Source: Roseibium sp. TrichSKD4 (GTDB lineage Bacteria; Pseudomonadota; Alphaproteobacteria; Rhizobiales; Stappiaceae). From it: a stretch of 46,272 nt of DNA. The position numbers were made by a program, and so were the translations under genes. Positions 1-46,272 of this stretch are shown here, piece after piece. The DNA lies in NCBI RefSeq assembly GCF_000148725.1, contig NZ_GL476322.1, positions 48,910-95,181 of the forward strand, in the 5' to 3' direction. A model generated the notes under the pieces. That model did not search any database, was not told where the DNA came from, and was given only the letters and a program-made list of their open reading frames with translations. The number at the start of each line of letters is the position of its first letter. Positions within the stretch are counted from its first letter, which is position 1.

Positions 1-439
1 CGCGTTCAGCCTTTGGCATTCCAGATAGCTCCAACCCGAAGCCGACATTTTCGGCAACGGTCCGCCAAGGAAGGAGCGCAAATTGCTGGAACACCATGCC
101 AATGCGGTGGCGACGCAGGTGCCGCAGGGCCTCCGGGGAACATGTTTCCGGGTTCACCCAATTCTCGCCGTCGCGCACTTCCACGCTTCCGCGAATAACG
201 GGATTGAGACCATTCACGGCCCGCAGCAAAGTGGACTTTCCAGAACCGGAAAGCCCCATCAACACGACCACTTCGCCTTCAGTGATGTCAAAATTTGCGC
301 CGGTAACACCCAGAGTTTGGCCAGTTTCACGCAGAATATTTTCGCGGCTCTCGCCAGCGTCGATCATAGGCAGGGCAGTCTCAGGCCTGCCACCAAAGAC
401 AATGTCGACGTTCTTGAAGGAGACGATGGGATCACTCAT
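1..439 (-). CDS. choV: Choline/glycine betaine ABC transporter ATP-binding protein, partial (window edge)
   Basis: This is the first 146 codons of the ATPase that energises a choline importer; the rest lies beyond position 1. The conceptual translation from ATG at 439-437 starts MSDPIVSFKNVDIVFGG and contains the Walker A sequence GLSGSGKST and a Q-loop region around GMVFQQFALLPWRTV, typical of the ProV/OpuAA/ChoV family. The ATG overlaps the stop of the upstream permease gene as ATGA (439-436), which indicates translational coupling. ProV of a glycine betaine system would look the same in this part. The choline assignment rests on the neighbouring choX-like binding protein and the divergent bet operon. 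Walker B and the signature motif are outside the window. Confidence 0.9.
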   Translation of the reverse strand, partial: MSDPIVSFKNVDIVFGGRPETALPMIDAGESRENILRETGQTLGVTGANFDITEGEVVVLMGLSGSGKSTLLRAVNGLNPVIRGSVEVRDGENWVNPETCSPEALRHLRRHRIGMVFQQFALLPWRTVAENVGFGLELSGMPKAER

Positions 440-1284
440 TTCCGGCCTCCTTCTATGGCTTCGTTGCGGAAGAACCGGTCCAGAACGATCGCAATCAGAA
501 CGATCGCCACACCGACTTCAAAGCCCTTGGCGATGTTCACTGTGTTCAGCGCACGTAAGGTTGGAACACCAAGGCCATCTGCACCAACAAGAGCTGCAAT
601 CACGACCATGGAGAGCGACAACATGATGGTCTGTGTGAGTCCCGCCATAATCTGCGGCAAGGCGTAAGGGAGTTCAATTTTCCAGAGAAGCTGGCTCTTG
701 GTTGCGCCAAAGGCTTCGCCTGCTTCCAGCAACTGTTTGGGTGTCGAAGACACACCCAGCTGCGTCAACCGGATTGGTGCGGGAATAGCAAAAATAACGG
801 TCGCGATCAGGCCGGGCACCATGCCCAAGCCGAACAGGATCAAAGCCGGGATTAGATAAACAAAGGTCGGAATGGTTTGCATCAAGTCGAGAATTGGGCG
901 AAGCACTGAAAAGAGTTTCGGACGATGGGCCGCTGCAACACCAATGGGAACGCCGACAGCCATACAGACCACGGACGCTCCGATCACCAGCGCCAATGTT
1001 TCCGTGGTTTCTTCCCAGTAGCCCTGATTGATGATCAACAGCAACGCAGCGCCGACGAACACGGTGAAGCCAATCCGGCGATGAATGGCATATGCAAGCG
1101 CGGTCGTTGCAACAACGATCACGAGTGGATGCGGGGTCTGCAGCATCCAGAGGATCGCATCGATCATGCGCTCCAGACCATAGGCGATGGCATCGAAAAA
1201 CCAGTAGGCGTTGTCCGTCAACCAATCAACAAAGTGCTTTGCCCACTGCCCAATAGGCAGCTTGTGCTCGGTGAGCCAGTCCAC
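436..1284 (-). CDS. choW: Choline ABC transporter permease
   Basis: This 282-residue inner-membrane permease belongs to the ProW/OpuAB/ChoW group. It has several hydrophobic segments (for example around residues 60-85 and 90-115) and a long BPD_transp_1 domain. The EAA-type cytoplasmic loop that contacts the ATPase can be seen near residues 185-205 (LLEAGEAFGATKSQLLWKIE). It lies between choX and choV, 77 bp after choX and overlapping choV by 4 bp. Its length is normal for the family. Family membership is clear. Choline rather than betaine or proline as substrate is inferred from the binding protein and the adjacent bet genes. Confidence 0.9.
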   Translation of the reverse strand: MDWLTEHKLPIGQWAKHFVDWLTDNAYWFFDAIAYGLERMIDAILWMLQTPHPLVIVVATTALAYAIHRRIGFTVFVGAALLLIINQGYWEETTETLALVIGASVVCMAVGVPIGVAAAHRPKLFSVLRPILDLMQTIPTFVYLIPALILFGLGMVPGLIATVIFAIPAPIRLTQLGVSSTPKQLLEAGEAFGATKSQLLWKIELPYALPQIMAGLTQTIMLSLSMVVIAALVGADGLGVPTLRALNTVNIAKGFEVGVAIVLIAIVLDRFFRNEAIEGGRK

Positions 1285-1321
1285 GAGCGCCTCCGATTTC
1301 GTCTTGTACCTGAAAGAGAAA

Positions 1322-1346
1322 AACCGGAGAGCGAGGCTCCCCGGTT
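1322..1346 (-). terminator. Attenuator-like hairpin between choX and choW
   Basis: On the minus strand an inverted repeat (AACCGG, 1322-1327, with CCGGTT, 1341-1346; inner GAGC/GCTC around a GAG loop, one mismatch) is followed by a T-rich tract (TTTTTCTCTTTC). It lies after the choX stop and before choW. Such a structure would stop part of the transcription, so more binding protein than permease and ATPase would be made, as is common in ABC operons. That functional reading is inference. Confidence 0.6.
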
Positions 1347-1361
1347 CATAAGATCAGCTGG

Positions 1362-2306
1362 TCAGAGACCAAGCTTGCCTTTGACCGCTGCTACAGCGTC
1401 GCCGCCATCAACGGTGGTCACACCGGTAAGCCAGGCTTCAAACGCGGCCGGGTTGTTTTTCAGCCATGCGCTGGCAGCCTTATTCGGCTCTTCGCCGTCA
1501 TTCAGAATCGCGCCCATGATCTCATTTTCCATGGCAAGCGAGAATTCAAGGTTCTCGAGCAGTTTGCCAACGTTGGCGCACTCACTCGTATAGCCAGCTC
1601 GCACGTTGGTGTAGACGGTGGCTCCACCATAGTTCGGGCCAAAGATGTCGTCACCGCCATCAAGATACGCCATCTCAAAATTCGCATTCATCGGATGCGG
1701 TTCCCAGCCGAGGAAGACAATATCCTTCTCACGTTTTTCGGACCGGGCAACCTGAGCCAGCATGCCTTGTTCGGACGATTCCACCACTTCAAAACCGTCA
1801 AGACCAAAGGTGTTGGCTTCGATCATATCGATGATAAGGCGATTGCCGTCATTGCCCGGCTCGATGCCGTAGATCTTGCCATCCAGATCGTCCTTGAATT
1901 TGGCGATATCGGCGAAGCTCTTAAGGCCCTTGTCATAGGTGTATTTCGGCACAGCCAGAGTGTATTTGGCACCTTGCAGGTTTGCGCGGACGGTCTCGAC
2001 AGAGCCGTCTTCACGGTAGGCGGCGATGTCGCCTTCCATGGTCGGCATCCAGTTGCCGAGGAACACGTCAATGTCTTTGTTTTTCAGGGATGCGTATGTG
2101 ACCGGAACAGACAGGATTTTGACTTCTGTGGTGTAACCCAGCGCTTCCAGCACCGTGCTTGTTGCCGCAGTCGTCGCTGTGATGTCCGTCCAGCCTACAT
2201 CAGAAAAACGCACGGTTTTGCAGCTTTCGGGCTCTGCTGCAGAGGCTGCGGTGGTCAATGCCGCGCCAATGGCGAGCGTTCCGAAAATTTTCGTAATCGT
2301 TGTCAT
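1362..2306 (-). CDS. choX: Choline ABC transporter substrate-binding protein
   Basis: This is a 314-residue periplasmic binding protein. An N-terminal signal peptide ends around ALTTAASAA (residues 15-24). The mature part is OpuAC/ProX-like: it has VGWTDITA, then FLGNWMPTMEGD and FLGWEPHPMN. Tryptophans in the last two blocks match the aromatic cage residues known from rhizobial ChoX, which bind the trimethylammonium group. It is the first gene of the minus-strand choXWV operon and is divergent from betI. Induction by choline through BetI is likely given the shared intergenic region. Glycine betaine as the main ligand is possible but less likely in this context. Confidence 0.88.
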   Translation of the reverse strand: MTTITKIFGTLAIGAALTTAASAAEPESCKTVRFSDVGWTDITATTAATSTVLEALGYTTEVKILSVPVTYASLKNKDIDVFLGNWMPTMEGDIAAYREDGSVETVRANLQGAKYTLAVPKYTYDKGLKSFADIAKFKDDLDGKIYGIEPGNDGNRLIIDMIEANTFGLDGFEVVESSEQGMLAQVARSEKREKDIVFLGWEPHPMNANFEMAYLDGGDDIFGPNYGGATVYTNVRAGYTSECANVGKLLENLEFSLAMENEIMGAILNDGEEPNKAASAWLKNNPAAFEAWLTGVTTVDGGDAVAAVKGKLGL

Positions 2307-2461
2307 AGAATAGTCCCTCCGTTTGGGTGACAGCGCGCTAGGTTTAACAGCTGTTCATTATGAGGCAACAGCACGACAAGAAGCTGACCTTTCGTCGCCC
2401 TGTTGGTGTCCCCTGATTTTTATTTAAACAAACACCATCCAAGAAATTTTGCAAGTTTTCA

Positions 2462-2481
2462 TTGATTGGTTACTCAATTAA
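2462..2481. promoter_or_regulatory. Probable BetI operator
   Basis: The 20-bp inverted repeat TTGATTG-N6-CAATTAA (one mismatch between arms) lies in the 206-bp divergent region between choX and betI, 31 bp before the betI start. It resembles the TTGATTG/CAATCAA-type operators known for BetI. Its position would let the choline-sensing repressor control both the bet operon and the choline importer. Base pairing is seen directly; assignment to BetI is inference. Confidence 0.6.
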
Positions 2482-2512
2482 AAATAAGAATGACGTCTTC
2501 GGAGGTTTATGA

Positions 2513-3139
2513 ATGCCCAAGATTGGTATGGAAGCAGAACGTCGGCGCTCACTGATTTCAGCAACAGTGGATGCCATTCACGAATGCGGCTATTGCGACA
2601 TCACCATGGCGCAAATTGCGCGGCGCGCAGGTGTGTCTGGCGGGCTGGTCCATCACTATTTCGGCTCAAAAGACCAGCTGCTGGCGGCCACCATGCGCCA
2701 TCTTCTCAAAGACCTGGGCGACGGCATTCGAGAACGTCTTTCAGCTGCCGAGACCCCGCGCGAACGAATCTCAGCCATTATTAAAGGCAATTTTGGTGGC
2801 GGGCAGTTCCAGCCCGCTGTTATTGCTGCGTGGCTTGCTTTTTATGTTCAATCACGCACCACACAGAGCAACGCTCGTTTGCTGCAGATTTATTCAGCAC
2901 GTCTGACCTCCAACCTCACTTACAATTTACGCCACTTTCTGAAGCAGAATGATGCCTCCCGCGTCGCAGAAGGCATTGCATCGATGATTGACGGCGTTTG
3001 GATCCGTCAAGCTCTGCGCGGCAAAAAGGTCAACCGCGACGATGCCGTTGCCATGGTCGAAGACTATGTCGACGCCCAAATCTCACACCTAACCAGCACG
3101 CCCCCATCAGCTCTTGAACAGGACAAAAGATCCAAATGA
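2513..3139 (+). CDS. betI: TetR-family choline-responsive repressor BetI
   Basis: This 208-residue repressor has an N-terminal TetR helix-turn-helix (residues about 1-55: [12 protein letters not shown], then [19 protein letters not shown]). It follows the E. coli BetI N-terminus closely, including the invariant MPK.GM start. The C-terminal region carries [15 protein letters not shown], also typical of BetI. The start at 2513 is favoured by a CGGAGG ribosome site at 2500-2505; an ATG 4 bp upstream (2509) is in another frame. The stop overlaps the betA start as ATGA. BetI represses bet genes in the absence of choline. Confidence 0.93.
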
Positions 3140-4794
3140 GCGACCAATTTGACTTCATCATCATCGGCGCAGGCTCGGCTGGCTGTGCCTTGGCCTACCG
3201 GTTGTCAGAAGATCCGCGCAACCGGGTTTTGGTGCTTGAATATGGCGGCACCGATGCCGGCCCTTTCATTCAGATGCCAGCAGCCCTCTCCTATCCGATG
3301 AATATGTCCCATTATGATTGGGGCTATGAAAGTGAACCGGAACCGCACCTTGGCGGAAGACGTCTTGCCACTCCGCGCGGAAAGGTCATTGGCGGCTCTT
3401 CTTCCATCAATGGCATGGTCTACGTGCGTGGACATGCCTGTGATTTTGACACCTGGGAAGACATGGGGGCCAAGGGCTGGGGTTATCGCCACGTGCTTCC
3501 CTATTATCAGCGCATGGAAACGAGCCACGGTGGACAGATCGGCTGGCGCGGTACAAACGGCCCGTTGCATGTGACCCGCGGCACAAAATGGAATCCGCTA
3601 TTCAGTGCATTTCAGCAAGCCGGAGAACAAGCTGGGTACGGTGTGACAGACGACTATAACGGCGAGCGTCAGGAAGGCTTCGCCGATATGGAGATGACCG
3701 TTCACAAGGGTAAGCGTTGGTCTGCTGCCAATGCCTATCTGAAACCAGCGCTCAAGCGCCCAAATGTCGAATTGATCAAGGGGGCAATGGTTCGCAAGAT
3801 CCTGTTTGAAGAACAACTAGCTGTTGGTGTTGCCTATGAGGTTGGCGGGGAAATCAAGCATGCTCTCGCCGGTGGCGAAGTGGTTTTAGCCGCTTCTTCC
3901 ATCAACTCTCCAAAGATCCTCATGCAGTCCGGCATCGGACCCGCAGAACATCTGGCAGAACACGGCGTTTCCATCATTGCCGACCGGAGCGGTGTAGGCT
4001 CAAACCTACAGGACCACCTGGAGCTCTACATACAGCAAACCTGCACACAGCCCATTACGCTTTACAAACACTGGAACCTCTTCTCAAAGGCCCTGATTGG
4101 TGCCCAGTGGCTGTTTACGGGGACTGGACTTGGCGCTTCGAACCATTTTGAAGCCTGCGCGTTCATCCGCTCTCGGGCGGGGATCAAATATCCTGATATT
4201 CAGTACCACTTCCTGCCCTTTGCTGTGCGTTATGACGGCAAGGCAGCCGCTGAGGGGCACGGGTTTCAAGCCCACGTGGGACCGATGCGCTCCAAATCGC
4301 GCGGACATGTACGTCTGACATCCAGTGACCCACACGCCAAACCCTCTATCTTCTTCAACTACATGGCTCATGGAGATGACTGGATGGAGTTTCGCACTGC
4401 CATTCGCCTCACTCGCGAAATCTTCGGCCAAGAGGCCTTTGCGCCCTATCGGGGAAAAGAAATCCAGCCGGGGGCAGCGGTGCAAAGTGATGATGAGCTG
4501 GACGCCTTCATCCGTGACCACGCTGAAAGCGCCTATCACCCATGCGGAACATGCCGGATGGGTAATCATGATGATCCGATGGCAGTTGTTGATCCAGAAT
4601 GCCGGGTTATTGGCGTTGACGGCCTTCGGGTTGCCGACAGTTCCATTTTTCCTCAGATTACCAATGGAAACCTCAACGGGCCTTCGATAATGGTGGGTGA
4701 GAAAGCTGCCGATCACATCCTTGGCAAAGACCCACTTGCGGCTTCCAACGCGGAACCCTGGATCCATCCGAACTGGCAAACCACCCAGCGCTAA
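3136..4794 (+). CDS. betA: Choline dehydrogenase
   Basis: This 552-residue GMC-family flavoprotein oxidises choline to betaine aldehyde, and to some extent on to betaine, at the inner face of the cytoplasmic membrane. The N-terminal FAD-binding Rossmann motif is [19 protein letters not shown] (residues about 7-25). The GMC signature [19 protein letters not shown] follows near residue 79. The catalytic-region motif [11 protein letters not shown], with its conserved histidine, is near residue 465. Length agrees with E. coli BetA. It is translationally coupled to betI and followed 31 bp later by betB. Confidence 0.95.
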
Positions 4795-4825
4795 CACTTA
4801 GAGACCCAAATCTGGAGACCGCCAC

Positions 4826-6289
4826 ATGCGTGCCCAACCTAAAGCTTCTCATTATGTCGGTGGACGCTACCTTGAAAGCGATACCGGCTCGGAGCTGGTG
4901 TCCACATTCCCGGCGACCGGTGAGGTCATCGCGAAACTGACGACCGCAGATGATGCGCTTTTGGAGACGGCCATTGAAGCCGCCAAGGCGGGGCAGAAAG
5001 TCTGGGCAGCAACACCTCCCGTTGAGCGAGGCCGTGTGTTGAGAAAGGCTGCGGAAATCCTTCGCGCCAACAACCGTGAGCTTTCCGTTCTGGAAACGCT
5101 GGATACAGGCAAGCCTTTGCAGGAAACACTGGTTGCAGATGCGGCTTCAGGCGCAGACTGTCTGGAGTATTTCGGAGGCTTGGCTCCAACACTTGTCGGC
5201 GAGCATATCGATCTTGGTGGGTCCTTTGCTTACACAAAGCGCGAACCGCTCGGCATTTGTGTCGGGGTCGGCGCGTGGAATTATCCCATCCAGATTGCTT
5301 GCTGGAAAGCAGCCCCTGCCCTTGCCTGCGGCAATGCAATGATCTTCAAGCCCTCCGAGGTGACACCACTGACCGCCCTTAAATTGGCAGAAGCGCTTAC
5401 CGAAGCCGGATTGCCTGATGGGGTTTTCAACGTGGTGCAAGGCTTTGGGGATGTTGGTGCCAAGCTGATTGCCCATCCTGATATAGCCAAGGTTTCTCTG
5501 ACGGGTTCTGTTCCCACCGGCTCCAAGGTGGCGGCGCTTTCCGGCGAACATCTGAAAAAGGTCACACTGGAACTGGGTGGTAAATCACCGCTGATCATTT
5601 TCGAAGACGCGAACGTTGAAAACGCGGTTTCTGCCGCAATCAACGCCAACTTTTATTCGACCGGCCAAATTTGCTCAAATGGCACACGGGTCTTTGTGCA
5701 TTCCGCGATCAAGGAAAAGTTTCTTGCGCGCCTTGCTGAGCGCACTGCAACGGCAAAGCTGGGCGATCCCCTGGATGAAGACACCAATATCGGTCCGCTC
5801 GTCTCCAAACCGCAGCTCGACAAGGTGCTTTCCTACATGGGCATTGGACGGGAAGAAGGGGCGCGATTGGTTGTGGGTGGCAACGCTGCCCAAATTTCTG
5901 ACATGCCTGATGGATTGTTCGTCGAGCCAACAGTCTTTGCCGCCGTGACCGACACGATGCGGATTGCCCGCGAAGAAATCTTCGGGCCGGTTATGTGTGT
6001 TCTGGACTTCGATGATGAAAACGAGGTCATCGCCCGTGCAAACGATACGGACTTTGGTCTGGCTGCCGGTGTCTTTACAAAAGACATTCAGCGCGCCCAC
6101 CGCGTGATCGACCAGCTGCAAGCTGGTACTTGCTGGATCAACACCTATAACCTGACTCCGATTGAAATGCCCTTTGGTGGATACAAGAAATCCGGTATAG
6201 GGCGGGAGAACGGTCACGCGGCGATCGAGCATTACAGCCAGATCAAAAGCATTTATGTCGAGATGGCCGATGTTGAAGCCCCGTTCTGA
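4826..6289 (+). CDS. betB: Betaine aldehyde dehydrogenase
   Basis: This 487-residue NAD(P)-dependent aldehyde dehydrogenase converts betaine aldehyde to glycine betaine, the osmoprotectant and C1 donor. Visible motifs are the Rossmann region [12 protein letters not shown] with the general-base Glu (residue about 252), the catalytic Cys in [14 protein letters not shown] (about 286), and EEIFGPVM (about 387). [14 protein letters not shown] at the C-terminal end is characteristic of BetB enzymes. A GGAG-like ribosome site (4813-4816) precedes the ATG. It completes the betI-betA-betB operon. No choline sulfatase gene (betC) is present here. Confidence 0.94.
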
Positions 6290-6312
6290 GCGGGAACAAT
6301 CGGGTAGACTGT

Positions 6313-7491
6313 GTGAAACAGGTTGACGTTCTCATCCTCGGAGCCGGTGCGGCTGGCCTCATGTGCGGCATCGAAGCGGCCAAGCGGGGGCGTTCGGTCG
6401 TTGTCCTTGATCATGCGAAAAAGCCTGCGGAAAAAATCCGGATTTCCGGTGGTGGACGGTGCAACTTCACCAATTTGCATTGCTCGCCTGCCAACTTCCT
6501 GTCCCAGAACCCAAGGTTTTGTGTATCTGCGCTCAAGCGTTACACGCAGCAGGATTTTCTCGCACTTGTCGACAGGCATCGGATCAGCTGGCACGAGAAA
6601 ACTCTCGGCCAACTTTTCTGCGATGACAGCGCGAATGACATTATTCAGATGTTGCTCCGCGAGCTGGACGCTGCAAGTGGCACATTGCATTTGGAAACCA
6701 AAATCTCGGATATTTCCAAACCGGATGACCGCTTTGCCATTGAAACCTCAAAAGGACGTTACAGCGCCCAGTCTGTGGTGGTGGCAACCGGTGGGTTGTC
6801 GATCCCGAAGCTCGGAGCAACCGGATTTGGGTATGACATTGCGCGCAAGTTCGGCCTGCCGATATTGGAGACACGGGCTGGTCTCGTTCCCCTCACCTTC
6901 TCAGATGCGAATCGGGAACTTTGCAAAAAACTGGCAGGCGTTTCCGTTGACGCGGTTGTTGCCTTTGCCAAGACACGATTTCAGGAAGGCTTGCTCTTCA
7001 CGCACCGGGGGCTTTCCGGGCCATCCATTCTTCAGATCTCTTCTTTCTGGCAGGAGGGCAGACCGGTTGCCGTCAATCTTTGTCCGTCTGAGGATATCTT
7101 CGAGCGTTTAATAGGCGCTCGCAAGGAAAGCCCGCGGCAGGATCTAAAAACAGCCCTCGCCCACCTGTTGCCAAAACGGCTTGCGGAAGAAATCAGCATG
7201 GAGGGAAAATTCGTCGGCAGATTGGCCGATCAGTCTGACAAGGTGCTGCGCAAACTTGCTGAACGGGTCAATCGCTGGCAGATCACTCCTGTGGGCACGG
7301 AAGGCTATCGGACCGCTGAAGTCACGTTAGGCGGTGTCGACACCAAGGCGCTTTCTTCCAAGACCATGGAAGCGACCGAGGTTCCTGGTCTTTTCTTCAT
7401 CGGTGAAGTGGTTGATGTGACCGGGCATTTGGGTGGATTTAACTTCCAGTGGGCCTGGTCCTCCGGCCATGCCGCAGGTCAGTTTGCCTAA
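6313..7491 (+). CDS. HI0933-family NAD(P)/FAD-dependent oxidoreductase
   Basis: This 392-residue flavoprotein belongs to the HI0933/YhiN (BaiN-like) family of unknown or variously proposed function. It begins at GTG 6313 with VDVLILGAGAAGLMCGIEAAKRG, a dinucleotide-binding fold. A KIRISGGGRCNFTN motif (near residue 41) and a C-terminal GGVDTKALSSKTME...GLFFIGEVVDVTGHLGG-type block are both family hallmarks. It lies 23 bp after betB and may be read through from the bet operon, but it is also common elsewhere as a stand-alone gene, so a role in betaine metabolism should not be assumed. The ribosome site is weak. Confidence 0.88.
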   Translation: MKQVDVLILGAGAAGLMCGIEAAKRGRSVVVLDHAKKPAEKIRISGGGRCNFTNLHCSPANFLSQNPRFCVSALKRYTQQDFLALVDRHRISWHEKTLGQLFCDDSANDIIQMLLRELDAASGTLHLETKISDISKPDDRFAIETSKGRYSAQSVVVATGGLSIPKLGATGFGYDIARKFGLPILETRAGLVPLTFSDANRELCKKLAGVSVDAVVAFAKTRFQEGLLFTHRGLSGPSILQISSFWQEGRPVAVNLCPSEDIFERLIGARKESPRQDLKTALAHLLPKRLAEEISMEGKFVGRLADQSDKVLRKLAERVNRWQITPVGTEGYRTAEVTLGGVDTKALSSKTMEATEVPGLFFIGEVVDVTGHLGGFNFQWAWSSGHAAGQFA

Positions 7492-7549
7492 GATTTATGG
7501 ACAATGTGACGAAAAGCTGCGTCCTACATTCACATATTATCGTTGACGT

Positions 7550-7564
7550 GGCGGATGTTCCGCC
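7550..7564 (+). promoter_or_regulatory. Inverted repeat immediately upstream of rirA
   Basis: GGCGGA-TGT-TCCGCC is a perfect 6-bp-arm inverted repeat, 13 bp before the rirA start codon. A TTGACG sequence (7543-7548) with a 17-bp spacer to CATATC (7566-7571) could be the promoter, placing the repeat in the spacer and the transcript start close to the ATG (a leaderless mRNA). No Shine-Dalgarno sequence is visible, which is compatible with this. The promoter match is weak at -10. Confidence 0.35.
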
Positions 7565-7577
7565 GCATATCTAGCTT

Positions 7578-8039
7578 ATGCGCCTGACACAACAAACCAA
7601 CTACGCGGTCCGCGCACTGATGTATTGCGCGGTCAATCCAGACAAACCAAGCCGAGTGGCAGATATTGCCGCTAGCTTTGACATGTCCGAAACACACCTC
7701 TTCAAGATCATGAAGGTTTTGGTCGATGCAAATTTGATCAAGACCATCCGAGGCCGAAATGGCGGCGTGATGCTCGCCAAACCGGCAGAAACAATTTCGG
7801 TCGGTGAGGTGGTGCGTGCTGCTGAAGAGAGCTTCCTTTTGGCCGAGTGCTTTGATTCTGGTCGCAAGGATTGCCCGTTGATCATGTCTTGCGGGTTCAA
7901 CGGCCTTTTGCATGAAGCACTTGAAGCCTTCATGGAGGTGCTGGACACAAAGTCCATCGCGGACCTTTCTGAAGACCGATTCGGAATGCGCGAACTGCTG
8001 AAGATCGATCCGCCGGCAGCCGTTGTAGCAAACGCTTAA
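7578..8039 (+). CDS. rirA: Rrf2-family iron-responsive regulator RirA
   Basis: This 153-residue Rrf2-family DNA-binding protein has a winged helix at residues 1-70 (MRLTQQTNYAVRALMYC at the start, then RGRNGGVMLAKP). Three cysteines, Cys91, Cys99 and Cys105 (AECFDSGRKDCPLIMSCG), sit at the same positions and in the same context as the Fe-S ligands of rhizobial RirA. RirA represses iron-uptake genes when iron is sufficient by binding IRO boxes (TGA-N9-TCA). Two such boxes are found 2.8 kb downstream, ahead of hemP. IscR and NsrR are related alternatives, but the N-terminus and cysteine spacing favour RirA. It is monocistronic. Confidence 0.82.
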   Translation: MRLTQQTNYAVRALMYCAVNPDKPSRVADIAASFDMSETHLFKIMKVLVDANLIKTIRGRNGGVMLAKPAETISVGEVVRAAEESFLLAECFDSGRKDCPLIMSCGFNGLLHEALEAFMEVLDTKSIADLSEDRFGMRELLKIDPPAAVVANA

Positions 8040-8060
8040 GGCCCAAAGGCCACTCAAGCG
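8033..8060. terminator. Possible bidirectional hairpin between rirA and acyltransferase gene
   Basis: CGCTT (8033-8037) and AAGCG (8056-8060) enclose GGCC-CAAA-GGCC (8040-8051) exactly between the convergent ends of rirA (plus) and the acyltransferase gene (minus). No clear T-tract follows on either strand, so termination activity is uncertain. Confidence 0.3.
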
Positions 8061-8539
8061 CTGTTCTTAGCATTGATGCCGTAAAATTTGGAAACCGAAG
8101 TTCTCGGTTTCCCTACACCTTCGTATCTCAGCGCATATACAACGTCATTTGGAAACACGTTTGTTTTCAGGTCTTTGACAATCGATTTGGCCTGCCCAAA
8201 CGGTGCGATGAAGTCTGTGACAAAAACCGTTGAGCCGGACGTCCATTCATCAATCGAAAGAATGTCCTTGCAGCCCAAAAACTTGTCTCGTGCCTGATCC
8301 GAGAAATAGCCCCAGTATACAAGTGCAATGGCTGCCCCAAATTCGTTTTTGTAGAGGCGATACTGCCCCTTCAAGACCGGAGGAAGGATCAGATCGGTTA
8401 CATCCGATACAGGAAAGTGGCGATGCATGGGCGAATGGGAAAGAAGCGAAACAATCTGGCCAACTGTCTCGTAGATGGCCGAATTCACTTCGGTTGTGGT
8501 GGCACCCAGGGCCGGATCAATCTTTTGCACAGCGGTCAT
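8054..8539 (-). CDS. Toxin-activating lysine acyltransferase, HlyC/RtxC family
   Basis: This 161-residue protein belongs to the HlyC family, which transfers a fatty acyl group from acyl-ACP to internal lysines of RTX proteins before type I secretion. The two catalytic blocks of HlyC are present: His39 in SHSPMHRHFPVSD (HlyC SPLHRDW) and Asp109 in VTDFIAPFG (HlyC IDWIAPFG). The WTSG motif (99-102) and a C-terminal KFYGI block are also kept. Its start overlaps the stop of the RTX-repeat gene as TGATG, so the two are coupled, and the RTX protein is the obvious candidate substrate. In classical systems the acyltransferase precedes the toxin gene; here it follows. No type I secretion genes are in view. 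Confidence 0.85.
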   Translation of the reverse strand: MTAVQKIDPALGATTTEVNSAIYETVGQIVSLLSHSPMHRHFPVSDVTDLILPPVLKGQYRLYKNEFGAAIALVYWGYFSDQARDKFLGCKDILSIDEWTSGSTVFVTDFIAPFGQAKSIVKDLKTNVFPNDVVYALRYEGVGKPRTSVSKFYGINAKNSA

Positions 8540-9894
8540 CAGCTTACACCTCGGCTCAAAGCAGACATCATCATCGCCGCACTCAGGAATGATGCCCCAC
8601 CCCCGTTGCCAGTCATATTACCTTCAAATCTGACTGCTTCGATGCCGTTTAATTCGATTTCCTGCACAATGATCGGCTGACCGTTTTTGTCGCATTCGAT
8701 CTGACCATTGTCCGCCACCTTCATGCGCACAAGGACAGCTTCACCTTTGTCATTGGTCTTGAGGGCATATTCGCGAGAAGAGCCGGATACCTGAAGCGTG
8801 TCGAAACCTTCACCACCATCCAACTTTTCATTCCCGGTACGCGAAATCAAAACGTCGTTGCCTTTCCCTCCGTTAAGCGCAACGTTTTTGCCACGCCCGG
8901 ATGATTCAACGATGTCCATGCCTTCACCACCGAACGCTGTGTTATTTTTACCGTGACCGGACGTGACATGATCGTTCCCCGCTCCGCCATCGGCAGTCGT
9001 GAACCAACCATCACCGCCAATGACGTGATCTCTTCCCTCTCCGCCATATGCACCGCTATGAATGAGTGAGCTTCCTCCGATCACAGTGTCATTTCCGCTT
9101 CCCCCGTGTGCACCGGAATGAAACAGTCCAAAACCACCCTTTACATAGTCGTGCCCGTCGCCGCCGATCGCGGCGCTGACAATCAAGCTGTTCCCGCCGA
9201 TGACCGTATCGTTGCCTTTTCCGCCGTTAGAAACCGATGCCAGAAGACCGATCCCCCCAAGGACGCGATCATCGCCGTCACCCCCGTCAGCGACACCAAT
9301 AAGGGATGTACCACCGCCGACTAGGTCGTTGCCATTCCCTCCAAAGACAAGGTTGAACAGGCTAGCCCCGCCGCCCCAAACGGTATCGTTGCCGTCACCA
9401 CCAAATAGAATGTTGCCGACACCGTTCGCTCCGGTAACACGATCATTACCGGCCCCGCCATGCGCAATCAGCGCGCCAAAGCTTCCCTCAATTGTGTCAT
9501 TGCCTCCTCCACCAAATGCAACGCTTAACAGCGAAGACGCAGATATGACGTCGTTGCCATTTGAGCCTATGAAAGCACCAATGGCCGGTGTTGCAACTTG
9601 CCCTGCGCCGCGGTTCGTAGCGAAGTTGACCCAACTGCTGAGAGTGGTCATAGGGTCAATTGTGAACATGCCGCCTTTGGCTATATTCATGAGTTGCGAG
9701 GGCAGAGTTTCCGCGGCTTGAAAGACATTCGATCCAGCAGTCAACAACGTTCCGGCGAGTGCTGAAACCAGACTGCTTTGCCCAGCCATCTGTGCGTTTT
9801 GAGCGAGATGAACAGACGGTCCTCCCAACCCGGCAAAAGCGTTGTTAGCCGGAGCGTTAAACGTTCTCTGCTCGCGGCTCTGCATCTGCCCCAA
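8539..9894 (-). CDS. RTX (hemolysin-type calcium-binding repeat) protein
   Basis: The open frame from TTG 9894 gives 451 residues. About twelve GGxGxD calcium-binding motifs run from residue 128 to 347 with a period of 19-20 residues. Each is followed by a GG-(G/N)-SL-hydrophobic half-repeat, so calcium sites alternate with non-binding turns, unlike the tandem nonapeptides of classical toxins. Residues 370-428 resemble the C-terminal end of RTX export domains. There is no obvious pore-forming hydrophobic domain, so a classical haemolysin is unlikely. The true start is doubtful: a better start (ATG 10002 with GAGGA ribosome site) lies in the same frame but is separated by an amber codon at 9912-9910. 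The protein is probably exported by a type I system encoded elsewhere. Confidence 0.8.
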   Translation of the reverse strand: MGQMQSREQRTFNAPANNAFAGLGGPSVHLAQNAQMAGQSSLVSALAGTLLTAGSNVFQAAETLPSQLMNIAKGGMFTIDPMTTLSSWVNFATNRGAGQVATPAIGAFIGSNGNDVISASSLLSVAFGGGGNDTIEGSFGALIAHGGAGNDRVTGANGVGNILFGGDGNDTVWGGGASLFNLVFGGNGNDLVGGGTSLIGVADGGDGDDRVLGGIGLLASVSNGGKGNDTVIGGNSLIVSAAIGGDGHDYVKGGFGLFHSGAHGGSGNDTVIGGSSLIHSGAYGGEGRDHVIGGDGWFTTADGGAGNDHVTSGHGKNNTAFGGEGMDIVESSGRGKNVALNGGKGNDVLISRTGNEKLDGGEGFDTLQVSGSSREYALKTNDKGEAVLVRMKVADNGQIECDKNGQPIIVQEIELNGIEAVRFEGNMTGNGGGASFLSAAMMMSALSRGVS

Positions 9895-9909
9895 GGCTTG
9901 GTTGAACGA

Positions 9910-10002
9910 CTACTGGGTGGCAGCTCTGTTGCCGACATACTGGCCGTGGCCTGTCCCACAAAAATCCGCAAACCGGTTTGAATATCCGAACGTGTTGGAC
10001 AT
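9910..10002 (-). other. In-frame 5' extension of the RTX gene ending in an amber codon
   Basis: From ATG 10002-10000, preceded by AGAGGATGCGAA with good Shine-Dalgarno spacing, the frame reads MSNTFGYSNRFADFCGTGHG and on for 30 codons to CAG-TAG (TAG at 9912-9910). After the TAG the same frame continues SFNQALGQ directly into the RTX protein. No ribosome site is visible before TTG 9894 or ATG 9885. This is either a nonsense mutation, stop-codon readthrough, or translation restarting downstream. Confidence 0.65.
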
Positions 10003-10112
10003 TTCGCATCCTCTTTCACTTAAACGCAAACTGCCGTCTTTTTGGAGAAAGTGATATTCGCGCGCGCTACCCCACCCGCTACGTAGTGCGGAGCCACAAC
10101 TCTATGACCGAC

Positions 10113-10144
10113 AAGAAAAAAGGCTCGCCTTTCAGCGAGCCTTT
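10113..10144 (-). terminator. Intrinsic terminator (minus strand)
   Basis: A perfect 10-bp stem AAAGGCTCGC (10119-10128) / GCGAGCCTTT (10135-10144) with a 6-nt loop is followed on the minus strand by an uninterrupted T-run and TTTCTTG. No protein gene ends here on the minus strand, so it appears to serve the candidate sRNA. On the plus strand the tract after the stem is poor. Confidence 0.75.
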
Positions 10145-10340
10145 CTGATTGAAACATCTTTAAAAATGGACCGTTGGCACGGTATTTCAAAGACTTGGCC
10201 AAATCTGATTGCCTGGCTGGCTGACCGCTGAGGGAGAGGAGAGGGCGGTTGGCTTGCACGGCAATTTTCGCTTTTGACCCAAGCGTACCTTGTAACAGGG
10301 GACCAGAGGACGCGATTTCCGGTGCCCCGTTGATCAGGCA
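10113..10340 (-). ncRNA. Candidate small RNA, divergent from hemP
   Basis: A minus-strand promoter is visible (TTGACA = plus 10370-10375, 18-bp spacer, TATCAA = plus 10346-10351), giving a start near 10340. A strong intrinsic terminator ends the unit near 10113. There is no convincing reading frame between them. The transcript would hold a stem-loop ACCGC/GCGGT (plus 10224-10228 and 10245-10249) whose loop is CU-rich and contains CUCCUC, complementary to Shine-Dalgarno sequences, as in many alphaproteobacterial regulatory RNAs. A second stem-loop (ACCGT-TGGC-ACGGT, 10170-10183) follows. The first IRO box overlaps the -35, so iron/RirA control is expected. Existence of the RNA is inference. 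Confidence 0.5.
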
Positions 10341-10356
10341 TTGCTTTGATACAAAA

Positions 10357-10377
10357 ACTTGAGTATCAGTGTCAAGT
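10357..10377. promoter_or_regulatory. RirA/IRO box 1 (TGA-N9-TCA)
   Basis: ACTTGA-N9-TCAAGT is a perfect inverted repeat containing TGA-N9-TCA, the iron-responsive operator consensus described for RirA in rhizobia. It overlaps the -35 hexamer (TTGACA, minus) of the candidate sRNA promoter and lies 64 bp before the hemP start region. Confidence 0.7.
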
Positions 10378-10380
10378 ATT

Positions 10381-10399
10381 GTTGAGCAAAAAACTCAAC
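10381..10399. promoter_or_regulatory. RirA/IRO box 2 (TGA-N9-TCA)
   Basis: GTTGAG-N7-CTCAAC is a second perfect inverted repeat containing TGA-N9-TCA, 23 bp centre to centre from box 1, about two helical turns. TTGAGC within it could act as the -35 of hemP. A RirA gene lies 2.3 kb away in the same window. Confidence 0.7.
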
Positions 10400-10434
10400 T
10401 TTAGAGACATTCCAGTTTTCCCAACGCACGGTGT

Positions 10435-10653
10435 GTGAACATGCGCTCAAATATCCGCCAGGACCGGCTCTCCCTATCCTCCGCACTTGGTGTTTCAGCC
10501 AATAGCACGAAACTTCGTCGTCCGGCCTCACAACCGGTCCAGCTGGAAACAAAATCCCTCTTCAAGGGCCAGCGCGAACTCCATATCAATCACAACGACG
10601 AAACGTATCGTTTGAGCATCACGAAACTGGGCAAGCTGATCTTAACAAAGTGA
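10435..10653 (+). CDS. hemP: Hemin uptake protein HemP
   Basis: This small protein (72 residues from GTG 10435, 70 from ATG 10441) ends in SLFKGQRELHINHNDETYRL followed by SITKLGKLILTK. This is the conserved HemP/HmuP domain (LF-G...I-H-G..Y-LR.T..GKLILTK). HemP-type proteins are needed for expression or function of haem/iron uptake in several proteobacteria. Two IRO boxes precede it, so repression by iron-loaded RirA is expected. No haem receptor or hmu ABC genes follow; the gene stands alone, convergent with the cyclase gene. The ribosome site is poor for either start. Confidence 0.85.
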   Translation: MNMRSNIRQDRLSLSSALGVSANSTKLRRPASQPVQLETKSLFKGQRELHINHNDETYRLSITKLGKLILTK

Positions 10654-10703
10654 ACGCTCGGTGCGGCCTGCCTCTGAGGCTGTACCGACATCCTCGCCTG
10701 CCC

Positions 10704-12056
10704 TCACCCTTGCCGGGTAGAGGCGCAAGCGTAGACCGGAATTTCCCGTGAGACCCCACGCAAGTGGAACTCACCCATCAAGTCCAATTTCGCCTTCGTG
10801 GACGCGGTCAGATTTTCGTAAACTGGTTCCGTCAGCAGCAAGGGGCGTTTCAGCTCCTTGCACAGGGCTTCTACCCGGCTTGTTTCATTGACAGCACGAC
10901 CAATCACGGTGAAATCGAGCCGAGATGCACCGCCAATGTTGCCAAAGAAAACCTCGCCCTCATGCAAGGCCACGCCGACTTTCAGCGGATGCCAACCTGT
11001 GATCTGCTTCAGTTCTTCAGGCGGCTTTTCATTAACGGTATCCAGCTCCTGAAGCGCATCTTGTGCCGCCAACAACGCACGCTCTGCGGCATTGGCTTCT
11101 GCGTCTCCTCCTTTTGGAAAGACGGCCAGAACACCATCCCCGATGAATTTCAGGATATCCCCGCCATGCTCCAGAACGGCCTTTGACACAACTTCAAAGT
11201 AAGTGTTCAGGACAGTGGAAACCTCTGGGCCTTCAAGTTTATCGGACAAGGTTGTGAAGCCGCGGAGATCCGACATCCAGACCACAGCGTCAATGGCCTC
11301 GCCATCACCGCGTTTTATCTCTCCATTCAGGACACGTTCACCGGCTATTGGTCCAAGGTATGTATCCACCACATTCCGCGCAATTCTCTGCAGAATATGC
11401 CGCTCAACATGCAGCGCAAAAATGTCCATGATTGTTTTGGTGTCTTCACGGATAGCGTCTGGAAAGCCATCAGGGTGTTTTGAAGCGAAAGTGATGGCAT
11501 TCTTGCGCTCAGTCGCTGTGTAAAGCGGCATGATAGCGTATTCGGTATACCCTTCGTCTGCCAGTTCCAGCATGAGTGGAAAGGCGTTTCTATCTTCCTC
11601 GCGCCGCAAATCTAGTTGCATCATAGGGCCGCCACCCATCACCCGCGCGAGCGGGTTCTTCGTGAAGGCTGGAATTTCCATCGCCCGTGCGTCGGCTGTT
11701 ACTTCATCGCAAATCTCGTCTGTCGAATTCCAGACCCACGAAAACCCTATGATGCGTGGATGAAGTGTTCCGACATGCAGCGATGATCGATCGACAGGAA
11801 TGCCAGCAGCCCGGCAGCGCCACAAAAACTCTTCATACATGAACATCAGGTTGTCGATTTTGACCGCCTCAAACAGCAGCCATTCAGTAATGTCTGAAAG
11901 TGTCTGGGTTTTTGGGGCGCATTCAGCCCCTCTCTTCGTACGATCCATCAAATAAACAAATTGCGCATAGCTGCGAGGGGATGGGTCTATGCTTTTTTGA
12001 TGCATCGTTATTCGCCTGAGCCAAGGATGGAAAGAGACCCAAAAGTGGGGATGCAC
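10704..12056 (-). CDS. Class III adenylate/guanylate cyclase
   Basis: The frame gives 450 residues; Met18 (ATG 12005, 433 residues) is also a plausible start because residues 1-17 look unlike a conserved N-terminus. The C-terminal half is a CHD catalytic domain. VVWMSDLRGFTTLSDKLEG and FIGDGVLAVFP carry the two metal-binding aspartates, and VGVALHEGEVFFGNIGG and the FTVIGRAVNETSRVE block hold substrate and transition-state residues. The N-terminal half is a soluble domain of a kind often found in rhizobial and roseobacterial cyclases. The protein has no membrane segments, so it should be cytoplasmic and produce cAMP (or cGMP). It stands alone, convergent with hemP. Confidence 0.88.
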   Translation of the reverse strand: MHPHFWVSFHPWLRRITMHQKSIDPSPRSYAQFVYLMDRTKRGAECAPKTQTLSDITEWLLFEAVKIDNLMFMYEEFLWRCRAAGIPVDRSSLHVGTLHPRIIGFSWVWNSTDEICDEVTADARAMEIPAFTKNPLARVMGGGPMMQLDLRREEDRNAFPLMLELADEGYTEYAIMPLYTATERKNAITFASKHPDGFPDAIREDTKTIMDIFALHVERHILQRIARNVVDTYLGPIAGERVLNGEIKRGDGEAIDAVVWMSDLRGFTTLSDKLEGPEVSTVLNTYFEVVSKAVLEHGGDILKFIGDGVLAVFPKGGDAEANAAERALLAAQDALQELDTVNEKPPEELKQITGWHPLKVGVALHEGEVFFGNIGGASRLDFTVIGRAVNETSRVEALCKELKRPLLLTEPVYENLTASTKAKLDLMGEFHLRGVSREIPVYACASTRQG

Positions 12057-12302
12057 GATGACATTGCAAGCCAGCGATAAAGAAAACTCAAGACGGGTTT
12101 AAGCGAAGGTGTTCTTTTGAGTAGCACGACCTTGAAATGCCCGGCTTTTAAACGCGCATAAACTGAACTTACAATCATACATTGATTCACCCCTGTTGAA
12201 CCAACAATCGCCATTTTCGCATCCGTTGGGTTGACAGCTAACAAAGCGACTATCTCCCCGGTAGGGTCTGGCCATCTTTATTCATTCCAAGGGCCAATTA
12301 TT

Positions 12303-12587
12303 ATGAGCAGGGATGCCTCAAGCCAGATCTTTTCAAAATATTGCGGCCTTATGGAAGACGAAGGTTATTGCGTCGAATTGGTCATTAGCCGTGGAACCAA
12401 GGATGAAGACTGGACGCTTGAAGTCATCAACACGGCGGGAAAATCGTTTCTTTGGGATGAGACGTTTCCAAGCGAAGATGCGGCCTTCAGCGCTTTTTCA
12501 GAAACCGTGCAGAAAAAGGGAATGTGCCACTTCCACACCTTCGACCTGCCAACCTTCCATGTGTTTGAAAATCACACGATCCACTAA
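12303..12587 (+). CDS. Small conserved-looking hypothetical protein
   Basis: This 94-residue acidic protein starts at ATG 12303, preceded by AAGGG at 12289-12293 with usual spacing; the frame is open further upstream to TTG 12231 but that region reads poorly. The sequence has an alternating pattern suggesting an alpha/beta fold (MEDEGYCVELVISRG, then DWTLEVINTAGKSFLWDE). There is no signal peptide or membrane segment. I do not recognise the family. It is flanked by divergent (cyclase) and convergent (livJ) genes and appears monocistronic. Confidence 0.6.
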   Translation: MSRDASSQIFSKYCGLMEDEGYCVELVISRGTKDEDWTLEVINTAGKSFLWDETFPSEDAAFSAFSETVQKKGMCHFHTFDLPTFHVFENHTIH

Positions 12588-12595
12588 GACCACCC

Positions 12596-12625
12596 AAAAA
12601 AAATACGGCGCCCTGAAGGACGCCG
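12596..12625 (-). terminator. Intrinsic terminator of the liv operon
   Basis: On the minus strand the hairpin CGGCGTCCT/AGGGCGCCG (plus 12606-12625, one mismatch) is followed by eight T residues (plus 12596-12603). It lies 27 bp after the livJ stop and terminates the importer operon. Confidence 0.85.
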
Positions 12626-12652
12626 CATCCAAATCAAACCAATTCAGCTTGA

Positions 12653-13855
12653 TTATTTCATTTCGGTGATGACTTCAAAGCCTTCGCCGCCGACCTTGAA
12701 CAGGGCGTAGGTGCCCGGAACGTCGCCGTTTTCATCGAAGTTATGGTCGCCAGCAGCGCCCTTGTAGTCAATGGCAGTGCCAGCAGCGATCAGCTCCTTG
12801 GCCTTCTTCCATTCACCCGGACGGATTGGCTCACCTTCACCGTTGGAAATGGCGCGCAGGGCAGTTGGAACTGCAGCCTTGTCGCCGCCTGCTTTTTCAA
12901 GAGCAAGCGCCAGCATGAAAGCTGCGTCATAGGATGTGGTTGCGAAGATCGCATCCGGGTCCCCGCCAACAGCCTTGAATGCTTCGTTGAACATATCCAG
13001 CGAGTCAGATTTTTCACCAACCGGAGAAGATGCCACGAAGGTTGTCAGGTTCTCAGCACCGAGCTCCTTGATTGGCGCATCGGACTTCATGCCGTCGCCG
13101 CCGACAAACTTCTCAAAGAAGCCGTTTTCCAGAGCCTGACGGAGCACGGTGAGACCTGTGCCATCGCCGTAGTCAAAGATCACGAGCGTGTCAGCACCAC
13201 CAGAGGCCAAATCCGCCAGGTTCGAACGGTATGAGGCCTTGCCGTCTTCATGAGCTGCGAAACCTGCGATTTCGCCGCCCTTGTCTTCGAACTCAGCCTT
13301 GAATGCGTTGGCAAGTCCGGTGCCGTAGTCATTGTTGATGTAAGCAACAGCGACTTTGCCATAGCCTTGCTCAATCAGCGTCCGAGCCAGAGCACGGCCC
13401 TGATAGTCGTCAGACGGCACTGTGCGGAAAACGGTGTCGTTGTCTGCAATGCCGGTGATTTCCGGGGAGGTGCCAGACGGGGTGACCAGAGTGATGCCGG
13501 CCGGAACAGTGACTGATGCAGATGCTGCCAGAACAGCGCCAGAGCAATGCGGACCAACGACGGCGGAAACGCCCTCGATGTTGACCGCCTTGGTTGCAGC
13601 ATCGGTGCCACCTTGCGGGTTACAGGCACTGTCGCCCACAACGCCTTCCAGCTTTTCGCCGCCCATCAGGCCGCCTTGCTCGTTGACTTGAGAAATGGCG
13701 AGCTGAGCCGAATCGATCATGGCAGGTGCCATGGCCGCGATCGGGCCGGATACGCCGCCGATCAGGCCGATTTTGACGTCAGCTTTTGCCGGAGCGCTGG
13801 CGAGTGCTGTTGCAGTCAAAAGACCCGCAGCCAATGCCAAAAACTTGGTTTTCAT
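12653..13855 (-). CDS. livJ: Branched-chain amino acid-type ABC transporter substrate-binding protein
   Basis: This 400-residue periplasmic type I binding protein is of the LivJ/LivK (Peripla_BP_6) family. The signal peptide (MKTKFLALAAGLLTATALAS) ends at APAKA-DVKIGLIGGVSGP. Family blocks include AISQVNEQGG, VVGPHCSGAVLAASA, TLVTPSGTSPEIT, and a C-terminal EVITEMK. Start ATG 13855 is chosen because GGAGG lies 8 bp upstream; a TTG precedes it directly. It is last in the operon livG-F-H-M-J. The ligand may be leucine/isoleucine/valine or another amino acid or amide; sequence alone does not decide. Confidence 0.9.
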   Translation of the reverse strand: MKTKFLALAAGLLTATALASAPAKADVKIGLIGGVSGPIAAMAPAMIDSAQLAISQVNEQGGLMGGEKLEGVVGDSACNPQGGTDAATKAVNIEGVSAVVGPHCSGAVLAASASVTVPAGITLVTPSGTSPEITGIADNDTVFRTVPSDDYQGRALARTLIEQGYGKVAVAYINNDYGTGLANAFKAEFEDKGGEIAGFAAHEDGKASYRSNLADLASGGADTLVIFDYGDGTGLTVLRQALENGFFEKFVGGDGMKSDAPIKELGAENLTTFVASSPVGEKSDSLDMFNEAFKAVGGDPDAIFATTSYDAAFMLALALEKAGGDKAAVPTALRAISNGEGEPIRPGEWKKAKELIAAGTAIDYKGAAGDHNFDENGDVPGTYALFKVGGEGFEVITEMK

Positions 13856-13918
13856 CAAATTACCTCCACTCTATTTTCCCTGCGATGCCGCAGGTATTTG
13901 CTTAGCCAGTCCTTTTGA

Positions 13919-14893
13919 TCAGGACTTCGCTGAACTTTGTTGTCCTGTCTCGGCCTGGTGTTGTTCACCGCGCAGCGGCTCCGGAAGCAAGCCCTCCGAT
14001 CGGAACCGCAGAACCAATTGCAACAACAGACCAATCAGGAACAGACGAATGTATTTCGCCTTGACCGCATATTCGTGCGGAAGTTGATCAGTTGCAATCT
14101 CTGATACTGACCAAATGATCCAAACTACCGCGGCTCCGAGGATTGCCCCCTTGTTATTGCCCGATCCGCCGAGGATCAGCATGATCCAGACGAGGAACGT
14201 GGCAACCATCGGGTCAATCGCTTCTGGTGTGATGGAGCGATTGAAGTGCGCAAACATTGCACCGGCCAATCCCATGATCGCTGCACCAAAGATAAAGGCT
14301 TCGAGGCGGCGATACTCGATGTCCTTGCCCATGGCGCGTGCGGCCAGTTCATTGTCACGAATAGCCCGCATCATGCGGCCCCATGGCGAATTGAACTGAC
14401 GCTGCACAAGGAAGTAGATCAGTGCAAGCACCAAAATGACAATAGCAAGATAAGCTGCCTGCGATTCAACATAAGGCAGGTCGCCAAAGGGACGCGGGAG
14501 ACCCGTAATCCCGCGAGCACTGTTGGTCAGCGTTTCCTCAGACTTGATCACCAAGCGAATGATCTCCGCCACACCAATCGTTGCAATCGCCAAATAATCA
14601 GACCGAAACCGTAGGCAGATCTTGCCAATCGGCCAGGCGATGGCACCTGCCGCGATCATGGCTGCAACCCATCCAAAGATGAAAGGCAGATCGAAGCCGC
14701 CAATTCTTCCATCAGCAGCTGCGGATGTCAGAATGGCTGAGGTGTATGCTCCAACTGCGAAGAAACCTGCAATGCCTGCGTTGAACAGGCCGGCAAAGCC
14801 CCACTGCACATTCAGGCCCAGCGCGAGAAGCGCGTAAATGCCGATAAAGATGCCCATGAAGAGGGCGTAGTTGACAAGACCGATGAGTTCCAT
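13919..14893 (-). CDS. livM: Branched-chain amino acid-type ABC transporter permease LivM
   Basis: This 324-residue inner-membrane permease has the LivM pattern: about 8-9 hydrophobic segments, the loop RFRSDYLAIATIGVAEI, and AARAMGKDIEYRRLEAFI near residue 190, which is the ATPase-contact region. LVWIMLILGGSGNNKGAILG is the conserved LivM/H signature. It is encoded 17 bp after livH and 63 bp ahead of livJ. Together with LivH it forms the translocation channel. Confidence 0.92.
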   Translation of the reverse strand: MELIGLVNYALFMGIFIGIYALLALGLNVQWGFAGLFNAGIAGFFAVGAYTSAILTSAAADGRIGGFDLPFIFGWVAAMIAAGAIAWPIGKICLRFRSDYLAIATIGVAEIIRLVIKSEETLTNSARGITGLPRPFGDLPYVESQAAYLAIVILVLALIYFLVQRQFNSPWGRMMRAIRDNELAARAMGKDIEYRRLEAFIFGAAIMGLAGAMFAHFNRSITPEAIDPMVATFLVWIMLILGGSGNNKGAILGAAVVWIIWSVSEIATDQLPHEYAVKAKYIRLFLIGLLLQLVLRFRSEGLLPEPLRGEQHQAETGQQSSAKS

Positions 14894-14909
14894 GTCGCTC
14901 CCCTCCCCT

Positions 14910-15782
14910 TTAAAGCACTTTACCGCGCAGCAACCCGGTCGGGCGCACCAGCAACATAATCAGCAGGATGACAAAAGCCATGGCTGCCTTGTATTCGCTT
15001 GGCAGCACAAGAACAGACAATTCTTCTGCAACACCAACAATCAGCCCGCCCAAAACGGCACCTTCGACCCGGCCAACTCCACCCAAAATGGCGGCTGCGA
15101 ACATGGGGAGCAGCATGTGCCAGCCCATCATCGACTTCAGCTCGGTATTGATGCCGAGGAAGACACTAGCGGCGGCACAAAGACCACCGGCGATGACCCA
15201 AGTCAGCATTACAACCACCCGGTTATCAATACCGGACAGAAGGGCGAGATTCGGGTTGTCGGACATGGCGCGCATGGCCTTGCCCCACTTGGACTGCTTC
15301 AGGAACACATAAAGTGCGCCCACAAAAGCCAACATGGCAAGGACAGTGAAGATTTCACGATCACGAATGCGCAAGCCAAAATAGACGTCAGGCCGTGAAA
15401 TGCCGCGAACATAACTCTCAGAATCAACGCCCCAGACAACCTGCACCACGGCCCGCACCATCAGCGCGATTCCGAGCGATGCGATCACCGTGATGATCTT
15501 GGGGCGCTCTCTCAGATGTTCATAAAACACCTTGTCTATGCCAACAGCGATGAACGCTGTTGCGACAACTGCCACTGGTAATGCCACATAAGGCGACACC
15601 CCGACCGCCGTTACAACCGCAAAGGCAATGAACGCCCCCAGAGTTGCCAGATCACCATGGGCCAAATGCGCATACCGCAGAATGGCAAACACCAGCGTGA
15701 TGCCAACGGCGCCCAGCGCATAAATGGATCCGAGGACGATGCCCGGGATCACATAAAAATTCAAAAGTTCCAAAATCCCCAT
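14910..15782 (-). CDS. livH: Branched-chain amino acid-type ABC transporter permease LivH
   Basis: This 290-residue permease with LivH features starts MGILELLNFYVIPGIVLGSIY; the typical LivH start region (GSIYALGAVGITLVFAI) is clear. AMRAMSDNPNLALLSGID is the coupling-helix region, and AAAILGGVGRVEGAVLGGL is the conserved GGxGxxxGAxxGG signature. It is separated from livF by 9 bp and from livM by 17 bp, so the operon is tightly packed. Confidence 0.92.
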   Translation of the reverse strand: MGILELLNFYVIPGIVLGSIYALGAVGITLVFAILRYAHLAHGDLATLGAFIAFAVVTAVGVSPYVALPVAVVATAFIAVGIDKVFYEHLRERPKIITVIASLGIALMVRAVVQVVWGVDSESYVRGISRPDVYFGLRIRDREIFTVLAMLAFVGALYVFLKQSKWGKAMRAMSDNPNLALLSGIDNRVVVMLTWVIAGGLCAAASVFLGINTELKSMMGWHMLLPMFAAAILGGVGRVEGAVLGGLIVGVAEELSVLVLPSEYKAAMAFVILLIMLLVRPTGLLRGKVL

Positions 15783-15791
15783 GACGCTCTC

Positions 15792-16499
15792 TTATCCGCC
15801 CAGGAACATTTCAGCGATTTCACGATCCGCCAGCAAATCGGCACCTGTTCCTTCATGCCGGTTCTGCCCTGCGGCCAATACGTAGCCGCGGTCCGCGAAG
15901 GCGAGCGCCTGCTTGGCATGCTGTTCCACAAGAAGGATGGCAACACCCGTGTCGCGCACATCGCGGCTGATCTGGAAGATCTGTTCCATATATTTCGGTG
16001 ACAGGCCAGCGGTCGGCTCATCCAGAAGCAGAAGCTTCGGATCCAACATCAAGGCCCGACCCATGGCCACCATCTGGCGCTGCCCGCCGGACAAGCTGCC
16101 GGCCATTGTTTTCCGCCGTTCCTTGAGGTCTGGAAAGAGCTCGTAGACACGATCGTAGGCCGCAGACAGGTCACCTTTCTTCAGAAACGCTCCCATCTCG
16201 AGGTTCTCGTGGATCGACATCTCACGAAAGATGTTATCGACCTGCGGCACATAACAAATGCCGCGTTGCACGATCCGGTTCGGCGACCACCCCGTGATGT
16301 CATCACCGTCAAAAACCGTGCGTCCGCCGCGCACGTTCAAAAGTCCGAAGACAGCTTTCATCGCAGTGGATTTTCCCGCCCCGTTCGGGCCGACGATCAC
16401 CACGATTTCCTTGTCCTCGACCGACATGGAAACCGAGTGCAGGATATCCGCATCTCCATATCCGCCGGTTACGTTTTCCATAGACAACAGTGCAGCCAT
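15792..16499 (-). CDS. livF: Branched-chain amino acid-type ABC transporter ATP-binding protein LivF
   Basis: This 235-residue ABC ATPase has Walker A GPNGAGKST, Q-loop CYVPQVDNIFREMS, signature LSGGQRQMVAMGRALM and Walker B LLLLDEPTAGLSP. The order and length fit LivF. ATG 16499 overlaps the livG stop as TGATG; the TTG just before it is less likely. It works with LivG as the heterodimeric motor of the importer. Confidence 0.92.
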   Translation of the reverse strand: MAALLSMENVTGGYGDADILHSVSMSVEDKEIVVIVGPNGAGKSTAMKAVFGLLNVRGGRTVFDGDDITGWSPNRIVQRGICYVPQVDNIFREMSIHENLEMGAFLKKGDLSAAYDRVYELFPDLKERRKTMAGSLSGGQRQMVAMGRALMLDPKLLLLDEPTAGLSPKYMEQIFQISRDVRDTGVAILLVEQHAKQALAFADRGYVLAAGQNRHEGTGADLLADREIAEMFLGG

Positions 16500-17269
16500 C
16501 AATGCGCCTCCTCTGCACGTTCGCCCAAATAGGCTTCCAACACTTGCGGATTAGACCGAACTGCCTGGAAGTCCCCCTCGATCAACACTTGTCCTTCGGC
16601 CATGCAGACCACTGGGTCGCAGAGCTTTTCGATCATTTCCATGTCGTGTTCGATGAGGATGAACGTGTAGCCCCGCTCCTTGTTCAGGATCTGGATCTTT
16701 TCTTCCAGCTTTCTGAGAAGAGTGCGGTTCACGCCAGCAGCGGGCTCGTCCAACAGGACCAACTTGGCATCTGTCATCATGGTGCGGCCAAGTTCAAGCA
16801 GCTTTTTCTGCCCACCTGAGAGGTTACCAGCCCGCTGATGGGCCACATGGCTCAGCCCCAGAAACTCAAGTGTTTCAAGCGCTTTACGCTCTACATCCGC
16901 TTCCCGTTCCTTGACCTTGCCCCAAGTTAGCCAATTGGAAAACAGGGTTTCACCGGGCTGAGATGGAGGAACCATCATCAGATTTTCCATCGCAGTCAGG
17001 CGATGAAATTCGTGCGGGATCTGAAAGGTGCGTACAAGCCCCTTGTGAAAGAGGTCGTTGCTGGGAAGACCGGTAATGTCTTCTCCCAAAAACGTGATTT
17101 TCCCGCTGGTCGGTTTTAGCGCTCCGGCAATCAGATTGAACAGAGTGGTTTTACCTGCCCCGTTTGGCCCAATCAACGCTGTGATGGTTCCTTCCTTTAC
17201 ATTGAAGGAACAGCCATTGACTGCCCGAAACCCACTAAAATCCATCACAAGCTGGTCGAGTTCCAGCAT
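16499..17269 (-). CDS. livG: Branched-chain amino acid-type ABC transporter ATP-binding protein LivG
   Basis: From ATG 17269 (AAGGAG ribosome site 6 bp upstream) this is a 256-residue ABC ATPase; the frame extends to ATG 17302, but that start lacks a ribosome site and adds an atypical basic stretch. Walker A is GPNGAGKTTLFN, the signature is LSGGQKKLLELGRTMM and Walker B is LVLLDEPAAGVN. The insertion EDITGLPSNDLFHKGLVRTF is LivG-specific. It is the first gene of the operon; the promoter should lie in 17270-17600. Confidence 0.92.
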   Translation of the reverse strand: MLELDQLVMDFSGFRAVNGCSFNVKEGTITALIGPNGAGKTTLFNLIAGALKPTSGKITFLGEDITGLPSNDLFHKGLVRTFQIPHEFHRLTAMENLMMVPPSQPGETLFSNWLTWGKVKEREADVERKALETLEFLGLSHVAHQRAGNLSGGQKKLLELGRTMMTDAKLVLLDEPAAGVNRTLLRKLEEKIQILNKERGYTFILIEHDMEMIEKLCDPVVCMAEGQVLIEGDFQAVRSNPQVLEAYLGERAEEAH

Positions 17270-17302
17270 GAAGGCTCCTTGCCGCCGTCCCCTGGCGATC
17301 AT

Positions 17303-17604
17303 TCCAAAATTATACCAACCGGTCTTGAGCCGGCATTTTTAGACGAAATTGCCCTTCCTCAAGCAATTTCCAGTCGCTGACTTGTAGCCGGATGGCGCAC
17401 GGGTTCAACAGAGAAACAACATTTTTTCGGGCCTGAGCCGGAATATTCTGCCCTTTTTTCTTATTGCATCGCACAGAGAAACCCAAGATGTGGAATTTTC
17501 GAACGAAAATTCTCCCGTTAGTAGAACATTCGAAAAGCTGGTGGTGAATTCAAGCGGGCCTGTTCCAGGAGATCAAAGAATTATAAGATAGCACAACCAC
17601 TTCA
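17303..17604. other. Intergenic region between livG and the GGDEF gene
   Basis: About 300 bp without a credible gene. It must hold the minus-strand promoter of the liv operon and possibly the plus-strand promoter of the diguanylate cyclase. The only strong structure seen is the 20-bp palindrome at 17493-17512. The right half is AT-rich. Confidence 0.6.
17493..17512. promoter_or_regulatory. 20-bp palindromic operator candidate
   Basis: GAATTTTCG-AA-CGAAAATTC has perfect 9-bp arms around AA. It sits in the divergent region between the liv operon and the GGDEF gene and has the size and symmetry of a dimeric regulator's operator. A related half (ATTCGAAAAG) occurs 20-30 bp to the right. The regulator is unknown. 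Confidence 0.45.
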
Positions 17605-17787
17605 ATGCAATCGGTAATTGATTTTTATTGGAATTTAGGATTTTTCGGATTTAGTTTGCCTATACCCTTCTGGTGGGCCACAAGTCGAGAAACTCACAAA
17701 ATGGCATTTGCCGCGCGGATGGGGGTAGACGAGCGCATTCCGCTCATCACACTGGAGTTGGAAGTTGAGGGAAAGAAGGACAGATAA
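17605..17787 (+). CDS. Possible small hydrophobic protein
   Basis: A 60-codon frame begins MQSVIDFYWNLGFFGFSLPI, a possible single membrane segment, and ends in a charged stretch (ELEVEGKKDR). It overlaps the start of the GGDEF gene by 23 bp in another frame, with the TTG start of that gene inside it, so the two might be coupled. There is no convincing ribosome site before 17605. I do not recognise it and it may be spurious. Confidence 0.25.
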   Translation: MQSVIDFYWNLGFFGFSLPIPFWWATSRETHKMAFAARMGVDERIPLITLELEVEGKKDR

Positions 17788-19108
17788 ACACCAGCAAGCT
17801 GACGCTTCGTCTCAAGCTTGCGGTGATGCGCCTACCGGTGCTGAAACAGCTCCCCAACCGGACCACCTCTTTTCAATTTTCGACAGACTCTCAACCGCTA
17901 TTTGGATTTTTGATTTCGATTGCAAAAGGGTTCTATGGGCCAACGCGGCAGGTTTGGCGGCATGGAATGCCGAAAGCGTGGAAGACCTTTACGCAAGGGA
18001 CCTTGCGCCTGATATGTCGGACACGGTCAAAAAACGCTTGGAGCAGTACAAAGCAGACTTCGCTCGTAAAGACGTTACGTTTTCCGAGATCTGGACCCTT
18101 TATCCCAAAGGCAAACCACAAACCATGAAACTGCAGATGCGCGGTTTTGTTTTGCCGGATGGCCGCATGTCACTGCTCTGTGAAGGGATGATAGATCACG
18201 AGCTTCATCCGGAAACCTTGAGAAGCACTGAAGCCCTGCTCCATACTCCGGTGATTATTACGCTGGTGACAGAAGATGGCACACCGCTGTACCGCAATCC
18301 TGCATCGCGAACCTCCTGCTTGACACTTGAGAGCAATTTTTTCGATCAATTTACCGACAACGATGAGCGTGAGAGTTTTCGGGAAAACCTGAAAACAGAA
18401 GATCATCTGCGATCCGTCGCACGCATTCTCACAAGTAGCGGCGAACGGTGGCACGAGATTACAGCGCGCAGCTGTCTGGATGCAGCAACGGGTGTTCCGG
18501 CTTATTTGATCAGCGAAATCGACGTGACCGAACTGCACGAGACCAAGGAACGTGCTCAACATCTTGCAACGCATGACAGCCTGACCGAGTTGCCCAACCG
18601 CACCTTTGTGAACGCAAAGCTGCCAGAACTACTCTCGGCCTCTCAGGTCAGTGGCGAGCAACTCCACCTCTTCCTGATTGACCTTGATGGCTTCAAATCC
18701 GTCAACGATACTCGTGGCCATACAGCAGGGGATGCGCTGCTGCAAGTTTTTGCAGATCACCTACGAGGCCTCTTGAATACCACACGCCGGTCAGAGGATT
18801 TCGCTGCTCGGTTGGGTGGAGACGAGTTCCTGATTTGCCTTCAGGATATGGGGTGCACGCGTGACCCAGATGCCATTGGACATCGCCTCCTATCCGCACT
18901 TGCAGAACCGGTCATGGTTGATGGCGAGCTGCAGAAAATTGATTTCAGCATCGGCCATATAAGTCTTCCGGTAGACGCGCTGAACCTTGATGAGGCGATG
19001 CGACATGCAGACCAAGCTCTCTACCGCGCCAAGGGGTCTGCAACGAATAAATGCGTTTCCTATCGCTCTATCAAAAATGGCTCGACCCTGAAGGCCCTGC
19101 CACTCTGA
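17765..19108 (+). CDS. PAS-GGDEF diguanylate cyclase
   Basis: This 447-residue protein has a PAS-like sensor at about residues 33-110 (FDRLSTAIWIFDFDCKRVLW) and a second, weaker PAS-like part at about 150-255. The C-terminal GGDEF domain (about 265-435) includes THDSLTELPNR, LFLIDLDGFKSVND and the intact active loop RLGGDEFLICL, so it should make cyclic di-GMP. No membrane segment is present. The start appears to be TTG 17765 with GGAG at 17754-17757. No EAL domain follows. Confidence 0.88.
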   Translation: MRERRTDKHQQADASSQACGDAPTGAETAPQPDHLFSIFDRLSTAIWIFDFDCKRVLWANAAGLAAWNAESVEDLYARDLAPDMSDTVKKRLEQYKADFARKDVTFSEIWTLYPKGKPQTMKLQMRGFVLPDGRMSLLCEGMIDHELHPETLRSTEALLHTPVIITLVTEDGTPLYRNPASRTSCLTLESNFFDQFTDNDERESFRENLKTEDHLRSVARILTSSGERWHEITARSCLDAATGVPAYLISEIDVTELHETKERAQHLATHDSLTELPNRTFVNAKLPELLSASQVSGEQLHLFLIDLDGFKSVNDTRGHTAGDALLQVFADHLRGLLNTTRRSEDFAARLGGDEFLICLQDMGCTRDPDAIGHRLLSALAEPVMVDGELQKIDFSIGHISLPVDALNLDEAMRHADQALYRAKGSATNKCVSYRSIKNGSTLKALPL

Positions 19109-19269
19109 TCTTGATCTAACGTCTCCTTGCGACATGATCCTTGCCTAATTCCGTCACCTTGAAAAGCACCGTGGTCAAGCGTTCGGTTGTGCTTGACAGG
19201 CAGCCGTTTAAGCGATGAATAATCCCGCGATATTCTTCATGGCAGGCAAGATCGAGATCGGCATTCCTC

Positions 19270-20664
19270 ATGTTCATCAGCGTTTTTGACATCTTCAAAA
19301 TCGGCATTGGACCGTCCAGCTCTCATACAGTTGGACCAATGGTAGCAGTTTCCCGCTATTTTGATCGCCTGCGTGAACTGCCAGACTTGGTTGGTCGAGC
19401 CCACAAGATCACCGTCACATTGCACGGCTCCCTGGCTTTTACCGGCAAAGGCCACGCGACGGATCAAGCAGTCTGCCTTGGCCTTCTTGGCGCCACACCG
19501 GACACTCTTGATCCGGATGCCGTTGACGGCCTGATCAATGACCTCAAAGCGTCAAAGGCAATAACACCTGATGGATTGCCAACTTTTGCATTTGACCCTG
19601 ATGCCGATGTGATCTTCGACTATGGCCCTCCCCTTTCACTTCATGCCAATGGCATGACGTTCAAGGTGCTTGGAGAGACTGGCGAGCTGGTTGACGAGTT
19701 TGTCTACTATTCGATTGGCGGCGGATTTGTCGTGACAGAAGCGGAGCTTCGAAACACCCGGAACGAAGACGAAAACATTGAAGACCCCGGCGAGTTTCCA
19801 TTCCCTTTTAAAAACGCCAAGCAAATGCTGGAGATGGGCCAGGCAACGCCTTGCAGCATTGCCGACATGAAGTTCAAGAACGAATGCCATGTTCAAGACG
19901 AAAGCAAGGTGCGCGACGGCCTTGATGGAATTTGGTCCGCGATGGATGCCTGTATCAACCGTGGCATTCGCCAACAGGGAATTTTGCCCGGTGGGCTCAA
20001 GGTCAAACGCCGCGCTGCCGACATTTATCAAAAGCTGATCCGCGAAGGACGGACAAACCGTCCATTTGAACACACAGTCGTTGACTGGCTTGGCGTTTAT
20101 GCGATGGCCGTCAATGAAGAAAACGCGGCTGGTGGCCGGGTCGTGACGGCCCCGACAAATGGCGCTGCTGGCGTTATCCCTGCAGTCATGCGGTATTATC
20201 TCGATCACTGCCCGGATTCAAACAAGGACGGTATTCGGACCTTCCTTTTAACCGCGGCAGCAATCGGCGGCATTATCAAATCAAATGCGTCCATTTCCGG
20301 CGCTGAAGTCGGCTGTCAGGGCGAAGTTGGCTCTGCGTCCGCGATGGCGGCCGCCGGATTGTGTGCGGCCCTTGGTGGCACAAATGAGCAAATCGAAAAT
20401 GCCGCTGAAATTGCCCTTGAACATCATTTGGGCATGACCTGCGACCCCATTGCCGGCCTCGTACAGGTTCCCTGCATCGAGCGAAATGCACTTGGCGCTG
20501 TGAAAGCCGTGACTGCCGCCTCCCTTGCTCTTCGGGGTGACGGAAACCACTTTGTTCCGTTGGATGGCTGCATCGAGACCATGCGCCAAACCGGCATGGA
20601 CATGATGGATCAGTACAAGGAAACCTCTCAAGGCGGGCTCGCAGTTAACATTGTTGAATGCTAA
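19270..20664 (+). CDS. sdaA: L-serine dehydratase (iron-sulfur, single chain)
   Basis: This 464-residue enzyme converts L-serine to pyruvate and ammonia. The N-terminal beta domain starts [24 protein letters not shown], the hallmark of bacterial Fe-S serine dehydratases. Alpha-domain blocks include [34 protein letters not shown] and [22 protein letters not shown]; the cysteines there ligate a 4Fe-4S cluster. Length and single-chain organisation fit SdaA/SdaB. It stands alone. Its serine substrate links to one-carbon metabolism fed by betaine demethylation, but this functional link is inference. Confidence 0.94.
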
Positions 20665-20746
20665 CCGAAAGGTTGTCTTGCAAGCCGTGCCATCCTGCTC
20701 TTAACTGATTTTATCCAATACCGTTCATGGGTTAAGGGAACAGGTT

Positions 20747-21151
20747 ATGACCTTGAGTGTGATACCACTTTATGCAGGGCTGCTCGCTTTCATGTATGTG
20801 GGCTTGTCCGCCAGGGTCATTTTGATGCGCCGGAAAAGCGGCATTGTCCTTGGCGACAGCGGCGACATTACACTTACCCGGCGCCAAAGGGTCCATGCCA
20901 ATTTCGCGGAATATGCGCCCTTGGCTCTTGTGCTTCTGCTGATGGCGGAACTTCAAGGCGCGCCGGTCTTTGTCCTCCACGGGCTTGGCATCTTGCTGAT
21001 TGCCGGACGGGTGTTACACGCTTCCGGCGTTAGTCAGGAACAAGAAAGCGCTCCATTCCTTCACCGCGTCATGGGTATGGCCCTGACCTTTGGCGTGATC
21101 CTGATCGCTTCACTTATGAATATTGCATCCGTCTTCCCGGCTTTTTCCTAG
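20747..21151 (+). CDS. MAPEG-family membrane protein
   Basis: This 134-residue integral membrane protein has four hydrophobic segments (about 5-22, 55-72, 75-92, 108-130). The family motif TRRQRVHANFAEYAPLALVL is at about 43-62, as in bacterial members of the MAPEG (membrane-associated eicosanoid/glutathione metabolism) family. Bacterial MAPEG proteins are often glutathione-dependent, but their role is mostly unknown. It follows sdaA at 82 bp and is convergent with the GntR gene. Confidence 0.85.
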   Translation: MTLSVIPLYAGLLAFMYVGLSARVILMRRKSGIVLGDSGDITLTRRQRVHANFAEYAPLALVLLLMAELQGAPVFVLHGLGILLIAGRVLHASGVSQEQESAPFLHRVMGMALTFGVILIASLMNIASVFPAFS

Positions 21152-21178
21152 AGCATACTCTGCTCCTCTGATCGGAGC

Positions 21179-21796
21179 CTAAATCTGCTGCAATCTGGAT
21201 TTATGTGCATGGGAGATATGGAGTCGGGCCGCTTTGTCCGCTTCCTCGCTGTTGCCTGCCGCGATTGCGTCGACAATCGCAGCGTGCTCTTCCACGGCAG
21301 TTTCCCGGCGTTCTGGAGTGTCTAGAGTCGTGCCTGCCATCAAAATCAATGACAGCCGTAGATGGTCGATTTGGTCAACCAGATATCTGTTGTGGGAGGC
21401 AAGGCACAGGCGCCGGTGAAAGTCCCTGTTGGACCGGACCAGACTGTCCTGATCTTCCACCCGCTGCCGGTCGGCCTCTACCAGGTCTTGTAGAATCTCG
21501 ACTTCCGGTTTCGAGGCATGCTTGGCAGCCAGGGCTGCTGCCGTGCCTTCCAAAACTTCCCGCATGAAATAGACTTCTGCGATCTGGCCGTGATCGAGTG
21601 TCGGAATGACCATGCCGCGATTGGGCTCATGAACGGCCAGCCCCTGAGCTTCCAGACGCTTCAGCCCTTCACGTATCGGGGTTCTGCTCACACCGAAACG
21701 TTCCGCCAAATCAGCTTCCCTCAACCGGTCACCGGGCTTGAGGTCTCGCTCTTCGATCAGGCTGATAAGCCTTTGATAGATTTCAGATCCATTCAT
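21179..21796 (-). CDS. GntR-family (FCD) transcriptional regulator
   Basis: This 205-residue regulator has a GntR winged helix at residues 1-70 (LKPGDRLREADLAERFGVSR) and an FCD ligand-binding domain at about 78-200. The FCD domain holds metal-binding histidines and acidic residues (for example NRDFHRRLC and the C-terminal LHISHAHKS). It is the last gene of a minus-strand group with the FAD oxidoreductase (33 bp upstream) and the aminotransferase, and very likely controls them in response to their substrate. FCD regulators often sense organic acids. Confidence 0.9.
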   Translation of the reverse strand: MNGSEIYQRLISLIEERDLKPGDRLREADLAERFGVSRTPIREGLKRLEAQGLAVHEPNRGMVIPTLDHGQIAEVYFMREVLEGTAAALAAKHASKPEVEILQDLVEADRQRVEDQDSLVRSNRDFHRRLCLASHNRYLVDQIDHLRLSLILMAGTTLDTPERRETAVEEHAAIVDAIAAGNSEEADKAARLHISHAHKSRLQQI

Positions 21797-21829
21797 GCTA
21801 TCGGTGGTAGCGCGTTTTTTTGCGCTCGA

Positions 21830-23200
21830 CTAGTGCAGCCTCACGCCCTGGCGTTTCAACTCACCTTGCAGCAACGCCATGTCCAGCCTGTCCAGATCGC
21901 AACTGTGTTTGACGGAGAGAGCTGCAGCAACGCCTGCCCCTTGTCCGGTGACCGTGCAGCACATCATGTTGCGTGTTGCTGCATGGCTGACCGGATCACC
22001 GCCCGTTGCACGGCCAGCGACCAGCAGATTTTGAATTCCCTTCGGCAAAAGCGTTCTGTAGGGAACTTGAAAATAGCGCCCTGTGGTGGGCAGAATCAGG
22101 ATGCCGTACCCATCGATAAACTCCGGGAAGATGCCGATCGAATCTTCAAAGCGCCCCTGTTCGCGCACGTCCTGCCCGGTCATGTCATAGACCGCCTGAA
22201 TTTTGCGGGTATCTCGAATGCCGATTGTCATGCCGAAATTTCTAAGTTTGGCTGACTCGCACCCCGGTTGAAAACGCTTCAGCGCCTCCACTGCCAACAT
22301 GGCTTGCTTCCGACCTTCAATTTCGTTTTGCGTCATGGAATCCGGATCAGTTCCATCGCACTCCGGTAAATGAACGAGATTGAGATATGTCAGGTCACCA
22401 GAATCGTAGATTGCCCCCCAGGTTCCCGAAATTGTCGACAAATGCGCGGGAATGAGGCCGGCCTCAACGGCTTGTTTGAAGGGCTTGCGCAAAAACGGAG
22501 AGAACATGGCGTCCTCTTTTCCGGTGGTCTCGACCGTCCACTCGCCGCTTTCCCAGTCCTTGTAGGTCTGCGGGTCTTCTTGCACGGCCTTGGAAAAGGC
22601 ACGCGGATCAACACCGGTCATTGAGAACATGACAGAGGCGGCCTGCATTTCTTCAACCGGCGTTTTGCAGGTTAGCGCACCCGCACGGTAAGCGACATCA
22701 GCGTCGCCCGTCGCATCAATGACCCGTTTGGCAAGAATTGCTTCGCGCCCCGCTTTGCTTTCCGTGATGATGACCCGGACTGCCCCATCTTCAACAATTG
22801 GCGCGGCAAATGCGCGATGAAGCATCGGGGTTATGCCCGCTTCCAAGACCATCTTGTCGGCGACAAGTTTAAACCGCTCCGCATCGAGCGCATTGCTGTC
22901 AGATTGCGGCTCGGGAGTTGTTGCCCCATCGGCCAATGCACGGACTTCAAACTCACGCCCAACCCCTTCTGTGTCGACGGTTTTCTCATGCCGGTACCAT
23001 GCAAACCCCTCAACACCAACCGCCGTAATGTTCCCGCCAAAGCAGCCAAAGCGCTCCACAAGAGCCACACTTACGCCAGCTCTTGCCGCGCCAATGGCAG
23101 CCGCAAGACCGCCGGGTCCCGATCCGATCACCACGACATCGGTTTCATGGATCACGTCAATTCGACGTGCTGGTTCCGTTATCTGCATTTCAGCCAGCAC
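21830..23200 (-). CDS. FAD-dependent oxidoreductase
   Basis: This 456-residue flavoprotein (or 452 from ATG 23188) belongs to the FAD_oxidored group. The N-terminal Rossmann motif is DVVVIGSGPGGLAAAIGAAR, followed by a GCFGGNIT block with a cysteine near the flavin. A second FAD-contact block is LLVAGRATGGDPVSHAATRN near the C-terminus, followed by MMCCTVTGQGAGVAAAL. It is soluble. The exact substrate is unknown; with an aminotransferase and a GntR/FCD repressor it probably belongs to a catabolic pathway for an amino compound. Confidence 0.82.
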   Translation of the reverse strand: MLAEMQITEPARRIDVIHETDVVVIGSGPGGLAAAIGAARAGVSVALVERFGCFGGNITAVGVEGFAWYRHEKTVDTEGVGREFEVRALADGATTPEPQSDSNALDAERFKLVADKMVLEAGITPMLHRAFAAPIVEDGAVRVIITESKAGREAILAKRVIDATGDADVAYRAGALTCKTPVEEMQAASVMFSMTGVDPRAFSKAVQEDPQTYKDWESGEWTVETTGKEDAMFSPFLRKPFKQAVEAGLIPAHLSTISGTWGAIYDSGDLTYLNLVHLPECDGTDPDSMTQNEIEGRKQAMLAVEALKRFQPGCESAKLRNFGMTIGIRDTRKIQAVYDMTGQDVREQGRFEDSIGIFPEFIDGYGILILPTTGRYFQVPYRTLLPKGIQNLLVAGRATGGDPVSHAATRNMMCCTVTGQGAGVAAALSVKHSCDLDRLDMALLQGELKRQGVRLH

Positions 23201-23225
23201 CCATTGTTTCTTAGGTTCTCATCAG

Positions 23226-24578
23226 TCAAAGGCTCGCGGCTACCCTATCAAGAGCAGCTTCTGCGATATCAAACACGTCGTTGATCTGCTGCTCGGTGAT
23301 GATCAGCGGCGGGCAGAAGGCCATGGCATCCAGCATGTTGCGCGAAATCAGTCCGCCCTCCAAAAACTCGGCATTGGCCTTACCGCCCAGCGCGCCGGGT
23401 GTGTTTGAAAAGGATTCATGAGACAGTTCTGCAGCACCAATCAACCCGATACCCCTCGTCTCCACCACAATTGGCCGCTCGGAAAGTCCTTTTAGCCGAC
23501 GCTGAAACAGAGGGGAAACTGCTTTGACATTGCCGACAAGATCGCGCTCTTCAATGATCTTGAGGTTTTCCAATGCAACTGCTGATGCGACCGGGTGTCC
23601 ACTGCCTGTATATCCATGGCCCAGAACCCCGATGGAATGGGATTCGTCAGCGATGGGTTGATACACCTTGTCATTGATCAACAGGGCCGAAATAGGCTGG
23701 TAGGATGAAGACAAAGCCTTCGACAAGGTCATGATGTCCGGCTGAAGATCATATGTCTGCGTCCCGAACATTTCCCCAGTCCGCCCAAATCCGCAGATCA
23801 CTTCATCGGCCACAAACAAGATGTCATACTTTTTCAAGACGGGCTGCACGGCCTCCCAATAGCCATCCGGCGGCACAACGACGCCACCTGCGCCCATTAC
23901 TGGCTCTGCAAAGAATGCAGCAATGGTTTCCGGACCTTCTTTCAGGATTAGGTCCTCCAAATCCTGCGCGCATCGTTTCGCGAAGGCAGCTTCGTCTTCA
24001 CCTTCCTTTTGCATGGTGCGGTAATGCGGGCAGGTTGTATGAAGGATTTGCGGCAGGGGGAGATCAAAGGAACGATGGTTGTTCGGCAAACCGGTCAAAC
24101 TTGCTGAGGCGACGGTTACACCATGATATCCACGAACGCGGGAGATGATTTTCTTGCGTTCCGGCTGGCCAAGCGCGTTGGAACGATACCAGATGAGTTT
24201 GATTGCAGTGTCGTTCGCCTCTGACCCCGAATTGGTGAAATAGACCTTGGACATGGGAACTGGCGCCATGGAGATCAGCTTTTCAGCCAATTCTACAGAG
24301 GGACCATGCGTCTTGTATGTGAACGTGTGGTAATAGGGCAGCTTCTCCATCTGACGGGTTGCAGCATCCACCAGGCGCTTTTCGCCAAAGCCGACGGCAA
24401 CACTCCAGAGGCCTGCCATTCCTTCTATGTACCTTTTGCCGCTGGTGTCTTCGACATAAATGCCGTCACCTTTCTCGATCACAAGCGAGCCTTCACCTTC
24501 CTGCCGACGTGCATCGGCATAGGAGTGTAGTTGGAAGGCAATGTCACGTGCCTCAATGGAATTGGGAAGCTGGTTCAT
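23226..24578 (-). CDS. Class III (omega-amino) aminotransferase
   Basis: This 450-residue PLP enzyme is of the class III family (taurine/putrescine/beta-alanine-pyruvate aminotransferase type). Visible blocks are FTNSGSEANDTAIKLIWYR (PLP phosphate region), ADEVICGFGRTGEMFG with the PLP-ring Asp, and the Schiff-base lysine in MTLSKALSSSYQPISA (about residue 285). It is the first gene of the operon and transfers an amino group from a terminal amine to pyruvate or a 2-oxo acid. The substrate cannot be fixed from sequence. Confidence 0.9.
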   Translation of the reverse strand: MNQLPNSIEARDIAFQLHSYADARRQEGEGSLVIEKGDGIYVEDTSGKRYIEGMAGLWSVAVGFGEKRLVDAATRQMEKLPYYHTFTYKTHGPSVELAEKLISMAPVPMSKVYFTNSGSEANDTAIKLIWYRSNALGQPERKKIISRVRGYHGVTVASASLTGLPNNHRSFDLPLPQILHTTCPHYRTMQKEGEDEAAFAKRCAQDLEDLILKEGPETIAAFFAEPVMGAGGVVVPPDGYWEAVQPVLKKYDILFVADEVICGFGRTGEMFGTQTYDLQPDIMTLSKALSSSYQPISALLINDKVYQPIADESHSIGVLGHGYTGSGHPVASAVALENLKIIEERDLVGNVKAVSPLFQRRLKGLSERPIVVETRGIGLIGAAELSHESFSNTPGALGGKANAEFLEGGLISRNMLDAMAFCPPLIITEQQINDVFDIAEAALDRVAASL

Positions 24579-24818
24579 GGAAACTCACACAGACTGGATC
24601 ATGGACGGACGGACCCGGGGTGTTGTACTCCCTGCCTGACCAAAGGTCATCTGATTGAGAATAAGGGCAGTTGTCAAAGGTTCTCTGTTGCAGGTGTGTG
24701 GATAGATGCCCAGGCGCGACCTGCAATAATTCCATTTGGTAGAACAGCTTACGTCACATGGATGTTTTCAATTTCTCGCTACGTTAGCTAGAGTTTCCGC
24801 CGTAGCCTGGAGACATAC

Positions 24819-24854
24819 ATGAAACTTCTTCACGTCCTCTCTGTCATTATCCCG
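24819..24854 (+). pseudogene. 5' fragment of a periplasmic binding-protein gene (before the IS)
   Basis: ATG 24819, with GGAG at 24809-24812, starts MKLLHVLSVIIP, the first half of a signal peptide. At 24855 the IS1380-family element interrupts it. Joining CCG (24852-24854) to the in-frame CCG (26504-26506) restores a continuous signal peptide that ends LPLQAYA-EVTD. Confidence 0.7.
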
Positions 24855-26503
24855 GATTTCCCAAGTAGTCAGCTGATTTAGCTTCTTCTATCCTATTTTT
24901 CTCTTTATATTACAGCGTGTTACTTGATGACGGAGGGCTGAAAAATGGCACACCCAACGGGTGCGGGTTCTGAGAGCGATTTTCGGCTGGATTTTGACCC
25001 TCGGGTGCGGTTGGAATTCCACGGTTCAAAGATCAGTTCTGATGGCGGTCTTCTGCTTTACCGGGAGCTTGATGACGCCCTTGGCCTTTTCGGCAAAGCG
25101 GTTCGGTTCCTTCGGGATACCCGCAAAGGTAAGAATGGCGTTCACACCTTGATGGGCCTGCTGCGCCAATCGATATTTGGTCGCCTTGCGGGCTATGAAG
25201 ATGTGAATGATGCCGTGCGTCTGTCGCGTGACCCGGTAATGCGCCAGATTATCGGGGGCCGTGCCGTTGACACTCAGGCGGCATCCTCCTCCCAGATGGG
25301 CCGCTTTGAGACTGAGGTGCTCGCGACTGCCGCCAACAGGGAAGCCTTGGCCGATATGCCCGGTCAATGGATTGATGCGGTGCATGGTCGCCAAGGACTG
25401 AACTACATCACCTTGGACATGGATAGCTCTGTCAGCCCCACCCATGGCGCTCAGGAGGGAACCGCATGGAACGGGCATTTCGGCTGCAACTGCTATCACC
25501 CATTGTTCATCTTCAATCAGTTTGGCCACTTGGAACGCTGTGCCCTGCGCAATGGCAGCGTCCACAGCGCGGATGACTGGAAGGCTCTTCTGATACCCGT
25601 CATTGCGCGCTATGCAGAGCGCGACATCATGCGCTTCTTTCGCGCTGATGCCGCCTTTGCCATTCCGGAACTTTACGAGACTTTAGAGGCTGAAGGGTAC
25701 CGCTACGCCATCCGCCTCAAAAAGAACGCTGTGCTGGAAGAGAAGATCAGCCATCAGCTGACCCGCCCCGTGGGACGTCCCTCAAAGACAAAGATCAAGC
25801 GCTTCTATGAGGTTTTTGAGTATCAGGCTGCTTCATGGAGCAAGCCCCGTCAGGTGGTTGCCAAGATCGAATGGTATCCCGGTGATCTATTCCCTCGCGT
25901 GGGTTTTGTCGTCACCAACTTGCCGATGGAGCCGGAATGGATCATCCGCTTCTACAATCAGCGCGGCACAGCCGAACAGCACATCAAAGAAGGCAAGAAC
26001 GCCATCACTTGGACCCGCCTGTCCTGCAAGCGGTTCTGTGACAATGAGGTCCGGCTTCAGCTTCACGCATTGGCGTATAACCTTGGTGTCTTCCTGCAAG
26101 GGCTAGACCTCCCGGAAGAGGTCGCCGACTGGTCGCTGACAAGTATCCAGAGCCGCCTCATCAAAATCGGGGCAAAGGTCGTACGCCATGCGCGCAAAAT
26201 CACGTTCCAACTGGCAGAGGTGGCTGTATCAGGCTACGTCTTCGGACGAATCCTCGCCGCAATCCGCGCCCTCAAGCCCCCGCCGAGGCCTGCATGACGC
26301 TCCAAACAACGAAACCAACACAAATGCGGCTCCACAGCTGTGTCTTGTCGCAGCCCAAACGGGATAAAGTCCACGAAAAGCTCAAAAACCGCGCTTACGT
26401 AACCGTCAAAATCGATAATCGCCCCGACAACGCTGCCGTCAGAGTTGCAAACGTCCGTGAAAACGGTCAACCTCGTCGCAACACACAGTTACTTGGGAAA
26501 TAT
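24855..26503 (+). mobile_element. IS1380-family insertion sequence
   Basis: An element of about 1.65 kb carries one transposase gene and has matching ends: ATTTCCCAAGTA (24856-24867) on the left and TACTTGGGAAAT (26490-26501) on the right, an exact 12-bp inverted repeat. The exact borders are uncertain by a few bases. CCG is shared by both flanks and could be part of the short target duplication usual for the family. It sits in the signal-peptide coding part of a binding-protein gene. Confidence 0.8.
24945..26297 (+). CDS. IS1380-family (IS1247-like) transposase
   Basis: This 450-residue DDE transposase has TLDMDSSVSPTHG with the first aspartates, FFRADAAFAIPELYE with the second catalytic Asp, and NQRGTAEQHIKEGKNAI with the catalytic Glu. 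Length and these blocks match IS1380-family enzymes. GGAGG at 24932-24936 precedes the ATG. The gene is intact, so the element may still be mobile. Confidence 0.93.
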   Translation: MAHPTGAGSESDFRLDFDPRVRLEFHGSKISSDGGLLLYRELDDALGLFGKAVRFLRDTRKGKNGVHTLMGLLRQSIFGRLAGYEDVNDAVRLSRDPVMRQIIGGRAVDTQAASSSQMGRFETEVLATAANREALADMPGQWIDAVHGRQGLNYITLDMDSSVSPTHGAQEGTAWNGHFGCNCYHPLFIFNQFGHLERCALRNGSVHSADDWKALLIPVIARYAERDIMRFFRADAAFAIPELYETLEAEGYRYAIRLKKNAVLEEKISHQLTRPVGRPSKTKIKRFYEVFEYQAASWSKPRQVVAKIEWYPGDLFPRVGFVVTNLPMEPEWIIRFYNQRGTAEQHIKEGKNAITWTRLSCKRFCDNEVRLQLHALAYNLGVFLQGLDLPEEVADWSLTSIQSRLIKIGAKVVRHARKITFQLAEVAVSGYVFGRILAAIRALKPPPRPA

Positions 26504-27349
26504 CCGATTATAGTTGCCATTAGCAATTTACCTCTTCAGGCTTATGCTGAAGTTACCGATATCAGGTTAGGTTTACTCGGGGCCGGACCGGAAGTGTTCG
26601 CTTATGAAATCTCCGTCCTGAAACTGGCGCTTCATCACGCGGATGCAAAAAGCCAACTGACAATCGTCGACTTGGAAATGCCGCAAGAGCGTGCCCTCGT
26701 GGAGCTTGAGACCGGGCGCGCGGATTTTAATGTGTTTTTCACCGGGTTTTCAGCCAATCGCGAGAAGCGATTTCACCAAATCGACATACCGTTAAGCCGC
26801 GGCATTCTAGGCCACCGTATTTTTATTACCACCAAGGCATTTTTGGACGATCTGGCTGAAACGAGAACGCTAGGGAGTCTTAAGAAGTTTGCAGTGGTTG
26901 GCTCCGGCACTGGCTGGCCCGACACGGAGATATTCCAAGCCAATGGATTTCATGTTGTAGCATCAGACTACGAAAGCTTGTGGCGCATGTTGTCTGCTGG
27001 GCGCATCAACACATTTAATCGCGGTATTCACGAAGCCTTTGTAGAGCACCAACAACGCAGTCAGCAGGATCCGGAGCTTGTAGTGGACCCATCCTTCATG
27101 ATCCGGTACCGGTTCGATTACCTGTTCTATGTGCGAAAGAATAACCAGCGCGTCGCCGAGATCATCGAAACAGGCCTTCGCAACGCCTATGAAAACGGTG
27201 CCTTTCTGGAGCACTTCAACTCACATCCGATGATCCAAAAGGCCATGATGTCAACGGCGGCTCATGAGCGCCTGATTTTTGATATCGATAATCCGCTTCT
27301 GACTAATCGCCAAAGAAACATCCCGGAAGCCTACTGGCACCAATACTAG
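26504..27349 (+). pseudogene. 3' part of a periplasmic substrate-binding protein, interrupted by IS1380
   Basis: About 281 codons continue the frame broken at 24854. After the signal-peptide rest (IIVAISNLPLQAYA) the mature sequence begins EVTDIRLGLLGAGPEVFAYE and resembles type 2 solute-binding domains of polar-amino-acid ABC importers. No importer permease or ATPase genes are adjacent. The open frame that runs from 26294 into it is an artefact of the IS end; its first 70 codons are IS sequence. Without its start region the protein is unlikely to be exported, so the gene is probably dead. Confidence 0.75.
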
Positions 27350-27524
27350 GCTATGTGGCCGAGTGGCTCTTCCACTCTCCAACATTTCTTTGTCCACATA
27401 ATGAGGTGTTCCAACGCCTCAACTCTGGAAACGTGGCGCATCTTCACCTAAATCTCGCGCAGCTGCCGAAATCGGCACACTTTCACAACCAGACACATAT
27501 TCCGGAACAGCAAAGACCTCGAAG

Positions 27525-29390
27525 ATGACCGAGACTAAACAGAAAGAAACCTACTCGTTTCAAACCGAAGTTGGCCGGCTTCTCCAGATCGTCACGGATT
27601 CCCTTTATTCCAACCGTGAAGTCTTTCTGCGCGAGCTGATTTCTAACGCGTCAGATGCTTGTGACAAGCTTCGCCATGCGGCCCTGACCACCCCTGCCCT
27701 GACCGACGGCGATGCCGATTTCCGGATCACACTATCGGCAGACAATGATGCGGGTACACTGAGCATTTCCGACAATGGCATCGGCATGAGCCATGATGAT
27801 CTGTTGAGCACCCTTGGAACAATCGCCCAATCCGGCGTAAACGCGTTCCTTGAAAAGCTCGGTGACGAAGATAAGGACAACGTCAAACTCATCGGACAAT
27901 TTGGTGTTGGTTTTTATTCAGCCTTCATGGTGGCAAACAAGGTTGATGTCGTTACCCGCAAGGCTGGCGAAAATCAGGCTTGGCTTTGGTCATCTGATGG
28001 CAAGGGAGAATTCTCCATCGAGCCCGCTGATCGGGATCAGCGTGGCACGACGATCACCTTGACCTTGAAAGATGATGCGAAGGAGTTTTCCGAAGACATC
28101 CGCCTGAAGACGGTTGTGAAAACCTACTCAGATCACATCAGCTTTCCGATCAAACTCGGCGATGAAACCCTGAACGAGGCTTCTGCGCTTTGGACCCGCC
28201 CAGCGCGCGACATTACACCTGAGCAGTACAAAGAATTTTATCACCACACCGCTCATGCCTTTGATGACCCGTGGCTGACCATTCACAATCAAGTGGAAGG
28301 CCTTATCAGTTACACCAATCTATTGTTCGTCCCGTCGACCCGCCCGTTCGACCTTTTCGATCCGGAGCGCAAGTCCCACGTCAAACTCTATGTGAATCGC
28401 GTTTTCATTACAGACGACACACAAGGACTTCTGCCACCTTATCTTCGCTTCTTGCGCGGTATCGTTGATTCAGAAGACCTGTCGCTCAATGTATCTCGCG
28501 AGATGCTGCAAACCGACCCCAAGCTGGCAAAAATCAAGAGCAGTCTGACTAAGAAGGTTCTTGGGGAACTCAAGAAAAAAGGCGAAGCCGACGCTGAGGC
28601 CTATGTCTCATTCTGGCGGGACTTTGGTGCTGTTCTCAAAGAAGGCCTCGTGGACGACTTTTCCATGCGAGACAAGCTGCTTGAGCTTTGCCGCTTCAAG
28701 AGCACGCATGGGTCAGAGCTCACCAGCCTCGCTGCGTACAAAGAGCGCATGAAGGAAGGTCAGGATGGTCTTTACTACATGGCTGGAACGGACGCTGAGA
28801 AAATGGCGCATTCGCCACAACTTGAGGGCTTTCGCGCGAAGGGCGTTGAGGTTCTTCTGTTTGAAGATGCCGTCGACGAGTTCTGGTTACGCCACATAAA
28901 CGAGTTTGACGGCAAGCCTTTCAAGTCTGTCACCCAGGGCGATGCCAATCTGGATGACATCAAATCCGAGGACGCGGACAAAGAACAAAAAGATGAAAGC
29001 GAGAACGAACACATCACCCAACTGGTAGCCTCTTTCAAAGCTACCCTCGGTGACCTTGTAAAAGACGTACGTCCGTCAAAACGTCTGACCGACAGCCCCG
29101 TTTGCCTGATCGCTGATGACAGCGGAATGGACGTCAACCTTGAGCGGCTTTTGAAACAAACCGGCCAACTTCAAGCGCTTTCCGTCCGCATACTCGAGGT
29201 AAACCCTGATCACACCATGATCAGGAAATTGGCCGACCGGGCCTCAGGCGACGCTGCGAGCAACGACACCCTGCTCACAGATGCTGCGCATCTTCTGTTG
29301 GATCAAGCGCGGATTGCTGATGGCGAAGAGCCGGTGGATCCCGTCGCATTTGGCCGTCGGCTGTCGTCTGTCATGTCGGAAGCCCTCTAA
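27525..29390 (+). CDS. htpG: Molecular chaperone HtpG (Hsp90)
   Basis: This 621-residue Hsp90 has an N-terminal GHKL ATPase domain with SNREVFLRELISNASDACDK, DNGIGMSHDDL, and GQFGVGFYSAFMVA. The middle domain holds LNVSREMLQ and the catalytic-loop region, and the C-terminal dimerisation domain is complete. Length is normal. It is monocistronic, with a GC-rich hairpin right after the stop. It folds client proteins under stress. It borders the T3SS region but is a core gene. Confidence 0.96.
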   Translation: MTETKQKETYSFQTEVGRLLQIVTDSLYSNREVFLRELISNASDACDKLRHAALTTPALTDGDADFRITLSADNDAGTLSISDNGIGMSHDDLLSTLGTIAQSGVNAFLEKLGDEDKDNVKLIGQFGVGFYSAFMVANKVDVVTRKAGENQAWLWSSDGKGEFSIEPADRDQRGTTITLTLKDDAKEFSEDIRLKTVVKTYSDHISFPIKLGDETLNEASALWTRPARDITPEQYKEFYHHTAHAFDDPWLTIHNQVEGLISYTNLLFVPSTRPFDLFDPERKSHVKLYVNRVFITDDTQGLLPPYLRFLRGIVDSEDLSLNVSREMLQTDPKLAKIKSSLTKKVLGELKKKGEADAEAYVSFWRDFGAVLKEGLVDDFSMRDKLLELCRFKSTHGSELTSLAAYKERMKEGQDGLYYMAGTDAEKMAHSPQLEGFRAKGVEVLLFEDAVDEFWLRHINEFDGKPFKSVTQGDANLDDIKSEDADKEQKDESENEHITQLVASFKATLGDLVKDVRPSKRLTDSPVCLIADDSGMDVNLERLLKQTGQLQALSVRILEVNPDHTMIRKLADRASGDAASNDTLLTDAAHLLLDQARIADGEEPVDPVAFGRRLSSVMSEAL

Positions 29391-29404
29391 AGCCGATCAA
29401 ACGC

Positions 29405-29434
29405 GCCCCTGCTGACAGATTTGTTGGCAGGGGC
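29405..29434 (+). terminator. Hairpin after htpG
   Basis: GCCCCTGC (29405-29412) and GCAGGGGC (29427-29434) form a perfect 8-bp stem with a 14-nt loop, 14 bp after the htpG stop. No T-run follows, so it is a weak or factor-assisted terminator. Confidence 0.45.
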
Positions 29435-29799
29435 AAATCAATGCAAAACTACTACGGATGGGGAAATTTCCCTCGGCCAGATTGATAAGGAGATTACAAG
29501 ATTACTCATGACAATTTGCGCGGCCCCGAATGTGACGCAGGTGATTTCCCGTATTTTTTGGACAAATCTGCAATATAATTGACTATGCTGCCCTATATCT
29601 CAAAACTACAAATAATTGATTCTGCTATATATTTTTTCCACTCGAATATTAAATTAACGCATGATTCACTTAACTACTTACGTATTACGAAATAAGACCG
29701 TATTTTGCCTGCATTCCTTTTTGCTAACGTTCCATTAGGATTGGAAACTAACGAGATAAAACTCCCGATTCTATCGGGCTTTGGCACTTGGATAGTGAC
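29435..29799. other. AT-rich intergenic region at the start of the T3SS locus
   Basis: About 365 bp without a gene. From about 29560 to 29700 the DNA is strongly AT-rich compared with the core genes, which suggests a horizontally acquired or silenced promoter region. It contains a TACGTA site (29679-29684) ahead of the small gene at 29800. Confidence 0.6.
29679..29684. promoter_or_regulatory. TACGTA site 1 upstream of the gene at 29800
   Basis: TTACGTATTA (29678-29687) contains the palindrome TACGTA about 115 bp before the start. The same core recurs in the other T3SS promoter regions of this locus. Function is inference. Confidence 0.3.
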
Positions 29800-30267
29800 A
29801 TGACAAAGATAATATCCGCTGGTATCCCCTCCGCGCTGAGTACCAGCAAAAACGAAAAGACAGACTTCTCTCAGCTGCTGAAGTCCGCTGCACAAGGACA
29901 GGTATCCAATGTAGCGAAAACTGCAGCAACCGGTCGCGCAACCACAACAGTTGTCACCCGCAAAGCATTTCTGCTGGATGAGCTGGTGTCGCACGCTCAA
30001 AATGGAAAGGGCCTCCCCAACCTCGACCTCGGTGACCTCCCTGAGCGCGCAAATGACAAATCCGATGCCATGGGCACGACCGCGCCAGAAGTGGTTTTGA
30101 TAAATGGCGATGGCGCTGGAATGGATAACTTTGTTCACGAGCGCGTCGACAACCTGATCTTCATCCATGAAGACCTGTTCAACGATTGGGCAACAGGTCT
30201 GGACGCTGAACAGCTGCCGAGCATTATCGAGAACTTTCTTCTCGACTATACCAAAATGGAACACTGA
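29800..30267 (+). CDS. Unknown protein at the T3SS border, possible secreted substrate or chaperone
   Basis: This 155-residue protein starts at ATG 29800 (the frame continues to a TTG at 29788, less likely). I do not recognise the family. The N-terminus (MTKIISAGIPSALSTSKNEK) is Ser/Thr-rich and lacks a hydrophobic signal peptide, as in many type III secretion signals. The C-terminus is acidic and helical (FIHEDLFNDWATGLDAEQLP). It has its own AT-rich promoter region and a strong terminator, so it is transcribed alone, as is common for effectors and accessory proteins. Its role in the T3SS is inferred from position only. Confidence 0.55.
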   Translation: MTKIISAGIPSALSTSKNEKTDFSQLLKSAAQGQVSNVAKTAATGRATTTVVTRKAFLLDELVSHAQNGKGLPNLDLGDLPERANDKSDAMGTTAPEVVLINGDGAGMDNFVHERVDNLIFIHEDLFNDWATGLDAEQLPSIIENFLLDYTKMEH

Positions 30268-30337
30268 CGTATCGATTTGGCGGCATTGAGTAACCTTTGA
30301 TTAACCCGCCAGATTACTTCCAAGTGTGATTTTATGG

Positions 30338-30365
30338 CCCGAACCTGGTTCGGGTCATTTTTTTT
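30338..30365 (+). terminator. Intrinsic terminator after the gene at 29800
   Basis: CCCGAAC-CTG-GTTCGGG (30338-30354) followed by TCA and eight T (30358-30365). A clear rho-independent terminator, 70 bp after the stop. Confidence 0.88.
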
Positions 30366-30745
30366 GCGCAAGCAAAATACAGAGTAAACAATATGTTATG
30401 CGTGATCACACTGGAGAGGCTGTCATCGGCAGACAGGAAGCTTTGACAGCGAACAGCTCAAGCCATTTTCAACCAATACACGTATTTCCTCCGAGTGGCG
30501 TCACTTGAGGATCTCACCCGAACTCTTCCGCTAAGTCACTTTCTATAAATGAGTTTTGAGGCCTCACGAAATATTTCGTTAGAATTCCAGCAGCAAACCC
30601 TACACCCTGAAAACACGCGAAAATTGCATTCGCGCTGAGTAAATAAAACGTTTCCACAATCAAATATGCCGCAGGGTTTTTGTAAAATTTTTCTAAATTA
30701 TCTATACACAACTACATTCAAAACCAATAAAAAACCCCGTAGAGA

Positions 30746-30772
30746 AATACGTATTCACTCTTTATCTACGTA
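30746..30772. promoter_or_regulatory. Paired TACGTA sites 2 and 3 upstream of the LuxR-type gene
   Basis: AATACGTATT (30746-30755) is a perfect 10-bp palindrome; a second TACGTA lies at 30767-30772, 19 bp centre to centre, about two helical turns. The arrangement fits binding of a dimeric LuxR/NarL-type regulator side by side, possibly the product of the next gene (autoregulation). Confidence 0.4.
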
Positions 30773-30811
30773 ATTTTGGCACACTCAAAATCGGTTTTGG
30801 CATTTCTTTTG

Positions 30812-30817
30812 TACGTA
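30812..30817. promoter_or_regulatory. TACGTA site 4 upstream of the LuxR-type gene
   Basis: GTACGTAC (30811-30818) is an 8-bp palindrome 95 bp before the favoured start of the regulator gene. Part of the TACGTA cluster in the T3SS non-coding DNA. Confidence 0.3.
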
Positions 30818-30911
30818 CCTCTGGGAAAGCTGAACCGCCTACAAAAAGTCTATGGCTGAAATGCGCATAAAAAGAACGCACGGCCCGGACGACAGGGAAT
30901 TTGAGGCAACC

Positions 30912-31622
30912 ATGATTGAAGAGCAAAGTAAAACAAGAGTGCTCATCGTCGACAGCCAACCGTTTGTTCGGCAGGGAATCAAAGCCTGCCTGAACGCTAC
31001 CGACCATTGTGAAGTGGTGGGAGAAGCGGCTGACGGCTACGCAGCTATTCTTGCGGCAAAAACGTGTCGCCCCCAATTGGTGATCCTGGAGGCTACGATT
31101 ACCGGGATGACGACGTATGAGACCGTCAAGCGGCTGCGCAAGCTTGATGAGAACATGCGTATTCTTATTTGCTTTAACAGCGAAGACCCGTTCGAGATAC
31201 ACGAACTGCTTCAGGCCGGAGCTGGCGGCGTTCTGCAAAAGAGTGCCGAACCAACCGAGCTCATCAACGCTGTTCGCGCAGTCGCGGGTGGTGGCAGCTA
31301 CCTGACCGGCGACCTCGTCAACCGGGTCTTTTCTGCCTCCAGTCAGTCCAGCACTGGCGTCAACCTCTATGGCTTGACGACAAGAGAAACCGAAATCCTG
31401 CGGTTTGTAGCCGACGGCATGAGCAACAAGGAAACGGCAAATCGCCTGAACCTGAGCGTTCGCACCGTCGAAACCCACCGCCTCAACATCCGCCGGAAAA
31501 CGAAGGCCTATACCTTGAGCGACCTTGTGCGTGTGGCACGACGGCTGCGCTTGGTCCCTTCGGCTGACCCGGCCTCATCACCTGATACCGACGACACCCG
31601 CTTTAGCGCGGTGCCGGAGTAA
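30912..31622 (+). CDS. LuxR/NarL-type regulator with a degenerate receiver domain
   Basis: This 236-residue protein starts at ATG 30912 (GAGG at 30903-30906); the frame also allows ATG 30852, which lacks a ribosome site. The receiver domain covers residues 8-125. The DNA-binding domain (about 155-215) is a clear LuxR HTH (YGLTTRETEILRFVADGMSN, then RTVETHRLNIRRK). The receiver keeps Lys110, but Glu60 stands where the phosphorylated Asp is expected (QLVILEATITGM), the acidic pair is only Asp14-Ser15, and the switch Thr/Ser position is not conserved. It is followed by the sctC1-like gene after 4 bp, so it is probably the T3SS regulator. No sensor kinase is nearby. Confidence 0.85.
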   Translation: MIEEQSKTRVLIVDSQPFVRQGIKACLNATDHCEVVGEAADGYAAILAAKTCRPQLVILEATITGMTTYETVKRLRKLDENMRILICFNSEDPFEIHELLQAGAGGVLQKSAEPTELINAVRAVAGGGSYLTGDLVNRVFSASSQSSTGVNLYGLTTRETEILRFVADGMSNKETANRLNLSVRTVETHRLNIRRKTKAYTLSDLVRVARRLRLVPSADPASSPDTDDTRFSAVPE

Positions 31623-31626
31623 AGAC

Positions 31627-32247
31627 ATGACATCTACGACACACATCACCAACCACAAACGTACCAGCAAGGCTTTAACGTTCGGCTTATGTCTGAGCCT
31701 TGCCTTGTGCGGTGCGATCCCGGCTCTTGCCAACGAAGAAACCGCTGCACAGCAACCGTCGCCGGTAGAAGCGGGTGACGCGGTATATGTCGTAGATCAG
31801 GACCTTCGCTCACTCCTCAGCGAATTTGGAAAACGCATCGGCGCCAACCCCGTATTGTCAAAAGGCATCGAGGGCCGGGTGAAAAAAGCCTTCATCCCGA
31901 CTGAGCGCCAGGCCTTTTTGGACGAGATGTCCCGCAGCTACGGCATTGAATGGTATTTTGAGGGAACGACCCTCCACCTTTCGAGCCGAGATGAAATAAC
32001 GTCGAGGTTGATCGGGATCAAATCCTTGTCAGTGAAAACAATCAACTCTCAAATACAGAAAGTTGATCTGAATCCGGCTCGGTACCCGCTCCAGCCCGTG
32101 CCTGAGGCTAACGCTGCAATGTTGACGGCTCCACCGTCTTATATTGCCCGCGTAGAAATCATAACAGAATCAATACTTAAGGCAAAAAAAGAGAATGGAG
32201 AGGACACCATTCGCTTCATAAAATTCGGACGAAAAAGTATCGAATAG
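31627..32247 (+). CDS. sctC1: Short secretin N-domain protein, NolW/RhcC1-like (SctC1)
   Basis: This 206-residue periplasmic protein has a signal peptide (TFGLCLSLALCGAIPALA). The mature part matches the N0/N1 domains of T3SS secretins: VYVVDQDLRSLLSEFGKRIG, IEWYFEGTTLHLSS, and APPSYIARVEII near the end. It stops before any secretin ring domain. Rhizobial T3SSs likewise split SctC into the short RhcC1 (NolW) and RhcC2. It begins 4 bp after the regulator gene, and GGAG at 31617-31620 serves it. The ring-forming part is not in the window and must be encoded elsewhere or be missing. Confidence 0.8.
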   Translation: MTSTTHITNHKRTSKALTFGLCLSLALCGAIPALANEETAAQQPSPVEAGDAVYVVDQDLRSLLSEFGKRIGANPVLSKGIEGRVKKAFIPTERQAFLDEMSRSYGIEWYFEGTTLHLSSRDEITSRLIGIKSLSVKTINSQIQKVDLNPARYPLQPVPEANAAMLTAPPSYIARVEIITESILKAKKENGEDTIRFIKFGRKSIE

Positions 32248-32299
32248 GACGTTGGGTTAACACTCTGTTTTTGATTAACGATTAAAACTTTCGGTCAAC

Positions 32300-32305
32300 T
32301 ACGTA
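32300..32305. promoter_or_regulatory. TACGTA site 5 upstream of the gene at 32446
   Basis: CTACGTAAG (32299-32307) lies in the 198-bp gap between sctC1 and the small gene at 32446, about 140 bp before its start. It suggests a separate promoter for the small-protein/sctD transcript under the same control. Confidence 0.3.
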
Positions 32306-32445
32306 AGCACTGAGCGCGAATAGAATTTCTGTTTGGAACATCTACATTGATGAGCGTCTACCCAAGTCAGGGTCGCGACGGAGTGACGATGGAAGCTAGC
32401 ACACCAACGTCACCAACTGACAGAAACGCAAACTGGAGAAATACA

Positions 32446-32613
32446 ATGAACAACGTTCAAGGCGCAGGCGCAGCAGGTGGCGCAAACGGTAACGAAGGCA
32501 ACAGCACTCTGACCCAAGCATTCGACCATGCAATGCAACAGGCTCAGCGGACTCTTGCTACCACGACTATCAAGGGTGCTTCCCTGTACGCTCTGAAGCA
32601 GCGTCCGCAGTAA
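32446..32613 (+). CDS. Small T3SS-associated protein, needle/pilus subunit candidate
   Basis: This 55-residue protein starts at ATG 32446 with GGAG at 32435-32438; the frame is open to 32347 but that stretch has no ribosome site at its start and looks non-coding. The N-terminus is Gly/Ala/Asn-rich (NNVQGAGAAGGANGNEGN) and the rest is one amphipathic helix (LTQAFDHAMQQAQRTLATTT), ending in KQRPQ. This resembles the plan of T3SS needle/pilus subunits (SctF, NopA). A long hairpin follows directly, as often found after highly expressed needle genes. It shares an AFDHA/SFDHA motif with the putative rod protein at 36898. Confidence 0.55.
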   Translation: MNNVQGAGAAGGANGNEGNSTLTQAFDHAMQQAQRTLATTTIKGASLYALKQRPQ

Positions 32614-32621
32614 TTTACCTT

Positions 32622-32661
32622 CGAAACACCCGGCGGGCCAAGTTCGCCGCCGGGTGTTTCG
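32622..32661 (+). terminator. Long hairpin between the small needle-like gene and sctD
   Basis: CGAAACACCCGGCGG (32622-32636) pairs perfectly with CCGCCGGGTGTTTCG (32647-32661), a 15-bp stem with a 10-nt loop. The T tract is short. It probably acts as a partial terminator and/or 3' mRNA stabiliser, giving more of the small protein than of the downstream apparatus. Confidence 0.7.
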
Positions 32662-32713
32662 CGTTTAGTAGCCGAGCCGAACTAGTTATGAGTACCGCCG
32701 CGAGATAAAGCGT

Positions 32714-33682
32714 ATGACGCAAACATCAGTCCAAGGTTCAGCCGTTTCCGACCGCCTCGATGGGTTTCCCAGCCGGGCGGTTCAGTACGTTCGTGACCTG
32801 TTTGGATTGAAGGTTCGGATTGTAGGTGGCTACCACGAGGGCGTTTCCAAAACGTCCAACCAACTCTCATTCACGATCGGCAGCGACGGTAATGATGATT
32901 TTTGCCTGTTTGCTGAAACGATCGAGCCTTCGCATCTGAAGATCGAGCGCAATCACGCGCTTGCCGGATCTGCCCGGATTACCGCTCAAAATGGGCCCGT
33001 CATTCTGGAGAATGGCTCACGGCTTGAAGCTGGCACATTCGCAGAAGTAGACCTGCCGACGACGGTGCGCGCAAATGGCACAACGATCGAATTCGAGAAG
33101 ACTGGAAATGTCCTTGAAATCGTTCGCAACTTTATTCTTGTCCTGCTGATTTTTGTCGGCAGTTGGCTTGCTGCAGACCTCCTGCGGGTGACCTTCGACA
33201 AAAGCGTTCTTCAGCCGGCGAATGCTGCAGTTGATGCCTTGACCGAGAAAGTCGATGCAGCCTTGCCCGGGTTAACGGGACAAAAACCAACTCAACAACA
33301 TGCTGAACTGCTTCAGACCCGCATTCGCGATGCCGGTCTGGCGCACAGGATCGTCGTGACAGAAGGTCGGGACAATGTTCTCGTTGCCTCAGGGTCCATC
33401 CCGGACGCAGAAGCGGCAAGCTGGCGGACGATCCTTAAGTGGTTCGATGAGCTGGGATCTCCGATGCGCCTGGTCAATAACGTTGTCAAAACCAAGAAAG
33501 ACGCGTCCGTACCGGCGATCGCGAGCGTTTGGTTCGAGAACGGCAAGGCACAAGTTCTTCTTTCTGACGGGAATGTGGTCGGTGTTGGCGACACATATGG
33601 CGGCGGCTGGAAAGTTGAAGCCATCACCCGCGAGGGAATTGAAATCTCCCGTGGCGGAAAGAATGTGAAGCTAACCTTCTAA
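32714..33682 (+). CDS. sctD: T3SS inner-membrane ring protein SctD
   Basis: This 322-residue protein has the SctD (YscD/PrgH) plan. An N-terminal cytoplasmic FHA-like beta domain spans about 25-125 (FTIGSDGNDDFCLF, FAETIEPSHLKIERN). A single membrane segment (ILVLLIFVGSWLAADLL) is at about 139-155. A periplasmic part with BON-like ring-building domains follows, ending in VVGVGDTYGGGWKVEAITRE. It is shorter than Yersinia YscD. It forms the outer part of the inner-membrane ring with SctJ and contacts SctC. It opens the plus-strand run ending in sctU. Confidence 0.82.
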   Translation: MTQTSVQGSAVSDRLDGFPSRAVQYVRDLFGLKVRIVGGYHEGVSKTSNQLSFTIGSDGNDDFCLFAETIEPSHLKIERNHALAGSARITAQNGPVILENGSRLEAGTFAEVDLPTTVRANGTTIEFEKTGNVLEIVRNFILVLLIFVGSWLAADLLRVTFDKSVLQPANAAVDALTEKVDAALPGLTGQKPTQQHAELLQTRIRDAGLAHRIVVTEGRDNVLVASGSIPDAEAASWRTILKWFDELGSPMRLVNNVVKTKKDASVPAIASVWFENGKAQVLLSDGNVVGVGDTYGGGWKVEAITREGIEISRGGKNVKLTF

Positions 33683-33698
33683 CCAGAGGAGCATTTGG

Positions 33699-34127
33699 AT
33701 GGCCAAAATTAATGGGGAATTCCAACCCCCGCGCTCCTCTGAGGCTTTCGGAGCAAGACCCGCTCAAAAGAGCTCGCGAACTGCACCTGTTCGTAAGCTT
33801 AAACCAGCTGTAGGGCCAGAGCATACAGCGCCGCAAAAACCGGCGGCTCCAGCTCTCAAGCGCCAACCGGCAAAACCGACGAATGTGGAATCGGTCCCTT
33901 CTCTGTCGGACGTATCACCAGCGGATGTGGTTGGCCTGTCCAACATGTCGCGCTCCCGCATGATGTACAGCCTCACGCGGATTGAAGCGGAGCTGGACCA
34001 AATGCTCGAGGAAGAAGCTGATCCGACCGCCCGCGCCGAGATCGAACTTGGCTTGCAGGTGGTAACCGAAAGTCTCCGCCGCCTGTCTCTGGTGCAGGGC
34101 GGAGCAGATGCTTTGATTTCGAAATAA
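33699..34127 (+). CDS. sctX: Putative SctX (YscX-like) export protein
   Basis: This 142-residue protein starts at ATG 33699 with AGAGGAG at 33685-33691. The N-terminal 80 residues are Pro/Ala/Lys-rich and probably disordered. The C-terminal part is helical (SLTRIEAELDQMLEEEAD, then EIELGLQVVTESLRRLS), as in the C-terminus of YscX. Assignment rests on this and on its position just before a TPR protein (SctY-like) and sctV, the yscX-yscY-yscV order of Ysc-type systems. YscX is an early export substrate that binds YscV. Direct sequence similarity is weak. Confidence 0.5.
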   Translation: MAKINGEFQPPRSSEAFGARPAQKSSRTAPVRKLKPAVGPEHTAPQKPAAPALKRQPAKPTNVESVPSLSDVSPADVVGLSNMSRSRMMYSLTRIEAELDQMLEEEADPTARAEIELGLQVVTESLRRLSLVQGGADALISK

Positions 34128-34157
34128 CCGGATTATTTTTTGAAGGTGATCGCGAAT

Positions 34158-34574
34158 ATGGCTGAAAAGCTGGCAGAAGAGAATGAAGTCTTTGTTTCCG
34201 AAGGAGCCGTCGCATCGACGCCTCTGACGGAAGAAGATTGTCGTGCCCTAAAGTCTCTTGCTGCCTATCAGCTTCGCTACGGTGAAACTGACGAAGCGAT
34301 CGCCCTTCTATTGGTAAACCGCCGACTATGGCCGGAAGACATGGACACCTTGCGCCTTTTGGCTCAGGCCCTTTTGAAAACCGGGCATACGGACGCGGCC
34401 GAAACCATTCTCGATGAATTGGATGATCTGGATCCACGCGCTGCCAAGTCAGATAAGCCCCTGCTACTCCGCAGTGTGGTGTTGTTGCGCCGGATGAAGA
34501 TGACGGAGGCCAGAAAGGCCTTCCTGCAATATCTGAACCGTCGCCGGTCGAAGGGAGGGATGCATGCTCGATAG
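34158..34574 (+). CDS. sctY: Putative SctY (YscY-like) TPR chaperone
   Basis: This 138-residue protein starts at ATG 34158 (AAGGTG at 34143-34148); a TTG at 34140 is in frame but lacks a ribosome site. It contains TPR-like repeats: RYGETDEAIALLLVNRRLWP, then TLRLLAQALLKTGHTDAAET and RRMKMTEARKAFLQYLNRR. YscY is a TPR chaperone of YscX encoded right before yscV; the order here is the same. Its end overlaps the sctV start by 11 bp. A general T3SS class II chaperone is the alternative. Confidence 0.6.
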   Translation: MAEKLAEENEVFVSEGAVASTPLTEEDCRALKSLAAYQLRYGETDEAIALLLVNRRLWPEDMDTLRLLAQALLKTGHTDAAETILDELDDLDPRAAKSDKPLLLRSVVLLRRMKMTEARKAFLQYLNRRRSKGGMHAR

Positions 34575-36666
34575 CATTACCCGTAACCTTCGCAACAGAC
34601 AGGATCTCGTTCTCGTCACCTTGATGATGATGACGATCGTCCTGATGATCCTGCCGATGCCGACGCTTCTTTTGGATGCGCTGATCGGTTTGAACATCAG
34701 CTTTACGGTATTGATCCTGACCGTCGCCATCTATCTGAAACGCCCGGACAGCTTTTCGACCTTTCCGGCTGTTATTCTGATCGCAACAGCGTTTCGTTTG
34801 GCAATTTCCATCTCGACCACTCGCCTGATCCTTAGTGAGGCAGATGCGGGCGCGATCATTGAAACTTTCGGCACCTTCGTGACTCAGGGCAACGTGATTG
34901 TGGGCCTTGTGATCTTCCTGATCATCACCACAGTCCAGTTTTTGGTGATCACAAAGGGTTCCGAGCGCGTTGCGGAAGTTTCTGCGCGTTTTGTTCTGGA
35001 CGCCCTTCCGGGCCGTCAGATGAGCATCGATGCTGAAATGCGTGCCGGAGATATCACCGCAGAAGAAGCCAAAACCCGTCGTCGCCAACTGGATCGCGAG
35101 AACCAGTTCTATGGCGCGATGGACGGTGCGATGAAGTTCGTCAAAGGCGACGCCATTGCAGGTCTCATCATCATTGCCGTCAACCTGATTGGCGGTATTG
35201 GCGTTGGTATGCTGCAATACGGCCTGTCTGTCGGCGATGCAATCAACCTATTCTCGCGTCTAACTATTGGCGATGGCCTCGTTGCTCAAATCCCGGCGCT
35301 CTTTATGGCGCTGTGTGCTGGTACGGTTATCACGCGCGTAACCACTGATGATCAGTCTGACCTTGGGTCGGACATGTTCAAGCAGCTTATCGACAGCCCG
35401 CGGACCCTTTGGGTTTCTGCGGTTGTGGTCGGCGGTCTTGGACTGGTCCCGGGCTTCCCGAAAATCGTTTTCTTCTCCATCGCAGCTGGCCTTGTGCTTT
35501 TGGCCCTGTCGCTCACGCGCAAAGCACGTGAAGAAACAGAAGCAACCGATGCGTTGGTGGCACAAGCGAAAACCGAGGAAGCTGTTGCTGAGGCACCTGA
35601 AACAGAAGCTGCACAGGTTGATGATCTGGCGACAATCCGCGTCAGCCCTGCCCTGATGGCTTCGCTGGACCGGGATTACTTCGTCACCGAGCGAACCAAC
35701 GCACAGCAGGCCTATACATTGAATGTCGGTCTGGAAGCCCCCCGGTTTGGCCTCTTGGAAGATTATGGTCTCGAGGAGCGCAGTTTCGAAATCGATCTGG
35801 ATGGGGTGCCGGTGTTCTCCGGGTACTTCCCACGGGATTCAATTCTTATTGAAGCTGATGAGGAAGTAGCTGAACTTGCAGGAGTTAGCACATCACCGGT
35901 TGATGGGGCTTGGCCGTTCCGCTCACCGAAATGGGCTCCGGCCCACAGCCTGAGTAAAGTTCAGTCAGCAGGCATCTTGGCGCGGACAACCGAGCAATCT
36001 CTTGTTGCTCTAACCATGCATTATCTCAAAGAAAACATTGGACGGATGCTCGGCTTCCGGGATGTGCAGTCGGTCTTTGGGGAACTGCACGCCAACAGTC
36101 CCGAACTGGCAGAACATATCGGACAGTCTGTTACCCCTGCCCGCATGCTGGATATCATGCGGCGTTTGTTGGACGAAGGTGTCCCGCTCTCCTCACGACG
36201 TGTGCTGTTTGAGGCCATCGCAGAGCTCGCAGGTCAGGAACAGGACACAGCCCTTTTGGTTGAGCAGATCCGCCGCGCTATGCGCCGCCAGATCTGTAAT
36301 GACATCGCTGATCGTAACCGCGTGATTTCCGCATATATCGTAGAACCGGACCTCGAACAGGCGTTGAGGTCGTCCCTGCGGCATACCGAAACAGGCAGCT
36401 ACCTGATGCTGTCCAACACGGTTTCTGCTGCCTTGCTGCAGCAACTACAGAAAATAAAGACACCGGATCATAGCAACGTCACAGAACCGGTGATCGCCAC
36501 TTCGACGGATTTGCGCAGGCATCTCCGTGGATACCTGGTGGAACATGGCCTGACATGTAAGGTGATTTCTTTCCAGGAAGTCTCGCCGGAGTTTTATCTC
36601 CAGCCAATAGGGACACTGACCGGCTCGGATGAGCCGTTCAAGATGTCCATGAGTTTTTCAAACTAA
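34564..36666 (+). CDS. sctV: T3SS export gate protein SctV
   Basis: This 700-residue FHIPEP/FlhA-family protein has eight expected membrane segments in residues 15-330. The conserved FHIPEP region is RFVLDALPGRQMSIDAEMRAGDI (about 145-167). Further blocks are GAMKFVKGDAIAGLIIIAVN and a short linker rich in Glu/Ala (325-355). The C-terminal cytoplasmic domain, which forms the nonameric substrate-sorting ring, is at about 365-700. Length matches YscV/InvA. It is translationally coupled to sctY. Confidence 0.96.
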   Translation: MLDSITRNLRNRQDLVLVTLMMMTIVLMILPMPTLLLDALIGLNISFTVLILTVAIYLKRPDSFSTFPAVILIATAFRLAISISTTRLILSEADAGAIIETFGTFVTQGNVIVGLVIFLIITTVQFLVITKGSERVAEVSARFVLDALPGRQMSIDAEMRAGDITAEEAKTRRRQLDRENQFYGAMDGAMKFVKGDAIAGLIIIAVNLIGGIGVGMLQYGLSVGDAINLFSRLTIGDGLVAQIPALFMALCAGTVITRVTTDDQSDLGSDMFKQLIDSPRTLWVSAVVVGGLGLVPGFPKIVFFSIAAGLVLLALSLTRKAREETEATDALVAQAKTEEAVAEAPETEAAQVDDLATIRVSPALMASLDRDYFVTERTNAQQAYTLNVGLEAPRFGLLEDYGLEERSFEIDLDGVPVFSGYFPRDSILIEADEEVAELAGVSTSPVDGAWPFRSPKWAPAHSLSKVQSAGILARTTEQSLVALTMHYLKENIGRMLGFRDVQSVFGELHANSPELAEHIGQSVTPARMLDIMRRLLDEGVPLSSRRVLFEAIAELAGQEQDTALLVEQIRRAMRRQICNDIADRNRVISAYIVEPDLEQALRSSLRHTETGSYLMLSNTVSAALLQQLQKIKTPDHSNVTEPVIATSTDLRRHLRGYLVEHGLTCKVISFQEVSPEFYLQPIGTLTGSDEPFKMSMSFSN

Positions 36667-36691
36667 AAAAAACACAAAGTAGGAGAGTCAA

Positions 36692-36868
36692 ATGGATCCG
36701 ATTGGAGCAGCGCAACAAGCGCCGGGGGCACAAGCCCAAGCAGCAAATGGCAACCAGAACAATGGTGTCGAAGATCAGGCAAATGAAGCAGCTGAAAAGT
36801 TCATGACCCAGCTGTCCCTGATGGTTTTCAACGAAGTCTGGAAAGTCGGCCAGGAAAACGCGCAGTAA
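36692..36868 (+). CDS. Small T3SS protein, SctF-like needle candidate
   Basis: This 58-residue protein starts at ATG 36692 with AGGAG at 36682-36686. It begins MDPIGAAQQAPGAQAQAANG, a polar unstructured segment. A single amphipathic helix follows (EAAEKFMTQLSLMVFNEVWK, then VGQENAQ). The size and order before an SctI-like gene and sctJ match sctF in Ysc systems. Homology is not obvious by eye, so the needle role is inference; the gene at 32446 is the competing candidate. Confidence 0.55.
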   Translation: MDPIGAAQQAPGAQAQAANGNQNNGVEDQANEAAEKFMTQLSLMVFNEVWKVGQENAQ

Positions 36869-36897
36869 GCGATCAACGTGCAACTGAGGCTTGAGTA

Positions 36898-37320
36898 ATG
36901 AGTATTGAAGCTATCGGTGCCGCTTCTGCGCAAGCACAGGCGGCCAATGCACAGCAACAACATGAAATCCCTGTTTCTGAAATGGGGCAGCAGAACTACT
37001 CTGCTGTCAACAAGGCAGAATTTGAAGCTGTGCTGACCAACATTCATGAGACGATTCAGGAGTTTGGCTCGAAAAGCCCTGCTTCACCGTCTTCAATAAA
37101 CGACCCTGTTGAAGCGACGAAAGCAGAGTTGCTTCCTTCGCCTTATGAAATTCATCCAACTACTCAGGCAGAAAGTGACACATCAGTAACCAATCCAGCG
37201 CAAAATGACGGAACGGAAGTTTTGGTAAAGAGCTTCGACCACGCTATCTCGCTTGCGCTGCTGAACCAGGTTATCAGTGGAATTTCCAGCACGACGAGCA
37301 GTTTGATACGTCAGTCTTAA
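36898..37320 (+). CDS. Putative T3SS inner rod protein (SctI/NopB-like)
   Basis: This 140-residue protein starts at ATG 36898. It has a Gln/Ala-rich N-terminus (AASAQAQAANAQQQ), a low-complexity Ser/Thr/Pro centre and a hydrophobic C-terminal helix (SFDHAISLALLNQVISGISS, then TTSSLIRQS). This plan and the position directly before sctJ match the inner rod protein SctI (YscI) and NopB of rhizobia, whose gene also precedes rhcJ. It shares the (A/S)FDHA motif with the 55-residue protein at 32446. Sequence divergence makes the call moderate. Confidence 0.6.
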   Translation: MSIEAIGAASAQAQAANAQQQHEIPVSEMGQQNYSAVNKAEFEAVLTNIHETIQEFGSKSPASPSSINDPVEATKAELLPSPYEIHPTTQAESDTSVTNPAQNDGTEVLVKSFDHAISLALLNQVISGISSTTSSLIRQS

Positions 37321-37378
37321 GGCGTTGAAACTTTAACGGTAATTGTGGGTTGGGGCCGACAAGGATGGATAGAAGAGC

Positions 37379-38131
37379 ATGTACGTACTGTCCTCGATCA
37401 AGCGGTTCCTGCCCAACGGGCGATTCGTAGCGGCGATATTGGTTGCCGCTTTTCTGGCGGGTTGTCAGTCCGAGCTCTATAGCAAGCTGGACGAACGCGA
37501 CGTCAACGAAATGGCGTTTGTTCTGGAGAGCAATGGTATTTCGGTGTCTCGAGAACGGGACAGCGAAGGCACCTACACGCTCTTTATTGAGCGTGGAGAC
37601 ACCGCGCGCGCTTATGGAATTCTGGCGCAAAACGGTCTGCCTCGCCAAAAGTTTGACGGATTGGGTGAGGTTTTCTCCAGCGACAAGCTGGTCTCGACCG
37701 CCTTTGAAGAAAAGGCGCGCTTTATCCATGCTGTGACTGAAGAGCTTTCCAAAAGCATATCCAGAATCGCAGGCGTGACCTCGGCAGAAGTCCACATCAC
37801 CCTGCCGGAAAAAGCTCCATTGGAAGAGGAAACAGCCCCATCTCGCGCGGCTGTCTTCATCTATCACTCGCAAGGCACCGACCTGAATGCGCAAATTCCG
37901 GTAATCAAAAACCTCGTGGCGAGCAGTGTTGAACGCTTGAGCTATGAGGATGTCAGTGTTGGCCTATTCCCAGCCAACTCGCCGATGGTGCCCTCGTCGG
38001 TCACCTCACAGCTGCAATCTTTGCCAACGCTTCCCATCGCAGCCTTGATCGCGGTTATCTTGCTCTTCTTTGCCTACAACAAGACGAAATCGCGACCTAA
38101 AACGCAATCTCGCGGTCAGCGAATGGACTAA
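37379..38131 (+). CDS. sctJ: T3SS inner-membrane ring lipoprotein SctJ
   Basis: This 250-residue lipoprotein has the lipobox LAGC with Cys29 and then SELYSKLDERDVNEMAFVLE, the conserved SctJ/FliF-like ring domain. The second ring domain contains ARFIHAVTEELSKSISRIAG and VHITLPEKAPL. A C-terminal membrane segment (IAALIAVILLFFAYN) and a short basic tail follow. It forms the inner-membrane ring with SctD. The length is typical. Spacing to sctK is 6-9 bp. Confidence 0.95.
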   Translation: MYVLSSIKRFLPNGRFVAAILVAAFLAGCQSELYSKLDERDVNEMAFVLESNGISVSRERDSEGTYTLFIERGDTARAYGILAQNGLPRQKFDGLGEVFSSDKLVSTAFEEKARFIHAVTEELSKSISRIAGVTSAEVHITLPEKAPLEEETAPSRAAVFIYHSQGTDLNAQIPVIKNLVASSVERLSYEDVSVGLFPANSPMVPSSVTSQLQSLPTLPIAALIAVILLFFAYNKTKSRPKTQSRGQRMD

Positions 38132-38137
38132 GGGGAC

Positions 38138-38783
38138 ATGATGAACACCTATTCCCCCTTGCCTGAAAACGAGCTCGTCTCAGTTGGTAGTATCCATCCA
38201 GATTGGATAGAGCAGCCTGGATCCAGCTTTGGTTCGGAAGCTGTGGTTGAAACCCTTTTGGCAAACCCGCGCATCAATAAGAAGGTTGTCGAGCAGGTTC
38301 TGCAGCAAAACAACCTACTCTACGATGATGTTCTGGACTGCAGCCCTGATGATGCCTTGGCGGCTCGCCTTGCTTTTCAGGACTTCAATCGCTTTACCCA
38401 ACAGGTCGGTTTGGTGCTTTACGGCGATTATCTTGCCGGGTCAGTAGACCCGCAAAACCTGCACCAATTGACTGAGTTCTTTGACATCCAGGATCTTAGA
38501 CGTGCCGTTCGTCTGCGGTCTCTTGCCTCCTATCAGGATGACATGCAGTTCGACTTTCTCAGTTCCCGGGGTTGTTGCCTCTACTGGAAAAATGTGTGTT
38601 TTGGCCTGGGCCAACACAGTTCCCTACACGCTGCAAGCGCGGGTTCGGCTGATGTTTTCCCAAAGCCAGATGGAAGGCCTTGAGTATTTCGTAAAGCGTT
38701 GTCAATCCGCCGATGGCGTGGTCCGTGCCGTTGCCCAAAATGTTGGCCTGCCAGCATCACTTGGCGGAGGTAGCTACCAATGA
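38138..38783 (+). pseudogene. sctK: T3SS sorting-platform adaptor SctK (NolU/YscK-like), frameshifted
   Basis: The gene starts at ATG 38138 or, better by spacing to GGGG at 38132-38135, at 38141. It reads in one frame to about 38568 (SctK-like region LHQLTEFFDIQDLRRAVRLR), then must shift +1 near CCCGGGG (38566-38572) to continue as GVVASTGKMCVLAWANTV through VGLPASLGGGSYQ to a stop at 38783 that overlaps the sctL start as ATGA. Without the shift the frame runs into unrelated sequence and stops at 38683 (181 residues). The shifted product would be about 214 residues, the family size. The position between sctJ and sctL is that of nolU/sctK. Real mutation, programmed frameshift or sequencing error are all possible. 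Confidence 0.7.
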
Positions 38784-39442
38784 GCCGTCATTACACTGGA
38801 CGCATTGTAAAACTTCAACCCGCTGGAGATCCCGGCGAAACGGATGCTGACGGTAATCCCGCAATTGGCACAGCCATTCCGACTGAGGACGCCGGACCGG
38901 TTCTGTCCCCGCAAGAGCAGGCAGAAGCCGAGGCTGCTCGCATCCTCGCTGAGGCAGAGGAAAAAGCAGCTGAGATCCTTCAAACAGCTGAAGAAGACGG
39001 TCTGGCACGCGGCAAGAAGGCTGCCTGCCTGAAATTTCTCGAACTCTCAGGCAAACTGGAAGCAGACGTTTATGCCTTGGAAGGGGAAGTTGCGACGATT
39101 GTCTCTGACAGTGTTGAGAAAATCCTGGCTGAGACGCCGAAATCCGAACAGCTTGCCGGAGTGGTCCGATCAGCCATTCGCGATTTCCGCAAACGGCGCT
39201 CTTTAGTGCTTCATGTTGCAGAGGAAGATCTGGAACAGGTCAAAGCAGTGGTCTCGCAATGCCAACGCGGAAAGAACCACCCGATTTCCGATATCCAGAT
39301 TGGCCATCACCTGCCAGAGGGCGAATGCCATCTAACGGATGGGACAGCAGAGTTACGCATTGATGTTGAAACACAACTGGCCGCATTGCGGCACGCGCTT
39401 ATGACGCCGGAACCTGAATCCGATCATCGCTTGGCAGGATAA
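38780..39442 (+). CDS. sctL: T3SS stator protein SctL
   Basis: This 220-residue protein of the SctL/FliH family links the ATPase to the sorting platform. A long Ala/Glu-rich helix (about 43-75: AEAEAARILAEAEEKAAEIL) precedes the C-terminal ATPase-binding domain, with SLVLHVAEEDLEQVK and CHLTDGTAELRIDVETQLAA, the conserved FliH/SctL end. The start overlaps sctK by 4 bp. Confidence 0.88.
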   Translation: MSRHYTGRIVKLQPAGDPGETDADGNPAIGTAIPTEDAGPVLSPQEQAEAEAARILAEAEEKAAEILQTAEEDGLARGKKAACLKFLELSGKLEADVYALEGEVATIVSDSVEKILAETPKSEQLAGVVRSAIRDFRKRRSLVLHVAEEDLEQVKAVVSQCQRGKNHPISDIQIGHHLPEGECHLTDGTAELRIDVETQLAALRHALMTPEPESDHRLAG

Positions 39443-39454
39443 GGGACTTTTAAA

Positions 39455-40789
39455 ATGCCCTCCCCTCAAAGCGCAGTCATTCAAACTCTTGAACGGCGGC
39501 TCCACAAGGCGCAGCTCTATAAGTCTGTTGGCAAACTGACAGACATCTCACCGGTTCGTCTGACAGCTGATATCGAAGGTGTTGCCATCGGCGACATCTG
39601 CGAAATGATTGATCGGGAAACGGGTTACACCGGCTTTGCACGTGTTGTTTCAATCAATACCGGTACAGCTATTCTCGCGCCTTTGGGGGCGATTGAGGGT
39701 TTGTCTGCCGGTGCAGAAGTGATCCCGACCGGCGAAGACTTCACCTTTACCTGCGGCGATGGTTTGCTCGGAAGCATGTTGGACGGTCTTGGTCGCCCGC
39801 TCGAAACCGGGTTTTCGACATCCGGTTCTGATTGGGTTAAACGCCGAATATCTCCGACGCAAATCAACCCACTTTCCCGTCCTCCAATCGACACGGTTTT
39901 TGAAAGTGGCGTCAAGGCGATCGACGGATTGAACACGCTCGGCGAAGGCCAACGGATCGGGCTTTTCGGTGACCCGGGATCGGGTAAATCGACGCTGATG
40001 GGAAGCCTTGCCCGCAACTGTAATGCAGATGTGTGCGTTTTGGCCATGATCGGTGAACGTGGCCGCGAAGTTCGGGAGTTTATGGAGCGACAGCTGCCGC
40101 CGGCGTTTCGCAGCCGCAGCGTCGTGATTGCGTCAACTTCCGACAGCCCAGCGATGCAGCGGATCCTTGGCGGCTACATTGCAACCTCCATCGCGGAATA
40201 TTTCCGCGATCAGGGTAAAAGCGTCCTTTTGCTTTTTGACAGCGTCACCCGATTTGCACGCGCTTTGCGCGAGGTTGGCCTTGCAGCGGGCGAAGCGGCG
40301 GTCCGTCGCGGTTTTACTCCGTCGGTTTACGCAGAACTGCCCCGGCTGATTGAGCGCTGCGGCAAAACGGACCGCGGCAGCATCACGGCGATTTACACCG
40401 TATTGACCGAAAATGAAGGCCTTGATGACCCAATTGCCGAGGAGGTGCGCAGCATCACGGACGGGCATATCATCCTGTCTTCGGAACTCGCTCACTCTGG
40501 CCGGTATCCGGCGATTGATGTCCTGCAAAGCCGCAGTCGTTTGATGAACGAAATTGTGACACCTGAGCATATTCAAGCCTCTTCAAAAGTTCGAATGCTT
40601 ATGTCGAAATTTCTCGAGATCGAATTGCTGTTGCAAGTGGGCGAATACAAGGAAGGTGCTGACCCGGTCGCGGATGAAGCAATCGCCAAGCGAGAGCAAA
40701 TTGCACAATTCCTGACCCAAAACTCCCATGATGGGGCGGCTTATCCTGAAATCCTGGAACAGCTGATTGCCTGTGCCGGAACTGAGTGA
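39455..40789 (+). CDS. sctN: T3SS ATPase SctN
   Basis: This 444-residue F1-beta-like ATPase has Walker A GDPGSGKST (172-180), the catalytic-Glu block IGERGREVREFME (about 198-210), Walker B SVLLLFDSVTRFARALREVG and the DP[IV]AEEVRSITDGHI block. It unfolds substrates and detaches chaperones at the base of the export apparatus. The length matches YscN/RhcN. FliI is excluded by context. Stop and the sctO start overlap as TGATG. Confidence 0.96.
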   Translation: MPSPQSAVIQTLERRLHKAQLYKSVGKLTDISPVRLTADIEGVAIGDICEMIDRETGYTGFARVVSINTGTAILAPLGAIEGLSAGAEVIPTGEDFTFTCGDGLLGSMLDGLGRPLETGFSTSGSDWVKRRISPTQINPLSRPPIDTVFESGVKAIDGLNTLGEGQRIGLFGDPGSGKSTLMGSLARNCNADVCVLAMIGERGREVREFMERQLPPAFRSRSVVIASTSDSPAMQRILGGYIATSIAEYFRDQGKSVLLLFDSVTRFARALREVGLAAGEAAVRRGFTPSVYAELPRLIERCGKTDRGSITAIYTVLTENEGLDDPIAEEVRSITDGHIILSSELAHSGRYPAIDVLQSRSRLMNEIVTPEHIQASSKVRMLMSKFLEIELLLQVGEYKEGADPVADEAIAKREQIAQFLTQNSHDGAAYPEILEQLIACAGTE

Positions 40790-41226
40790 TGCGTGATCTC
40801 AAGAAACTGCAATTTCTTGTCGAAAGCCGTGAACGTGCTGCGCGCGCGGAGATGGAAGCCGCCAAACGCCAACACCTGCAAGCCCTGCAAGCCGAACAGC
40901 GTCAAGGCGAAACTGTGAACGAATATCGGGAAAATGCCGAAAGCCGAAGGCGGCAGAGGAACCGGGAACTGCTCTCAGCACCTGCATCTACGTCACAATT
41001 AGCACTTAACTCGCTACAATTCGCACTGTCTAAAGAAGAAATTAACAACGAGATTGCAAAATTAACCACGATGACGCAAATCACCAGGGATTCGGAAATA
41101 GTCGTCGAAGAACGCGGCCTCGCACTCCGCCACCTGGTCATGAAGCAAAAGAAACTGGAAGAGCTGCAAAAGAAAATCGCCAAACTGCACCGACGGAAGG
41201 ATTTGCATAAGTCCAACAGCGGGTAA
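40789..41226 (+). CDS. sctO: T3SS stalk protein SctO
   Basis: This 145-residue protein, starting at ATG 40789, is a nearly continuous alpha-helical coiled coil rich in Lys, Glu, Gln and Arg (VESRERAARAEMEAAKRQHL, then KQKKLEELQKKIAKLHRRKD). Together with its place between sctN and sctQ this identifies the FliJ-like central stalk, which rotates between SctN and SctV. Primary sequence is not conserved in this family, so the call is based on structure and position. It corresponds to y4yJ of rhizobia. Confidence 0.82.
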   Translation: MRDLKKLQFLVESRERAARAEMEAAKRQHLQALQAEQRQGETVNEYRENAESRRRQRNRELLSAPASTSQLALNSLQFALSKEEINNEIAKLTTMTQITRDSEIVVEERGLALRHLVMKQKKLEELQKKIAKLHRRKDLHKSNSG

Positions 41227-41254
41227 CAGGTGGTGATCACTTTGAAAGGGCACA

Positions 41255-42388
41255 ATGACCAACCCGAGGACACTTCAGAATTTGGAAAAGGCGATTGCCC
41301 GGACCTCAAGACAGGCAGCTGACGCGCCGCTTGAGGATCATGTCGCTACTTCTGAAGTCTATGGTCAGAACGGACCGAAATACGCCGCGCCGACCCCCAA
41401 TTCCCAAATGCCAAGACAACGGCCTCAAAAGCCGTCAAGAGCAGAAATGCCAATCGAGGCCGCTGCCTTGAGTGACCGCCAACCGGAAACTTTTCGCCAG
41501 CTCTGGATCGAGAGTTCAGCCGAAATGCCGTTTTATGATTTCGGCTTTGATGGCGAGTTGACACCTGCCGAAGAGTGGCTGGGAGATAGTTTCGCCCCCG
41601 CATTGCAGGTCTATGGCCAGTTGGGCAACGAAGAGTTCAACCTACTTCTGTCAGCAGACTTTGTTGAATACCTTGTCACACAATTGCCGGAACCAATCAG
41701 TTTCCAAGATGGTAGCCCACATGATCAGGCCCTGCTGACCGAACATTTTCTAACCCCGCTTATTGCGCCCTTTGAGCAGCATGTAGGCCGCGACCTTTCC
41801 TTTATCGGCGCTGATTTTGTTCAAGCCGGAACGGCTCCGGTTGATGTATATGGCATGCTCAACAGCGACGGTGGCGGCTTTCCAGTCGGGCTACATTCAC
41901 CTAGCCATCGATTCTGGGCTCTTCTTCACAAACTCAATACCAAGCGTGTCGCCGGTTTGGTCAAACGTGACGTCCAGATCAGCTTCGGCTCGGTTCTCCT
42001 GATGCCTGAGGAGGTTGATCAACTGGCAAATGGGGACGTGATAGTCTTGGAAGAAGCACAAGGCCCGGAACTACAGGGGGACCTCCTGATCGAAGGCCAA
42101 TCGGCATATCCGATTGTTGTGACACCAAGCAAGGCTACCATCGTCCCCCCGCCGGAAGAAGAGACTCCTCCAAATTCTGCTGGTGAGTTAATGCTCAGCT
42201 TTGTTCCGGCAAAACTGGCCATGACCGACAACGAGATCGTAGCCCTTAAGGTCGGCACTGAACTTCCTTTTCAGCGCCCTGAGAACGGTGCGGTTGAGAT
42301 CCTCTGTAACGGCGAAAAAGCCGGTTCCGGGAACCTTGTTCTTCAGGACGGCTGCATGGGCATCAAAGTACAGGAAATCACTCGCTAA
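41255..42388 (+). CDS. sctQ: T3SS sorting-platform (C-ring) protein SctQ
   Basis: This 377-residue protein has two SpoA domains at the C-terminus: about 230-290 (VKRDVQISFGSVLLMPEEVD) and about 305-377 (LMLSFVPAKLAMTDNEIVAL, ending IKVQEITR). The N-terminal 200 residues are variable, as usual. It forms the cytoplasmic pods with SctK and SctL. The last SpoA domain may also be made separately, as in YscQ-C; an in-frame ATG at residue 318 of the region exists but has no clear ribosome site. The stop overlaps the sctR start as TAATG. Confidence 0.9.
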   Translation: MTNPRTLQNLEKAIARTSRQAADAPLEDHVATSEVYGQNGPKYAAPTPNSQMPRQRPQKPSRAEMPIEAAALSDRQPETFRQLWIESSAEMPFYDFGFDGELTPAEEWLGDSFAPALQVYGQLGNEEFNLLLSADFVEYLVTQLPEPISFQDGSPHDQALLTEHFLTPLIAPFEQHVGRDLSFIGADFVQAGTAPVDVYGMLNSDGGGFPVGLHSPSHRFWALLHKLNTKRVAGLVKRDVQISFGSVLLMPEEVDQLANGDVIVLEEAQGPELQGDLLIEGQSAYPIVVTPSKATIVPPPEEETPPNSAGELMLSFVPAKLAMTDNEIVALKVGTELPFQRPENGAVEILCNGEKAGSGNLVLQDGCMGIKVQEITR

Positions 42389-43041
42389 TGCTCGACCTTG
42401 GAGAAAACTCGTTTGGGGTCATAGCGCTTGTCTTTTTCATGGCATTTCTGCCGATCATCGCTGTGACTGTAACTGCTTTTGCAAAAATTGCCGTCGTTCT
42501 GATGATTGTGCGGAATGCAACGGGCTTGCAGAACCTTCCACCCAACGTTGTGATGTATGGTCTTGCCATCATCTTGTCGGCCTACATCGCCTTCCCAGTG
42601 GTGGCTGATTCCTTCGAACGTGTTCAGCAAACCGTTCCCGAGCTGGAAACAGCGCAGGACTGGATAAAGGCCGGCCAAGAAGGCTCTGCCCCGCTGAAAG
42701 AGTTCTTGAAGAAACATGCGGATGAAAAACAAACGGCCTTTTTCCTCGCTTCCACCCGAAAAATCTGGGGTGATAAATACGCACAAGATGCGACACCGGA
42801 GGATCTAGCTATTCTCGTACCCAGCTTCCTCTTGTCGGAACTGACCAAGGCCTTTGAAATCGGCTTCCTCTTGTTTCTGCCGTTCATTGCCATTGATATC
42901 ATCGTCACCACCGTCCTGATTGCGCTTGGCATGATGATGGTGCCACCGTCCACCATATCCATTCCCTTCAAACTGATGCTGTTCGTGTTCGTTGAAGGGT
43001 GGAGCAAGATCGTTCAGGGCTTGCTCCTGACCTACGCCTAG
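42388..43041 (+). CDS. sctR: T3SS export gate protein SctR
   Basis: This 217-residue FliP/SctR-family protein has four membrane segments. FLPIIAVTVTAFAKIAVVLM is in the first half and PPNVVMYGLAIILSAYI follows. The C-terminal family signature is SELTKAFEIGFLLFLPFIAI. It is the core of the SctRST export gate. Start ATG 42388 overlaps the sctQ stop. Confidence 0.97.
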   Translation: MLDLGENSFGVIALVFFMAFLPIIAVTVTAFAKIAVVLMIVRNATGLQNLPPNVVMYGLAIILSAYIAFPVVADSFERVQQTVPELETAQDWIKAGQEGSAPLKEFLKKHADEKQTAFFLASTRKIWGDKYAQDATPEDLAILVPSFLLSELTKAFEIGFLLFLPFIAIDIIVTTVLIALGMMMVPPSTISIPFKLMLFVFVEGWSKIVQGLLLTYA

Positions 43042-43049
43042 GAGGACTT

Positions 43050-43319
43050 ATGGGAGACGCAGCATACGCAACTATCCTCTACGAGATCCTCTATGACGCC
43101 GTGATCTTCACTGGGCCGCCGCTTATTCTGGCAACCTTGATTGCGTTCCTGATCGGCCTGTTTCAGGCCGTCACGCAAATTCAGGAGCAGACCCTGCCGC
43201 AGACCCTGAAGATTGTGGTCATTACAATCATCCTGTTGTTTTTCGGCAATGTCCTTGCCGCACCCCTTTATGCCACGACGTTGAATATCTTCAACAATTT
43301 CGGAACGATTGTGAACTGA
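43050..43319 (+). CDS. sctS: T3SS export gate protein SctS
   Basis: This 89-residue FliQ/SctS-family protein has two membrane hairpins: VIFTGPPLILATLIAFLIGL, then FQAVTQIQEQTLPQTLKIVV with the conserved Q.QEQTL. The start at ATG 43050 is fixed by GGAGG at 43041-43045, which overlaps the sctR stop; longer frames upstream read into sctR. It wraps around SctR in the export gate. Confidence 0.96.
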   Translation: MGDAAYATILYEILYDAVIFTGPPLILATLIAFLIGLFQAVTQIQEQTLPQTLKIVVITIILLFFGNVLAAPLYATTLNIFNNFGTIVN

Positions 43320-43321
43320 CC

Positions 43322-44131
43322 ATGTTTATGGAAGCCGCGGCGCAAGAGCTTCTGTTACAGGCTGTTTTCGACAACCTGAAGATCATGGTTTTGGCAACTG
43401 CGCGCCCGTTTGGGCTGGCCATGACTTTCGTCGCCTTTGGGTGGGCCCACCTGAATATCGGCGTCTTAAGAATGATCTTTGCAATCGCGATTGCCATGCC
43501 GGTCGCGATCCCGTTGTTTAGCCTTGAGCAAAGCACGATCCCGGAGCTTCCTTATCCGTATGTGCTGGTGCTCGTGAAGGAAATTTTTATCGGCGGTGTC
43601 TTTGGCTGGGTTGCGTCTTTACCCTTTACCATCGCAGCTTCAAGCGGTCACATCATTGATGGATATCGAGGCGGTGCTTCGGGAGACCCGGACCCGACAG
43701 GCGGGCAAGTTACGCCTTATGCGAAACTCTTCCTCGTAATTTCCTTGTTTCTGTTCGCGAACCTCAACGGCTTCTGGATCGTCACCGATACAATCTATTC
43801 CACCTATGAAGTCTGGCCGATGTTCGATGCACTTCCGCTCGAGCGCGGGGTTGAGCCGATTACCATTTTCAATGTGTTGGAAGGGTTGGTCAGCTCGGCG
43901 CTTGTAATTGCCACACCGCTCCTGCTTGTCATGTTTGTGGCTGATCTCATCTTCCTGCTCACGACAAAGTTCGGAAAACAGATCAACGTCAGCCATCTGG
44001 CCTTTTCAGTCAAAAACACAATCGGGATTATCCTTCTGCCGGTCATGTGCTTGATCCTCATTCGCATTTTCAAGAATGAACTTAGTCACATGTACGAGGT
44101 AGACACCCTGCTGAAAGGGGTTCTGCCATGA
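43322..44131 (+). CDS. sctT: T3SS export gate protein SctT
   Basis: This 269-residue FliR/SctT-family protein has 6-8 membrane segments. ELPYPYVLVLVKEIFIGGVF, with the conserved K.E..IG motif, is near residue 75. Further on lies VMFVADLIFLLTTKFGKQIN, a conserved SctT block. It completes the SctRST gate. It begins 2 bp after the sctS stop, and its end overlaps sctU as ATGA. Confidence 0.95.
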   Translation: MFMEAAAQELLLQAVFDNLKIMVLATARPFGLAMTFVAFGWAHLNIGVLRMIFAIAIAMPVAIPLFSLEQSTIPELPYPYVLVLVKEIFIGGVFGWVASLPFTIAASSGHIIDGYRGGASGDPDPTGGQVTPYAKLFLVISLFLFANLNGFWIVTDTIYSTYEVWPMFDALPLERGVEPITIFNVLEGLVSSALVIATPLLLVMFVADLIFLLTTKFGKQINVSHLAFSVKNTIGIILLPVMCLILIRIFKNELSHMYEVDTLLKGVLP

Positions 44132-45180
44132 GTGGAGGTGATACTTCAGAGGAAAAAAACCTCCCCGCGACGGAACATACACTCCGAAAAGCGCGGGAAA
44201 AAGGACAAGTCGCCCAGAGCAAGGACTTCGTCACCATGCTCATCACGTTGGGCGGATTGTTCTTCGTGATTATGGCCTGGCCATCCTTTGTTCGGATGTT
44301 TTCAAACAGTCTAGACTTCGCCCTGCGGGGCTTTCAGATGGAACTGGAGGATTCCTATCGACCCATGTTTGTGGTGTCGATCCTTGAGACTCTCTACAGC
44401 CTGATCCCGCTTGTGGTCATTCTCGTACTCACTGCAATCTTGGCGAATATCTTGCACAAAAAGGGCATCCCCTTCTCTATGCATCCGATTGTGCCAGACT
44501 TCAAAAAAATCAATCCCGCCAGTGGCTTCAAGAAAATGTTTGGGGCTCGAGGGATGACAGAGTTTTCTGTCTCCCTTCTCAAGGTTCTGATTTGGTTTGT
44601 CGTTGCGGGCATGTTCATTTGGCTGGCTCTGCCCGCCATTCTCAACAGTCCCATCTGTGAGTTCCCCTGCACAACAGCCGTCACCAATGACTTGCTAATC
44701 AAGATTATACTGGCCGCCGCCATTCTTTTGGTAATCGGAGGTGTGCTTGATCTGCCTTTGCAGGAGGCCTTGTTCAAAAAAGAGAACAAGATGACCCGCA
44801 CGCAGCTGAAAAAAGAGCTGAAGGAGACCATGGGCAATCCCGAGTACAAGAGTGCTCGCAAGGAAGCCCATAAGGAAATGACGCAGGTCAACACAACTGC
44901 GGGCAAGGACGCGACAGCGAACCTAATCGTCAGCGGCGCTGATATGGCGATTGCCCTTCGCTTTCATGCCGAAGACACACCGGTCCCCATCGTGGTGGCT
45001 AAGGGGCGCGGCGAACAAGGCGATGAAATTCTGGCAAGCGGCGGACAGATGAGTGTTCCAATTGAACATGAGCCGGAATTGGCCCAAGATCTGTTCCGGA
45101 CGCTGTTGCCTGGTCAGCAAATTGAGGAACGCCAGTTCCAAAAAATTGCCCTGCTGATCATCAGAAACGGCCTGCTCTAG
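44128..45180 (+). CDS. sctU: T3SS switch protein SctU lacking the NPTH autocleavage motif
   Basis: This 350-residue FlhB/SctU-family protein starts with the typical EEKNLPATEHTLRKAREKGQ. Four membrane segments lie in residues 36-205, followed by the linker KKENKMTRTQLKKELKETMG. The cytoplasmic domain is collinear with YscU up to the end (ASGGQMSVPIEHEPELAQDL). At the place of the invariant self-cleaving NPTH, however, the sequence is S269-G270-A271-D272 (LIVSGADMAIALRF, codons at 44932-44943). The catalytic Asn and Pro are absent, so spontaneous cleavage should not occur. It is the last T3SS gene of the run. Confidence 0.93.
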   Translation: MSGGDTSEEKNLPATEHTLRKAREKGQVAQSKDFVTMLITLGGLFFVIMAWPSFVRMFSNSLDFALRGFQMELEDSYRPMFVVSILETLYSLIPLVVILVLTAILANILHKKGIPFSMHPIVPDFKKINPASGFKKMFGARGMTEFSVSLLKVLIWFVVAGMFIWLALPAILNSPICEFPCTTAVTNDLLIKIILAAAILLVIGGVLDLPLQEALFKKENKMTRTQLKKELKETMGNPEYKSARKEAHKEMTQVNTTAGKDATANLIVSGADMAIALRFHAEDTPVPIVVAKGRGEQGDEILASGGQMSVPIEHEPELAQDLFRTLLPGQQIEERQFQKIALLIIRNGLL

Positions 45181-45411
45181 GGTCAGAGCCCATTAATTTG
45201 GATGAAATGGTAGGGAAGAATTTGTTCGGATACGAGGCGCAGAGCTGCAGGAAACCGTCTGGTTTTCAAAGATTTGCAACGACGTTGCCGGGCAAATTCA
45301 CCCTATACCGAAGGGACGTAAAAACAGCTCCGACCTGCTTCGTCAAACCGCTCAACCGGGCAAGAAGTCCGCTCGTCGCGCTTTTCCTTGCAGCTCACTG
45401 CTGTTTGTTGC
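45181..45411. other. Region between sctU and the IS66 element
   Basis: About 230 bp with no convincing gene, terminator or repeat recognised. An 80-codon frame at 45198-45437 crosses the likely IS66 end and has no ribosome site or recognisable content. Confidence 0.5.
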
Positions 45412-45458
45412 GTGAGCGTTCGGTATTCCCGCTCTGACGGGGAGCGCAGTGGGGTGAT

Positions 45459-45484
45459 AATGTCCATTTTCGTTAATGGACATT
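45459..45484 (+). promoter_or_regulatory. Hairpin covering the tnpA start codon
   Basis: AATGTCCAT (45459-45467) and ATGGACATT (45476-45484) form a perfect 9-bp stem with an 8-nt loop. The putative tnpA ATG is the first triplet of the right arm. In read-through transcripts from outside the element the start would be hidden, limiting transposase production, a known strategy in other insertion sequences. Confidence 0.5.
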
Positions 45485-45883
45485 GTGAGGCACATTTTGG
45501 GTACGAAGAAGGGCAGCAAGAAGCGGTTTTGGTCGGATGACGAGAAGCGGTCGATCTGTTTGCAGGCCAGAGTGCCGGGGGTTTCGGTTGCGCAGGTTGC
45601 GCGCCGCTCTGCGATGAATGCGAACCTGATCCACAACTGGCTGCGTGATGAGCGGTTTGCGCCAGAAGACAGCGATTGCGTCCTTGATGGAGCGGCGTTT
45701 CTACCAGTGGAGATAGAGGGCCCGCAGGCCGCACCAGGCCACCAGATCGCGGCGCTTGCCTCGGATATGCCGTTGTCGGCTCAGCGGGTTGATATCACGC
45801 TGTCGGACGGGCGGCGGGTATTGGTGGAAGGGACGACGGCGCTGCCGACGGTGCTGGCTTTGGTTGAAGGTCTAATGCCGTGA
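45476..45883 (+). CDS. tnpA: IS66-family accessory protein TnpA (OrfA)
   Basis: This 135-residue protein has an N-terminal helix-turn-helix ([20 protein letters not shown], then [14 protein letters not shown]), typical of IS66 OrfA. The C-terminal part carries [20 protein letters not shown], also typical (the metal-independent DGRRV block). The ATG overlaps an inverted repeat and no Shine-Dalgarno site is seen, so the exact start is uncertain (GTG 45485 is an alternative). It overlaps tnpB by 4 bp. Confidence 0.88.
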
Positions 45884-46227
45884 TCCCCGTGCCGTCCAAC
45901 GCGCGGGTTTGGCTGGCTGCCGGGGTGACGGACATGCGGCGCGGGTTCAACACTTTGGCGGCTCAGGCGGAGAAGGTTCTGGAGCTTGATCCCTATTCTG
46001 GACATCTGTTTGTGTTCCGGGGACGGCGCGGTGATCTGCTGAAGATCATCTGGTGGGATCGACAGGGCGCATGCCTGTTCAGCAAGCGCCTTGAGAAGGG
46101 CCGGTTTGTTTGGCCTGCTGCGAAGGACGGTAAGGTCAGCGTGACGCCCGCGCAATTGTCGATGTTGCTTGAAGGCATAGACTGGCGGATGCCGCAAAAA
46201 ACATGGCGGCCCCTGAGCGTCGGATAG
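45880..46227 (+). CDS. tnpB: IS66-family accessory protein TnpB (Orf2)
   Basis: This 115-residue protein is a clear IS66 Orf2: [20 protein letters not shown] near the start, [20 protein letters not shown] in the middle and [20 protein letters not shown] later. It is needed with TnpA and TnpC for transposition. The gene appears intact. Confidence 0.95.
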
Positions 46228-46272
46228 GCCAATATATTGGCGTTTGCGCGCCTCTCGGGATTCAACTTACGC

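What the first reader, a model, noticed from the sequence alone, without database searches (positions are those of the whole stretch)
44932..44943. SctU without the NPTH self-cleavage motif
The SctU/FlhB family cleaves itself between Asn and Pro of NPTH; this controls the switch from early (needle, ruler) to later substrates. Here the aligned residues are SGAD (269-272) in an otherwise complete, collinear protein in an otherwise intact export-gate operon. The codons are clear and the frame is open to the normal C-terminus, so a frameshift does not explain it. No SctP-like ruler gene is seen between sctO and sctQ, which would fit an apparatus without a classical length-control switch.
Basis: partly seen in the sequence, partly recalled or inferred. 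Interest (0 to 1): 0.85.

Follow-up and report, generated by a model that had tools for sequence, protein, structure and literature searches.

The report
Secretion switch protein without its cleavage site
A secretion-machine protein that normally cuts itself to change what the machine exports lacks its cutting site here, and so did every member of the rhizobial branch of these machines that we examined, so this branch probably runs without that textbook switch.

Summary
Confirmed: SctU (window 44128-45180, +) reads SGAD at residues 269-272 where NPTH belongs, in an open, full-length frame. It is not a single-strain lesion: the closest relative, Roseibium sediminis (80% identical, collinear cluster), has SGGD, while its FlhB keeps NPTH. 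It is a clade trait. Of 132 distinct SctU/FlhB proteins examined, 74 have NPxH and 58 do not. On a tree built without the C-terminal domain, the 26 representatives of the 58 lie together (89/79; 25 of them 100/96), with rhizobial Rhc-I, Rhc-II and Rhc-III, the last lacking the C-terminal domain altogether. A ruler gene is missing too: operons of this layout that keep NPTH carry an extra gene between sctO and sctQ in 6 of 6, NPTH-less ones in 0 of 7. The domain keeps the SctU fold with SGAD at the NPTH turn and is under purifying selection. Best reading: a T3SS family that lost Asn-cyclisation self-cleavage along with SctP. Ruler absence in Rhc systems is in print (PMC3574062); I found no paper on the NPTH loss in the held library.

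The parts
44932..44943 (+). SGAD codons (AGC GGC GCT GAT), residues 269-272 of SctU, at the place of NPTH
44128..45180 (+). sctU, 350 aa, export-gate switch protein homologue without NPTH
   Evidence: PF01312 1.7e-73; TIGR01404 4.6e-71 but 240 bits, below its curated cut-off of 358
44761..45177 (+). cytoplasmic part of SctU (residues 212-350) modelled alone; SctU C-terminal fold, SGAD at the strand end and beta-turn
41227..41254 (+). 28-base gap between sctO and sctQ, where NPTH-keeping operons of this layout carry a 241-266 aa SctP-position gene
43322..44131 (+). sctT
   Evidence: TIGR01401 3e-32, below its curated cut-off
43050..43319 (+). sctS (ORF opens at 42999; start set by R. sediminis homologue)
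42388..43041 (+). sctR
   Evidence: NF009438 6.2e-79, above cut-off
41255..42388 (+). sctQ
   Evidence: PF01052 2e-11; TIGR02551 3.3e-7
40786..41226 (+). sctO-like (146 aa, by position; no family hit)
39455..40789 (+). sctN ATPase
   Evidence: TIGR02546 1.1e-160; TIGR01026 above cut-off
38780..39442 (+). sctL
   Evidence: TIGR02499 5e-15
38138..38683 (+). NolU/SctK-position ORF, 181 aa; apparently frameshifted against the 213-aa R. sediminis ORF
37379..38131 (+). sctJ
   Evidence: TIGR02544 4.3e-56, above cut-off
36898..37320 (+). 140-aa ORF in the NopB/SctI position, conserved in R. sediminis; no significant family hit
36692..36868 (+). 58-aa ORF conserved in R. sediminis, function unknown
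34564..36666 (+). sctV
   Evidence: PF00771 1.3e-191
34140..34574 (+). TPR protein beside sctV (position of rhizobial y4yS)
   Evidence: TPR families, best E 1.1e-5
33699..34127 (+). 142-aa ORF conserved in R. sediminis, no family hit
32714..33682 (+). sctD with Y4YQ C-terminal domain, as in rhizobial T3SS
   Evidence: PF23893 9.6e-8, above cut-off; PF21934 3.1e-7
32446..32613 (+). 55-aa ORF before sctD, pilin/needle candidate by position; homologues in other Rhc clusters
31627..32247 (+). short sctC (206 aa; RhcC1/NolW-like), N domains only, no secretin barrel (ORF opens at 31525)
   Evidence: PF03958 3.7e-4, below cut-off; homologous to ORFs of 185-256 aa in nine other NPTH-less clusters
30852..31622 (+). 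LuxR-type response regulator upstream of the cluster
   Evidence: PF00072 2.6e-18, PF00196 1.2e-15

Best explanation
This is the SctU of an Rhc-type (rhizobial-family) non-flagellar T3SS in a Roseibium-like alphaproteobacterium. Shown: the Asn-Pro-Thr-His loop is replaced (SGAD), as it is in R. sediminis (SGGD) and in every Rhc-clade SctU examined; the tree allows one ancestral loss for the whole clade, with one deep row (G410) uncertain; no SctP gene lies in the usual operon place; the domain fold (predicted) and selection on it remain. Inferred: without Asn and Pro the known cleavage chemistry cannot run, so SctU stays as one chain and its C-terminal domain serves as a fixed platform for the export gate, in a single substrate-accepting state, instead of a cleavage-primed switch read by a ruler. 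Order of export would then come from other layers (transcription, chaperones, SctV/SctQ sorting), and the outer appendage would not be length-gated. Because HpaC (SctP) binds at NPTH in Xanthomonas HrcU (PMC3040844, passages), loss of the ruler and loss of the motif are plausibly one linked event, and Rhc-III, which lacks the whole C-terminal domain, would be its end point.
Against: No protein-level evidence that any Rhc SctU stays uncleaved. In systems with NPTH, blocking cleavage is harmful (EscU N262A, PMC3189125; Spa40 N257A, PMC3542141), so a compensating mechanism is needed and is not identified. The clade-specific conserved residues could mean a new switch, not none. The SctN tree does not unite all NPTH-less systems (2 changes; G410 lies with NPTH-keepers at 89/94), and the first, quick SctU tree left G410 outside, so a second loss is possible. 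Extra ORFs in G003 and G049 have no Pfam hit, those of G045, G012 and G156 were not scanned; these five are SctP by position only. Structure hits to uncleaved mutants are favoured because cleaved entries are split into two chains. No secretin partner was found for the Roseibium system, so its function is untested. The proteins examined were mostly top hits to Rhc queries, not a random sample.
Confidence: 0.7

Rival explanations
1. The switch is kept but works differently: the C-terminal domain toggles without cleavage, read by an unrecognised SctP analogue or by SctV, through the newly conserved R278/GET hairpin, D315 and G329.
For: Clade-specific constraint in the domain of 28 non-redundant NPTH-less SctUs: G329 28 of 28, R278 26 of 28, D315 25 of 28. 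In Xanthomonas, HrcU Y318D lets late substrates pass with reduced cleavage and without HpaC, so conformation can replace cleavage (PMC3040844, passages).
Against: Rhc-III SctU (R. etli, G110) lacks the whole domain. No extra gene in the sctP position in 7 of 7 NPTH-less operons. The window protein itself departs from the clade consensus there (HAEDT for VRGET).
Confidence: 0.2
2. SctU is still cleaved near this place, by another self-cleavage chemistry (Ser or Asp in SGAD) or by a host protease.
For: Ser and Asp are kept in R. sediminis (SGGD) and can in principle support acyl shift or Asp chemistry (general knowledge, recalled).
Against: No nucleophile of the loop is conserved in the clade (2.2-2.8 bits per column; the commonest residue at 269 is Gly, 15 of 28), many Rhc loops align one residue shorter, and both models show a two-residue turn between strands.
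Confidence: 0.06
3. The window copy is a decaying T3SS and SGAD is drift.
For: Apparent frameshift in the SctK/NolU-like ORF; an IS66 gene directly downstream (PF05717) and a DDE transposase upstream.
Against: R. sediminis carries the near-same loop in a collinear cluster; dN is well below dS for every core gene where dS could be estimated, and the SctU part after the motif (dN 0.127) is no more diverged than the membrane part (0.158); the NPTH-less NGR234 system is reported functional (PMC3973906).
Confidence: 0.03
4. Misalignment or sequence error hides an NPTH.
For: None.
Against: No NP in the loop of 61 NPTH-less rows; at least 5 base changes needed; an independent genome agrees.
Confidence: 0.01

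Closest known systems
Rhc T3SS family, subgroups I-III (NGR234 pNGR234a RhcU, pNGR234b RhcIIU, R. etli p42d)
   Same: Order J-(NolU)-L-N-(O)-Q-R-S-T and mostly U, short SctC (I, II), no SctP between sctO and sctQ, SctU without NPTH; window SctD has the Y4YQ domain named after NGR234
   Different: 27-32% identical in SctU to the five NPTH-less members other than R. sediminis aligned; separate Roseibium lineage with sctD/TPR/sctV upstream of sctJ in one run; no RhcC2 secretin found in R. sediminis apart from the Tad one; C-terminal domain kept, unlike Rhc-III
Autocleaving SctU/FlhB (YscU, EscU, Spa40, HrcU, FlhB)
   Same: PF01312 membrane and cytoplasmic domains, same predicted C-terminal fold, loop at the same turn
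   Different: No NPTH, Phe in place of the LARxLY Tyr, no SctP gene in the usual operon place
Laboratory non-cleaving mutants (EscU N262A/P263A, CT091 mutant, HrcU P265G)
   Same: EscU and CT091 mutants are the top structural matches of the model; Gly at the Pro place as in HrcU P265G, which abolishes detectable cleavage (PMC3040844)
   Different: Those are laboratory mutants of systems that have NPTH by nature, with impaired secretion where passages were read; here the state is natural and shared by a clade

Membership tests
Rhc (rhizobial-type) T3SS family | Core proteins branch with Rhc-I/II/III | tested here: met
   SctU N-part: 25 NPTH-less representatives incl. window, NGR234 and R. etli at 100/96; SctV 12 of 12 at 100/100; the SctN tree does not unite them
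Rhc (rhizobial-type) T3SS family | Short separate N-terminal SctC (RhcC1/NolW) | tested here: met
   206 aa (240-aa ORF), Secretin_N only, below cut-off; homologous to 185-256 aa ORFs in nine NPTH-less clusters; SctC matches in three NPTH-keepers are 581-668 aa
Rhc (rhizobial-type) T3SS family | Separate RhcC2 secretin (absent in R. etli by PMC3973906, so not universal) | tested here: inconclusive
   None among the window ORFs scanned; window genome not held; R. sediminis has one PF00263, in its Tad locus with CpaB, CpaD and T2SSE
Rhc (rhizobial-type) T3SS family | No hrpP/yscP-like gene between sctO and sctQ | tested here: met
   28-base gap; stated for all Rhc subgroups in PMC3574062 (passage)
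Rhc (rhizobial-type) T3SS family | SctD of Y4YQ type | tested here: met
   PF23893 32.2 bits, cut-off 27
Rhc (rhizobial-type) T3SS family | TtsI/tts-box regulation, NopA/NopB pilins | not tested
   Only small candidate ORFs noted by position
SctU/FlhB protein family (PF01312) | Full-length family match | tested here: met
   248.2 bits, cut-off 24.4
SctU/FlhB protein family (PF01312) | SctU-type C-terminal domain fold | tested here: met
Autocleaving SctU/FlhB switch | NPTH (Asn-Pro cleavage site) | tested here: not met
   SGAD
Autocleaving SctU/FlhB switch | Self-cleavage of the protein | not testable with these tools
   Needs protein; inferred absent
Autocleaving SctU/FlhB switch | T3S4 ruler partner (SctP/FliK) | tested here: inconclusive
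   No PF02120/PF09483 in the window cluster ORFs scanned with Pfam; the six PF02120 hits of R. sediminis lie off the T3SS contig; but two SctP-position ORFs of other systems also escape Pfam and the window genome is not held

The most novel reading that the evidence does not exclude
The whole Rhc branch of type III secretion systems, including the well-studied symbiotic systems of rhizobia, is a natural switchless lineage: one ancestor lost the SctU self-cleavage site and the SctP ruler together, the freed domain was re-specialised, and one sub-branch (Rhc-III) went on to delete it. Autocleavage of SctU would then not be a universal requirement of type III secretion.
Probability: 0.6. Interest if true: 0.78.

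Novelty: new variant of a known kind. Interest (0 to 1): 0.66.

Why it matters
Autocleavage at NPTH is presented as a general property of FlhB/YscU proteins, found in all T3SS (e.g. PMC3189125, passage), and is central to models of how injectisomes and flagella switch substrates. A whole family of working systems without it, and without the ruler that reads it, would separate what cleavage is needed for (length gating, early-to-late switching) from what SctU itself is needed for, and gives a symbiont model in which this can be tested.

Tried and rejected
Single-strain lesion or decay: rejected as the main account (R. sediminis SGGD; selection), though one neighbouring ORF looks frameshifted. 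Chance: rejected. Alternative NPxH elsewhere in the protein: none in window SctU; one NPTH-less row, L122, has an NPFH at residue 134 of its reading, outside the C-terminal domain. Taxon effect: rejected; R. sediminis FlhB (L004, beside a FliR-family gene) and a non-Rhc SctU on a Bradyrhizobium plasmid (L126) keep NPTH. Secretin-less system as a separate novelty: weakened, because Rhc systems split the secretin (PMC3973906) and G553 has a PF00263 gene by its sctV; for Roseibium it stays open. The full-length AF2 model was poor (mean pLDDT 51.8, four sequences), so only the cytoplasmic part was searched against PDB. dS is saturated, so omega values are rough; no dS could be computed for SctU, SctL, SctT and the 159-aa ORF. 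One loss or two: the quick tree left G410 outside (21 of 22 together; AU p 0.287 for one clade); the careful tree has it inside at 89/79; SctN puts it with NPTH-keepers.

Rows dropped or not read: L001 and L005 are the same gene as L007, and L145/L146 the same as L007/L010; L006 (FlhX-like fragment) was left out; 7 near-duplicates were dropped; 132 distinct proteins became 88 by 80% clustering; L158 repeats L045. Plasmid hits: 18 of 286 matching records were read, chosen by me, mostly from the top of the ranking. Of the phylum and G122-relative hits (326 of 398 and 170 of 197 genomes matched) only the loci issued by the tool were read. The operon comparison left out NPTH-keepers with another gene order or no sctN in reach (G431, G308, G255, G330, G284, L117, L126), and did not list ORFs for L111, L113-L116 and G110, for which only the sctN-sctR distance was taken.

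Paper searches: bear on SctU/NPTH and rhizobia; on Roseibium T3SS. No listed title or start of abstract, and no passage I read, reports NPTH loss in Rhc SctU; only passages of 8 papers were read, and most subscription papers are not held.

Full report
Observation. The ORF 44128-45180 (+) encodes a 350-aa SctU. Residues 269-272 are S-G-A-D, codons AGC GGC GCT GAT at 44932-44943. The protein matches PF01312 over its length. It is the last gene of a collinear run sctJ, NolU-like, sctL, sctN, sctO, sctQ, sctR, sctS, sctT, sctU (NolU and sctO by position only), and 28 bases separate sctO and sctQ.

Nearest relative. A genome-contig scan found one close relative, Roseibium sediminis KCTC 52373 (80% identity), whose SctU reads SGGD. 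The region from about 30.7 to 45.2 kb is collinear with it. Over the T3SS genes dN is 0.05-0.33, while dS is 0.9-3.2 or beyond estimate. Within SctU the part after the motif (dN 0.127) is no more diverged than the membrane part (0.158). R. sediminis has two other PF01312 matches: an FlhB beside a FliR-family gene, which keeps NPTH, and a short FlhX-like protein. The loss is therefore specific to the T3SS copy and, most simply, older than the split of the two Roseibium lineages. Signs of decay in the window are the SctK/NolU-like ORF at 38138-38683, which seems frameshifted against R. sediminis, and an IS66 gene behind sctU.

How wide is it. Among 385 class genomes the best SctU hits after R. 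sediminis were G258, G553 and G410, all NPTH-less; then came G431 (NPRH) and G122 (RGPA). SctUs from rhizobial plasmids showed the same. NGR234 pNGR234a aligns with RGTA, pNGR234b EEGA, Ensifer adhaerens EERS, R. johnstonii TPDG. R. etli p42d SctU ends at 265 aa with no C-terminal domain. Of 18 plasmid SctU loci read, 15 are NPTH-less and 3 (Mycetohabitans, B. japonicum pBjCNPSo34a, Phyllobacterium A18/5-2) keep NPTH. Searches of 398 phylum genomes and 197 relatives of G122 with a seven-row Rhc profile added 57 loci read here (L147-L203): 39 NPTH-less and 18 NPxH. In total 137 rows, 132 distinct proteins: 74 NPxH, 58 without. No NP occurs in the loop of any of the 61 NPTH-less rows. The rows were chosen by similarity to Rhc queries, so the fraction is not a frequency in nature.

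One origin. Trees were built from columns before the motif, so that the trait itself does not make the tree. In the careful tree of 88 representatives all 26 NPTH-less rows lie on one side of a branch (bootstrap 89, SH-aLRT 79; so in 90% of 200 bootstrap trees), and 25 of them without G410 at 100/96. An earlier quick tree of 73 rows left G410 unplaced and did not reject one clade (AU p 0.287). SctV gives 12 of 12 together at 100/100 (no G410 SctV in reach). SctN needs two changes, G410 falling among NPTH-keepers. So one loss is likely for the Rhc clade proper, with G410 either its deepest branch or a second loss.

The ruler. In operons with the order sctN-sctO-...-sctQ-sctR, six NPTH-keeping systems (G466, G003, G045, G049, G012, G156) carry SctO, one extra ORF of 241-266 aa, then SctQ. 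Seven NPTH-less systems (window, R. sediminis, G258, G553, G410, G122, NGR234) carry SctO and SctQ only. The sctN-sctR distance is 2337-2568 bases in five of the six keepers; the sixth, G049, is given as 1763 because its sctR ORF is over-extended upstream. It is 1015-1706 in the 13 NPTH-less clusters where both genes were found. Of three extra ORFs scanned, that of G466 is HpaP/SctP (PF09483, 5.8e-9) and those of G003 and G049 have no Pfam hit; the other three were not scanned. NPTH-keeping Mycetohabitans has an annotated sctP in its cluster. Gazi et al. state that all Rhc subgroups lack a hrpP/yscP-like gene (PMC3574062, passages). That paper contains no 'NPTH' and no word beginning 'cleav', and Tampakaki 2014 contains no 'NPTH' (PMC3973906).

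Mechanism. Cleavage needs the Asn, and Pro to Gly abolishes detectable cleavage in HrcU (PMC3040844). With Ser-Gly in their place the known chemistry is excluded (established knowledge plus sequence). HpaC binding to the HrcU domain was lost with N264A, P265A and P265G (same passages). Losing the ruler removes a reason to keep the motif, and the reverse. I infer a gate that stays in one acceptance state, with export order set elsewhere. A related Rhc-I system works in NGR234: a review reports T3SS-dependent pili with NopA/NopB and loss of Nop secretion in nopB mutants (PMC3973906, passages). That the protein is uncleaved in cells is inferred, not shown; in NPTH systems, blocking cleavage harms secretion (PMC3189125, PMC3542141, passages). 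The main rival is a switch that works without cleavage.

Verdict. The window cluster belongs to the Rhc T3SS family by SctU and SctV trees, SctD type, short SctC, gene order and absence of SctP from its usual place. Its SctU is not a member of the autocleaving class. Its novelty lies in the family-wide trait, which I did not find in the held literature, not in this one gene.

Noticed in passing
window 38138-38783: SctK/NolU-like gene appears frameshifted: the first frame matches R. sediminis residues 1-175, a second frame (38481-38783) matches 135-212. Real lesion or sequence error.
   Followed up: partly
window 31627-32247; R. sediminis G001 C22 (L144): The Roseibium T3SS has only a short RhcC1-like SctC; the single PF00263 secretin found in the R. 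sediminis genome lies in a Tad pilus locus with CpaB, CpaD and T2SSE genes. The outer-membrane pore of this T3SS is unknown.
   Followed up: partly
L115 15001-15798 (R. etli p42d); L016 and L040 (G110): Rhc-III SctU lacks the entire C-terminal switch domain, 265 aa, in two genomes.
   Followed up: partly
window 32446-32613 and 36692-36868: Two tiny conserved ORFs (55 and 58 aa) in both Roseibium; relatives of the first are found before sctD in five other NPTH-less clusters (G553, L111, L113, L114, L116). Pilin or needle candidates.
   Followed up: partly
window 27525-29390 and 26294-27349: An HtpG (Hsp90) gene and an unknown 351-aa protein sit upstream of the T3SS in both Roseibium.
   Followed up: no
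window 45476-46227 and 24945-26297: An IS66 Orf2 gene (PF05717, 45880-46227) and an ORF before it lie directly behind sctU, and a DDE transposase (PF13701) lies upstream; none has a counterpart in the R. sediminis region compared.
   Followed up: partly
L006 (R. sediminis C35): FlhX-like protein with only the post-NPTH end of the FlhB domain (PF01312 positions 260-334), next to an ORF with a Flg_hook (FliK-type) match.
   Followed up: no
L002, L003, L044, L047, L048, L049, L052, L156, L169, L171: Natural variation of the third motif residue in proteins that keep N-P-x-H: 10 of 76 rows have NPEH, NPRH, NPSH, NPKH, NPVH or NPQH.
   Followed up: no
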